From: Cymodocea nodosa
Lineage: Eukaryota; Streptophyta; Magnoliopsida; Alismatales; Cymodoceaceae
Assembly: GCA_036874045.1 (NCBI GenBank)
Contig: JAZBRI010000011.1
Location: 5,270,001 to 5,334,000, forward strand
Direction: 5' to 3'
Length of the DNA: 64,000 nucleotides
Position numbers and translations under genes: made by a program. The notes beneath the pieces are model-generated. The model was not told the DNA's origin. It saw only the letters and a list, made by a program, of their open reading frames with translations, and did no database searches. Position 1 is the stretch's first letter. Every line of letters begins with the position of its first letter. Positions 1-64,000 of this stretch are shown one piece after another.

Positions 1-1
1 T

Positions 2-1132
2 GTTCTAAAAGCTGAATATCAGAGCATATTGTCTTTTTGCCTCGATCAAGTACGTGGAGGGCATTTTGGTTCAGGGAAAACTGCTGCTAAAATTCTGCAA
101 TGTGGTTTTTATTGGCCAACACTATTTAAAGATGCTCATAAATATTGCTTAAGTTGTTTAAGATGTCAACAAATAGGAAGAATATCAAAAAGGAATATGC
201 TGCCTCTTAATCCTATTGTTGAGGTTGAAATCTTCGATGTGTGGGGAATAGATTTTATGGGTCCATTTCCTATGTCTAATCAATTTAGTTATATATTGTT
301 GGGGGTGGATTATGCGTCTAAATGGATAGAAGTTATTCCTACAAAAACTAATGACAACAAAGTGCTAATACATTTTGTAAGAACCAATATAATTACCAGA
401 TTTAGAATACCTAAAACTATTATGAATGATAGAGGAACTCAATTCTGTAATAGAAGTTTTGAAGCCTTAATGAAGAAATATGGAGTAAATCACAAAATTG
501 CAACATCATATCATCCGCAAACAAGTGGACAAGTAGGAAGTGCAAACAAACAAATTAAGTTAATCTTAGAAAAAGTAGTAAATCCTACTAGAACAGATTG
601 GGCTAATAGATTAATAGACGCACTTTGGGCTTATAGAACTGCTTATAAGACAAGCTTAGGTATGTCACCTTTTAGGCTAGTATATGGAAAAAGTCGTCAT
701 TTACTAGTTGAAATTGAACATAAAGCTTATTGGGCATTAAAAACTCTAAACACTAATTTAAATCAAGCTGCTAAAAATAGGAAAATACAATTGATTGAAT
801 TAGAAGAATTTAGGAATGAAGCTTATTCAAAAACTGTAAAAGAAAAAGAGAAAATGAAGTTCTAGCATGACAAGAGAATTATTCCAAAAACCTTTGAAAT
901 AGGACAAGAAGTATATTTTTACATGACTAGACTCCATAACCATCTAGAAAAATTAAGATCTAGATGGGCAAGACCTTACATAGTTCGAAATATTTACCCC
1001 TATGGAGCTATTGAAATTGAAAATCCTAAAAATCAGAATATATTTAAAGTAAATGGACAAAGACTTATACCTATTTTGAAAATACCAACAAATGATTTTG
1101 GAATTATAGAAGAAGTAAGAGTAGAGGACTAG
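2..1132 (+). pseudogene. Ty3-gypsy (Athila/Tat type) integrase, 5' truncated, element G1
   Basis: C-terminal part of a gypsy polyprotein: zinc-binding region, integrase core and C-terminal domain. The frame is open from base 2, so the gene continues left of the window. Typical motifs are [15 protein letters not shown], CxxCxxC before [13 protein letters not shown] (first catalytic Asp), NDRGTQF (second Asp), YHPQTSGQ and the [11 protein letters not shown] tail. Three lesions are visible. The catalytic Glu is Gly (GGA at 536-538; the copy at 61204-62197 has QVESANK). The first His of the HHCC finger is Leu (CL where the family has CH). A TAG at 863-865 replaces the Trp of FWHDRK; the frame then stays open to 1132. 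It cannot integrate as it stands. The family call is firm; the exact lineage is inferred from the motifs. Confidence 0.93.
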
Positions 1133-1912
1133 TTGAGCTTTGCTTAAAATATATATATATATATATTATATAATATATATATATATAAAAAAACAAATAG
1201 AAAAAAACAAAATCTTATTTAAATATAGTTGCGGTTCAACTAAAAGGAATTGTCGATTTTATCAAAGCATATTTTAAAAAAAGGAGAAAATCATTGTGGT
1301 TCAACTGATAGGATCCATTAGTCTGACCGAAACACAAAAACATAATATATATATATATATATTATGTGTAGTAAAAATAGTGGTTTTACCGAAGCATAAT
1401 ATCGATTCAACTAACCGACAGAAAAAGAAAATATATATATATATATATTCAATTTTGGTTCAACCGAGGAATGTAACAATTTAATCGAAAACATTTTAAA
1501 GTGTTGAAAAATTAAGAGTCGGTTAGACCGGAAATTCTTCAATCTTCACTGAAGTATATATTATTATTATATGTATTTTTATTAAATATAACTTTACGGG
1601 AAGTTTGTTGAGTTACGCTTAACTCAACGAACTTACTCCGTTGAGTCTAAGATAAGTTAACAGATTTACCCCATTGAGTTAACTATAACTCAACAGAGTA
1701 CTGTAGTTAAGTCCACGGACTTAGTCCGTGGAGTTAACTGTAATTCCACGAATGAGAGAGTGAGAATTTACGTGGGAAATGACCCGATTACCCGCCTAAA
1801 CTTAGAACTTATTTATACTTAAACTTAGGGTTTAGGGGCATTATTTGCAGAATCATTTAGAACTTAGACCAATAGAGATCAGAGCGACTTCATTCCATTG
1901 CGTAACTCCACG
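1133..1912 (+). repeat. G1 3' noncoding region with AT microsatellites, ACCG repeats and dyad array
   Basis: No gene. It starts with (AT)n at about 1149-1187 and further AT runs near 1345 and 1431. Several GGTTnnACCG/CGGTTnnACC segments follow, related to those at 60811-61077 beside the second integrase copy. From 1604 to 1755 lies a run of dyads built on GTTGAGTTA and TAACTCAAC. The strongest is a near-perfect palindrome at 1705-1738 with 17-base arms (one mismatch) centred on CCACGGACT/AGTCCGTGG. An AT-rich TATA-like stretch (ATTTATACTT, 1811-1820) precedes the small ORF at 1913 by about 100 nt. The layout resembles the U3 of an LTR followed by a transcript start, but no clear LTR end is visible. 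Confidence 0.7.
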
Positions 1913-2215
1913 ATGAGGAAGATGACACCCGAGTTCTGGGAAGATGCAATTGACACTTTAGAATTTCTTAAAGATTTAAAGGAATGGCATACAAGGCAGA
2001 AAATTAGCAATACAACAAGGGAAAAAGAGCTACAAAAGGTAGAATCTGATCTTTTTTACTGGAGAAAAGTGCTAGTTGATTTAGGCATACAAATACCTCA
2101 GATTATGGAGACGAGAATTAGAGTAGCAACAGAAATTGCTATAAGTAGAGAGAGAAAAATTAGGCCAAATAACGAAGTTGCCCTAGAATTGATCCAACGT
2201 AAGTCCCAACTCTAG
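1913..2215 (+). CDS. Small ORF of unknown function, possible ORF3 N-terminal remnant
   Basis: ORF of about 100 codons beginning MRKMTPEFWED and ending at TAG. It is acidic/basic and probably helical, without signal peptide or membrane segment. The stretch LGIQ..R.R.A.EIAISR loosely matches MGIQ...R.YRMKCAEIAFLE in the N-terminal part of ORF3 of element A (about 6900-7193, minus strand). It also occupies the same place relative to an LTR-like dyad array and TATA-like box. I therefore suspect a truncated ORF3-type gene attached to a gypsy element, cut by the N LTR insertion at 2229. The similarity is weak and judged by eye; a random ORF is the alternative. The ATG at 1913 is chosen because no earlier ATG lies in frame. 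Confidence 0.4.
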   Translation: MRKMTPEFWEDAIDTLEFLKDLKEWHTRQKISNTTREKELQKVESDLFYWRKVLVDLGIQIPQIMETRIRVATEIAISRERKIRPNNEVALELIQRKSQL

Positions 2216-2228
2216 CTCAAAACACGCA

Positions 2229-2811
2229 TGTTAGGAACGTATGGCTTCACCAGAGGGGGGGTGAATGGTGAACAGTGTGTATTTAAGACTATTTTTGACT
2301 TTACTAACTAATTTGATTAATCTGTTTACACAAGTATTAAACAGATATATACAACATGGACAACGGAAATAAAAGTAAGAAATGTAAGGGAATTTTAAGT
2401 GGTTCACCAACTCGACTAGTCAATGCTCAAGGATCACTTGGGCTTCACTAAGTGTTTCAACACTTACACACTTGCTTTCAGATCAAAGCAAGAACCAACC
2501 AATTGAGCTTTCAGGTTGTAGCTCTAACCAACACTTAGAAGTTTTCAAGTATAAACTCTAGAAAACCAACTTCTTGAGTTTTCAGGCCAAAACTCAAACC
2601 AACAACTGAAAGAAGCATTAAGGTTGAAGCCACAAACCAAATGATCTTTCTTGGATCAGACTTTCAATACACAGAGAGCTTTAAGAATCTTCTTGTAAAT
2701 CTAGCTTTCAATCGATTCCTTATTAAACTGAATTAAGCTTTCTTCTATATCAGTAATTGATCTGCAATGTATACTATATCTCTGTATGTAATTGTATCTG
2801 TAATCTCACAT
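2229..2811 (-). repeat. LTR of Sirevirus element N, first part (split by element A)
   Basis: Starts with TGTTAGGAACG and the conserved terminus CCAGAGGGGGGGTGAATGG shared, with variations, by all copia LTRs here (38845, 45686, 32906). It contains the TTCAGGTxxxAACTCAAACCAACA segments also found at about 39060-39180 and 45930-46030. It is interrupted at 2811 by element A and resumes at 15956. In element sense this is the R/U5 end of the 3' LTR. Confidence 0.9.
2807..2811. other. Target site duplication CACAT, left copy (element A)
   Basis: CACAT directly precedes the TG of the LTR at 2812 and is repeated directly after the CA end of the other LTR at 15951-15955. This proves that 2812-15950 is a single insertion. 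Confidence 0.95.
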
Positions 2812-4411
2812 TGTAGGATCGTATGGCTACACAAGAGGAGGGTGAATTGTGTATTTTTAATATTTTCTGAAATATAATTGAAACTTTAAAACTCAAAAAC
2901 AAGTCGAGACATTGTTTTCATAAAATCATTTTTATTCAAGGTTTCAATTACAATATACAATTCAATTCTCCTCAAAAATTGTAGATGCAATGATATTTCG
3001 ATACCATGTTTCATCTATACAATTTCATAACTACAAATAGAGAAAACTAATTTGCGGAATTTAAAAAATTTCTCCCTATTTGAGATCTTTCTTCTTCTTT
3101 TTCTTCTTTCTTCTTTAGTAATTCTTTAGTGATGAATATCTTGTCTTTTTATGCTTCATCGAATTTTCTTTCTTCTGATACTTCAAATCTTCAGTGATGA
3201 AAATCTTACCTTTTTATACTTCACTGAATTTTCTTCCACCTGAGAGATTTTTCCCAAAGAGGTGTTTTTGATCCCTGAAAAAGATTTTTCTTTTGGTGTG
3301 TAGGAATGGTTTGATCCTTGAAAAGATTTTTCGTTTTGTGAGCAAGGATGGTTTGATCAACGAGAACTCTATGCCTTTTATATTGTATCTTCATTTCATA
3401 CATATCCTCCACGTTTAATCACTACCAATTTTCCACTTCTTCACGTCTTTTCTTTTTCCTTCATCGAAACACACACGTTCTAACCCATGTTTATATTTCG
3501 AATTTTCTTTAATCATCAGTCCTGAATCTCTGAAAAATTTCCTACAAAATAAACTTTCTCGTCCAAAAATTTTTCATCAGTGTAATAAGAAGTCATTACT
3601 TTAATGTTAACTAAACGAGTAACACAAGTATATATATATAACTTAACGTTTCTAACTTAACGAATTCCTCATGTGCCATTTCACGTGACAAGTATTGTAG
3701 CTAACTCAACGAACTAAGTCCGTGGTGTTATGCTAACTCAACGAACCAGCTTAACCTTTCTTTCGGAAGGTTAAACGATAACTCACTGATTCAGTAATAA
3801 ACAAATATTTTTATAATAAGAATTTTACCACATGCAAAAATAACAACTTAAGTTTATAACGCTAACCTAACGCGTTGCCTTACTGTTCAATATAGCAACT
3901 CAACGCGTTTAGTTATGTTAACTTAACGAGTTAAACATGTGCACCTCACGTGATACAATACAGCATTCGTAACTTATAATTTCACCACGTGTATAACACT
4001 AACTTAACGAGTTCGTCTCTTCTTTTACTCACTAACTTAACAAGTTATCACGTGACCTATTTTAACCTTTAAGCCTCTAACTTAACAAGTTCTCACGTGA
4101 CCTCTATACAAACAAAACTCTAACTTAACAAGTTGTCTAAACGTGCACTGTTCATGATAAAGAAGATATAACTTTAAAACATATCATGCTTTTCAATAAA
4201 AACACATGTTAACTTAACGTTTAGTTAAATGAGAAATTAATGCAACGAAACAACTAGTTATTAACTTCAGATCCAATACAGACAAGTATTTATATCAGTA
4301 AGCTTTTTCTGTATTAATTGATGATTTTAATTTCTTTTCACAAGCAATAGTAATTGAGCAAATATGATTATTTTCATTCATCACACATCATCAAAACAAA
4401 AATACTCAACA
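2812..4411 (-). repeat. Element A 3' LTR
   Basis: TGTAGGATCG...ACTCAACA, 1600 bp. In element sense a TATA box (AATATAAAA) lies at 3376-3384. The U3 side (3600-4260 in window coordinates) holds many TAACTTAACGAGTT-type dyads and several CACGTG or near-CACGTG sites. Confidence 0.95.
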
Positions 4412-4432
4412 ATCTCCCCCATTTTGATGATG
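4412..4432 (-). promoter_or_regulatory. Element A polypurine tract
   Basis: ATCTCCCCCATTTTGATGAT on the plus strand, i.e. CAAAATGGGGGAGAT in element sense, abutting the 3' LTR. It primes plus-strand DNA synthesis. A weaker second copy (CTCCCTCTTTTTGTCATTA) is at about 4717-4735, a doubling also seen in B, C, D and N. Confidence 0.9.
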
Positions 4433-4924
4433 ACAAAACCATATTAAATCAATTATTAAATATGTTTAACTCAACAAAGCACCTTCGTTGGGTTAACTTT
4501 TAATTCAACAAACTTGTTTGTTGACTTAAGTTCACTTAAGCTTATTTCTATTGTTTGTGTAAATTTTACCTCTCAGAACTAAAACTCTCAGATGTCAATA
4601 ATTATATAAGTATCAGTTTTCTAATTATCATCTATTAGATTACAATAACCATTAAATAACATCTCCTTTTATAATATATATGCAATTAAGATCATAATCA
4701 TCTTTTTATAATATTTCTCCCTCTTTTTGTCATTAATCAAAAAGATAATTACAAAGAATATATATATATATATAAGAGAATTACAACAACAATTTCTGTA
4801 AATAAGAATAATAATTGAACACATTTACTAAAAATTGTACACATTTACAGAAAATTGTATTGTTCAAAGAATCAAACAAGTAATACAAGCATTACATTTT
4901 GTATTCAGAAACAAACAAAAACAG
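4433..4924. other. Element A noncoding segment between ORF3 and 3' LTR
   Basis: AT-rich, no gene. It holds the second tract-like motif and an (AT)n run at about 4761-4775. Confidence 0.7.
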
Positions 4925-7193
4925 TTATCGACCCCTCCTAATTATATCACTTATAGCATTATATATTTTATCTCCTAGATGCCTAATATCATTTCTGATG
5001 TCGTTAAGCACTGCATCTAAGTCAGGAGGTAGTTGGGTTTGGTGTTCTGCTTGAACTGAATAACTTTGTTGTTGTTGTTGTATATGGTCTGTATCAGGTT
5101 GTTGTTGTTGTTGTCGTTGAGGTTTATGCATGGTCTGGAATTTTTGCAAATCTTTGACACTAAATGCTCTCATGCCTTTAGTTTCAGAGGGCCAGTCGGA
5201 TAAAGTCAATTGGCTTGCAAGGATTCTACATACAGCATCACCATAAAATAACTTTGAACTCATATGCTGTAGTTGAAACATAAATACATCAAACCAATTT
5301 ATTTGAATTCTATACAGCAGGCCATAAGTTTGCATATAAACAGCTTCTGCTAACTTTCAAATTGTGTCCAACTCTCTGAAATAAATTTGCATGCAATATA
5401 TTTGCAATAAACCTTGCCTCTGCATTCTGATTTTCCATTAATTTCATTTCAGAATATACATCTAGAATTTTTGATAAAGACTGAATGTTCCATTCCAGTT
5501 GTCTTATCATGTCAAATCTGTTGGTAACAACAACACCTTCATTCTTTAACCCCAAAACTTTAAAAATTAACTGAAGAGACAATATAAACTCCTGTTCATT
5601 TATTTGAGTTTTCAGAAAATTTCCATTCTTGACCAGATTGCTATAAAAAGCTGCAATAAGCTCTGTGTATTGCTTCCATTTCGTTCCTACTGGCAATAAT
5701 TTAATGAGGCCTTGAAATTGAAATAGATCTCTTATTTCCATCAAATTTTTGAATTTTATTGGACGAGCATGCAGAATTTGACATGTAATCAAATTATTGT
5801 ATTTTTGCAATGCTTCTTCAGATATAAAATGAATTGCATTACCTTGAATGTTTAATATTGTACACAAAGAAGGTGATACCTGAAGCCGTGATTTAGAGTT
5901 TAATTCATCTTCAGGAACCTCTTCTTCAAAATGAATGTCATGTTGTTCCTCTTCCAAAATATTATCTTGAAGCTGCTTAGGTAAGCTTGATTCTTCAACT
6001 TCAACAGTGTTAGGAACATTATCAATATGCTCAACATTCATCTGTTCAGTCTCTATAGAATGTTCAAAGTTCAATTTTTCCACAAATTCTACAGCCGGTG
6101 TATCTGTCTGTAATTGTTCATTTTGTTCAATAGATAATTCCATTGATTTATGCTGTGAATTCTCAGACTCTACGTCTATAGATTCCGTAGAAGGCTGGTT
6201 AACTTTTAGCTCTTCTAGAGTCTTAACAATTTCAATATCTGCTACTCCAGACAATTCAGCCTGTGAACTAGTTACTGCTTCAACATTGTCAATTATATTT
6301 GCAATAACTTGTTCGATGGCAAATGCCTGATGCTCTAATTTGTCAATATCTGCATCATTAGGACTTATACTAATAGAAAAACTTGAGCTCATATTTGACT
6401 TGGATTTCTTCTCAAGTTTTCTAGCAAGGGAAAATAAAGTCTCATTATCTTCATCAGTTTCAGTATGCTCAGAACTGATGAGTTTATTAGATGCACAATA
6501 AGGTACAATGTCTAGATATACATTGTTCTTTGGAAATAAATTTTCATCTAATTTTCCTTTTTCAATAGACTTTGTTTCCTAAAACATAATTTTTCTGACT
6601 TTCCTTCTTCTATAACATTTTTGTTTCTCCTTTTCAAGTATTGCTGTTTTCTTTTCAAATTGCTTCATAAAAGTTTTCTGCTTTAATTCTTCTAAGGCAC
6701 TTTCTATTGCAACGGCCTTTCGAAGACTATCAACTTTTGTTTTGTCTACAGCAATATCTGATTCTACTTGTTTTGAATATAAAGGAGTAGGGATAGCTGA
6801 TTCATGCTCTTCCTCAAATGCATGTAGTCTTGTACCGTTTATAGGAGTTTGAGGAGTTATATTTGATGAACCTACATCTTTTTCCAAATATTTTGCATAC
6901 TATTCTAAAAATGCAATCTCAGCACATTTCATTCTGTATTCTCTATCAAATTTACTTTGAATCCCCATGTATGTAATACTAGCATCAGTATTTTGGAGTT
7001 CTTGTCTAACTTCATTTAGTATACCTTCAGGAAAGAAATATTCACTATAAATTTCTACTAACCTTTTGTCCACTCGAAATATTTTCTTGAACCAAGTACG
7101 TGGAACTTCATCATTCTCTATTTCTTTTCCTTTTTCATCTCGTCTGCTTTTGCCTTTTCCTTTGCCACGACCTTTGTAGAACTTGGAGACCAT
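4925..7193 (-). pseudogene. Element A ORF3 (env-position ORF), broken
   Basis: Third ORF, downstream of pol, where Sireviruses carry their envelope-like gene. The start is ATG at 7191-7193 (MVSKFYKGRGKGKGK, strongly basic N-terminus), shared with element E. The middle is acidic and low-complexity. The C-terminal half has ARPIKF, FQGLIKLLPVG, LIAAFYSNL, IFKVLGLKNEGV and ANLFQRVGH. This pattern resembles the domain called putative plant transposon protein (PF20167 as I recall it). Two polyQ tracts precede a helical end (DLDAVLNDIRNDIRHL) and the stop at 4925. I see no transmembrane segment. Lesions: TAG at 6900-6902, TAG at about 6579, and a frameshift near 5330 at the LYANL/MQTYGLL junction. 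Function unknown; an envelope role is not supported by the sequence. Confidence 0.8.
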
Positions 7194-7700
7194 TGTCGTA
7201 GGTTGTAACAGCAACAAGCGGGAAAGATTTTCTGGACAAAGTTTACAAATAACCTAAGTTCCCGTGTAATAAGTGTTTAAATAGGGTTTTTAGGCGTATA
7301 ACTCAACGTGAAGAGAAGTCGGGTTTAGAAATTAAATAAATATTGAATAAAGTTTATTCAATCAAAGTACCTGAAATATTCAAGTATAACTCATTGAGTT
7401 AACTAACCTAATGAGCAAAACGTTGTTTAGAGGCAGTTTTACACATTACCTTATCTAACATAACGTCTAGTTAGTACAATTTTCGGATGCTTCCAACTGA
7501 AACGTTCCGAAAACAACACACATGCTAAACTTAACATTATCTTGAGAACATTGTAAACTATTTGATCATTTTGTCCTTTGAATCTAAAATAGTTTATTTG
7601 TCGTTTTAAATTATTTCATCAAGATTTTAAGAGGACAGTAATTCAGATTAACTAAGTTTTGTATTCTAAATTATATTAATCTGTTTTCGACAATGTTAAT
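7194..7700 (-). promoter_or_regulatory. Promoter-like, LTR-like segment upstream of ORF3 (element A)
   Basis: Between a tract-like GTAGGGGGAGG (complement at 7701-7712) and the ORF3 ATG. In element sense it has TAACTCAATGAGTTA-type dyads, TTCGGAACG/CATCCGAAA pairs and a TATA-like TATTTAAAC (complement at 7274-7282) about 85 nt before the ATG. The same order is found in element E (53091-53609). Read as a candidate internal promoter for ORF3; no expression evidence is available. Confidence 0.5.
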
Positions 7701-8772
7701 CCTCCCCCTACAAATATACTTCAAATATATTCAATCAAAATACAAAATATACTTGTAGTGACAATAGATGTTAAGTATAACTATACTTTTAAATTTTCTT
7801 TTCCGAGACTTCCGTTATCTTCACATCATCAAAAATGATTTCCAGAATCAATTCCTACTGTATATGAATCAAAACACAACTTTGAACTCAATGTGATTAA
7901 TTCAAGGAGAATAAAAGAATGTATCTCAAATAAACATTTTCAAAAGTACTAATGTTGATTCAATAAATCAGTAGTCATATTGGTAGAAACTATATGCGAT
8001 TCAAAGATATCTGTAATTAATGAAACAACTTTTTCTTTTCAAGACAGTAAATATTGATAATTTTCTTTAAAAGTTAGTTTGAAAAGCTTGAATCATACAA
8101 GAGCTTTCTAATGTACCTATGTAATGAGCTTTCAGTCAACAATCCCAGATCTGATCAGGACCTTAGGTTGCCAGATTTAAAGAATCATTTTTCAGGACAA
8201 CAATCCTTAAATACCTATATGCTCAAGTACAAAAGGCTCATGATCAAACTGATCAATAAACTCTCAAAGATTTTCACTTTGTAAGCACTTTTCATTTTAA
8301 GCAAAGTACATATGTATTCCATTAATACAGATGCAATAAAACACAAATCTCATACAATTTTTACTTCTATGATTGTACTGAGAATATGAATCAGTTTCAA
8401 TAGGCTTATACTTTTGATTAATAGTTTAAGATGAGTTACATTTAACTTATTCTACAAGTTTAATCAATTAAGTGAAATTCATGCATGATCATATGCATTT
8501 TCCTTGATTCAAAGAAAATATTTAATCAAAATTTCAGAATGTCAGAAGTATTTAATGTTTTTCATTTACATTTCCACTTAAAATCATAAAAACCATTAAA
8601 ATTGATAAACTACTTAAAATCAATAAGATACTACTATGATTTTACAATAAATACATAGTATCTTAAGCAGCAGTTTAGATATTACTTTAGATATTTATAA
8701 TAAGTATATAATATCTATGAGGTGAATAACATCATCAATAATATTTATCTTTTTATGTGGAGTTTAAGCATT
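7701..8772 (-). repeat. Noncoding block shared with gypsy G2 (element A copy)
   Basis: No gene. About 1.07 kb between the pol stop and the tract-like motif. It aligns by eye with 52030-53090 (element E, plus) and, strikingly, with about 58660-59900 in the gypsy element G2. Landmarks include TTGAATCATACAAGAGCTTT, TTTCAGTCAACAATCC, AGATCTGATCAGGA, GGTTGCCAGATTT, CTCAAGTACAAAAGGCT and CATTAATACAGATGCA. Confidence 0.8.
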
Positions 8773-11700
8773 TTACACATCACATAGCCTATAAATACCT
8801 AAATTTAATCTAATGTTGTAGAATGTAATTTCGTTTAGAGGTTTTGTAAATATATCAGCTAATTGATTTTTACTAGACACAAATTCTAATTTAATTTTTC
8901 CTTTAATTACGTTATCTCTTAGAAAATGATGTCTAACCTCTATATGCTTTGCTCTTGAATGTAATATAGGATTTTTGGAAAGATTTATTACAGAACTACT
9001 GTCATAATAAATCTCAGTTGTATCATAAGATAATCCAAAATCTTCTAAAGTTTTCCTTATCCACAGAATCTGAGTGCAACATAGTGCAGCAACAACATAT
9101 TCAACTTCTATAGTAGAAAGTGCTACACAGTTTTGCTTTTTACTAAACCATGACACCAAATTATTTCCCAATAATTAACATGTGCCACTGGTACTCTTTC
9201 TATCAGATTTAGATCCGGCACAATCAGCATCAGTATATCCTATAAGATCTATTGAACTATCCTTAGAATACTATAGTCCAAAATTTTTAGTTCCTTGTAT
9301 ATATCTAAATATTCTTTTAACAGCAATTAAGTGTGATTCCTTAGGATTAGATTGAAATCTAGCACAAACACACACAGCAAACATAATATCAGGTCTACTA
9401 GCAATCAAATAAAGTAAAGAACCAATCATACTTCTGTATTTTCTTTGATCTATAGATTTTCCTATGTCATCAATATCTAACTTTAAAGTAGTACTCATAG
9501 GAGTTCCTCGAATCCTTGTATCATTAAAATTAAATTTCTTAAGCATTTCATCTGCATATTTTTCCTGATTTAAAAGTATACCTTTATCCATTTGCTTAAT
9601 TTGAAGTCCTAGAAAATATGAAAGTTCTCCTATCATACTAATTTCAAACTGATTAGTCATCTCTTTAGAGAATATTTCTATCAACTTATCAGAGGTTGCT
9701 CCAAAGATTATATCATCCACGTATATTTAAATAACAATCTAATCTTTACGATCTCTCTTAATAAATAGAGTATGATCCACTTTTCCCATGATATAGCCTT
9801 TTTCTATTAAAAAAGTAGACAATCTTTCATACCATGATCTAGGTGCTTACTTCAAACCATATAAGGCTTTCTTCAATTTATACACAAAGTCAGGATTTTT
9901 AATATCTTCAAATCTAGGTGGTTGTTTTACATAAACTTCTTCATTAATTAAACCATTTAGAAATGCACTCTTTACATCCATTTGATATAATTTAAAATCC
10001 ATATAACAAGCATAGGCCAATAATATTCTAATACTTTCTAACCTAGCCACAAGAGCAAATGTTTCATCATAATCTAATCCTTCTTCCTATGTATACCCTT
10101 GTGCAACTAATCTAGCATTATTCCTTATAACTTGACCAATTTCGTTAGTTTTGTTTCTAAATATCCACTTTGTACCTATTATGGACTGATTTTCGTGTGG
10201 AGAGACTAATTCCCATACATCATTTCTGATGAATTGATTTAGTTCTTCTTGCATTGCCACTATCCAATTTTCATCAGATAATGCTTCTTGTATATTCCTT
10301 GGTTCCACCATAGAAACAAACATACTCATACTATTTAAATTTACTGAAGCTCTAGTTTTAACTCCCTCATTAATATTACCAATGACTTGAGTGATGGGAT
10401 GTGATGAAGAATAACGCCAATTTCTCTGATTTTCCTTAATATTCTTATCAACATCTGAAAGTCCATCACTTTCATCATTAGTTTGATCATTTAAGTTCAT
10501 ATTTTTTATTTTCTCAGATAAATCATCAATCTCTTTATTGATCTCTAACTCTTTTGGAAGATTAATCAAATCATCATTATCAGCTTTAGATTGAGATTCT
10601 CTAAGAGAATTTTCATTGAAGCTTACATGGAGGGTTTCTTCAATAGTCCTAGAAGTCTTGTTATATACTCTATAGGCTTTACTTCTAGTAGAGTAACCTA
10701 CAAAAATTTCTTCATCTGATTTGGCTTGAAATTTATCCCTTTTATCTTTAGTATTAAGAATAAAACACTTGCAGCTAAATGGTTTCATATAGGAAATTTT
10801 TGGAACCCTATTAAACATAATTTCAAAAGGAGTTTTATTAACATGAGGTCTTAAATGACTTCTGCTAATAACATAACAAGCTGTATTTACTGCTTCAGCC
10901 CAAAGATTTTGAGGTAACTTATGTTCATTCAACAAAGTTCTGGCCATTTCTTGAAGTGATCTATTCTTTCTCTCAACAACACCATTTTGACACGGTGCTC
11001 TTGGAAAAGAAAATCTGTGATCAATGTCATGCTCATTACAATAGTTATCCATTTGATCATTATCAAATTCAATTCCGTGATCACTCCTAAGTTTTTGAAT
11101 AGAGACACTCTACTCATTTTGAACAAAATTGCAAAACATTTTAAATTTTTCAAAAACTTCTATCTTAGATGCTAGAAAATATACTCAAGTGTATCTAGAG
11201 AAGTCATCTACTAAAACAAATACATACCGTTTACCACCAAGACTCATGATTCTTGTTGGTCCAAATAGATCCATATGTATAAGTTCTAAGACTCTCTTGC
11301 TTAAAATATCAGTTTTGGATTTAAAAGAGTTTTTGTGAGGTTTACCTAACTCACATGCATCACACATAAAGTCCTTTGAGTATTTAATCTTTGGTAAACC
11401 TCTCACTAAATATTTTCTAGATAGTTTATATAACAGTTTCATATTTATATGCTAATCCTTCTATGCCATAGATATGCATCACTAGTTTCAGCTAGCAAAC
11501 AAGAATTTAAATCAACTATACTAGAAGGTAAAGATAAAATACATACAGAACCTTTTCTTTTAGCAATAAACTTAATTTCATCTGTATTTTTATCAATTAT
11601 TTTGCATACATTATCTTCAAACACTACATAATATCCATTTTCAGTTAGTTTTATGACACTCAACAAATTAAATCCTAGGTTTTCTACATATAGTACATTC

Positions 11701-11888
11701 AAAATAACACAAGTAGGAGTTATTTGAACATTGCCCATACCTATGATTTTATCTTTGCTTTTGTTTCCAAATGTTACACTTCCTTTCATAGTATTTGTAA
11801 AATTTTGTAATAGACTTTTCTGTCCGGTCATGTGACTTGACGCTCCACTATCCAAGATCCATTTTGATGTTGTTTCCTCTTGCAACAC
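8773..11888 (-). pseudogene. Element A pol: protease, integrase, RT, RNase H (Ty1-copia), broken
   Basis: In element order: protease with DSGASSHM (near 11845), GAG-pre-integrase WHRR, integrase with HMDLFGP, LRSDHG and NGVVERKN (all three catalytic acidic residues kept), RT with SAFLNG, YGLK and YVDD, RNase H with DADCAGSKSDRKSTSG, HSRAKHIEVRHHFLRD and LADIFTKPL, ending at the stop at 8773. It is in the same frame as gag, separated by TAA. Lesions: 1-nt deletion at about 11452 (HRRI-GH), W to TGA at 11185, TAG at about 11112, TAG at 10087-10089, TAA at 9847-9849, and two stops just before YVDD at about 9727 and 9741. Nearly all nonsense changes are Q or W codons. Compared with element E most are private, but the TAG at 10087 is shared. 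Confidence 0.93.
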
Positions 11889-11891
11889 AAA

Positions 11892-14150
11892 TTAAGAAAA
11901 ACCTTTTCTTGGTACCCAATGTTGTTGAGGACCAAGTTCATTAAACGCATATTTCTTCTTTATGTTTAAAAATAGTTTAACATTATCATTTATATTTTTA
12001 TTAGTTGTAAGTACTATTGATTTATCATTAGCTTCATACTCACATATAGCATTATTGCTTTTACAATCATTCTTTTTGTTTTCAGATGTAGTATAATCAA
12101 GACCAAACAGATTTTTATTAGATGTTAATTTATTTTGGACATGCTTATACATTTCAGTAAGTTCATACCAAGATTTTGTACTTGTATTAACATTTTTCAT
12201 ACATACAAAATCTTTTTCTACACAAGAATTTTTAGTTTTATCACATGCAGAATGAGTAAATGGTCCAATATCAGTGTATTGAATTACATGCTCAGGTTTC
12301 TGAATTTTCAATTTACTACAATTGTCTGAAATTTTAGAAACATTAGAAACTGAATTTCCAGAACAAGAAACAAGATTTTTAGAAACATTTATAGTCATGT
12401 TAGAAGTACAATTTGACAGATCACATTGATTTATATTATTACTACATGATTCATCCCTTGAAGTACCTATTTCTTCATATTTATTACCTTGTTTCATAAT
12501 AAAAGGAATTTTAGTCTTAGATTTACTTGAACTGCAACTAATAAATCCTTTATTGGCTTGAGATTCAGGATATTTAGGATAATCAAATCCTAAGCCAAAT
12601 TTATAAGACACCGCAGGGGTACTAGTTAGTTTGTCTAACTTAGTTTGACTTAAATTCCATTTCTCAATGGTAGAATTTAAATCTTGCACTCTCAGTTTTA
12701 ATTTATCTATCTCTAATTCAAGTTCATTTATATTGTTTCTCAATATTTCATTTTCAAATTCTATCTTTAATTTTTCAGCATTTATATTCTGTATTTGTTC
12801 ATGCAAGATACATTCATTAAATCTAAATTTTTGCAACTCTCTAGCATGATTTTCATTATCACATTTAAACTTTTCTAATGTAGAAGACAGGAAACAATTT
12901 TCTTCTTCCATAATGGATGAAGATTTTCTAATATTCTTATTTTCCAATTTACATACTTTAAGTTTTTGTAATAATGCATGATAAGCACATAATAATTCAT
13001 CAAAGTTGAAATCTAAATGACTTTCAAGATCAGATATTACCTCAGACTCATCTGCCATGAAGCACACATGAGCAACGTCTTCTAACTCTTGTTCTCCTTC
13101 TGAATGTGAAGATTTTGATGCTAATTCCTCAAATTCAAACTCTTCAGACGTGTCATCCCAAGTGACCTTCAAAGCCTTTTTCTTGTAAAACTTTTTCTGT
13201 GTTTTCTGAGCTGTCTTCTTTTGATTTGTCCTACTTTGCTTTTCATTTTTCCTCATAGGACAATCTAGAGAAAGATGTCCAGGTTTCTTACAGTTGTAAC
13301 ATACATACTTTCTGGATGAAGAATTCTTGTCATTCAATGATTTTGACGTTGAGGGTTTATCATTTTTGTTCCTTTGCTGTTTCTTAGCTTTCCATGTTTT
13401 CTTGAATTTCCTAGTTAGCAAAATCAAATCCTCGTCAGAATCAGTAGATATATCAGAATCTGAATTAATTTCGAAGGCTATTTCTTTCTTCATTTTTAGT
13501 TTGTTGTGACTCAGTGATTCATTTAATTCAACTTCATAAGCTGTTAAATTTCCTATAAGTTCATTCATAGTATAAACATTTAAATCTCGTGATTCCTCAA
13601 TTGATGTTACTTTCTGAGACCATTTAGAACTTAGGGATCTGAGAATTTTCCTCACCAATTCCTTCTGTTCAAAATTCTTTCCTAAACATTTTAAAGAGTT
13701 TATGATATCAAGAAATCTGGAAAACATCTCAAAAATATTTTCGTCTTCATGCATCTTAAAGAGTTCATACTTATGAATCAACATGTTTATTTTAGTCTCT
13801 TTAACTTGAGAAGTACCTTCATGTGAAACTTCTAATGCATGCCACACCACATAAGCAGATTTATATGCCGACACTTTACTGAACTATTCATAACTCAATG
13901 CACAAAATAAAATATTTAAGCCCTTAGAATTCAGAGTTTCATTTTCTTTTTTAGTAATTGTCCAAGTATTATAAGGAGTAGTTAACGGAGTATATGGTTT
14001 AGAAATCATGAACCATAATTTATGATCTATACTTTGAAGAAAAACAGTCATCCTATATTTCCAATATTCAAAATGTATTCCATCAAATAAAGGAGGACGA
14101 TTAAGATTTTGGCCTTCATATAAAGAAAAATTACCATTTCCAATAGCCAT
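11892..14150 (-). pseudogene. Element A gag (copia gag with zinc knuckle), one premature stop
   Basis: Starts with ATG at 14148-14150 (MAIGNGNFSLYEGQN), typical of the copia gag N-terminus (RPPLFDGIHFEYWKYRM). The UBN2-like body includes EVSHEGTSQVKETKINML and MFSRFLDIINSL. Then come a lysine-rich linker, the CCHC knuckle CYNCKKPGHLSLDC, the conserved KVTWDDTS, a long coiled-coil region and the gag end GPQQHWVPRKGFS followed by TAA. One nonsense change is present: TAG at 13882-13884, CAG in the parent by inference (SYE-Q-FSK). At about 753 codons it is long, as in Sireviruses. Its product would form the virus-like particle shell and bind the RNA. Confidence 0.93.
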
Positions 14151-14336
14151 TTTACCTTAGATTTTTCAACCTATTTGATTTTAAATAGTCTAAAAGCTTT
14201 AAAACAACTTGAGCCTTAAATCAAGAAAGTTAAATGTATGCTTAGATATTAATTTCTGTTTAAAAACAAGGAAGGTAGAATAAGCAATGATATTAAATAA
14301 GTTGGTATAGATTTTATATCAAAGATTATTAACAAA

Positions 14337-14348
14337 GCTCTAATACCA
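14337..14348 (-). promoter_or_regulatory. Element A primer binding site (tRNA-iMet)
   Basis: TGGTATTAGAGC in element sense, two bases from the end of the 5' LTR. It matches the usual TGGTATCAGAGC except for one C-to-T change. Confidence 0.92.
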
Positions 14349-14350
14349 CT

Positions 14351-15950
14351 TGTAGGATCGTATGGCTACACAAGAAGGGGGTGAATTGTGTAATTTTAAT
14401 ATTTTTTGAAAAATAATTGAAATTTTAAAACTCAAAAACTAGTCGAGACATTGTTTTCATAAAATCATTTTTATTCAAGGTTTCAATTACAATATACAAT
14501 TCAATTCTCCTCAGAAATTGTAGATGCAATTATATTTCAATACCATGTTTCATCTATACAATTTCATAACTACAAACAAAGAAAACTAATTTGCGGAATT
14601 AAAAACATTTCTCCCTATTTGAGATCTTTCTTCTTCTTCTTCTTCTTTCTTCTTCAGTAATTCTTCAATGACGAATATCTTGTCTTTTTATGTTTCATCG
14701 AATTTTCTTTCTTCTAATACTTCAAATCTTTAGTGATGAAAATCTTACCTTTTTATGCTTCACTGAATTTTCTTTCACTTGAGAGATTTTTCCCGTAGAG
14801 GTGTTTTTGATCCCTAAAAAAGATTTTTCTTTTGGTGTGTAGGAATGGTTTGATCCTTGAAAAGATTTTTCATTTTGTGTACAAGGATGGTTTGATCAAC
14901 AAGAACTCTATGCCTTTTATATTGTATCCTCATTTCATGCATATCCTCCACGTTTAATCACTACTAGTTTTCCACTTCTCCATGTCGTTTCTTTTTCCTT
15001 CATCGAAACACACTCATTCTAACCCACGTTTATATTTTGAATTTTCTTTAATCATCAGTCCTAGATCTCTGAAAAATTTCCTGGAAAATAAACTTTCTCG
15101 TCCAAAAATTTTTCATCAGTGTAATAAGAAGTCGTTACTTTAATGTTAACTAAACGAGTAACACAAGTATATGTATATAACTTAATGTTTCTAACTTAAC
15201 GAGTTCCTCATGTGCCATTTCACGTGACAAGTACTGTAGCTAACTCAACGAACTAAGTCTGTGGTGTTATGCTAACTCAACAAACCAGCTTAACCTTTCT
15301 TTCGGAAGGTTAAACAATAACTCACTGATTCAATAATAAACAAATGTTTTTATAATAAGAATTTTACCACGTGCAAAAATAACAACTTAAGTTTATAACG
15401 CTAACTTAATGTGTTGCCTTAGTGTTCAATATAGCAACTCAACGCGTTTAGTTATGTTAACTTAACGAGTTAAATATGTGCACCTCACATGATACAGTAC
15501 AACATTCGTAACTTATAATTTCACCACGTGTTTAACACTAACTTAACGAGTTCGTCTCTTCTTTTACTCACTAACTTAACGAGTTATCACGTGACCTATT
15601 TTAACCTTTAAGCCTCTAAATTAACGAGTTCTCACGTGACCTCTATACAAACAAAACTCTAACTTAACGAGTTGTCTAAACGTGCACTGTTCATGATATA
15701 GAAGATATAACTTTAAAACATATCATGCTTTTCAATAAAAACACACATTAACTTAACATTTAGTTAAATGAGAAATTAATGCAACGAAATGACTAGTTAT
15801 TAACTTCAGATCCAACACAGACAAGTATTTATATCAATAAGCTTTTTCTATATTAATTGATGATTTTAATTTCTTTTCACAAGCAATAGTAATTGAGCAA
15901 ATATGATTATTTTCATTAAGCACACATCATCAAAACAAAAATACTCAACA
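14351..15950 (-). repeat. Element A 5' LTR
   Basis: 1600 bp, TGTAGGATCG...ACTCAACA, followed by duplication CACAT at 15951-15955. TATA box at 14915-14923 (AATATAAAA in element sense). It holds the same TAACTTAACGAGTT dyad series as the 3' LTR. Confidence 0.95.
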
Positions 15951-15955
15951 CACAT
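15951..15955. other. Target site duplication CACAT, right copy (element A)
   Basis: Identical to 2807-2811. Confidence 0.95.
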
Positions 15956-16853
15956 CTCAACTCTACTGAATATTGAATGATCTATCTATATTTATGCTTG
16001 AACATCCAACGATCATATTTTCTCTTCAACGGATTTATTCTATTGTACTTGCTGAGTTTGTAGATCCAAATATGGTAAGTTACTGTTTGGAAAGGTATTT
16101 CAAGATAACCTTCTGATTTTCTCAAACTTTCGAATAGTTAGCAATGTAACTTTCTGAAAGATGATCGTAACTCACTGAAAATCCACTTAAGTTCAATTGT
16201 CACGTGAGTTTTAAGCCATACACGTGAAGTACTTAAAGTTCAGATAATTTGCAATTGTAACTCACTGAAATTTTCTTAACTATCGGATAGTTCACTCCAG
16301 TAACTCTTCGATTTTCTTTTTCTACGCTTCCGACAACTATCTTCTTATTTCTGCATGTGCATAATAGAATAACTTAAGTTTCAAATAGTTAAGTTTGTAA
16401 CCTTTCGAAACATCCTGATTTTCGGATAGTTAGCTTTCTAACTCTCCGAAAACTCCTTTAAGCTTCTATTTTGGATTTCTACATGTGGGTAATTGAATGA
16501 CTTAAGTTTCGGATAATTAGCCTTTCTAACTTTCCAATTTTCCTTGATCTTTCAGATAGTTAACTCCTTAACTCTCTGATCATTCAACTAACTATCTTTC
16601 ACAACTCTTTGAAGGCCTTGTAATTTTGGATAGTTATACTTCTAACTGTTTGACAGTATTTCTGCTACTTTTACTCTTCAGATACTTAAGCCTGTAATTG
16701 TCCTATTTTCCTGTAGCTCTATAGCAGCAAATTCTGGAACTACCTGCATCTGTTTATTTGCCTTCTGATCTTTTGCTAAGCTATCTTAACTGTGAAATAC
16801 AATTTGTTTCCTCACATAGGTTTTTGCATTATCAAAATACTAGGGTCCTAACA
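15956..16853 (-). repeat. LTR of element N, second part
   Basis: Continues the LTR begun at 2229 and ends GGGTCCTAACA, immediately followed by ATCTCCCCCTTTTTGATAAT (polypurine tract in element sense). Joined length about 1.48 kb. It carries TTCGGATAGTTA/TAACTCTCCGAA dyads and CACGTG sites like the C and D LTRs, so N is of the C/D group. Confidence 0.9.
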
Positions 16854-17638
16854 ATCTCCCCCTTTTTGATAATGACAAAATCCTTTACAATAAATTACAT
16901 GTATTTCACTCCCTAGATTGTCTCTATACATTCAGTCACATAGAAACTAAATAAAGCAAAGATTTACAGTGAATATAATACAATGAAGTTAAATTCTCCC
17001 CCTGACTGTGTGCTGGGAATACTCCCCCTGCCTTCTATGTAATTTTCTATATTCTTCTCTCCCTTTTGTCATTAGATAAAAGGAGTTCCACAATTTTCTT
17101 TTGCTGAATTTTCTTCTCCCCCTTTATGTATACCCTCTTTATACACTTTCATTTTACACTGAAGCAACATTCAGAATCCCCTTTATATAGTAGGTTCTCC
17201 CCCTACTTATATGCTTTTCCATGTAGATAAATTTGCTACACCTGTTCTACAAAATGACATATAGAATACCAACTAAACTTTGTACCAATTGTTAATCAAG
17301 AAAACATCATAAATGATTCTCAATTATTTAGCTTCTGATTCCAATCCGTTTATCTTCTCTTAGATCATTATTTTCAGAGGTTCTTCAATTTGCAAAAGAT
17401 AATTTGAAGACTGTAATCTGTCTACTATAGATTTTGGTTGTCCTTTGATAAATCAGATTTGTATACATTCATCCTGGCTCGTGTAGATCTTATTTCCTTT
17501 AAGGAACAAGATTCAGTCATTTATGCCACTTTGATACTTAATTTCAGAATATCATAACTGATTCTTAATTGATTGCCTCCTGATTACCAACTGTTTAGCT
17601 TCTTAAAATCTCTCTTTAAGAGATTCCTTCAAAACATA
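16854..17638 (-). mobile_element. Element N internal remnant with repeated polypurine-like motifs
   Basis: No ORF. It begins with the polypurine tract at 16854 and holds four more CTCCCCCT motifs (about 17006, 17022, 17112, 17201). It resembles the 40627-41000 segment of D. It is cut off at 17639 by an LTR of the A family in the opposite orientation; the rest of N is not in the window. Confidence 0.75.
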
Positions 17639-19030
17639 TGTTGAGTATTTTGTTTTGATGATGTGTGCTAAATGAAAGTAATCATATTTGCTCAATTACT
17701 ATTGCTTGTGAAAAGAAATTAAAATCATCAATTAATACAGAAAAAGCTTACTAATATAAATACTTGTCTGTATTGGATCTAAAATTATACTAAGTTAATA
17801 ACTAGTCATTTCGTTTCATTAATTTCTCATTTAACTAAACGTTAAGTTAACACGTGTTTTTATTGAAAAGCATGATATGTTTTAAAGTTATATTTTTTGT
17901 ATCATGAACAGTGCACATTTAGACAACTCATTAAGTTAGAGTTTTGTTCGTATAGAGATCACATGAGAACTCATTAAGTTAGAGGCTTAAAGGTTAAAAT
18001 AGATCACGTGAGAACTCGTAAAGTTAGTGAGTAAAAGAAGAGATGAACTCGTTAAGTTAGTGTTGTACACGTGGTGAAATTATAAGTTATGAATGTTATA
18101 TTGTATCACGTGAGGTGCACATGTTTAACTCATTAAGTTAACATAACTAAACGCATTGAGTTGCTATATTGAGTACTAAGGCAATGCGTTAGGCTAGCGT
18201 TATAAAACTTAAGTTGTTATTTTTGCACATGGTAAAATTCTTATTATAAAAACATTTGTTTATTATTGGTTCATTGAGTTATCTGTAACACAACGAAGAT
18301 GGTTCGTTGAGTTATCGTAACACCACGAAGATAGTTCGTTGAGTTAGCGTAACACCACAGAGATAGTTCGTTGAGTTGGCTACAGTACTTGTCACGTGAG
18401 TTGGCACATGAGGAACTCGTTAAGTTATATATAATGACTTCTTATTACACTTGATGAAAGATTTTGGATGAGAAAGTTTATTTTGCAGGAAATTTTTCAA
18501 AGATCTAGGATTGATGATTAAAGAAAATTTGAAATGTAAACGTGTGTCAGAACGTGTGTATTTCGATGAAGGAAAAAGAAAAGACGTGAAGAAGTGGAAG
18601 ACTGATAGTGATTAAACATGGAGGATATGCATGAAATGAAGTACAGTATAAAAGGCATAGAATTCTTGTTGATCAGTTATCCTTGCACACAAAATGAAAA
18701 ATCTTTTCAGGGATCAAAAACAACTTTCGGGGAAAAGCTCTCAGGTGGAAGAAAATTCAGTGAAGCAGAAAATGTCAGATTTATGTCGCTAAAGATTTGA
18801 AGTATCAATTGGTAGATAATTCAGTGAAGCAGAAAAAGGTAAGATTTATGTCACTGAATATTTGAAGTATAAGAAGAAAGAAAATTCGGTGAAGCAAAGA
18901 AAGACAAGATATTCATCACTAAAGAATTGCTAAAGAAGAAAGAGAAGAAGAAGAAGAAATATCTCGAACAAGGAGAAATGTTTTAAATTCCGCAAATTAG
19001 TTTTTTCTATTTGCAGTTATGAAATTGTAT
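17639..19030 (+). repeat. A-family LTR fragment in plus orientation, 3' truncated
   Basis: Begins TGTTGAGTATTTTG and follows the reverse complement of the element A LTR through the TATA box (TATAAAA, 18647-18653) to ATGAAATTGTAT near 19030, where it breaks into a gypsy RT fragment. About 200 bp of the U5 end is missing. The ORF over 18618-18800 is an LTR shadow and not a gene. Confidence 0.88.
18269..18396 (+). repeat. 32-bp tandem repeat, four units, inside the LTR
   Basis: Units begin at 18269, 18301, 18333 and 18365 with GTTCGTTGAGTTA followed by GTAACACCACGAAG. Each unit is itself an imperfect dyad (CGTTGAGTTA / GTAACACCACG). The element A LTRs have only one or two equivalents. Confidence 0.85.
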
Positions 19031-19300
19031 TCTCTTAAAAGCATAAGTTCCATTAGGACAGGTGAATGTTGTTTTCTCTTGATCCTCTAATGCTACTAGG
19101 ATTTGGTTATATCCTGAATACCCGTCTAGGAAACAAAAATATTCTTGCCTTGCTAATTTCTCTAGCATTTGATCTATAAAAGGTAAGGGAAAATGATCTT
19201 TCCTAGTCATTGCATTCAGCTTTCTATAGTCTATACACACTCTCTACCCTAATTGAATTCTAGTAGGTATCAAGTCTTGACTTTCATTCGTAATAACTGT
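19031..19300 (-). pseudogene. Ty3-gypsy (Athila type) reverse transcriptase fragment
   Basis: Minus-strand reading gives DLIPTR, CIDYRKLNAMTRKDHFPLPF, IDQMLEKLARQEYFCFLDGYSGYNQI and EKTTFTCPNGTYAFKRI. These are the first half of a gypsy RT (fingers and the FLDGYSG catalytic Asp region). The YVDD part is missing because it breaks at about 19031 into LTR sequence. A TAG replaces the Trp before R-x-CIDYRKLN at about 19243. The upstream side is cut by the B1 LTR at 19301. Confidence 0.9.
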
Positions 19301-20478
19301 TGGAGGATCGTCTGTATCACAAGAGGGGGGGTGAATTGTATCTTTAGTAATTAAAATACTAGTGGATAAAACAAGAGCACAAGACACTTGTAAATGAAAT
19401 TCTATTCTTTATGTAAAGACAGAATTTACAATATCTTTTCAGCTCAATTCCTTTCTTGACGGTTTTGATATAGTAATGTTCGATATACAATTCAAATAGA
19501 AAAATAAAGCTCTTATTCAAAACTAATTTCGAATTGTATAAAACCTGATCTTTATGCACACAGCTTCTTTCCTTCTCTTTGCTCAACTTCTATATCTCTT
19601 CTTCTCCAGTTGTCGAATTTCTAGACTGCTTGCGTTTGTAGCTACTTTTCTGAAATTGCTTGACATTTTGAACTTCTTCTAATGTTGGAGAACTTTTTAG
19701 AATATGAATATTTAAACTTAACTTTTTAGTTAGGGATTCAGATTGAATATTCAGACTTGGTTTTTGTGAGATTGGGATCTTCTATTGTAATGTAGCTTGT
19801 ACTCTCTATTAGTAGTCGAACTCTATTGTCTTTTACATTCAACATGTTAATCCACTTAATCCATAATCCACGTACTAATTTTTTCATTAATCCAAATTAC
19901 TATCTTTTTGAGTTTCCACTTTATCCACTATAATTTTGAATTTTCACGATCTCCACTTCGTAGATTCATTGAAACTTTATCTTCCCAAAGTCTTGTAGAA
20001 TATCTTCTAAGTCTTCGATTTAGTCGAACACTTATCTGTAACTCTTCTAGTTTTTGCACCTGCAAAACATGTGACTAAACATAGAAAACTTATCTCTTCG
20101 TTAGTTATTTTATAAAACTCGAAGACTTATCTATCAATGCGTATAAAAACTCTAACAGTTATCTAACTATTCGATTTTCATTACCGAACGCACATGGAAA
20201 ACACGTGACAACTTAAAACATTAAAAACACACGTGCAGATAACTTAACTATATGAGTTTTTAACATAAACTATTCAACAAAAATGAAATGTTAACTATCC
20301 GAAAGTTTAACTATCGAAAATCTAACTCTTCAGAAATCTTTAATTTATCCGACATGAAAAAGAAACTTTCTGATAATCTGTTAACTATTATACTTAGAGA
20401 AATATACTTAGAGAATATTATTTAGACTTATTTAAAAACTTTAATAAAGCATATATCATCAAAACAAAATTCCTAACA
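19301..20478 (-). repeat. Element B1 3' LTR
   Basis: TGGAGGATCG...TTCCTAACA, about 1178 bp, followed by a polypurine tract. It is close to the B2 LTR at 25607. The conserved terminus is CACAAGAGGGGGGGTGAATT. The U3 side carries AACTCGAAG/CTTCGAGTT-type dyads and CACGTG. Confidence 0.92.
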
Positions 20479-20500
20479 GTCTCCCCCTTTTTGATGATGT
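20479..20500 (-). promoter_or_regulatory. Element B1 polypurine tract
   Basis: GTCTCCCCCTTTTTGATGAT on the plus strand, next to the LTR. A second copy, CTTCTCCCCCTTTTTGGCAT, lies at about 20531-20550. Confidence 0.88.
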
Positions 20501-20756
20501 CAAAACCTAATAAGTCAAATAATCTATCTCTTCTCCCCCTTTTTGGCATTATAAAAAAGTAAATAAAATGTAAAGAAGAAAAATATTCTAAGTACATATC
20601 GTTAAAACATGCATAACTTTCATGCATTAAGCATAAACTGTTTAAATATAAACCGTGAAAAATAATCACGTGAACATTAAATTCAATAAACAGTTTACAT
20701 AATATTTTTGGTTACAAATTACAAGAAATAAATCATGTAATACATAATTTGTATAA

Positions 20757-23391
20757 TCACAAGCCTCTTTGTCTTTGAAAAATACTAATCAGAGTATTTG
20801 AAATTTACTTTGCAATTTCTATACTAACTCTGTTTATCTGATCAATTACTGCTTGATCTAAATAATTTGTGAAACTTGTGATGGTTGCTATAAAAATTCA
20901 GAATGAATGTTTGTATTTATACCTGTATTTGTATTTGTTTGTATACCTGTATTTATATCTATTTGTATACCTATATTTATATCTGTTTGTATACCTGTAT
21001 TTATATCTGTATATTGCTGTTGTTCTGTAAATTATGTTGATTGTTATTGTTGCTATTGTGACTGTGTTTGCCGATCCTACTATTGTTGTTGTCAGACTAC
21101 AAGTGTATCTGCTTCCTAGTATTTTTGGAGTTCCTTTGCAGAGAAAGATCTTGACTTTAATCTTTTCTGTGGCCAAGGTGTAATATCTGTTTGACTTGCC
21201 ACAATTCTCAAAATCGTATCGCCATAAAATAATTTACTCTACAAATGTAAGATATGAGAAACAAAAATATCATATCAGTTCATCTGTATATGGTTAATTA
21301 ATGCATATGTAGCATAAAGACAACATCTACCAACTTCTGCACCATGACCAAACCTTTGAAACAATAAGCATGTAGTATTTTTGCAATAAAACGTGCTTGG
21401 CCATTTAAATCATTTAGTAATCTCAATGGTTTGTTGGCAGTTGGATCTTTGGCTAAACTTTTAATGTCCCATCCCAATTGATAAACCTATTTTCTTTCTG
21501 ATAATTTAACTCCTTCATTTTTCAGACTAAGTACTTGATAAAGTAAATCTGGAGTTAAATATATGTCATTGTCTTGTATATTGGAAATAGGAATACCTTC
21601 TTCCATTGTTAAGTTTGAGTAAAAAGAACTGATAAGTTTTGGTATAACAAGATGGCCTGGCTATTGTGGAAGTAGAGTCAACAAGTCTTGAAATTCAAAT
21701 ATTTCTTGTATATGTGCCATCCCTTCAAACTTAACTAGTCTTGAATATAAAACTGTAAAAGTTTTATATGTTTGAAATTTGTCATAATAGGAACTATTTC
21801 TGAACCATAATAATGTATTTTCGTCTAAACTATGTTCAGGATTAGGTATTTTCCTATCATGATGTTTTGATCTAGGACTTGTTCCAAGATTATCAGCAGC
21901 ATTGGAATTTTCAGATCTTTCAGAACTGGTGGAATTTCCATCAAAACTAGTATAAATGTCTGAAATATCTGTTATTGTCGTATCAATAATCTGCTAAAAT
22001 TCTTCTATTTGATCTTCTGGAAACATTTCAGTAGCAACAGTATCTGTAGTAATCTGTCTATTAGCAACATGTATGTCTATAATTGATCTATACAATAACT
22101 GTCTCTGTATGAAAGAATGTTCTATATCTATCTGTGTAATAGAATCATCCTATATTTCTGAAATTTCTATTCTTGAGACATAGGCAGTGTGATATTCAAT
22201 TTGTAACTGTGTATGTTGTTGATTATATACATTTATCAACAAGTATATTATATACTGTAATAGACATAACCATATGTATAAACTGTAGTATAAGCAACTA
22301 TGCCAAAAATCAAAAGTTTCTATCCGAGATACAGTTAGAGGAAGAATATCTGTACATTCCTCTTTAGATGAAATATCTTTTATATTCATAGACTCATCAA
22401 AAATATCATCAAAATTGATATCATCTATATATGTATCATCAAAATTTCCTACATGTTCTCTTTCCATAGGAAAAGAATGTGTGCTTGTAGCATGATGTGA
22501 AAAACTATCCATTGTATTAAAAGATACATTATGCACTAATGTGACACAATACCTTAGAGTGTATGCGTGTAATCCAATATTTGTCGCATCTATTGAGATT
22601 CCTGACACAAACGTCTATCCAGCTTCTGCAATGGAACATAGTTTTCCATTTTTCAATGATTCTTCTTTTTGTTGCAATATTCCTTGTACACCTATAGTTA
22701 GTCCAAAATTTTCTAATGTCTTTTTCTTTTTCCAACTATATGTCTGCAATGTTTTTGGTTGTTCAGGAGGTTCTAAAATTTTCTTAATTTCTCCTGTTAA
22801 AGGCACCTAGGGTTTTGATGGTCCTTCACCATGATGCCTAGGTTGTAATAATGGAATATAGAGTTTTAAGCTCTCAACCTCTACCATTTTTAGTTGATAA
22901 ACTCTTTGTCCTTCACTTCGAAGGCCCATTTTCCTAATGACAATTTTCTGTTCATCTATATATTGTTGAATGTCATCTAAAACAGCTAGGGGAAAATAAT
23001 GTTGGAAATACAAGGATTCTAATTCCCTGTTTGTATCTTCTATCATTGGTCCCCATTTCTTTCCATAGTAAGTGATAGACTGTACCGATTTTTCTAGTAC
23101 ATGTCTAGAACTTGTAACAACCGTAGGGTTAGGTTGTAAAGATCTTTTCCATAAGTGTAATGCGGAAAGTTTAGTCTATTTTAGTTTAAACTGTGTTTCA
23201 GGATAATTGTGAATAAACTTCCAACAAAAATTTTTCTCGTCTTGAACAGCTTTTCTAATTTCATGTAGTACTTCATTTGAAAAAGTGTACCTTGAGTAGA
23301 TGTCATTGATTTCACTTTGTATTTTCTGAAGTTCTAGCTCTCTTTTCTACACTTTTGTCATTCTACCACGTTCTCTTCCACGTCCTAACAT
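20757..23391 (-). pseudogene. Element B1 ORF3, degraded
   Basis: ATG at 23389-23391 (MLGRGRERGRMTKV), then a TAG shared with B2, then recognisable blocks: NRELESLYFQHYFPLAVLDD, RKMGLRSEGQRVYQLKMVEV, and the C-terminal domain (FYSNLT, LGLKNEGV, LFQRFGHG-like). Those three match ORF3 of A and E in order. Near the 3' end is an expanded repeat region at 20907-21030, then DQAVIDQINRV and the stop at 20757. Many stops and frameshifts are present. It is preceded by a TATA-like TTATAAATG (complement about 23493-23501) about 105 nt from the ATG. Confidence 0.8.
20907..21030. repeat. In-gene minisatellite, about 24-bp units
   Basis: Three to four units of TTTGTATACCTGTATTTATA plus TCTG within the ORF3 C-terminal region. 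B2 has a shorter version (27270-27345). ORFs read across it, on either strand, are repeat artefacts. Confidence 0.8.
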
Positions 23392-24305
23392 TGTCGATTA
23401 ATCTTCGCTATGCACTGTAGAGCTTAGTGGAAGTAAAGATTGTGAAGCTAGGGTTTTACTAAGGTAGAAGCATGGAAGGTTGTTAGTAAAACATTTATAA
23501 CTCTTCGAGTTTATAAACAAATAAACAGATTCAATCATTGAAATCATAAATATAAGATCCATTATTGATAAATAACTCGAGTGCTTACAATAACTGTACG
23601 AGCTTTACAACCAATAAAAGTAGAATACTTAGCATAACTATTCGTGTAAAGAAAATAACTTTGGGCTAAGTGAAAATTGAGAAAACTCAAAGACTTATGA
23701 TAACTATTTGAGTTTTGTGAGCAGTAAAGCACATAATTATACGAAAAATGAGAATAGTTATTATCAGAGATTAAGTCTTTTTTTAAAAAAAAAGAAGAAG
23801 AAGAATATTAAGTTAATTGTTCGAGTTTCTCGAATGGATAGGTGTGAAAGTCGAAGAGTTAAACATAACTGTTCGAGTTTCAACTGAGACATAATAAAGC
23901 AATGAAATTCAACACGTGCATAATTCTAACTTAAGGTGTTCAGATATTTTCGGATACTTATAAACCTAACTATCCAATGCTTAGATGCATTTCAGAGAGT
24001 TACCAGATAACTTACCAAACATTCACTTAAGATATGCATTTAGGCTTCGACACGTGCACTTCTGGAAATAATAAAATATTCTATTGAACGTTTTAAAACA
24101 TAACTATCCGATATATATATAATATAGTCTTCCGAAATCACAGAAAATTCGAATACTTAAGAATTAAAAAAAAACTGTATTTCATTGATAGTTTAGAAAT
24201 GTACTTAATTAATGTTAATTTTCTAAAATTATGCAGACTCTTTCATGAAAACTTATAATAGTTCATAAGAGTTGAATTATTATATGAGAAATTGCTCCTT
24301 CTACA
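23392..24305 (-). promoter_or_regulatory. Gypsy-LTR-like segment embedded upstream of ORF3 (B1)
   Basis: In element sense it starts after the tract-like complement of GCTCCTTCTACA (24294-24305) and runs to the ORF3 ATG. Plus-strand landmarks shared with the gypsy LTR at 57601-58643 are AATAATAAAATATTCT, AACATAACTATCCGATA, CAGAAAATTCGAATACTTAA, TTCACTTAAGA and ATGTACTTAATTAATG. It therefore behaves as a second LTR inside a copia element. Confidence 0.75.
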
Positions 24306-25390
24306 TAAATGTAGTCTAAAGAATCTATAACGTACTTAAACTGGGTTGCCAAGCCCTAAGTAAATTTGGCTTTAAAAGGTCAAATAGCTTACTTAAAAAG
24401 GATGTTAAGCCTTAAATAGATTTGAGTCTCCCTCCTTTTTTTTTCTTTTTTTTAAATTATGAATTAAATACAAAAATAAGAAGTAGATTTTAAAAATTTA
24501 GACTTTCTAGCTTTTATCTTATTTAGTTTATAAAAGATAATTCATAGAGAAACTTTCAGGAACTTTAAGAGAATTCAGTAATGAGTACACGAACTTAAGA
24601 AAATAAATAATGTATATTATGTGTAAAAAATAGATAACAACAAGGAAGAATAACAAAGATTATATGTACAGATTATGGCATGATTGTTATAACACCTTAA
24701 AAAATAAATTAAGCTTGAGTACATTGCCCCTTTTCTTTTCTTTTTTTTTTTGTTTATAAATATATATATATACTTTATATATTACCTCCCACAATATCAT
24801 CTTTTTACGTGATCACAATCTCTTACTTATGGGAAAGATAACCAGTTACTCAATGACAAGTGAGAACAGGTAAATTTTTATTTTTATTTTTAATATAATC
24901 TGAATTACTTGCAAAATGAGTTTTCAGTCAGCACATCCCAAACTAGTTAATTTAAGTGACTAGGGTTTAAGATCCCCCAACAGACTTAATTACTCAAGTA
25001 ATTACAGACAAAAAGAAGAAGAAATAAAATAGTAAATTAAATTAGAGGCAACCGTAAGACTTAATTTTTTCTAACAGAATGTTAATAACTTTCCTTTAAT
25101 AAAAAGTACATATTTCTATGTATTTTCTTATTAAAATCTCTGTAATAGCATATACATAAGTAAAAAAAAATACCGTTGGCACTCACATTGAATCAATTTA
25201 TCTTTCCTTAAGTAATCTTTTCTAAATTTTTCTTAAATAAATTGACTTCAATAAAACTCAGAATTTCATAAATTCTTAACTACTAGAAAGCTGTAATTCG
25301 AAAATAGATATTTTGTTTTGTTTTTTTTTAAAAAAAATTAATTTCTAAAACTACCGTTTTAACAAACCACAATGCAATGAACAAGACAAT
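24306..25390. other. B1 noncoding block between pol and the embedded LTR
   Basis: No gene. AT-rich, with poly-T runs (24437, 24736) and an (AT)n tract at about 24761. Near-identical to 30587-31615 in B2. I could not align it convincingly to the G2 block. Confidence 0.7.
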
Positions 25391-25606
25391 TTAAACATCA
25401 GATAACCTACAGATACCATGTTCTAATCGTAATTTTGAAAATGTATTTTCATCTAAGGGTTTTGTAAATAGATCTGCTAATTGTTTTGTGGTAGGAACAA
25501 AATTTAATACTATTTTTCCTTTTATAACATTATCCCTTAGAAAATGATGTTGAACTTCTATATGTTTTGCTCATGAATGTAAGACAGAGTTTTTAGACAA
25601 AGTTAT
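25391..25606 (-). pseudogene. Element B1 RNase H C-terminal fragment
   Basis: Minus-strand reading gives LSKNSVLHS, a TGA in place of the Arg codon, then AKHIEVQHHFLRDNVIKGK, QLADLFTKPLDE and RLEHGICRLSDV with a stop at 25391-25393. This is the end of a copia polyprotein, cut by the B2 insertion. The five bases before B2 are GTTAT. Confidence 0.9.
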
Positions 25607-26811
25607 TGTAGGATCGTCTGTATCACAAGAGGGGGGTGAATTGTGTCTTTAGTAATTAAAATACTAGCGGATAAAACAAGAGCACAAAACACTCGTAAAT
25701 GAAATTCTATTCTTTATGTAAAAAGAGAATTTACAATATCTTTTTAGCTCAATTCCCTTCTTGATGGTTTTGATACAGTAATGTTCGATATAAAATTAAA
25801 ATAGAAAAATAAAACTCTTATTCAAAACTAATTTTGAATTATATAAAACCTAATATTTATGCGCACAACTTCTTTCCTTCTCTTTGCTCAGCTTCTATAT
25901 CTCTTCTTCTCTAGTTGTCGAATTTCCAGACTTCTTATGTTTGTAGCTCCTTTTTTGAAATTGCTTGAAATTTTGAACTTCTTCTGATGTTGGAGAACCT
26001 TTCAGAATATGAATATTCAAACTTAACTTTTCAATTAAGGATCCGGATTGAATATTCAGACTTGGTTTTTGAGATTGGGATCCTCTATTGTAATGTAGCT
26101 CGTACTCTCTATTAGTAGTCAAACTCTATTGTCTTTCACATTCAGCATGTTCATCCACTTAATCCATAATCCACGTACTAATTTTTTCATTAATCTAAAT
26201 TACTATCTTTTGGGTTTCCACTTTCTCCACTATAATTTTGAATTTCCACGATCTCTACTCATAGATTCACTGAAACTTTATCTTCCTAGAGTCTTGTAGA
26301 ATTTCCTCTAAGTCTTCGATTTAGTCGAACACTTATCCTTTAAGTCCTGTAAAAACTCGAACACTTATCTGTAACTCTTCGAGTTTTTGCACCTACAAAA
26401 CACGTGACTAAACATACCAAACTTATCTATTCGTTAGTCATTTTATAAAACTCAAAGACTTATCTATCAATGCATATAAAAACTCAAACAGTTATCTAAC
26501 TATTCGATTTTCATTACCGAATGCACATGGAAAACACATGACAAATTAAAACATTAAAAACACACATACAGATAACTTAACTATACGAGTTTTTAACATA
26601 AACTATTCGACAAAAATGAAACGTTAACTATCCAAAAGTTTAACTATCGAAAATCTTACTCTTCGGAAATCTTTAACTTATCCGACATAAAAATGAAACT
26701 TTTCGATAATCTGTTAACTATTATACTTAGAGAAATATACTTAGAGAATATTATTTAGACTTATTTAAAAACTTTAATAAAGCATATATTATCAAAACAA
26801 AATTCCTAACA
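25607..26811 (-). repeat. Element B2 3' LTR
   Basis: TGTAGGATCG...TTCCTAACA, about 1205 bp, followed by the tract ATCTCCCCCTTTTTGATGAT. It is very similar to the B1 LTR, with a small extra segment at about 26330-26355. Confidence 0.93.
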
Positions 26812-27118
26812 ATCTCCCCCTTTTTGATGATGTCAAAACCTAATAAGTCAAATAATCTATCTCTTCTCCCCCTTTTTGGCATTATAAAAAAGTAAATAAA
26901 ATGTAAGGAAGAAAAATATTCTAAGTACATATTGTTAAAATATATATATATATATATATTTAAAACATGCATAACTTTCATGGATTAAGCATAAACTATT
27001 TAAATATAAATTGTGAAAAAGACATAATCATGTGATCATTAAATACGTTAAATAGTTTACATAATATTTTTGGTTACAAATTACAAGAAATAAATCATGT
27101 AATACATAATTTGTATAA

Positions 27119-29682
27119 TCACAAGCCTCTTTGTCTTCGAAAAATACTAATTAGTGTATCTGAAATTTGCTTTGCAATTTCTGTACTTACTCTGTTTATC
27201 TGATCAATTACTGCTTGATCTAAATCATTTTGTGAAACTTATGATGGTTGTTGTAAAAATTCAGAATGGATGTTTGTATTTATTCCTGTATTTGTATCTA
27301 TATTTATACTTGTATTTATATCTATATATTGTTGTTGTTCTGAAAATTGTGTTGATTGTTGCTATTGTGACTGTGTTTGCCAATCCTGTTGTTGTTGTTG
27401 TTGTTGTTGTTGAATTACAGGTGTATCTGCTTCCTGGTATTTTTGTAGTTCCTTTGTAGAGAAAGATCTTAACTTTAATCTTTTCTATGGCCAAGGTGTA
27501 ATATCTGTTTGACTTGCCACAATTCTTAAAATTGTATCACCATAAAATAATTTACTCTACAAATGTAAGATATGAGAAATAAAAATATCATACCAGTTCA
27601 CCTGTATATGGTTAACTAATGCATATGTAGCATAAAGACAACATCTGCCAACTTCTACACCATGACCAAACCTCTGAAACAATGAAGCATGTAGTATTTT
27701 TGCAATAAAATGTGCTTGGCCATTTAAATCATTTAGTAATCTCAATGGTTTGTTGGCACTTGGATCTTTGGCTAAACTTTTAATGTCCCATCTCAATTGA
27801 TAAACCTATTTTCTTTCTGATAATTTAACTCCTTTATTTTTCAGACCAAGTACTTGATAAAGTAAATTTGGAGTTAAATATATGTCATTATCTTGTATAT
27901 TGGAAATAGGAATACCTTCTTCCACTATTAAGTTTGAGTAAAAAGAACTGATAAGTTCTGGTATAACAAGATGGCCTGGCTGTTGTGGAATTAGAGTCAA
28001 CAAGCCTTGAAATTCAAACATTTCTCATATATGTGCCATCCCTTCAAACTTAACTGGTCTTGAATATACAACTGTAAAAGTTTTATATGTTTGAAATTTG
28101 TCATAATAGGAACTATTTCTGAACTATAATAATTTATTTTCATCTAAACTCTGTTTAGGATTAGGTATTTTCCTACCATGATGTTATGATCTGGGACTGG
28201 TTTTAATATTATCAATAGTATCTATATTTTTAAAGCTTTTAGAACTAGTGGAATTTCTATCAAAGCTGGTATAAATGTCTGAAATATCTGTTATTATCGT
28301 ATCAATAATCTGCTAAAATTTTTCTGTTTGATCTTCTTGAGACATATCAGTAGCAACAGTCTCTGTATTAATTTGTCTATCAGCAACATGTATATCTATG
28401 ATTGATCTATACAACAACTATCTTTGTAGGAGAGAATGTTCTATAATAGATTCATTCTGTATTTCTGAAATTTCTATACTTGAGACATTGGCAGTGTGAT
28501 ATTCAATTTGTAACTGTGTATATTGTTGATTATATACATTTATCAACAAGTATATTATATACTGTAACAGATATAACCATATGTATAAATTGTAGTATAA
28601 GCAACTATACCAAAAATCAAAAGTTTCTTTCCGAGATACAGTTAGAGGAAGAATATCTGTACATTCCTCTTTAGATGAAATATCATCAACATTCATAGAC
28701 ATAGTGTCTATATCATCAAAAATATCATCAAAATTGATTTCATCTATATATGTATCATCAAAATTTCCTACATGTTCTCTTTCCATAGGAAAAGAATGTG
28801 TGCTTGCAGCATGATGTGAAAAATTGTCCATTGTATTAAAAGATACATTATGCACTAATGTGACACAATACCTTAGAGTGTATACTTGTAATCTAATATT
28901 TGTCATATCTGTTGGGATTCCTGACACAAACGTCTGTCCAACTTTTACAATGGAACATACTTTTCCATTTTTCAATGATTCTTCTTTTTGTTGCAATATT
29001 CCTTGTACACCTGTAGTTAGTCCAAAATATTCTATTGTCTTTTTCTTTTTCCGACTATATGTTCTAAAATTTTCTTAATTTCACTTGTTAAAGGCACCTG
29101 TGGTCGTGATGGTCCTTCACCATGATGCCTAGGTGGTAATAATGGAATATAGAGTTTTAAGCTCTCAACCTCTACCATTTTTAGTTAATAAACTTTTTGT
29201 CCTTCACTTCGAAGGCCCATTTTCCTATTGGTAATTTTTTGTTCATCTATATACTATTGAATGTCATCTAAAACAGCCAGGAGAAAATAATGTTGGGAAT
29301 ACAAAGATTCTAATTCCCTATTTGCATTTTCTATCATTGGTCTCCATTTCTTTCCGTAGTAAGTGATAGACTGTACCGATTTTTCAGGTACATGTCAAGA
29401 ACTTGTAACAACTATAGGGTTAGGTTGTAAAGTTCGTTTCCATAGTTGTAATGTAGAAAGTTCAGTCTGTTTTAGTTTAAACTATGTTTCAGCATAATTG
29501 CAAATAAACTTCCAATAGAAATTTTTCTCGTCTTGAATAGCTTTTCTAATTTCATGTAGTATTTCATTTGTAAAAGTGTACCTTGAGTAGATGTCGTTGA
29601 TTTCACTTTGCATTTTCTGAAGTTCCAGCTCTCTTTTCTACACTTTTGTCATTCTACCACGTCCTCTTCCACATCCTGACAT
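27119..29682 (-). pseudogene. Element B2 ORF3, degraded
   Basis: ATG at 29680-29682 and stop at 27119-27121. Same gene as in B1, with the early TAG after MTKV in common. Clear blocks are FEFQGLLTLIPQQPGH, LISSFYSNLI, NLLYQVLGLKNKGV, AHFIAKILHASLFQRFGHG, VGRCCLYATYALV and IQVNWYDIFI. These are followed by an eight-residue polyQ run, QYIDINTSINIDTN-like repeats and DLDQAVIDQINRVSTEIAKQ. The order matches ORF3 of A, so the family is coherent despite low identity. Several stops and frameshifts make it non-coding today. TATA-like box at 29783-29790, about 105 nt before the ATG. Confidence 0.82.
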
Positions 29683-30574
29683 TGTCGATTAATCTTCGCT
29701 GTGCACTATAGAACTTAGTGGAAGTAAAGATTGTGAAACTAGGGTTTTACCAAAGTAAAAACACGAAAGGTTGTCAGTAAAACATTTATAACTCTTCGAG
29801 TTTATAACCAGATAAACGGATTTAATCATTGAAATCATAAATATAAGATTCGTTACTGATAAATAACTCGAGTGCTTACAATAACTATACGAGTTTTACA
29901 ACCAATAAAAGCAGAATACTTAGCATAACTGTTCGTGTAAAGAAAATAACTTCGGGCTAAGTGAAAAGTGAGAAAACTCGAAGACTTATGATAACTATTC
30001 AAGTTTTGTGAGCAGTAAAGCACATAACCATACGACAAATGAGAATAGTTATTGTCAGAGATTAAGTCTTTCAAAAAAATATAAGAATATTAAGTTAACT
30101 ATTCGAGTTTCTCGAATGGATAGGTGTGAAAGTCGAAGAGTTAAACATAACTGTTCGAGTTTCAACTGAGACATAATAAAGCAATGAAATTCAACATGTG
30201 CATAATTCTAACTTAGGGTGTTCAGATATTTTCGGATACTTATAAACCTAACTATCCGATGCTTAGATGCATTTCTAAGAGTTACCAGATAACTTACCGA
30301 ACATTCACTTAAGATATGCATTTAGGCTTCGAAACGTGTACTTCAGGAAATAATAAAATATTCTATTGAACGTTTAAAACGTAATTGTCCGATATACATA
30401 CAATATAGTCTTTCGAAATCATAGAAAATTCAAATACTTAAGAATTAAAAAGAAACTGTATTTCACCGATAGTTTAGAAATGTACTTAATTAATGTTAAT
30501 TTCTTGAAATTATGTAGATTCTTTCATGATAACATATAATAGTTCATAAGAGTTGAATTATTATATGAGAAATT
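29683..30574 (-). promoter_or_regulatory. Gypsy-LTR-like segment embedded upstream of ORF3 (B2)
   Basis: Same as 23392-24305 and better preserved at its end: the tract-like complement of GCTCCCCCTACA is at 30575-30586. It contains dyads such as AACTCGAAGA/ATTCAAGTTT and CGGATACTTA/TAACTATCCG. Confidence 0.78.
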
Positions 30575-30586
30575 GCTCCCCCTACA

Positions 30587-31632
30587 TATATGTAGTCTAA
30601 AGAATCTATGGCGTACTTAAATTGGGTTGCCAAGCCCTAAGTAGATTTGGCTTTAAAAGGTCAAATAGCTTACTAAAAAGAAGGATGCTAAGCCTTAAAT
30701 AGATTTGAGTCTCTCTATATATTTTTCATTTTTTCATTTTTTTTAAATATGAATTAAATACAGAAATAAGTAGTAGATTTAACAATTTATACTTTTTGGC
30801 TTTTATCTTATTCAGTTTACAAAAGATAATTCATAGAGATGTACCACCAAGAACTTAAAAGAATTTAATAATGAGTACACGAACTTAAGAAAATAAATAC
30901 AGTACATTATGTGTAAATAGTAGATAATAACAAAAAAAAATAACAAAGATTTTATGCACAAATTATGGCAAGATTGTTATAACACTTGGAAAATAAATTA
31001 AGCTTGAGTACATTGCCCCCCCCCTTTTTTTTATATTCATATATATATATACTTTATGTATTACCTCCCACAATATCATCTTTTTACGTGATCACAATCC
31101 CTTGCTTAAGGGAAAGATAACCAGTTACTCAATGACAAGTGAGAACAGGTAAATTTTTTTTTTTTAATATAATCTGAATTACTTGCAAAATGAGTTTTCA
31201 ATCAGCACATCCCGAACTAGTTAGTTTAAGTGACTAGGGTTTAAAATCCCCCAACGGACTTAATTACTCAAGTAATTGCAGACAAAAAAAAAAGTAAATT
31301 AAATTAAAGGCAACCACAAGACTTAATTTTTCTAACAAAATGTTAATAACTTTCCTTTAATAAAAAGTACATACTTTCTATGTATTTTCCTATTAAAATC
31401 TCTGTAATATCATATACATAAGTAACAAAAATACAGTTGGCACTCACATTGAATCAATTTAACTTTCCTTAAGTAATCTTTTCTTAATTTTTCTTAAATA
31501 AATTGACTTCAATAAAACTCAGAATTTCATAAATTCTTAACTACTAGAAAATTGTAATTCGAAAATAGATATTTTGTTTTTTTTTTAATAATAAAGACAT
31601 TAATTTCTAAAACTACCTTTTTAATAAAATAG
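30587..31632. other. B2 noncoding block and deletion junction
   Basis: Copy of 24306-25390 up to ATTAATTTCTAAAACTACC, then a switch at about 31617-31632 into the end of gag. A C(10) run followed by T-tract is at about 31017-31031 and (AT)n at 31038. Confidence 0.75.
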
Positions 31633-32905
31633 TCAAAAAGAGATTTTATCTCTTGGAACCCATTTTTGAGTGGGTCCAAGAATTTTAGAGAGAGTCATAT
31701 CGTTATAATCAATATTTTTAAACTTCAACTTATCTATTTTCTGATAATTATTCTTGCGTTTCTTTCTCTTAGTGTTATAATTATCAGAACATTTATCTTT
31801 ATGTAAACCAGAGTTGAAATTTTCATTTCTGACATTATTTGATTTCTGATTCCAATATCCGATATTCTTTAAATATGAAGAAAATTGATCAAGAATATTA
31901 AAATTCTCAAATGACTTAGCTTGATTTTTCTAAAAATTTCTTTAGATATTCTTGCATCGTGTGCTATCATTTATATGCTGCATTTTTTCAATTTGCACAT
32001 ATTTATCTCCCTTTTTAATCACACATGGAATAGTTTTTCTTTTACTATTCTTAGTACTGGAAATAAAGACATTATTTTTAGCAGTACTATCATGCAATAT
32101 ATAATTTTCAAAAGATGCATCATGTAAACCAATACCATGTTTTTCTACATTTGATATTTTACTACTAAGTTCATTTGTTATAGTTTGACTATTATTCCAT
32201 TTACTTAATATAGCCTTTTGATCGCAGACCTTAATTTTTAACATATCAATTTCTGAATTTAAATCAGTAATAGTCAGATCCAGTTTTTCAATTTCATAGA
32301 TCATTTTCTTCTTATCAGCAATTAAATTTTCACAATTAGCATGCAATTTTCTTTCTATAGCAGTAAACTTTAAAATTTCCTATGCATGCCTTTGATTTTC
32401 TTCTTTAAATTTATTCAACGTAGAGTTTAGAAAATCAATCTTTATTTCAGATTCATCTAGCATTTTCCTAGTGTTCTTTCTTTCTATTTTGACTTTCTTA
32501 TATTTTCTAGCCAATCTATTGTATTCAACAAGTAATCCATCAAAGCTATCAAAGTTAGCATTTTGATTGGAGGATACCTCACTGGATTTTGCCATGAAGC
32601 ATACGTTTGCCAGATTTTCTTCTGAATCTGATGTTGATGAGGATTCATTGTTTGATGTTGAATCCTTTGTTTCTTCACTTTGTGAAGTTGAAGAGTCATC
32701 CCATGTCACTTTAGGTGCCCTTCTCTTTTTGAATTTCTTACTCCTAAAATTTCTCCTCGAATTCTTCTTATCTTTGTTAAGGGGACAATCAGTTTGAAAG
32801 TGACCCAGTCTGTTGCACTTGTAGCATATGCTTTTGTCTTCCATGAATGACTTCTTCTCCATATCTCCAGATGTCTTTGCTGACCTGAAGTTCCTACGTT
32901 TCTTC
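31633..32905 (-). pseudogene. Element B2 gag C-terminal part with zinc knuckle
   Basis: Minus-strand reading: knuckle CYKCNRLGHFQTDC, KVTWDDSS, an acidic Ser-rich stretch, coiled coil, and the gag end LGPTQKWVPRDKISF followed by TGA at 31633-31635. The same landmarks as in A, C, D and E. Stops are present, e.g. TAG at 32380-32382 (Q codon in relatives) and several in 31650-31940. The N-terminal half was removed by the C insertion. Confidence 0.88.
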
Positions 32906-34539
32906 TGTTAGGACCTTAAGGCTTACTAGAGGGGGGGAATGGTAATAATTCATTTCTTAACCTTTTAGAAGTAGTTTAATGTAAAGAGATAGCAAGCACA
33001 CAATAAAAAAATTCACATAGAGATTTTAGGTGGTTCACCACTAACAGCTAGTCCACCCCCAAGGGATACTTGGGCTTCACTAAACTCTTGCAAACTTACA
33101 ATCACTTGCTTTAAGGTTTAAGCAAGAACCAACCAACCATTCACTTGAGCTTCCTTGTCGAAGCTTCAATCAATCCTTTCTCTAAAGTTTTGATCCGTGT
33201 ACTTCAGTAAACACTAGCTTGTGAGCAACAAAGTTGAGTGCGTGATAAGCTTCTGAAATTCAGTCTATAAACGTTGAAGATGATTTGATCTCTAAAGCTT
33301 TTCTTCTGTTGAGCTTGGTGTAAGTATGTATATGAGCAAAAGCTATCTAAATCCATTGTTTGTATCTTGCATGTATACCAAACATGTGTAACGATCATAT
33401 TTTCTTCCAACAGATGTATTCTACTGTACTTGATTAGACTTCAGTCCCAAATACGGTAAGTTACCGTTTAGAAAGTTATTTCAAGATGTCCTTCCGATTT
33501 TCTTAACATTTCGGATAGTTAGCTGTGTAACTCTCCAAAGAATATCTATAACTCACCGAAAGATCACTTAAACCTTTCTACCAAGTAGGATTCCAGAATA
33601 TATACTGTGAGCTGTCATTCAATTGCATACTTATAACTGTAACTTACCGAATAGTTATTTAACTATCGGATAGTTGGCTATAGTAACCCTTCGTTAACTT
33701 TTCGATTGCTTTAATTCAACACGTGCATAAAAGATTGACTTAAGTTTCAGATGGTTATCCCTGTAACTCACCGAAACGCTTCAGGATTTCAGATAGTTAT
33801 CTTTCTAACTTTCTGAAAACTTATTTGAGCTTCTCCCTGGAATTCTGCACGTGGGAAATTCAATGACTTAAGTTTTGGATAGTTAAACTATAACTCACCG
33901 AAACTCTCTTGAATGTTCAAATAGTTATCTTTCTAACTCTCTGAAATCTTATATGAACTTCTGTCTAGAATTCTGCACATAGGGAATTCAGTGACTTAAG
34001 TTTTGGATAGTTAAATTGTAACTCACCGAAACTCTCTTCGAGATTTCAAGTAGTTATCTAACTCTCTGATTTTTCCTTTTAAGCTTTTGACTGTCAGCTT
34101 CTCTATTCTGCACGTGCGTAATAAGATGACTTAAGTTCCGGAAAGTTATACCTGTAACTCTTCGAAAAACTCGAATAGTTGTCTAACTCTCCGAAAAGAA
34201 AACTCAGATAGTTATCTAACATTCTGAAAAGTCCTTTAGCTTCCATTCTGTATTTCTGCACGTGATTAATTGAATGACTTAACTTTCAGATAGTTATACC
34301 TATAACTCTCCGAAAAGTCTTTTAAGCTTCCAGATAGTTAACTCCTTAACTATCCGATCATTCAATCCTTTCTTAACTGTCTGATTTTCTATAGCAGCAC
34401 ATTCTGAGATTTACTGCAACCTATTTGCTGCTTCGATTTGTCAGCCTTCTAATCTTTTTGCTGTACTAACTAAACCTGATAAATACAATTCAAAACCTTA
34501 CATTGATTTTTGCATTATCAAAATCTAGAGGTCCTTTCA
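32906..34539 (-). repeat. Element C 3' LTR
   Basis: TGTTAGGACC...GGTCCTTTCA, about 1634 bp. Contains the 15-base palindrome ACGGTAAGTTACCGT (about 33459), repeated CACGTG or near-CACGTG plus TGACTTAAG, and many GGATAGTTA/TAACTCTCCGAA dyads. Confidence 0.92.
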
Positions 34540-34560
34540 ATCTCCCCCTTTTTGATAATG
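34540..34560 (-). promoter_or_regulatory. Element C polypurine tract
   Basis: ATCTCCCCCTTTTTGATAAT on the plus strand beside the LTR; a second copy, TTCTCCCCCTTTTTTGCCAA, is at about 34702-34721. Confidence 0.9.
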
Positions 34561-34860
34561 GCAAAAACCTTACAATGTATTACATGTATTTCTCTCCCTA
34601 TATATCTATACACGAAAAACACACGAGGAATACAGAGATATTTCACCCCTTGAATTTATCCCCCTACTTTACTACAGCTTCGCTCACCAAAATATAATAT
34701 TTCTCCCCCTTTTTTGCCAATTGTCAAAAAGAAGTGAGAAGTCAGATACTGAGTTGGTGGAGTAATTATAGCTGAGTATCAAAATGTCTAAGTTGTTGCG
34801 AAACAGAGATGTTAGTAGAACAAGCTCCTAGTTGTGAGCTTGGAGAGTAGAGATATGAAA

Positions 34861-37800
34861 TTATAAATCATATAAAGAACAAATCCCTAAATTTCATCTA
34901 ATATGATTAAATGCAGCTTCAGATAATGGTTTGGTGAAAATATCTGCAAGTTGTTCTTTAGTAGAGACATTTTCTAAGGAAATATGACCTTTTTCAACAT
35001 GGTCTCTTAAAAAGTGGTGCCTAATCTCGATATGTTTTGCTCTAGAGTGTAGAACTATATTTTTGGAGAGATTGATGGCACTATTGCTATCACAGTAAAT
35101 AATGGTATTCTGAAAATTTAGCTTATAATCTGCCAAAGTTTGTTGCATCCATAAGATCTGTGCACAACATAGGCCTGCTGCCATATATTTAGCTTCAGTG
35201 GTGGATAGAGCTATAGAGTTTTGTTTCCTGTTGAACCAAGAAACAAGTGAATGACCAAGCAACTGACATGTCCCACTGGTGCTCTTTCGATCTGATTTAC
35301 ATCCTGCATAATCTACATCACTATATCCTACTAATATCAATTGATTCTGTGAAGAATAAAATAAGCCAAAGTCTTTGGTACCCTGTAGATATTTAAATAT
35401 ATGTTTAACTACTTTTAAGTGTGATGCTTTTGGAGAGGCTTGATATCTTGCACAAGCACAAACACTAAACATTATATCTGGTCTACTGGCTGTTAGATAC
35501 AGAAGTGATCCATTCATGCCTCTATATTTCTTTTGATCTACTGGAATGCTAGAAATGTCCTTATCAAGTTTTTCATTTGAGTTCATGGGAATACCTACTA
35601 CTTTGGATTTATCCATACCAAATTTTAAGAGAATCTCTTTGCAAAATTTTTCTTGATTTAGGAAAATTCCATGCTGAAGTTGATGAATTTGTAATCCTAG
35701 AAAGAATTTTAATTCTCCCATAAGACTCATCTCAAATTCATTCTTCATTAAGATTTGAAAATCATGACATAGTTTCTCATGTGTGGCACCAAAAATGATA
35801 TCATCCACGTAGATCTGAATAATCAACATATGAGAACTTTCACATTTTATGAATAAGGTGTTGTCTACAGTTCCTATGTTAAATTGATTCTCAAGAAGGA
35901 AACTCTTCAGTTTATCATACCATGCACGTGGTGCTTGCTTCAAACCATAGAGAACTTTATTCAGTTTGTATACATGGTTTGGTTTTTTTTCATCTTCAAA
36001 ACCTAGTGGCTATTCTACATATACTTCTTCTTGCAGAATGCCATTAAGAAATGCACTTTTAACATCCATCTGATAAAGCTTGATTTTCATACTGCTTGCA
36101 AAGGCAAGTAACATTCTAATTGCTTCAAGTCTTACAATAGGTGCAAAAGTTTCTTCATAGTCGATTCCTTCCTGTTGGTTGTATCCTTGAGCAACAAGTC
36201 TAGCTTTATTTCTGATAATACTACCATTATTATCAAGTTTGTTCTTAAACACCCATTTAGTACCAATAATTGATTTTTCGATGGGCCTTTCAATCAAGTT
36301 CCAAACTTCATTTTTCTTGAACTGATTTAGTTCCTCTTGCATGGCCATGATCCAGTATTCATCATTGCAGGCATCTTCAACTGTTGAAGGTTCAAGTTTA
36401 GACACAAAAGCATAATAATTACAAATATTTTGAATTTTTCTTCTTGTTTGAACACCTTGATTTATATTCCCAATAATTTGTCCAATGGGATGTTCAGACT
36501 TTGTCTTCCATGCTTTTTCTGTCTCAGTAGGTGTAGGCAGTGTTGAACTATCCTTTTTCTGAGGAATTTTCTGATTTATTAATTCACTTTCACTTTCACT
36601 GTCTATTTTTAGTCTATTCAATTTTCCTACCATATCTTCACTAAAGAATACATTTATTAACTCTTCTACTCTTCTTTCATGTTCAAAATAGACCCTGTAG
36701 GCCTTGCTTCTTGAAGAGTATCCAACAAGTAGAGTAGGATCAAACTTTGCATCAAATTTGTCCTTTTGATCCTTAGTGTTAAGCACAAAACATCTTGATC
36801 CAAAGACCTTAAAATATCCAACATTTGGTATTTTACCATACCATAGTTCAAAAGGTGTCTTATGTAGGATAGGTCTAAGGTGAGTTTTGTTTATAGAATA
36901 ACATGCAGTATTTACACCTTCAACCCATAGAGACTTTGGTAGATCAGATGCATTAGGAATTGTCCTTGCCATTTCTTGTACTAATTTATTCTTCCTCTCT
37001 ACAACTCCATTATGAGCAGGAGTTCTTGGACATGAGAATTCATGTAGTATGCCAAAAGAATTGCATAATTCTTCAAATTCAGAATTTTCAAATTCTCCTC
37101 CATGATCACTTCTGATCTTCTTCACGGTTGATTCTTTTTCATTTTGAATTCTAATACAGAGATGTTTGAATTCATCACATGCTTCATTCTTGTGTATTAA
37201 GAAAATAACCCAAGTGAATCTTGTATAATCATCAACTACCACTAAGGTATATTTTCTTCCTCCTAAACTAGCTGTCTATGTAGGACCCCAAACAGGTCCA
37301 TATGCAATAGGTCCAATGGTTGACGTGTGGCAATGTCTTCAATACTCTTGTGTGCTGATTTCTTTTGTTTTCCAATTGTATAGTCACTACATAATTTATC
37401 TCTCTTGAATTTGAGCTTAGGCACACCTTTAACAAGATCATGTTTGGTCAATTTTCTTATAACTCTCATGTTTACATAATTTAATCTTTTATGCCATAAC
37501 CATTCATCTTCATTAGAAGCAACTAAACATGCATCACTAGATATAATATCACATGGAAATTCCAAAGTATAAATTGAATTATTTCTATATCTAGTAAATT
37601 TGATTTCATGTGTATCCTATTGTAATATAAAACAGTTTTCTATAGTAAAAAGTATATTGTAACCTTTGTCACATAATTGACCTACACTTAGCAGATTCTG
37701 TTTTAAACCATTTACATGTAAGACATTTTCTATTTTTCCACTTTCAGATGCAACATTTCCTATGGTAGTAATTCTACAATTTTCATTATTACCAAACTTA

Positions 37801-37916
37801 ACAGATCCTGAATTTATTGATTTAACAGATTCCAGAAGTCTTTTCTTACCTATCATATGCTTTGAGCAACCACTATCAATGATCCACTTGGATGTTTGAG
37901 CTTTCTTGTCCATGCA
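34861..37916 (-). pseudogene. Element C pol, broken
   Basis: Protease with IDSGCSKHM, GAG-pre-integrase LWHKRLNYVNM, integrase with [17 protein letters not shown] and [10 protein letters not shown] with KSAFLNG and IYVDDIIFG, RNase H with SDVDYAGCKSDRKSTSG, TEAKY, YCDSNSAI and LADIFTKPLSE. Normal end NLGICSLYDL with stop at 34861. Lesions: TAG at 37617, a 1-nt insertion near 37298 followed by TAG near 37276, TAG at 36010-36012 (Q before PLGFED), and TGA at 34894 ten codons before the end. RT and RNase H from 35943 down are otherwise open. Moderately young, with few lesions. Confidence 0.93.
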
Positions 37917-37926
37917 GTCCTACAAG

Positions 37927-38844
37927 TCATGTTGAAATTAAGACTTTTGGTACCCATATCTTCTTGGGTCCATCACTGTTAGTCCTCTGTATACTAAACC
38001 TATTGCCTTTTGGTAGCCATATAGACGTAGATCTCTTCTTAATGACAAACACAATTGTGCCATCTTTGTAAGATCTAATTTTTCCACCATAGTAAGGGGT
38101 TTCCTGTGGTACAGCATACCCTAGGCCAAATTTACTTCTTCCTATTCTTTGAGATCCTATGATTTTGTTTAAACTATTTTCACCCTTAGTAAATTTACAT
38201 ACAGTTTTCTTTAAATCAGTAACTTCAGATAATAGATTTTTATTTTCTTCTTTCAAATCAAAATTTTTACAACTATAGCTATCCATTTTAGTTTTTAATT
38301 CCCTATTATCAACTAGGGCTTTTTCAAGTTCAGCAAAAACATCTTCTAGATAGGAATTTAAACTCTTTAATTCTTTCTTATACTTCTTACATTTTACATA
38401 TAAGTTATCTACTGTACAAAGAAGACTATCTATATCTACATCATCATTTTCTTTTTCTAAGCAATAGGGAGATGTAGAACATACCTCTTGTGCAGCAAAG
38501 CACACATTTGCAGATGCCTCCTCATCTGAGTCTGATGAGCTGTTGGATGAACTGCTATCATCCCAAGTGGCTTTCAAGGCCATTTTCTTCTTATTCTTCC
38601 TTTTCCATTTTTGTTTGTCCTCCTCCTGTTGAAAAGGACAGTAAAGATGAATGTGTCCTAGTTTCTTACACTTGTAGCATGTAGGGACTTTTGGTTTTGA
38701 GGAGTTGGCTTTGCCTCCTTGTCTTATCATCCTTTTGAAGTTCCTAGCTAGTAGTAACACTTCATCCTCATCCGAGCTTAGTTAATCTTCTATTGAGAGA
38801 AAAGCTACTTCTTTCTTTTTCTCTGCTTTTCTTTTAGTGACTCC
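37927..38844 (-). pseudogene. Element C gag, C-terminal part
   Basis: Minus-strand reading has EKKKEVAFLSIED, a TAA at about 38782, SSDEDEVLLLARNFKRM, the knuckle CYKCKKLGHIHLYC, MALKATWDDSSSS, a coiled coil, and the end KKIWVPKVLIST with TGA at 37927. Pol is in a different frame and is preceded by CTTGTAG (complement 37920-37926), an acceptor-like sequence. The N-terminal half is lost at the D insertion (38845). Confidence 0.9.
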
Positions 38845-40626
38845 TGTTAGGATCGGTAGGCTCACTAGAGGGGGGGTGAATGGTGAAAGTGTGTAGTTTT
38901 TTAAAATTCTTTTGATGTTGAATTGAATGATTCAACAGAAATGTAATGAGATGAAATTAAAAGAATGCAAATCAATAGAGAAAAGAAACATAGCAAATTT
39001 TTAGGTGGTTCACCAACTTGGCTAGTCCACCCCCAAGATTCACTTGGACTTCACTAAGTGTTTCAACACTTACACACTTGATTTCAGGTCAAAGCAAGAA
39101 CCAACTACAGAGAAGTTTTCAGGTCGAAACTCAAACAAACACTGAATGTAGCTTTCAGGTTGAAGCCACAAACCAACAATTTGAATCTTTCAATCAGAGT
39201 TTTGGCGCATAGAGCTTTTTCTGCAATAGGTCTTTAGAATATTCTTCACTATTTGCAGACTTGAGTGTAATTGGAATTGGAGTGTAGCTCACTGTATGTG
39301 GTATATTCGTTGTCTCTCTCTTTTCCTTTCTTAAACTCCTCATATTTATACCAAAGGTATAACGATCATATTTCTCTATCAATGGATTTATTCTACTGTA
39401 CTTGATTAGACACTAGTCAAATACGGTAAGTTACCGTTCAGAAAGTTATTTCAAGATGTCTTACCGATTTTCCTAACCTTTTGGATAGTTAGTTGAGTAA
39501 CTCTCCGAAGAATATCTGTAACTCATCGAAAGATCACTTAAACCTTTCTACCAGATAGGATTCCAGAATATTTATTGCGAGCTGTCATTCAATCGGATAC
39601 TTATAACTGTAACTCACTGAACAGTTATATAACTGTCGGATAGTTGGCTACAGTAACCCTCTGTTAACTTTCCAATTGCTTCAATTCAGCACGTGCATAA
39701 AAGACTGACTTAAGTTTGGGATGGTTATCCCTGTAACTCACCGAAACGCTTCAGGATTTTGGATAGTTATCTTTGTAACTCTCCGAAAACTTATTTGAGC
39801 TTCTCTCTGGAATTCTACACGTAGGAAATTCAATGACTTAAGTTTTGGATAGTTAAACTATAACTCACCAGAACTCTCTTGAAATTTCAGATAGTTATCT
39901 TTCTAACTCTCCGAAAACTTAAATGATCTTCTATCTGGAATTCTGCACGTGGCAATTTCAATAACTTAAGTTTCGGATAGTTAAATTGTAACTTACCAAA
40001 ACTCTCTTTGAAATTTCGGATAGTTATCTAACTCTTCGATTTTCCCTTTTAAGCTTTCAACTACCGGCTTCTCCATTTTGCACGTGCATAAAAAGATGAC
40101 TAAGTTCTGGAAAGTTATACCTATAACTTACTGAAAAACTCGAATAGTTATCTAACTCTCCGAAAAGAAAACTCGGATAGTTATCTAACTCTCTGACAAG
40201 TCCTTTAAGCTTCCGTTCTATATTTCTACACGTGATTTATTGAATGACTTAAGTTTCAGATAGTTAGCCTTTCTAACTTTCTGATTTTCCTTTTCTTTCG
40301 GATAGTTAACTCCTTAACTCTCCGATCATTCAACCAACTTAACTGTCCGATTATTTAACTCTTCGAAGGCTTTGAAAAATTCAGATAGTTATCCTTCTAA
40401 TTGTCCGATAGTCTTGCTGCTGTTTTACTTTTCAAATACTTGGACCTATAATTGTCCAATTTTCCTATAGCTTTAAGGCAGTATCTTCTAGAACTTCCTC
40501 CATCTGTTCGTCTGTTTGGAATTTGTTCTATCTACCTTCTGATCTAATGCTGCTTTGACTTAACTGTGAAATACAATATGTTTCCTCACATAGGTTTTGT
40601 ATTATCAAAATACTAGGGTCCTAACA
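38845..40626 (-). repeat. Element D 3' LTR
   Basis: TGTTAGGATCGG...GGGTCCTAACA, 1782 bp. TATA-like GGTATAAATAT (complement 39342-39352). Palindrome ACGGTAAGTTACCGT at about 39423. CACGTG at 39690, 39946, 40081 and 40229, each followed within about 20 bases by (TG)ACTTAAG or a close variant and then GGATAGTTA/TAACTCTCCGA dyads. Confidence 0.94.
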
Positions 40627-41019
40627 ATCTCCCCCTTTTTGATAATGACAAAATCCTTTACATTAAATTACATGTATTTCACTCCCTAGTGTATTTCTAT
40701 ACATTCAGTCACACAGAGAACCAAATAAACAAGAATTTATCAAGACTATACTAACGTGGAGGGATTCCTCCCCTTGACTTTTTGCTGTCTTCTCCCCCTA
40801 TCTATGTGCTGAGTTTTTCTTCACCTCTTTTAATAATTCTCTTTCAGTTCTTGTTGGAAATACTGTAAGGGACATATACTTTACTAATTTCCAAAATCTT
40901 CTCCCCCTTTTTGTCATTATATAAAAAGGTGAGGATAGTAAAACTGATATTGAATATATCCTGCACGAGTAAGTTAGCAGAAAATAAGCTCCCATATGGT
41001 GAGCTTGATGAAAAAATAT
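40627..41019 (-). promoter_or_regulatory. Element D polypurine tract and short 3' leader
   Basis: ATCTCCCCCTTTTTGATAAT next to the LTR, with further C-rich motifs at about 40768, 40792 and 40901 (CTTCTCCCCCTTTTTGTCAT). No ORF3. Confidence 0.85.
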
Positions 41020-44000
41020 TTAAAGGTTTAGTAAAGAACATATGCCTAGATTTCTTCTAATATGATTAAAAGTTGATTCAATTAAAGGTTTGGTAAAAAT
41101 ATCTACAAGTTGATTTTTTGTTGGCACAAATTTAAGTGAGATGTTCCCTTTTTCCACATGATCTCTTAGAAAATGATGTTTGATCTCGATATGCTTGGCT
41201 CTGGAATGAAGTACTGTATTCTTAGATAGACTGATTGCACTACTGTTATCATAAAATATGATTGAGTTCTTAATATTCAGTTTGTAATCTACTAGAGTTT
41301 GCTGCATCCAAAGAATTTGGGCACAGCATAGTCCTACTGCAATATACTCGACTTCAGTAGTAGATAAAGCAATACAATTTTGTTTCCTACTGAACTAGGA
41401 GATTAAAGAATTTCCAAGTAGTTGACAAGTACTACTAGTGCTTTTTTTGTCAGATCTGCTATCTGCATAATCTGCATCACTATAGCCTGTTAAAATCAAA
41501 TTACTGTCAGCTGAGTAGAATAATCTGAAATCTTTTGTTCCTTGTAGATATCTGAAAATCCTTTTGACTGATTTCAAGTGCGATTCATTTGGTGATGCTT
41601 GAAATCTAGCACACAAGCATACACTGAACATAATATCTAGCCTACTAGCTGAAAGGTATAACAGGGATCCAACCATACCTCTATATTGCTTTTGATCCAC
41701 TACAACACTTGAATCATCCATTTCCAGTTTAATACTTGAACTCATTGGAGTATTTGCAGGTTTGATGTTTTCATAACCAAATTTCTTTAACATCTCTTTA
41801 CAATACTTTTCTTGGTTGACAAAAATGCCATTATGCACTTGATGAATCTATAATCCCAAGAAAAACTTCAATTCTCCCATCATGCTCATTTCAAATTTAT
41901 TTTTCATTAAATTCTGAAATTCATGACAGAGATCTTCTGAAGTGGCTCCAAAGACTATATCATCAACATAAATCTATACAATCAAAATATGCATATCAAA
42001 AGTTTTGATAAACAAAGTGTTGTCCACTTTGCCTATAGAAAAATTGTTTCCAGTTAAAAACTTTTTCAATTTCTCATACCAAGCTCTAGGTGCCTATTTC
42101 AAACCATAAAGAGCCTTTCTTAGTTTGAAGACATGATTCGGCTTGAATTCATCTTCAAATCTAAGAGGTTGTTTGACAAACACTTCCTGAATTTCTCCAT
42201 TTAAGAAGGCACTTTTCACATCCATCTGAAACAATCTTATCTTCATACTACTTGCAAAAGCAAGCAACATTTTGATAGCTTCAATCCTGGCTACGGGAGC
42301 AAAAGTTTCTTCATAGTCAATACCTTCCTGCTGATTGTAGCCTTGAGCAACTAATCGAGCTTTATTTTTGAGAATATTATCTTCTTCATCTAATTTGTTT
42401 TTGAAAATCCATTTAGTTCCAATGATGGATTTTCCTGTAGGTTTTTCTACTAGTTCCTAAATATTATTTTTCTGGAACTGATTTAATTCTTCCTGCATAG
42501 CCATTGTCTAGTAGGTATCCTTACATGCTTCATCTACTGATTTTGGCTCTATTTCTAACACAAATGCACAAAAATTGCAGATATCTTGTGCTTTGCTTCT
42601 AGTTTGTACCCCTTTAGATATATTTCCAATAATTTGTTCCTCGGGATGATCAGATCTAAACTTCCAACTATTATGATTCTAATATCTATTGTTGAGATTC
42701 TGGTCTGACACTTGTGAATTGAGTTTCTGCTTGCAGTTATCATCTTCAAAGTATTCATTTTCACTATCATTTTTAATCTTCAACTTTTTGAAATTCTAGA
42801 TCAGATCTTCATCAAACTAAACATTTATACTTTCCTCCACTCTTCCATCTTCAGTAAAATATACCTTGTAAGCTTTGCTTCTAGAGGAGTAACCAACAAG
42901 TATGGCAGGTTCAGACTTTGCATCAAACTTGTCTTTAGCATTTCCTGTATTTAAGACAAAGCATTTGCATCCAAATGTCTTAAAATAGCCAACATTTGGA
43001 GTTTTATCGAACCAAATTTCAAAGGGTGTCTTATTCAACATGGATCTAATGTGAGTTCTGTTGGAAATGTGACAAGCTGTTCCTACAGCTTCTGCCTAGA
43101 GAAATTTAGGTAGATCCATGGCATTTGACATACTTCTAGCTATTTCTTGTAATGTCCTATTTTTCCTTTCCACAACTCCATTTTGAGCAGGAGTTCTAGG
43201 ACAGGAGAATTCATGCAGAATTCCAAATGAATTGCAAAGGTTTTCAAATTCATAATTTTCAAATTCTCCTCTATGAACACTTCTGATTTTCTTCACTATT
43301 AGTTCCTTCTGATTCTGAACTCTTATGCAGAAATTTCTGAACTCATTGCAAGTTTCATTTTTATGTATCAAAAATATTACCCAAGTTAATCTAGAGAAAT
43401 CATCAACAATAACAAAGGTATATTTTCGACCCCCAAGACTTGAAACTTGAGAGGGACCAAATAAATCCAAATGTAGCAGTTCCAATGGCCTTTTGGTGGT
43501 AAAAGCATTTTTACTATGAAGGGCAATTCTCTTCTGCTTCCCTAGCATACACTTACTACATACTCTATCTTTCTTAAAAGTGAGTTTAGGTAGACCCCTG
43601 ACAAGATCACCCGTGGATAGCTTCTTGATATTCTTCATACTGATATGGCCAAGTCTTCTATGCCACACCCAATCATCTTCACCAGTTACTACCAAAAAAC
43701 AGGAATTGCTTGCAGAATTTTCATATGGAAAGTTTAATGTATAAATTGAGCAATTTTTAAAACCAATAAATTTTGTTTCATTCAAGGCTAGATCAATAAT
43801 GAAACAATTTTCAGCATTAAAAGAGACAGTATAACCTTTATCACATAATTGTCCTACACTTAACAAATTTTGTTTTAATCCATTTACATGCAAGACATTC
43901 TCAATTATACCATTTTCAGATGTAATATTTCCTATTGCAGTTATTTTACACTTTTCATTATTTCCAAACTTAACAAATCCTAAATTTAAGTTTTTAACAA

Positions 44001-44097
44001 AGTCAAGAAAACTTTTCTTACCTGTCATGTGCTTTGAGCATCCACTATCCACGATCCATTTAGTTGAACGTACTTGAAACTCCTTGTCACCCTGCAA
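41020..44097 (-). pseudogene. Element D pol, heavily broken
   Basis: Protease IVDSGCSKHM, WHRRLGHISM, integrase with LHLDLFGP and [10 protein letters not shown], RNase H ending NLGICSLLNL at 41020. The second catalytic Asp of integrase is lost: IRSVHRGEFEN at about 43275 where C has [11 protein letters not shown]. In RNase H, YCDSNSAI has become FYDNSSAI. Stops include TAG at 43096 (W), about 42817, 42797, 42678, 42510 (W), 42459 (W), 42094 (Q), 41974 (Q, just before IYVDD), 41850 (Q) and 41395 (W). Nearly all are TAG. The gag-pol boundary has TTTGCAG (complement 44092-44098) and a frame change. Confidence 0.92.
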
Positions 44098-44098
44098 A

Positions 44099-45634
44099 TC
44101 ATATTGAAATTAAAGCTTTTGGTACCCAAATCTTCTTGAGTCTAGTAGAGTTAGTCCTTAAAACATTAAATCTATTGCCTCTTGGCAGCCACATATGACT
44201 TGATCTTTGTTTGATGGCAAACACAATGGTGTCATCTCTATAAGATCGAATCACTCCACCACAATAAGGTATTTCCTATGGTGTAGCATACCCTAGGCCA
44301 TATTTATTCCCATTTGATCGTTGAGATCCTATTATTTTATTTAATCCTTTTTGACCTTGAGTAAATTTACATATGGTATCTTTCAAATCTGATATAGTAG
44401 TTAATAGATTTTTATTTTCATCTTTTAATTCACAGTTAACACAACTATACTTATCTAAATTTGATTTTAGATTTCTATTTTCAACTATAGTTGATTCTAA
44501 TTCAGCAAATGAATTTTTTAAGCAATGATTTAATCTTTTAATTTCTTTCTTAAAATCTCTACACTTCACATATAAATTATCTACAGTAGACAAAAGATTG
44601 TTTATGTCTAAATCATCATGCTCATTTTCTGAACTAAAGGAAGTAGAGCATACCTCTTGTGCTACAAAACAAACATTGGTTGCAGCTTCATCTTCAGAAT
44701 CTAACGAACAGCTTGAAGAGCTACTGTCATCCCACGTAGCTTTGAGAGCCATTTTCTTTTTGTCCATCAATCTCTTCTTCTTATCACCTTGATCCTCTTC
44801 TATCTGAAATGGACAGAAGGTATGTATGTGCCCTTGCCTTTTACATTTGAAACATGTAGGGACAATTCTTTTAGAAGAGCTGGGCTTATTCTTTTTCTTC
44901 ATAAACTTTCTGAAGTTCCTTGCGAACAACAAGATCTCATCATCATCTAAGCTTGGAGCTTCTTCTATAGATGGAAATGCTATTTCCTTTTTCTTTTCAG
45001 CAGCTCCTTCTTGCTCTTTCCAGTCCTTCATCTGAACTTCGTGGGCTAGAAGATTGCCTAACAGTTCTTCAACTATGTAGTTGAGATCCTTGGAATCTTG
45101 AATAGATGTGGACTTCTGTTTCCACTCAATAGTTAGGCTCCTCAAGATCTTCTGTACCTGTTCACGTGAAGAGAATTCCTTTCCCAAGCCTTTCAAACTG
45201 TTAATGATTTTAGTAAATCTTGAAAACATTTCAGTTATGTTTTCATTATCATTCATTTTAAACAGTTCAAGTTTTCTCAACAGGATACTGATTTTTGTAT
45301 CCTTAACTTGGCTTGTACCTTCGTGAGTAACTTGAAGGATTTTCCAAGCCTCATGAGTAAACTTACATGTAGATACTTTATTATATTGATCAGCAGTTAG
45401 TGCACAATAAATGGCATTCAGCCCTCTAGCATCCAACTGGATGAGTTTCTCATCCTCCTGAGACCAATTCATAACATCACTGGTTGGAAGTGTAGTTCCA
45501 AGAACAACAATCTTCCAGAGTTTAACATCAGAACTCCTAAGGAAGCACTCCATTCTATTCTTCCAATAGTTATAATTGGAACCATCGAATAGAGGAGGTT
45601 TGTGAATGTTTTGTCCCTCAACAAATTGAGCCAT
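44099..45634 (-). pseudogene. Element D gag, nearly intact
   Basis: Starts ATG at 45632-45634 (MAQFVEGQNIHKPPLFDGSN). UBN2-like body (VTHEGTSQVKDTKISILLRK, MFSRFTKIINSLKGLG), knuckle CFKCKRQGHIHTFC, MALKATWDDSSSS, coiled coil. One premature TAG at 44276-44278 where element C has Gln (Y-A-x-P-Q-E-x-P-Y); the frame then stays open through KKIWVPKALISI to TGA at 44099. About 511 codons in all. Confidence 0.93.
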
Positions 45635-45671
45635 AAATCCAGATGGTTAAATCTTATGAAGGATTAACCAA

Positions 45672-45683
45672 GCTCTGATACCA
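45672..45683 (-). promoter_or_regulatory. Element D primer binding site (tRNA-iMet)
   Basis: Perfect TGGTATCAGAGC in element sense, two bases from the 5' LTR. Confidence 0.95.
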
Positions 45684-45685
45684 AT

Positions 45686-47509
45686 TGTTAGGATTTGTAG
45701 GCTCACCAGAGGGGGGGGTGAATGGTGAAAGTGTGTAGTTTTTTTAAAATTCTTTTGATGTTGAATCGAATGATTCAACAGAAATGTATGAGATGAAATT
45801 AAAAGAATGCAAATCAGTAGAGAAAAGAAACACACAACAAATTTTTAGGTGGTTCACCAACTTGGCTAGTCCACCCCCAAGATTCACTTGGGCTTCACTA
45901 AGTGTTTCAACACTTACACACTTACTTTCAGGTCAAAGCAAGAACCAACTACATAGAAGTTTTCAGGTATAAACTTCAGTAAACCAACCTCTAGAGTTTT
46001 CAGGTTGAAACTCAAACCAACACTAAATGTAGCTTTCAGGTTGAGGCCACGAACCAACAACTTGAATCTTTCAATCAGAGTTTTGGCGCACAGACCTTTT
46101 TCTACAATAGGTCTTTAGAATATTCTTCACTGTTTGCAGACTTGAGTGTAATTGGAATTGGAGTGTAGCTCACTGTATGTGGTATATCCGTTATCTTTGT
46201 CTTTTCCTTTCTTAAACTCCTCATATTTATACCAAAGGTATAACGATCATATTTCTCTATCAATGGATGTATTCTGCTGTACTTGATTAGACACCAGTCA
46301 AATACGGTAAGTTACCGTTCAGAAAGTTATTTCAAGATATCTTACCGATTTTCATAACCTTTCGGATAGTTAGCTGTGTATCTCTCCAAAGAAAATCTGT
46401 AACTCACCAAAAGATCACTTAAACCTTTCTGCCAGGTAGGATTCCAGAATATTTACTACGAGCTGTCATTCAATCGGATACTTATAACTGTGACTCACTG
46501 AACAGTTATATAACTATCGAATAGTTGGCTACAGTAATCCTCTGTTAACTTTCCGATTGCTTCAATTCAGCACATGCATAAAAGGCTGACTTAAGTTTCG
46601 GATGGTTATCCCTGTAACTCACCGAAACGCTTCAGGATTTCGGATAGTTATCTTTGTAACTCTTCGAAAACTTATTTGAGCTTCTCTTTGGAATTCTCCA
46701 CATGGGAAATTCAATGACTTAAGTTTCAGATGGTTATCCCTGTAACTCACCGAAATGCTTCAGGATTTCGGATAGTTATCTTTCTAACTCTCCGAAAACT
46801 TATTTGAGCTTCTTTCTAGAATTCTACACATGGCAATTTCAATAACTTAAGTTTCAGATAGTTAAACTGTAACTTACCGAAACTCTCTTTGAAATTTCAA
46901 ATAGTTATCTAACTCTCCGATTTTCCCTTTTAAGCTTTCAACTGCCGGCTTCTTCATTTTGCACGTGCATAAAAAGATAACTTAAGTTTTGGAAAGTTAT
47001 ACCTGTAACTTACCGAAAAACTCGAATAGTTATCTAACTCTCCGAAAAGAAAACTCAGATAATTATCTAACTCTCCGACAAGTCCTTTAAGCTTCCGTTC
47101 TGTATTTTTACACGTGATTTATTGAATGACTTAAGTTTCGGATAGTTAGCCTTTCTAACTTTCTGATTTTCCTTTTTCTTTCGGATAGTTATCTCCCTAA
47201 CTCTCCGATCATTCAACCAACTTAATTGTCTGATTATTTAACTCTCCGAAGGCTTTGAAAAATTTGGATACTTATCCTTCTAATTGTCTGATAGTCTTGC
47301 TGCTGTTTTACTCTTCGGATACTTGGACCTGTAACTGTTCGATTTTCCTGTAGCTTTAAGGCAGTATCTTCTAGAACTTCCTCCATCTGTTCATCTGTTT
47401 GGAATTTGTTCTATCTACCTTCTGATCTAATGCTACTCTAACTTAACTGTGAAATACAATATGTTTCCTTACATAGGTTTTGCATTATCAAAATACTCGG
47501 GTTGTAACA
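45686..47509 (-). repeat. Element D 5' LTR
   Basis: TGTTAGGATTTG...GGTTGTAACA, 1824 bp. TATA-like at 46223-46233, palindrome ACGGTAAGTTACCGT at about 46306. Longer than its partner and with a duplicated TTCGGATGGTTATCCCTGTA-type unit at about 46597 and 46725, so the two LTRs have diverged in repeat number. Confidence 0.93.
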
Positions 47510-48899
47510 TAAGAAACCTGGACATCTTTCTCTAGATTGTCCTATAAGGAAAAATGAAAAGCATAGTAGGACAAATCAAAAGAAGATGGCTAAGAAAACT
47601 CAGAAAAAATTTTACAAGAAAAAGGCTTTGAAGGTCACTTGGGATGACACGTCTAAAGAGTCTGAATCTACGGAATCATCATCAAAATCTTCACATTCAG
47701 AAGGAGAACTAGAGTTAGAAGACATTGCTCATGTGTGCTTCATGGCAAATGAGTCTGAGGTAATATTTGATCCTGAAAGTTATTCAGATTTTAACTTTGA
47801 TGAATTATTATGTGCTTATCATGCATTATTACAAAAACTTAAAGTTTGTAAACTAGAAAATAAGAATATTAGAAACTCTTTATCCATTGTGGAAGAAGAA
47901 AATTGTTTCCTGTCTACTACTTTAGAAAAGTTTAAATGTGATAATGAAAATCATGCTAGAGATTTGCATAAATTTAGATTTAATGAATGTGTCTTGCATG
48001 AACAAATACAGAATATAAATGTTGAAAAATTAAAGATAGAATCTGAAAATGAAGTGTTCAGAAAAAATATAAATGATGTCGAGTTAGAGATTGATAAATT
48101 AAAAATAAGAGAGTTAGATTTAAATTCTACCATTGAGAAATGGAATTTAAGTCAAACTAAGTTAGACAAACTAACTAGTAACCCTGCGGTGTCATATAAA
48201 TTTGGCTTAGGATTTGATTATCCTAAATATCCTAAATCTCAAGCCAATAGAGGGTTTATTAGTTGCAATTCAAGTAAATCTAAGACTAAAATTCCTTTTA
48301 TCATAAAACAAGGTAATAAATATGTAGAAGTAGGTAATTCAAGGGATGAATCATGTAGTAATAATATAAATCAATATGGTTTGTCTAAATGTACTTCTAA
48401 CATGATTATTAATGTTTTTAAAAATCTTGTTTCTTGTTCTGGAAATTCAGTTTCTAAAACTTCAAACAATTGTAGTAAATTGAAAATTCAAAAACCTGAG
48501 CATGTAATGCAAAACACTGGTGTTAGACCAATTACTCATTCTACATGTGATAAATCTAAAAATTCTTATGCAGAAAAAGATTTTGTATGTACTGAAAATT
48601 CAAATACAAGTACAAAATCTTGGTATGAACTTATTGAAATGTATGAGCATGACCAAAATAAATTAACATCTGATAAAAATCGGTTTGGTCTTGGTTATAC
48701 TACATCTGAAAACAAAAAGAATGATTATAAGAGTAATAATGCTATAAGTAAGTATGATATTAATGATAAGTCTATAGTACTTACAACTAATAAGAATGTA
48801 AATGATAATGTTAAACTGTTTTTAAACAAAAAGAAGAAATATGTGTTCAATGAACTTGGTCCTCAACAACATTGGGTACCAAGAAAAAGTTTTTCTTAA
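47510..48899 (+). pseudogene. Element E gag, C-terminal part
   Basis: Opens inside the zinc knuckle (KKPGHLSLDC), then KVTWDDTSKES, an acidic Ser-rich stretch, a long coiled coil and the end GPQQHWVPRKSFS with TAA at 48897-48899. No internal stop. Pol follows in the same frame. Closely parallels 11892-13290 of element A. Confidence 0.92.
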
Positions 48900-48900
48900 T

Positions 48901-48911
48901 TTGTTTTGCAG
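48901..48911 (+). promoter_or_regulatory. 3' splice-site-like sequence at the gag/pol boundary (E)
   Basis: TTGTTTTGCAG followed by G, directly after the gag stop codon and just before the protease region. Equivalent sites: D TTTGCAG (44092-44098), C CTTGTAG (37920-37926); in A the same place reads GTGTTGCAAG. Confidence 0.4.
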
Positions 48912-51900
48912 GAGGAAACATCATCAAAATGGATCTTAGATAGTAGAGCGTCAAGTCACATGACCGGAAAAAAAAGTCTACTACAAAATTTTACAAATAC
49001 CATGAAAGGAAGTGTAACATTTGGAAACAAAAGCAAGGATAAAATCATAGGTATGGGCAATGTTCAAATAACTTTAACTTGTGTTATTTTGAATGTACTA
49101 TATGTAGAAAACCTAGGATTTAATTTGTTGAGTGTTATAAAACTAACTGAGAATGGATATTATGTAGTGTTTGAAGATAATGCATGCAAAATTATTGATA
49201 AAAATATAGATGAACTTAAGTTTATTACTAAAAGAAAAGGTTCTGTATGTATTTTATCTTTACCTTCTAGTATAGTTGATTTAAATTCAAGTTTGCTAGC
49301 TGAAACTAGTGATGCATATCTATGGTATAGAAGGATTGGGCATATAAATATGAAACTGTTACATAAACTATCTAGAAAACATTTAGTGAAAGGTTTACCA
49401 AAAAAAATTAAATACTCAAAGGACTTTATGTGTGATGCATGTGAGTTAGGTAAACTTCACAAAAAATCTTTTAAATCCAAAACTAATATTTCAAGCAAGA
49501 GAGTCTTAGAACTTATACATATGGATCTATTTGAACCAACAAGAATCATGAGTCTTGGTGGTAAACGGTATGTATTTGTTTTAGTGGATGGCTTCTCTCG
49601 ATACACTTGGGTATATTTTCTAGCATCTAAGACAAAAGTTTTTGAAAAATTTAAAATGTTTTACAATTTTGTTCAAATTGAACAAAGTGTCTCTGTTCAA
49701 AAACTTAGGAGTGATCATGATACAAAATTTGATAACGATCAAATGGATAATTATTGTAATGAGCATGGCATTGGTCACAGATATTCTTTTCCAAGAGCAC
49801 CATCTCAAAATGGTGTTGTTGAGAGAAAGAATAGATCAGTTCAAGAAATGACCAGAACTATGTTGAATGAACATAAGTTACCTCAAAATCTTTGAGCTGA
49901 AGCAGTGAATACAGCTTGCTATGTTATTAATAGAAGTCACTTAAGACCTTGTGTTAATAAAACTCCTTTTGAAATTATGTTTAATAAGGTTCCAAAAATT
50001 TCCTATATGAAACCATTTGGCTGCAAGTGCTTTATTCTTAATACTAAGGATAAAAGGGATAAATTTCAAGCCAAAGCAGATGAAGGAATTTTTGTAGGTA
50101 ACTCTACTAGAAGTAAAGCCTATAGAGTATATAACAAGACTTCTAGAACTATTGAAGAAACCCTTTATGTAAGCTTCAATGAAAATTCTTTTAGAGAATC
50201 TCAATCTAAAGCTGATAATGATGATATGATCAATTTCCCAAAAGAGTTAGAGATCAATAGAGAGATTGAAGATTTATCTAAGAAAATCAAAAATATGAAC
50301 TTAAATGATCAAACTAATGATGAAAGTGATGGACCTTCAGATGTTGATGAGAATATTGAGGAAAATTAGAGAAATTGGCGTTATTCTTCATCACATCCCA
50401 TTACTCAAGTCATTGGTTATATTAATGAGGGAGTTAAAACTAGAGCTTTAGTAAATTTAAATAGTAAATGTATGTTTGTTTCTATGATGGAACCAAGTAA
50501 TATAAAAGAAGCATTATCTGATGAAAATTAGATAGTGGCAATGCAAGAAGAACTAAATCAATTCATCAAAAATGATGTTTGGGAATTAGTCTCTCCACCA
50601 GAAAATTAGTCCATAATAGGTACAAAGTGGATCTTTAGAAACAAAACTAATGGAATTGGTCTAGTTATAAGGAACAAAGCTAGATTAGTTGCACAAGGGT
50701 ATACATAGGAAAAAGGACTAGATTATGATGAAACATTTGCTTCTATGGCTAGGTTAGGAAGTATTAGAATATTATTGGCCTATGTTTGTTATATGGATTT
50801 TAAATTATATCAAATAGATGTAAAGAGTGCATTTCTAAATGGTTTAATTAATGAAGAAGTCTATGTAAAACAACCACCTGGATTTGAAGATATTGAAAAT
50901 CCTGACTATGTGTATAAATTGAAGAAAGCCTTATATGGTTTGAAGCAAGCACCTAGATCATGGTATGAAAGATTATCTACTTTTTTAATAGAACAAGGTT
51001 ATATCTTGGGAAAAGTAGATCATACTCTATTTATCAAAAGAGATGGTAAAGATCAGATTGTTGTTCAAATATATGTGGATGATATAATCTTTGGAGCAAC
51101 TTCTGATAAACTAATAAAAATATTTTCTAAAGAAATGACTAGTCAATTTGAAATGAGTATGATAGGAGAACTTTCATATTTTCTAGGACTTCAAATTAAG
51201 CAAATGGATAAAGGTATATTTTTAAATCAGGAAAAATATACAAATGAAATGCTTAAGAAATTTAATTTTAATGATACAAAGATTTGAGGAACTCCTATGA
51301 GTACTTTTTTAAAGTTAGATATTGATGACATAGGAAAATCAATAGATCAAAGAAAATACAGAAGTATGATTGGTTCTTTACTTTATTTGACTACTAGTAG
51401 ACCTGATATTATGTTTGCTGTGTGTGCTTGTGCTAGATTTCAATCTAATCCTAAAGAATCACACTCAATTGATGTTAAAAGAATATTTAGATATATACAA
51501 GGAACTAAAAATTTTGGACTGTATTATTCTAAGGATAGTTCAATAGATCTTATAAGATATACTGATGCTGATTATGCAGGATCTAAATCTGATAGGAAGA
51601 GTATTAGTGGCACATGTCAATTATTGGGAAATAATTTGGTGTCATGGTTTAGTAAAAGCAAAACTATGTAGCACTTTCTACTATAGAAGATGAATATGTT
51701 GCTGCTGCACTACGTTGCACTTAGATTCTATGGATAAGGCAAACTTTAGAAGACTTTGGATTATCTTATGATACAACTGAGATTTATTGTGATAGTAGTT
51801 TTGCAATAAATCTTTCCAAAAATCCTGTATTACATTCAAGAGCAAAGCATATAGAGGTTAGACATCATTTTCTAAGAGAACGTAATTGAAGGAAAGATTA

Positions 51901-52019
51901 AATTAGAATTTGTGTCTAGTAAAAATCAATTAGCTGATATATTTACAAAACCTCTAGATGAAAATACATTCTGCAATATAAGATTAAATTTGGGTATTTG
52001 TAGGCTATGTGATGTGTAA
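48906..52019 (+). pseudogene. Element E pol, broken
   Basis: Protease LDSRASSHM (active-site DSG changed to DSR at about 48941), WYRRIGHINM, integrase with HMDLFEP, LRSDHD and [10 protein letters not shown] with KSAFLNG and IYVDDIIFG, RNase H with DADYAGSKSDRKSISG and LADIFTKPLD, end LCDV with stop at 52017-52019. Lesions: TGA at about 49893 (W), TAG at 50367 (Q), about 50529 (W), about 50608 (Q), 50706-50708 (shared with A), TGA at 51285 (R), 1-nt deletion near 51658, TAG at about 51722 (Q), and a small deletion near 51880. Confidence 0.93.
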
Positions 52020-53077
52020 AATGCTTAAACTCCACAAAAAGATAAATATTATTGATGATGTTGTTCACCTCATAGATATTATATACTTATCATAAATATC
52101 TAAGTAATATCTAAACTGTTGCTTAAAATACTATGTATTTATTGTAAAATCATAGTAGTATCTTATTGATTTTAAGTAGTTTATCAATTTTAATGGTTTT
52201 CACGAGTTTAAGTGGAAGTGTAAATGAAAAACATTAAATACTTCTGAAATTCTAAAATTTTGATCAAGTATTTTCTTTGAATCAAGGAAAATGCATATGA
52301 TCATGCATAAATTTGACTTGATTGATTAAACTTGTAGAATAATTTATATGTAAATCATCTTAAACTATTAATCAAAAGTATAAGCTTATTGAAACTGATT
52401 CATATTTTCAGTAAAATCATAGAAGTAAAAATTTAATGAGATTTATGTTTTATTGCATCTGTATTAATGGAATACATATATACTGTTCTTAAAATGAAAA
52501 GTACTTACAAAGTGAAAATCTTTGATAGTTTATTGATCAGCTTGATCACGAGCCATTTGTACTTGAGTAGATAGGTATGTAAGGATTGTTGTCCTGAAAA
52601 AGGATTCTTTAAATCTGGCAACCAAAGGTCATAATCAGATCTGAGATTATTGACTGAAAGCTCATTACACGAGTACATTAGAAAGCTATTGTATGATTCA
52701 AGCTTTTCAAACTAACTTTTAAAGGAACTTATCAATATTTACTATTTTGAAAAAAAGAGAGGGTATTTCATTAATTACAGATATCTTTGAATCAAATATA
52801 GTTTCTACCAATATGACTACTAATTTATTGAATCAATATTAGTACTTTTGAAAATGTTTATTTGAGATACATTCTTTTATTCTCCTTGACTTAATCATAT
52901 TAAGTTCAAAGTTGTGTTTTGATTCATATACAGTAGGAATTGATTCTAGAAATCATTTTTGATGAATTCAGGATAACGAAAGTTTCTAAAAAGAAAATTT
53001 AAAACTATAGTTATACTTAACATCTATTGTTATACAAGTATATTTTGTATGTTAATTGAATATATGAGAAGTACATT
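52020..53077 (+). repeat. Noncoding block shared with gypsy G2 (element E copy)
   Basis: No gene. Counterpart of 7713-8772 and of 58660-59900. Best conserved core at about 52540-52720: TACTTGAGTAGATAGGTATG, AAGGATTGTTGTCCTGAAAA, TCTGGCAACC, TTGACTGAAAGCTC, GTATGATTCAAGCTTTTCAA. Confidence 0.82.
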
Positions 53078-53609
53078 TGTAGGGGGAGGATTAACAATAT
53101 CCAAAACAGATTAATATAATTCAAAATACAAATCTTGGTTAATCTGAATTAAAGTCCTCTTAAGATCTTAATGAAATAATTTAAAAAGACAAACAAACTA
53201 TTTTAGATTCATAAGACAGGAATGTTAAAATAGTTTACAATGTTCTCAAGATAATGTTAAGTGTAGCATGTGTGTTGTCTTCGGAAGGTTTCAGTTGAAA
53301 GCATCCAAAACTTGTTTATTTTTTTTAAGTGTACTAACTGAACGTTATGTTATATAAGGTAACGTGTAAAACTACATCTAGATAGCGTTTTACTCGTTAG
53401 GTTAGTTAACTCAACGAGTTACACTAGAATTTTTCGAGTACCTTGATTGAATAAACTATATTCGATACTCATTTGAAATTCAAACTCGACTTATACATGT
53501 TGAGTTATTCACCTAAAAACCCTATTTAAACACTTATTACACGGGCACTTAGGTTATTCATAAACTTTTTCAAGAAAATCTTTCCCACTTGTTGTTACAA
53601 CCTGCGACG
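53078..53609 (+). promoter_or_regulatory. Tract plus promoter-like segment upstream of ORF3 (E)
   Basis: TGTAGGGGGAGG at 53078-53089, then TTCGGAAGG, TTAACTCAACGAGTTA-type dyads (about 53405-53425), and TATTTAAAC at 53523-53531, 87 nt before the ORF3 ATG. Confidence 0.5.
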
Positions 53610-55349
53610 ATGGTCTCCAAGTTCTACAAAGGTCGTGGCAGAGGAAAAGGCAAAAGCAAATGAGATGCAAAAGGAAAAGAAATTGATACTAATGAAGTTC
53701 CATGCACTGGGTTTAAGAAAATACTTCGAGTAGACAAAATGTTAGTAGAAATTTATAGAGATTACTTCTTTCTTCAAGGTATACTAGATGAAGTTAGACA
53801 AGAACTTCAAAATATTGATGAAAATATTACAAATATGGGTATTCGAAGTAAATATGATAGAGAATACAAAATGAAATGTGCTGAAATTGCATTTTTAGAA
53901 TAGTATGCACAATATTTGGAAAAAGGTGTAGGTATTTCAACTAGAATTCCTCAAATACCTATAAACGGTACAAGACTACATGCATTTGAGGAAGAGCATG
54001 ACTCAGCTATCCCTACCCCTTTATATTCAAAACAAGTAGAATCACATATTGCTGTAGATAAAAGAAAAGTTGACAATCTTCGAAAGGCTATAACAATAGA
54101 AAATGCCTTTGAAAAATTAAAGTAGAAAACTTTTATGGAGCAATTTGAAAAGAAAACAGCAATACTTGAAGAGGAGAAACAAAAATTTTATAGAAGGAAA
54201 ATCAAAAAAATTATGTCTAAGGAAACAAAGTCTGTTGAAAAAGGAAAATCGGATGAACATTTATTTCCAAAGGATAATGTATGTCCAGACATTGTACCTT
54301 ATAGTGCATCTGATAAACTCATCAGTTTCGAGCATACTGAAACTGATGATGATAATGAGACTTTATTTTCCCTTACTAGAAAACTTGAGAAGAAATACAA
54401 GTCAAATATGAGCTTGAGTTTTTCTATAAGTACAAGTCCTAATGATGCAGAAATTGAAAATTCGGAGTATCAAGCAACTGACATTTAACAAGTTATTGCA
54501 AATATAATTGAAAATGTTGAGGCGGTAACTAGTTCACAGGTTGAATTGTCTAGAGTAGCAAATATTGAAAAAGTTAAGACTTTAGAAGAGCTAAACGTCA
54601 ACTAGCCTTCTTCAGAATCTATAGAAATAGAGTCTGAGAATTCATAGCATGTATTAATGGAAATATATGTTGAACACAATGAACAATTATAGACAGATGC
54701 ACCAGTTGTAGAATTTGTGGAAACATTGAACTCTAATCATTATATAGAGACTGAACAAATGAATGTTGAGCATAATGAAAATGTTCCTTACACTGTTGAA
54801 GCTAAAGAATCAAGTGTACCTATGCAGCTTCAAGACAATACTTTCACAAAGGAACAACATGACATTCATTTTGAAGAAGAAGTTCCTAAAGATGAATTAA
54901 ACTCTGAATCACGACTTCAGGTATCACCTTCTTTGTGTATAGTATTACAAATTCAAAGAAATTCAATTTATTTTAGATCTGAGGAAGCAGTGCAGAAATA
55001 CAATAATCTGATTACATGTCAGATTATGCATGCTAGACCAATAAAATTCAGAAATTTGATTGATATGAGAGATTTATTTGAGTATCAAGGCCTCATTCAA
55101 TTCTTGCCAGTTGGAATGAAATGAAAGCAATACAAAGAGCTTATTGCAGCTTTTTATAATAATCTGGTCAAGAATGAAAACATACTTAAAACTCAAATAA
55201 ATAAACAAGAGTTAATATTGTCTCCTAAATTAATTTTTGAAATTTTGGGATTAAAGAATGAAGGTGTTGTTGTTACAAATAGATTTGACATGATTAGACA
55301 ATTGGAATGGGACATTCAGTCTTTATCACAGATTCCAGATGTATATACT
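53610..55349 (+). pseudogene. Element E ORF3, truncated and broken
   Basis: ATG at 53610 (MVSKFYKGRGRGKGKSK), then TGA at about 53661 where A has Arg, the N-terminal domain ending AEIAFLE, TAG at 53901-53903 shared with A, acidic middle, and LQVSPSLC, ARPIKF, DLFEYQGLIQFLPVG, ILGLKNEGVV, FDMIRQLEWDIQSLS. It is cut at 55349 by the gypsy LTR, losing the LFQRVGH part, polyQ and C-terminus. Further stops lie at about 54123, 54486, 54602 and 55122. Confidence 0.85.
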
Positions 55350-56515
55350 TGTTTAGAATGAAAAAGTGCATAATATTAACGATTAAATGATGGTTAATTA
55401 CATAATATTTAGCTTATCATATGAGAATTAAGTCATTATGTTATAATTGCACTGTTATAAGCTTTAATTAAAGAATATGCTTAATTTGGGGGAATTAATG
55501 TTAATTTAGTACATTTCTGAACTGTCGGTAAGTTGCAGGTTGTGAAATTCTTAAGTATCTAAATTTTCTAATATTTTAGACAGTTATGTTTAACATACTA
55601 AACATGTATCGGATAGTTATATTTAAATTGCTGAATAGTTATGTTTTAAAAGAATATTTTATTATTTCCTGAAGTACATGTGTCAAAACCATAATGCATG
55701 ACTTAAGTGAACTTTCGGTGAGTTATCTATAACTATTTGAAATTGCAGCTAGGCATCAGATAGTTATATGTGTAACTCTCCGAAATCTCTTTTTATTTAT
55801 AAAATAGCTGTGGACACGTGTCATGTTCTAGGAAAGTGACTTAAGTGGATTTTCGGTGAGTTATCTCTAACTATCCGAAATTGCAGCTGAGCATCGGATA
55901 GTTAGACCTGTAACTCTCCGAAATGTTTCTTTTTTTATTAAACTATTGTTGACACGTGTCGAGATCTGGTAGATTTACTTAAGTTATATACCAATGAGTT
56001 ATCTGTAACTGTCCAAAATGCATCTGGGCATCAGATAGTTAAGTTTATAAGTATCCGAAATGCATCTGGGCATTAGATAATTAAGTTTATAAGTATCCGA
56101 AATGCATCTAGGCATCGGATAGTTAAGTTTGTAAGTATCTGAAATACACCTAAGCATTGGATAGTTAAATTTATGCATGTGTTTTATAGTTAAATCAATG
56201 AAGAAAGTCCGTTGAGTTATTTGTAACTCCACGGACTATTTATTTTCAAATATGCCATTGTAGCGGTTGTAGGAACAAACAGTTGGAAGAAAAAACCACG
56301 ATCGCACGTATCATGCAAGAATTCACTCGTCGAAGGGAGAAAAAATCATTGTCGATGATATGAATGAAGGAAATCCAACCGACCATTCAAGCAGAAGCAG
56401 TTACCACTAAAGAAATATAAAAGAAAAGAAGAAAAAGAAGTAAAGGGTGTGTGATCGATGGGTAGCCAGAGTGTGCAGAGGAGGATCAGTGTTTGGGTTT
56501 TCCCAGCACTACACT
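55350..56515 (+). repeat. Ty3-gypsy LTR (G family), plus orientation
   Basis: Begins TGTTTAGAATGAAAAAGTGC, the same start that follows the polypurine tract of G2 on the minus strand (58643). TATA box TATAAAA at 56416-56422. Contains CACGTG at 55815 and 55953, TGACTTAAG, and TTTCGGTGAGTTA/TAACTATCCGAAA dyads. Homology to the inverted copy fades at about 56515. Confidence 0.82.
56016..56183 (+). repeat. 42-bp tandem repeat, four units, in gypsy LTR
   Basis: Units start at 56016, 56058, 56100 and 56142 with AAATGCATCTGGGCATC, then AGATAGTTAAGTTTATAAGT. Each unit contains a GGATAGTTA half-dyad. The minus-strand ORF over it is a repeat artefact. Confidence 0.9.
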
Positions 56516-57600
56516 AGAAAAACTTGGATTTGTTACTTCTATTTTTACTTAGTTAATTTATCTTTTTGCCTATTCTTTCTTTTAGAAGTAAACAAACAAC
56601 CTTTAATACAATTTAGATATTAATTCCAATTTGTACTTTAATTGCAAGTGCATAGTGTCTATTGTATCAGTGTGCAAGTACAGATTGATCTCATAGGGAA
56701 TTGCTGACGAATTTAAGAAATGTTTGATTGTGAACAATTCAAATTTATATTCCCTAAGGACTCCGTTGAGTTACAGTTAACTCAACGGACTAAGTTCATT
56801 GAGTTATGGCTAACTCAACGGACTATCCTCGTGGACTTAAGTTAACTCCACGAGCCTGTCTCTTCTTTATAATACTGCTATTTACAGAGGAATTCGGCCA
56901 ACCATTGGGCGATTCCACAGATTGTAAATAACATCAATTAAGCTTTTTAATGCTAGTTAACATTGGATTTATCATTAAGCAATACTAACATTCAGATGAT
57001 TCAAACAGTCACCATTAAAATCTTTAAGTTTTTTGTACAAACCAATTTCAGTAAATTGTAAAATTAAAACTAACATAAAACAATCATAAAACTGATACAG
57101 ATAACATTAATCACGATACAACACAAACAATACAACACTCAAATACAACATACAAACAAAGATAAATTGTTTTTGGTATTTTTGTTTTGATGTGAACATG
57201 GAAATGGGCGAAAGGTGAAATGTAAAGTAATCTCACTTGACAGTAAATACTTCCGACACTACTTGCAATGTGGTTACACCACTGAAAATTAAACCACTTA
57301 CAATTCTGTCTCCTCTCCCTATAGAATCGTGAGTCCAGAATTGCAAGATGATCTCTTCTTCAGCATACAGGCATCAACCCGAAGCCAAGGCTAAAAGCTT
57401 TACGATCTCTTGAAATATGAGTCGACGCTTGGTGAAAATGTCTTCCCTTCCTGCGACGCGATCACTCCTTATAGTGGTTGTCAGACACTGTGTTTGGCTC
57501 GGAATCAACCCGACATCAAGCAAGTATCCTCACAGACCTCCGATGATTGGTGATTATGGTGGTGATAACGATGGTTGGTGTGATACTTCGGAGAATCGCT
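56516..57600. other. Segment between inverted gypsy LTRs, with dyad array
   Basis: No gene supported. At 56762-56789 is a perfect hairpin (12-base arms TCCGTTGAGTTA / TAACTCAACGGA, 4-base loop), identical to 60656-60683, followed by further dyads to 56857. A phrase at about 56645-56700 (GCAAGTGCATAGTGTCTATT ... ATAGGGAATTG) resembles the boundary region of some plant gypsy LTRs. 57250-57600 may be the R/U5 part of the minus LTR. The plus ORF at 57417-57602 has no recognisable content. Confidence 0.5.
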
Positions 57601-58643
57601 GATACTATCTATAGAAAGCTCGGTGCTCCTCCTCTGTATACACTGGTCGTCCATCGATCACACTTTCTTCTTTTCTTTTATATTTCTTTAGTAGTAACTG
57701 CTTCTGCTTGAATGATCGGATGGATTTCCTTCTTTCAGATCAACGGCGATGCTTCCTTCTCCATGTGCGATTGAATTCCTATGTGATACGTGCAAACGTG
57801 GTTTTTCCTTCCAACTGTCTGTTCCTGCAACCACTACAGTGGCATTTTAGAAAATAACTATAAAATACATGCAATAAAGAAATAAGCCGCTAACCTAGCG
57901 CGTTACCTTAGTGTATATTCATGTAACTCAACGCATGCAGTTATACTAACTTAACGAGTTAAACATATACATCTCACGTGATATTCTAAAGCATTTAAAT
58001 TCAATACGTGCATAAAATACATGTAATAAAGAAATAAGCCGCTAACATAACGTGTTACCTTAGTGTATATTCACGTAACTCAACACGTACAGTTATGCTA
58101 ACTTAACGAGTTATAACTTAAGTAAATCTACCAGATCTCGACACGTGTCAGCAGTAGTTTAAACATAAAATAACATTTCAGAGAGTTACAGTTATAACTA
58201 TCCAATGCTCAGATGCATTTTCGAATAGTTACAGCTAACTCACCAAAAATTCACTTAAGACATTCATTCTGGTTTCGACATGTGTACATCTAGAAATAAT
58301 AAAATATTCTCTCTAAACATAACTGTTTGGCAATTTAAACATAACTATCCGATACATATTCGGTCTGTTAAACATAACTGTCCGAATTTGTTCGGTATGT
58401 TAAACATAACTGTCCGAAATATCAGAAAATTCGGATACTTAAGAATTTCACAGCCTGCAACTTACCAACAGTTCATAAATGTACTAAATTAACATTAATT
58501 CTCCAAAATTAAGTAGATTCTTCAATTAAAGCATATAACAGTGCAATTATAACATAATGACTTAATTCTCATATGATAAGCTAAATATTATGCAATTAAC
58601 CATCATTTAACCGTTAATAATATGCACTTTTTCATTCTAAACA
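57601..58643 (-). repeat. Element G2 3' LTR (U3 side), minus orientation
   Basis: In element sense starts TGTTTAGAATG at 58643 directly after the polypurine tract. TATA box at 57677-57683. It is an inverted copy of 55350-56515, and part of it is homologous to the segments embedded in B1 and B2. Confidence 0.85.
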
Positions 58644-58659
58644 CTTCCCCCATACCTAA

Positions 58660-59900
58660 ATTTTGCTAGTCCCTTAGCAAACTAAGATCTAATTAATTAG
58701 TCTTTCAAAAAGTGCTAGAATTAATTCTTCCCCTTTTGTTTTTTTTTCTTCTGTTTAGCATAAACATATATTTTGTATGTTTCAATAATCAACCTGCAAA
58801 GATATTTAGAATATATGTAAATTACATACAAAATATATCATCTTCATATAGGTGTTAATTATATATCATTTGTTCTTTTCATCATCTGTATTCTTGAATT
58901 TTCCAAAAAGTTTTCTAGAAGAAATTTCAACAACATACGAATCAAAGTACAATCCAATTTAATATGATTAAGACAAGTAGAATAAAGAATTGTATTTCCA
59001 TTAAACAACTTCAAAAGTCAATTCCAGATTCATATTTCAGCAATTCTAGATAACAGAAAATATACTCGATTCATAAGATATCTATATTTCACAAAACACT
59101 TGTATCTTTTCAGAACAGTATATGTTTTTTTTTTTTTTTGTACTTTAAAAGTTAATTTGACAAGCTTGAATCATACAAGAGCTTTCTAATGTACCCATGT
59201 AACAAGCTTTCAGTCAACAATCCTAGATCTGATCAGGATCATAGGTTGCCAGATTTTCAGAGGCCTTTTTCAGGTCAACAATCCTTACATACCTATCTGC
59301 TCAAGTACAAAAGGCTTGTGATCAAACAAGTCAATAAACTCTAAAAGTTTTTTTTTCTTTTCTTTTTTCTTTTTTTCTTTTTTTTCTTTTTTCTAAAAAT
59401 AAATGCACACACAAAACAAAGCATTAATCACATACTGTATATGCACGTATTTCATTAATACAGATGCAGTAAAACACCAATCTCATATAATCCTGCTTCT
59501 ATCATTTACTAAAAATATGAATCCATAACAATAAGCTCATATTTTATCTGTAGTTTAATAAGATCTACACATAAATCATTCTACAAGTTCAATTAGTCAA
59601 AGTAAATGTATCTTTCATCATATGTGTTTCATTTAATCTAGAATTCACATCTCAGCTCCTTCAGGACTTCAAATAATTTTTTGATTAAACATTAAATATT
59701 CTGATTTCATTTTAAAATCGTGAAACTGTTAAACTCATGAAATTCAGAAAAATCATAAGATACTATATCTAGATTTACATAAATAATAAATTCTATAGCA
59801 TCTTCTATAGCCTTTTAAATATAACATTCAAGCAGTTTATAAAAATTTTACAATCCCAATTATCGGATATTTACAGCAAGTTCATAAAAATTTTCAATTT
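58660..59900 (-). repeat. G2 noncoding block homologous to copia A and E
   Basis: No gene. Matches 7713-8772 (same strand) and 52030-53077 (opposite strand) over about 1.1-1.2 kb, broken only by T-rich expansions at about 59127-59141 and 59347-59395. Core at about 59150-59345. Confidence 0.82.
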
Positions 59901-60345
59901 CCTCAAAACTTTGCAGTACCATTTTAATTCTTTAATTAACAAACTTACATGGCTGTTACTTTAATTACCTCCCCCCATACCTACATTTTGCATTGTCCTC
60001 AATGTAAAAGATTTGACAATAAGTACAGTAATTGTAGTAGGCATGAATAAAGTTTTGTTTGATTTAAAATTCAGGATAAGTAATTGGTTACATACCTTGT
60101 TCCATTTGTATCTCTTTCTACATATTCCGATTTTTTATTCTGAAAAACTTTTCATTCCCAGATAAATACAGAATATAAAAAAAAAAACATTTAACAGATA
60201 TTAATAAATCAGTGTCTTGTGTGGAACCCAGGCTCCTATGCCTTTGGTGGCTCACAAGCAAGCCAGTTGGTTTCCCAGAACAGATACCAACAAACTGGAT
60301 TGATATTTTGTTTTGTTTGTTTTTTTTTATAAAATGAACATGAAA
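59755..60345. repeat. Left arm of long inverted repeat
   Basis: Inverted match of 63370-64000; best part 60220-60300 (CCCAGGCTCCTATGCC, GTGGCTCACAAGCAAGCCAG, TACCAACAAACTGGATTGAT). Confidence 0.88.
59991..60004 (-). promoter_or_regulatory. CATTGAGGACAATG motif of gypsy 3' region (G2)
   Basis: A 14-base dyad (CATTG-AGGA-CAATG) 20-30 bases before GGTATGGGGGGAGG. This pairing is familiar from 3' regions of Tat/Athila-type elements. A second copy is at 63744-63757 on the plus strand. Confidence 0.75.
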
Positions 60346-61203
60346 AACTTCAAAATTCCTTTTTTTTTTTTAAGCAATTATCCTATCATTCAGCAAATTG
60401 TAAATCTGTTATATATTCATAAAATTCCACAAATTACATAATATTCAATAAATTCCATTCATTTCACATCCAAATACGTATGAAAATTGCATCTAAAAAA
60501 TTATATTCATTAATATGAATCAATTACATTACAAGTACACCATACAATTTCATACAATTTTACACAAGTAGACGAACAATACAATTTAATCTCTATGCCT
60601 AAATTCATCTACTTCCTTCTAGAGTTTTTCTAATTTTAGGTCTTAGCTATAGTACTCCGTTGAGTTACAGTTAACTCAACGGAATAAGCTCGTTGACTAA
60701 CTCAAGACTTAACGAAATATGCTCGTTGAGTTAAGCGTAACTCAACAGACTCCCCGTACAAGCAAATATAATAATAAAAATATTACAGAGAATAGTTTTT
60801 CTATTTTTTTACCGATTTAACCGATACTATGCTTCGGTCAAACCTAAATATTGTTTATTTCTTTTATTTTTCTTCCAGTTGAACTGATACTATGTTTCGG
60901 TAAAACCAATATTTTTTTCTGAAAATTAATATACAATTTTTTTTACCGGTTTAACCGATACTATGCTTCGGTCAGACCTAAATACTTTTTATTTTTTTAT
61001 TTTTCTTTCAATTGGACCGATACTATGTTTCGGTAAAACCAATATTTCTTTCTGAAAATTAATATACAATTTTTTTTAATCTTCTGGTCATACCGATGGA
61101 TCTAGTCGGTTGAACCGCAACTATTTTTATGTTTTATATATATTTTTAATGTTTTTTTATTTATTTAAAACATATATATATAAACATAAAAACTGATTTC
61201 TTA
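60346..61203 (-). repeat. G2 noncoding region: dyad array and 134-bp tandem duplication
   Basis: No gene. 60656-60683 is the same 12-base-arm hairpin as at 56762, followed by further TTGAGTTA/TAACTCAA dyads to about 60755. 60811-60944 and 60945-61077 are two tandem copies of a 134-bp unit with ACCGATACTATGCTTCGGTC and ACTATGTTTCGGTAAAACC. A CGGTTGAACCG dyad is at about 61110. Confidence 0.8.
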
Positions 61204-62197
61204 CTAAGTAAAGCTCGAGTAGTCCTCTACTCTGACTTCTTCTATAATTCCAAAGGAGCTTTTTGGTGTTTTCAGAATAGGTTTAAGTCTTTGTCCATTT
61301 ACTTTAAATATATTCTGATTTTTAGGATTTTCAATTTCAATAGCTCCATAAGGATAAACATTTCGAACTATGTAAGGTCTTGCCCATCTAAATCTTAATT
61401 TTCCTGGATGGTTATGGAGTCTAGCCAGATAAAGATATACTTCTTGTCCTCTTTCAAAGCTTTTAGGAATAATTTTTCTATCATGCCAGAATTTAATTTT
61501 CTCTTTTTCTCTTACAGTCTTCGAATAAGCTTCATTTCTAAATTCTTCTAATTCAATTAGTTGCATTTTCCTATTTTTAGTAGCTTGATTTAAATTAGTG
61601 TTCAAAGTTTTTAATGCCCAATAAGCTTTATGTTCTATTTCAACAGGTAAATGACAACCTTTTCCATATACTAGCCTAAAAGGTGGCATACCTAAGCTCG
61701 TTTTATAAGTAGTTCTATAAGCCCAAAGTGCATCTATCAATCTATTAGCCCAATCTGTTCTAGTAGGATTTACTACTTTTTCCAAGATTAATTTAATTTG
61801 TTTGTTTGCACTTTCTACTTGTCCACTTGTTTGCGGATGATATGATGTTGCAATTTTGTGGTTTACTCCATATTTCTTCATTAAGGCTTCAAAACTTCTA
61901 TTACAGAAATGAGTTCCTTTATCACTGATAATAGCTTTAGGTATTCCAAATCTGGCAAATATATTTGTTCTTATAAATTGTATTACCACTTTGTTATCAT
62001 TAGTTTTTGTAGGAATAGCTTCTATCCATTTAGATACATAATCCACCCCCAACAATATGTAATTAAATTGATTAGACATAGGAAATGGACCCATAAAATC
62101 TATTCCCCACACATCAAAGATTTCAACCTCAACAATAAGATTAAGAGGCATCATATTCCTCTTTGATATTCTTCCTATTTGTTGACTAAGGCAATTG
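61204..62197 (-). pseudogene. Ty3-gypsy integrase, N-terminally truncated, otherwise open (G2)
   Basis: From QQIGRISKR to VEDYSSFT and the stop at 61204 the frame is uninterrupted. All three catalytic residues are present: [15 protein letters not shown] and QVESANK. The Trp lost in G1 is kept (FWHDRK). The zinc finger is missing because the reading frame runs into the antisense of the F-box gene at about 62186-62197; the residues before that point are not integrase. About 330 codons remain. It is the best preserved coding piece in the window but lacks RT, promoter and start. Confidence 0.92.
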
Positions 62198-63278
62198 ATG
62201 CAATTATCATTGGATGCACTAAGGGAAGTACTGAGTAATTTATCAGCTAAAGATCTGTGCAAGCTGTGTTGTGTATCAAAAGAAATTAAAGATTGTATTG
62301 AAGAAAAATATTTTCAGGGACTACAAGCTACAAAAATGACTAAGATTAGAGATGGATTCCTATGGAGGTCATTTAATCGTAGTTCAATTAGCCATGAATA
62401 TCTACCTATGGAAGAAACTACTGGAATTCCACCCAATACATTAGAAGGAATAGATAATATTATGGGGATGGATGAGGGATTAATCATATACAGAGCCAGA
62501 CCAAGGTATGCAAGTCTATTACTTGATATTTTGATAAGAAATCCTATAACAAGAGAAGAATGGAATATAGGAAGACCAAATAGATATGAAGTATCAACTG
62601 TAAATTGTGGGTCGGCTTTAATATTTTCTGATAAAAATTCTACAATTCCTGAAAAATTATATTATTAGAGACCTACAAGAAATTGGGATGAAGATTTACG
62701 CTTGAGTGTGTATAATTTTCTGAATAGATCTTGGACTAAAAATATTATGATATATCTAGGTCAGAAATCAGTAATTAACAACATGCATGTCATACTTGAT
62801 GGATATATATATCTAGTCACAAATATATCAATAGCATTTGGATCTGATTTATACATAGTGAGCATAGATAGTTATGATGAATATATAGAAATTTTACCTA
62901 TACCGAGATAAATAGCAATACCACCATCTACAGAATTTGAAAAAAATTCAAATAGGAATGTGGTATAATGAATATGATGATCCTGCTTTATGTCTGATAA
63001 GATGGTGGGATGAATTGATGAAATTTCAAATATGGATTATGAAAGACATAAATGAATGGAAGTGGGAAGAGGAATATATTGAAATAGATGTAGAAATAGA
63101 AACTACTACATTACCTTGGAACCGAAAAGGATCCCTTTCTGCATTTCATATCATTAATGGTAATAAACTTGTATTTGGAATTTATAATATATTACACGTT
63201 TACAAATTAAGAAGGAACAAGAACTACATTAAAACAAAATTAATAGCAAGAAGAACTATGCCTAAAAAGTTTACTTAA
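62198..63278 (+). pseudogene. F-box protein gene, disabled
   Basis: Intronless reading of about 360 codons. ATG at 62198, then an F-box motif at residues 3-40 ([35 protein letters not shown]), which in intact proteins binds Skp1 in SCF ubiquitin ligases. Then comes an F-box-associated/kelch-like region: LIRNPITREEWNIGRP, HVILDGYIYLV, FLNRSWTKN, HIINGNKLVFGIYN. Lesions: TAG at 62666-62668, TAA at 62909-62911, and a one-base shift in the A-run at 62940-62946; reading resumes in the next frame to 63278. It starts exactly where the G2 integrase breaks and is followed by gypsy 3' noncoding DNA in the same orientation, so it may be retroelement cargo. The host target protein is unknown. Confidence 0.85.
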
Positions 63279-63369
63279 ACTGACACATTTATTCCATTTG
63301 TTTCTACTTTTCAATCATGTTCTTAAGCTGTGATTTTGTGTGTTTAATGTTGTGTGTATTCTGCATTTA

Positions 63370-64000
63370 TTTTTAGAAGAAAAAAAAAAGAGAAAAAATT
63401 TTTAGTTTTCATTTTTATTTTATAAAAGAAAAAAAAATAAAATATCAATCCAGTTTGTTGGTATCTGTGTTGGGAAACCAATTGGCTTGCTTGTGAGCCA
63501 TCAGAGGCATAGGAGCCTGGGTTCCACATAAGACACTGATTTATCAATATCTGTTAAATGTTATTTTATTTTATATTCTGCTTTTATCTATGAATGAAAA
63601 GTTTTTCAGAATCAAAAATCAGAATATGCAGAAGAAGATACAAACAAAACAAGGTATGCAACTGATTACTTATCTTGAATTTTAAATCAAAGAAACTGTA
63701 TTCATGCCTGCTACAATTACTATATTTATTGTCAAATCTTTTACATTGAGGACAATGAAAAATGTAGGTATGGGGGGGAGGTAATTAAAGTAACAACCAT
63801 GTAAGTTTGTTAATTAAAGGAATTAAAATGGTACTGCAAAGTTTTGTGGAAATTGAAAATTTTTATGAACTTGATGTACTATCTGATAATTGAAACTGTA
63901 AAATTTTTATAAACTGTAACTACTTGAATGTTATATTTAGAAGGCTATATAAGATGCTATAGAATTTACTATTTATGCAAATCTAGATATAGTATCTTAT
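63370..64000 (+). repeat. Gypsy G-type 3' noncoding region, plus strand (right arm of inverted repeat)
   Basis: Plus-strand counterpart of 59755-60345, starting in A-rich sequence after the F-box and running off the window end within the copia-shared block (TAGATATAGTATCTTAT). Contains CATTGAGGACAATG at 63744-63757 and GGTATGGGGGGGAGG at about 63768. The minus-strand ORF at 63344-63547 is a shadow. Confidence 0.87.

Follow-up and report, generated by a model that had tools for sequence, protein, structure and literature searches.

Pre-ORF3 linkers of Sirevirus-like copia elements in Cymodocea nodosa share sequence with the 3' end of a probable gypsy element: a possible exchange of control modules

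The expression route of the ENV-like genes of plant Sireviruses is debated, and extra repeat boxes ahead of ENV have been described without an account of their origin. According to the available sections of the closest study, the repeated motif (RM) boxes of ENV-containing Sireviruses are found both in the LTR and upstream of ENV, and an internal promoter for ENV is discussed (Bousios et al., 2010, PMC2829016). Of 79 linker boxes, 77 were situated upstream of ENV; the linkers of four RM-bearing, ENV-less elements had none. An extra PPT is mentioned in the same sections for Athila4 and Calypso (PMC2829016). The accessible text of Neumann et al. (2019, PMC6317226) reports extra ORFs in 74% of SIRE elements, with high heterogeneity, and raises possible ancient recombination among copia lineages; a copia-gypsy linker case is not noted in that text.

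The window considered here, i.e., the whole 64-kb stretch of Cymodocea nodosa DNA that was analysed, has 31% GC and contains nested LTR retrotransposons; its domains and the named relatives of its integrase mark it as plant DNA. The comparison element is a full-length Sirevirus-like copia element with an ORF3 (A2, 2798..15950, minus strand). Its LTRs are 94.7% identical and, judged by eye, ATGTG flanks it on both sides. The PBS TGGTATTAGAGC at 14348 agrees with the TGGTATCAGAGC-like motif except for one mismatch, polyC signals are located at 14386 and 2847 (one mismatch allowed), and the terminal PPT, TGGGGGAG, is a single base off the octamer AGGGGGAG. The domains stand in copia order, Retrotran_gag_2, SH3_retrovirus and RVT_2, the RVT_2 match lying just below the curated cut-off. 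A1 (47510-55351, plus strand) is a 91% copy of A2 with both ends missing. Its ORF3 (53610..55351, plus strand) is cut at 55349-55352 by a gypsy-type LTR copy, gL; the similarity between A1 and A2 stops at 55349.

A second Sirevirus-like family, B, is present as two 3' halves, B1 (25608-19301, minus strand) and B2 (25606..31628, minus strand), which are 89% identical. The 5' LTR and most of pol are missing in both. B1 has the order given in the initial annotation of this DNA: the pol end (25387), a linker, the ORF3 ATG (23391), the PPT (20488) and the LTR. The pol piece (25387..25608, minus strand) is a copia C-terminal fragment that shares 77% identity with the end of element A's pol across 222 columns. 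The upstream part of the linker (24306..25386, minus strand) has no clear relative; its one match, to a gypsy 3' UTR, is marginal (score 42, shuffle maximum 38). Beyond the decayed ORF3, octamers AGGGGGAG at 20488 and 20540 precede the 3' LTR (19301..20478, minus strand), which ends with a polyC-rich stretch and CCAACA. The octamers of B2 are at 26821 and 26873. Family B thus carries AGGGGGAG about 10 bp before the 3' LTR and an extra copy after the ENV-like ORF, as expected of a Sirevirus, and the Sirevirus polyC-rich integrase signal is found at the LTR 3' ends (19336 and 25641, minus strand).

Adjoining B2, gag-like ORFs with a zinc knuckle extend over 31636-32907 (minus strand); they may be the gag of B2, joined to the post-pol part via an internal deletion. 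Two copia internal regions (38845-47509 and 33023-38822, minus strand) lie in tandem, are 71.5% alike and seemingly have the middle LTR in common (LTRs at 47509-45686, 40626-38845 and about 34612-33023). Possibly this is a complex element or a nested pair. ARAGORN found no tRNA genes in the window. An endogenous pararetrovirus was considered and rejected since the ORFs scanned had no supporting domain. IMG/VR scans with gypsy integrase and copia RT queries returned no relatives. A tandem gypsy array with ORF3 as gag was rejected as well because B1 and B2 end in a Sirevirus PPT and LTR.

The gypsy-type LTR occurs in two copies. The initial TG of gR (57601..58645, minus strand), at 58645, immediately follows GGTATGGGGGAAG; the other end, that of low coordinate, was judged by eye and may lie below 57601. 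gL (55352..56515, plus strand, 3' end not defined) is 81.7% identical to gR over the first 529 columns. The two copies form inverted repeats (55350-58645) facing one another across about 1.1 kb. Next to gR lies a gypsy 3' UTR (58646..59990, minus strand), which is flanked by GGTATGGGGG tracts at 59981 and 58656. Both G-rich tracts we take to be gypsy PPTs of the Athila/OTA kind. A plant gypsy integrase (61207..62313, minus strand, rve E 3.2e-15) is encoded upstream of gR in the same orientation. Among the 120 integrase matches listed (of 7799), 29 have, besides rve, PF17919 and/or PF17917, presumably RNase H models of gypsy-type polyproteins. Judged from the same-strand integrase, the two GGTATGGGGG tracts and the LTR start which a gypsy-type PPT adjoins, the gL/gR LTR probably belongs to a gypsy element. 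Its connection to the integrase is likely rather than proven, because 270 bp (60639-60371) have no confirming second copy in the window. A second LTR of the gypsy insertion to which gR belongs was not recognised within the window, and no PBS of the TGGCGCC type, sought with up to three mismatches, adjoins gL or gR.

Several further gypsy features were observed. The middle parts of the two LTR copies are unlike (57860-58116, minus strand, and 55850-56236): one is similar to the LTR of family A, the other is an array of TCGGAYAGTTA boxes, as if the middle were an exchangeable cassette. A second partial gypsy 3' region with a GGTATGGGGG tract of its own (59755-60371 vs 63383-64000) leaves the window at the right end. 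An F-box ORF (62186-62668, plus strand; Pfam F-box E 8.7e-9) overlaps with its start the opposite-strand gypsy integrase ORF. At 1130-2215 (plus strand) nine CCGTTGAGTTA boxes come after another gypsy integrase, and beyond them lie a TATA-like stretch (by eye) and an ORF of 100 aa (1912-2212), i.e., a layout of boxes and then an ORF beyond pol exists in a gypsy element, too. Homology of this ORF to the N-terminal part of ORF3 was rejected (hhalign probability 0.2%).

The B linkers are homologous to the gypsy-type LTR. A profile built from gL and gR matches with its positions ~101-566 a block in B1 (23848..24265, minus strand, nhmmer E 2.9e-47) and the equivalent block in B2 (30132..30546, minus strand, E 1.3e-43), which disposes of the case, foreseen in the initial annotation, that these segments do not align. 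In BLASTN B1 24265-23948 is 70.7% identical to gL 55448-55785 over 341 columns (E 5.6e-42), and B1 24265-23967 is 68.1% identical to gR 58545-58195 over 354 columns (E 3.3e-34). Smith-Waterman scores were 195 (B1/gL), 172 (B1/gR) and 194 (B2/gL) against maxima of 37, 38 and 36 in 40 dinucleotide shuffles per comparison. When three types of repeat box were masked, the four comparisons between B linkers and gypsy LTRs still scored 80, 106, 111 and 74, with maxima of 38, 39, 35 and 37 in 100 shuffles. A stretch of 124 columns almost wholly precedes the boxes, with no box in gL and a single imperfect one, at the end, in B1; its score is 87, and 500 shuffles did not exceed 32. Two words taken from the match, one box-free, the other with an imperfect box in B1, were found exclusively at the four expected places of the window (2 and 3 mismatches allowed). 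In view of the shuffle scores and the survival of box masking we conclude that the homology is real.

Its extent is smaller than first proposed. The initial annotation had seen about 0.9 kb of LTR homology in 23392-24305 and a complete-looking gypsy 3' end; the homology stands, the size and the completeness do not. The aligned part of B1 comprises 418 bp, about 46% of that segment, and corresponds to the upstream half of gL and gR, whose starts are 55352 and 58645. No match in the B linker was found for the gypsy PPT, for the first ~65-100 bp and last ~600 bp of the LTR, or for the part in which the LTR has its own TATAAAAG (TATA part; gL 56416, gR 57682). The marks of a complete gypsy LTR, i.e., TG...CA ends, a gypsy PPT directly ahead and a target duplication, were not found in B1. 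Because the LTR-like block is common to both B copies it was part of the element before B1 and B2 separated. Nor does the A-rich tract near 24449 qualify as the PPT it had been called, as B2 is without GGAGGGAG at that place. A better PPT candidate is present in B2, where the Sirevirus-type octamer AGGGGGAG (30576..30583, minus strand, starting at 30583) immediately precedes the LTR-like block; B1 has AGAAGGAG there, so the octamer is intact in one of the two B copies. Homology of the B linker to the LTR of its own element beyond the boxes was rejected: the score was 31 against a shuffle maximum of 38, with box-sized matches exclusively.

A larger match, absent from the initial annotation, concerns family A. 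Both A linkers carry about 1 kb with homology to the gypsy 3' UTR: in A1 the block 52084..53106 (plus strand) is homologous to the gypsy stretch at about 59850-58771 (nhmmer E 1e-115), and the Smith-Waterman score is 474 for linker positions 52120-53106, compared with a maximum of 37 in 40 shuffles. The distance from the Sirevirus pol stop to the beginning of the match is at most about 100 bp, and that from the first gypsy tract at most about 130 bp. It ends about at a AGGGGGAG tract (53081..53088, plus strand, in A1; the A2 equivalent is at 7709, minus strand), and the gypsy copy is degenerate at that place. The octamer precedes the box part of the linker in three of four linkers (A1, A2 and B2). 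At 63834-64000, in the other, partial copy of the gypsy 3' region, the start of this UTR is repeated (E 1.8e-16). Put together, one gypsy 3' end, UTR followed by LTR, matches with its UTR the linker of Sirevirus A and with its LTR the linker of Sirevirus B. No alignment was obtained between the linkers of A and those of B (score 36, shuffle maximum 41); a single ancestral block of UTR, PPT and LTR is therefore a hypothesis, and either two events or very fast decay would be needed. The A stretch after the octamer is at most marginally similar to the gypsy LTRs (35 vs 34 and 23 vs 33, shuffle maxima given second).

The boxes have a distribution of their own. TCGGAYAGTTA, with up to two mismatches, matches 195 times in the window, and 176 of these matches fall into ten clusters of three or more. 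Seven of the clusters are in LTRs (two in B, three in C, two in gypsy LTRs) and an eighth is in an LTR-like stretch (16130-16695). The other two are the B linkers ahead of ORF3, with 13 and 12 matches; the B1 cluster of 13, counted on both strands, covers 23498..24159 (minus strand). The match between A linker and gypsy 3' UTR lies outside every TCGGAYAGTTA cluster. Two further box types are less specific. CCGTTGAGTTA has 80 matches (10-17 in five shuffles), with its biggest clusters in the three A LTR copies (12, 10 and 10) and after a gypsy integrase (9); it is present in the linkers of A1 and A2 (3 and 2 matches) and in C and gypsy LTRs. ACTCGAANAGTTA has 76 matches (8-13 in five shuffles). 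Four clusters of eight, its largest, occupy the LTRs and linkers of family B, and the LTRs of A, C and gypsy have smaller ones. In both copies of family C the few hundred bases between pol and 3' LTR contain none of the three boxes, which fits the rule in the available sections of PMC2829016 that linker boxes accompany ENV. Boxes are thus found in the LTR and before the ENV-like ORF and are absent from the ENV-less linker, the A linkers having a mere 2-3.

The ORF3 region of B1 (20540..23391, minus strand) is interrupted by stops and is homologous to the ORF3 of element A (tblastx E 4e-19, and fragment alignments). Ka/Ks of ORF3 is 0.56 for A1/A2 over 493 codons and 0.89 for B1/B2 over 336 codons, the latter as expected had the B ORF3 decayed following insertion. 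For seven ORF3 pieces, the protein P0001 and six of the window, there was no Pfam match up to E 5 apart from two at E 0.1 and 0.19. P0001 is the single protein relative found for the A ORF3, 83% identical across 40% of the query and encoded on a contig of 1493 bp; the B piece had none. As the initial annotation had it (about 105 nt), a TATA-like box precedes the ATG: TATAAAT (23493..23499, minus strand) starts at 23499, 108 nt ahead of the ATG at 23391, and B2 has it, too. The chance probability of TATAWAW in a 61-nt stretch of the same base composition is about 0.13, so that in such AT-rich DNA the box counts as weak evidence. The stretch from TATA to ATG is 90.8% identical between B1 and B2, no better kept than ORF3 (92.7%) or the LTR (93.0%). 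Position and box content of the B linker fit a putative internal promoter of ORF3, and the block may switch on ORF3 separately.

The homologies, the box distribution and the co-occurrence with ORF3 are features of the DNA itself. We consider it rather probable that the elements have exchanged control modules and that the module in the B linker serves as a putative ORF3 promoter. In this reading the U3-type block of B has a common origin with the upstream half of the probable gypsy LTR of the same genome, and the linker of family A has a block of its own in common with the 3' UTR of the same gypsy element. The exchange itself may have proceeded by template switching on co-packaged RNA or by recombination of nested copies. 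As a consequence a box-rich U3-type module would have come to lie before ORF3, where it would act like an LTR promoter: an LTR-derived block rich in palindromic boxes, a TATA-like box, a leader of ~100 nt and the ORF3 ATG would follow each other, presumably giving a separate ORF3 transcript. The pre-ENV homology to LTR and 3' UTR of a probable gypsy element offers a testable origin for the extra boxes. It further suggests that the border between the copia and gypsy superfamilies is open to control modules, whose passage protein trees would miss. A bolder generalization, doubtful at present, is that the pre-ENV region of Sireviruses is a relict 3' end (3' UTR, PPT and U3) which crossed between copia and gypsy and became a second, LTR-like promoter for ORF3. 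If true, this would account for the co-occurrence of ENV with extra boxes and for the extra PPT before ENV in some elements.

The direction of such an exchange is another matter. That the flow was reversed, i.e., that the gypsy element built its 3' UTR and LTR from linker and LTR modules of Sireviruses and now contains copia control DNA, is in our estimate nearly an even call. A module resembling the A LTR (58014-57887 in gR) is present in 3/3 A LTR copies and in 1/2 gypsy LTR copies (not found in gL at E up to 1e-3), which for that module alone slightly favours movement from Sirevirus to gypsy. The degenerate gypsy sequence where A has its AGGGGGAG tract points the same way, and so does the absence from B of the gypsy element's own terminal signals, contained in its PPT and in the initial ~65-100 bp of its LTR. 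Against it, the shared gypsy UTR is in the ordinary gypsy position and its start recurs at 63834-64000.

An exchange of modules with a promoter function in the B linker has also to be weighed against a homologous linker which is real and nonetheless a mere relict, ORF3 being made via splicing or stop-codon suppression. Both routes, splicing being either predicted or shown, are named for other plant env-like genes in the available sections of PMC2829016, and we regard this as possible, if on the doubtful side. With linkers of about 2.0 kb (B) and 1.6 kb (A) and 40-54 stops per sense frame, suppression is disfavoured, and the boxes immediately precede ORF3.

It is improbable that a solitary gypsy LTR was inserted in the ancestor of B1 and B2 and was carried along functionless. 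Solo LTRs are common in plants, and gL itself interrupts the ORF3 of A1; yet in both B copies solely an internal part of the LTR is present, the alignment comprises no LTR ends, and the corresponding place in the A linker is taken by another part of this gypsy 3' end. The initial annotation had named a solo LTR with its own target duplication as a counter-case: no LTR terminus and no target duplication are seen. Finally, an ordinary Sirevirus linker whose likeness to the gypsy LTR reflects nothing but palindromic boxes, evolved repeatedly as binding sites for host factors, is very improbable and as regards sequence homology largely refuted, for although several families have boxes in their LTRs and weaker matches to the LTR profile exist in C LTRs on both strands, the order is kept over about 420 bp, the match survives box masking, the nearly box-free 124 columns score far above their shuffles, and the match of the A linker to the 3' UTR is outside the main box clusters.

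How does an exchange of control modules compare with described systems? Grande gene23 is, in the text at hand, likewise an extra ORF beyond pol in a long 3' region with a promoter of its own (PMC7264820); the promoter here is putative. Gene23 is antisense, whereas ORF3 is in sense orientation and is known from sequence alone. The complex elements of Triticeae (Sabot and Schulman, 2007, PMC1950507), which according to the accessible sections arose by template switching, have in common with our proposal a mechanism by which two elements fuse in the course of reverse transcription. There the products are large fused elements; here it is a small control module in a linker. Gypsy elements of the Athila/Calypso type (OTA) similarly possess two G-rich tracts between pol and the 3' LTR, as far as the sections on them go (PMC2829016). 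What differs in the present element is the stretch between the tracts, which has its homologue in a Sirevirus linker; the element's place among the gypsy lineages is our own presumption.

The closest relatives are the ENV Sireviruses. They share with the present elements the boxes in the LTR and before an ENV-like ORF, the AGGGGGAG tracts and the hypothesis of an internal promoter (PMC2829016, available sections). Since the ENV-side boxes and this hypothesis are in print, that part of the layout was already described for Sireviruses, and the proposal in the initial annotation that the arrangement is new applies to the gypsy homology. The open-licence literature, a body outside which most subscription papers fall, yielded at abstract level no description of a Sirevirus pre-ENV linker homologous to a gypsy LTR or 3' UTR. 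The RM boxes are, in the same sections of PMC2829016, Sirevirus-specific and absent in classic copia elements; here box and flanks are common to a gypsy-type LTR, and the linker of a second Sirevirus, A, is shared with a gypsy 3' UTR. At the level of sequence, the new property of this locus is alignable homology across the copia-gypsy divide.
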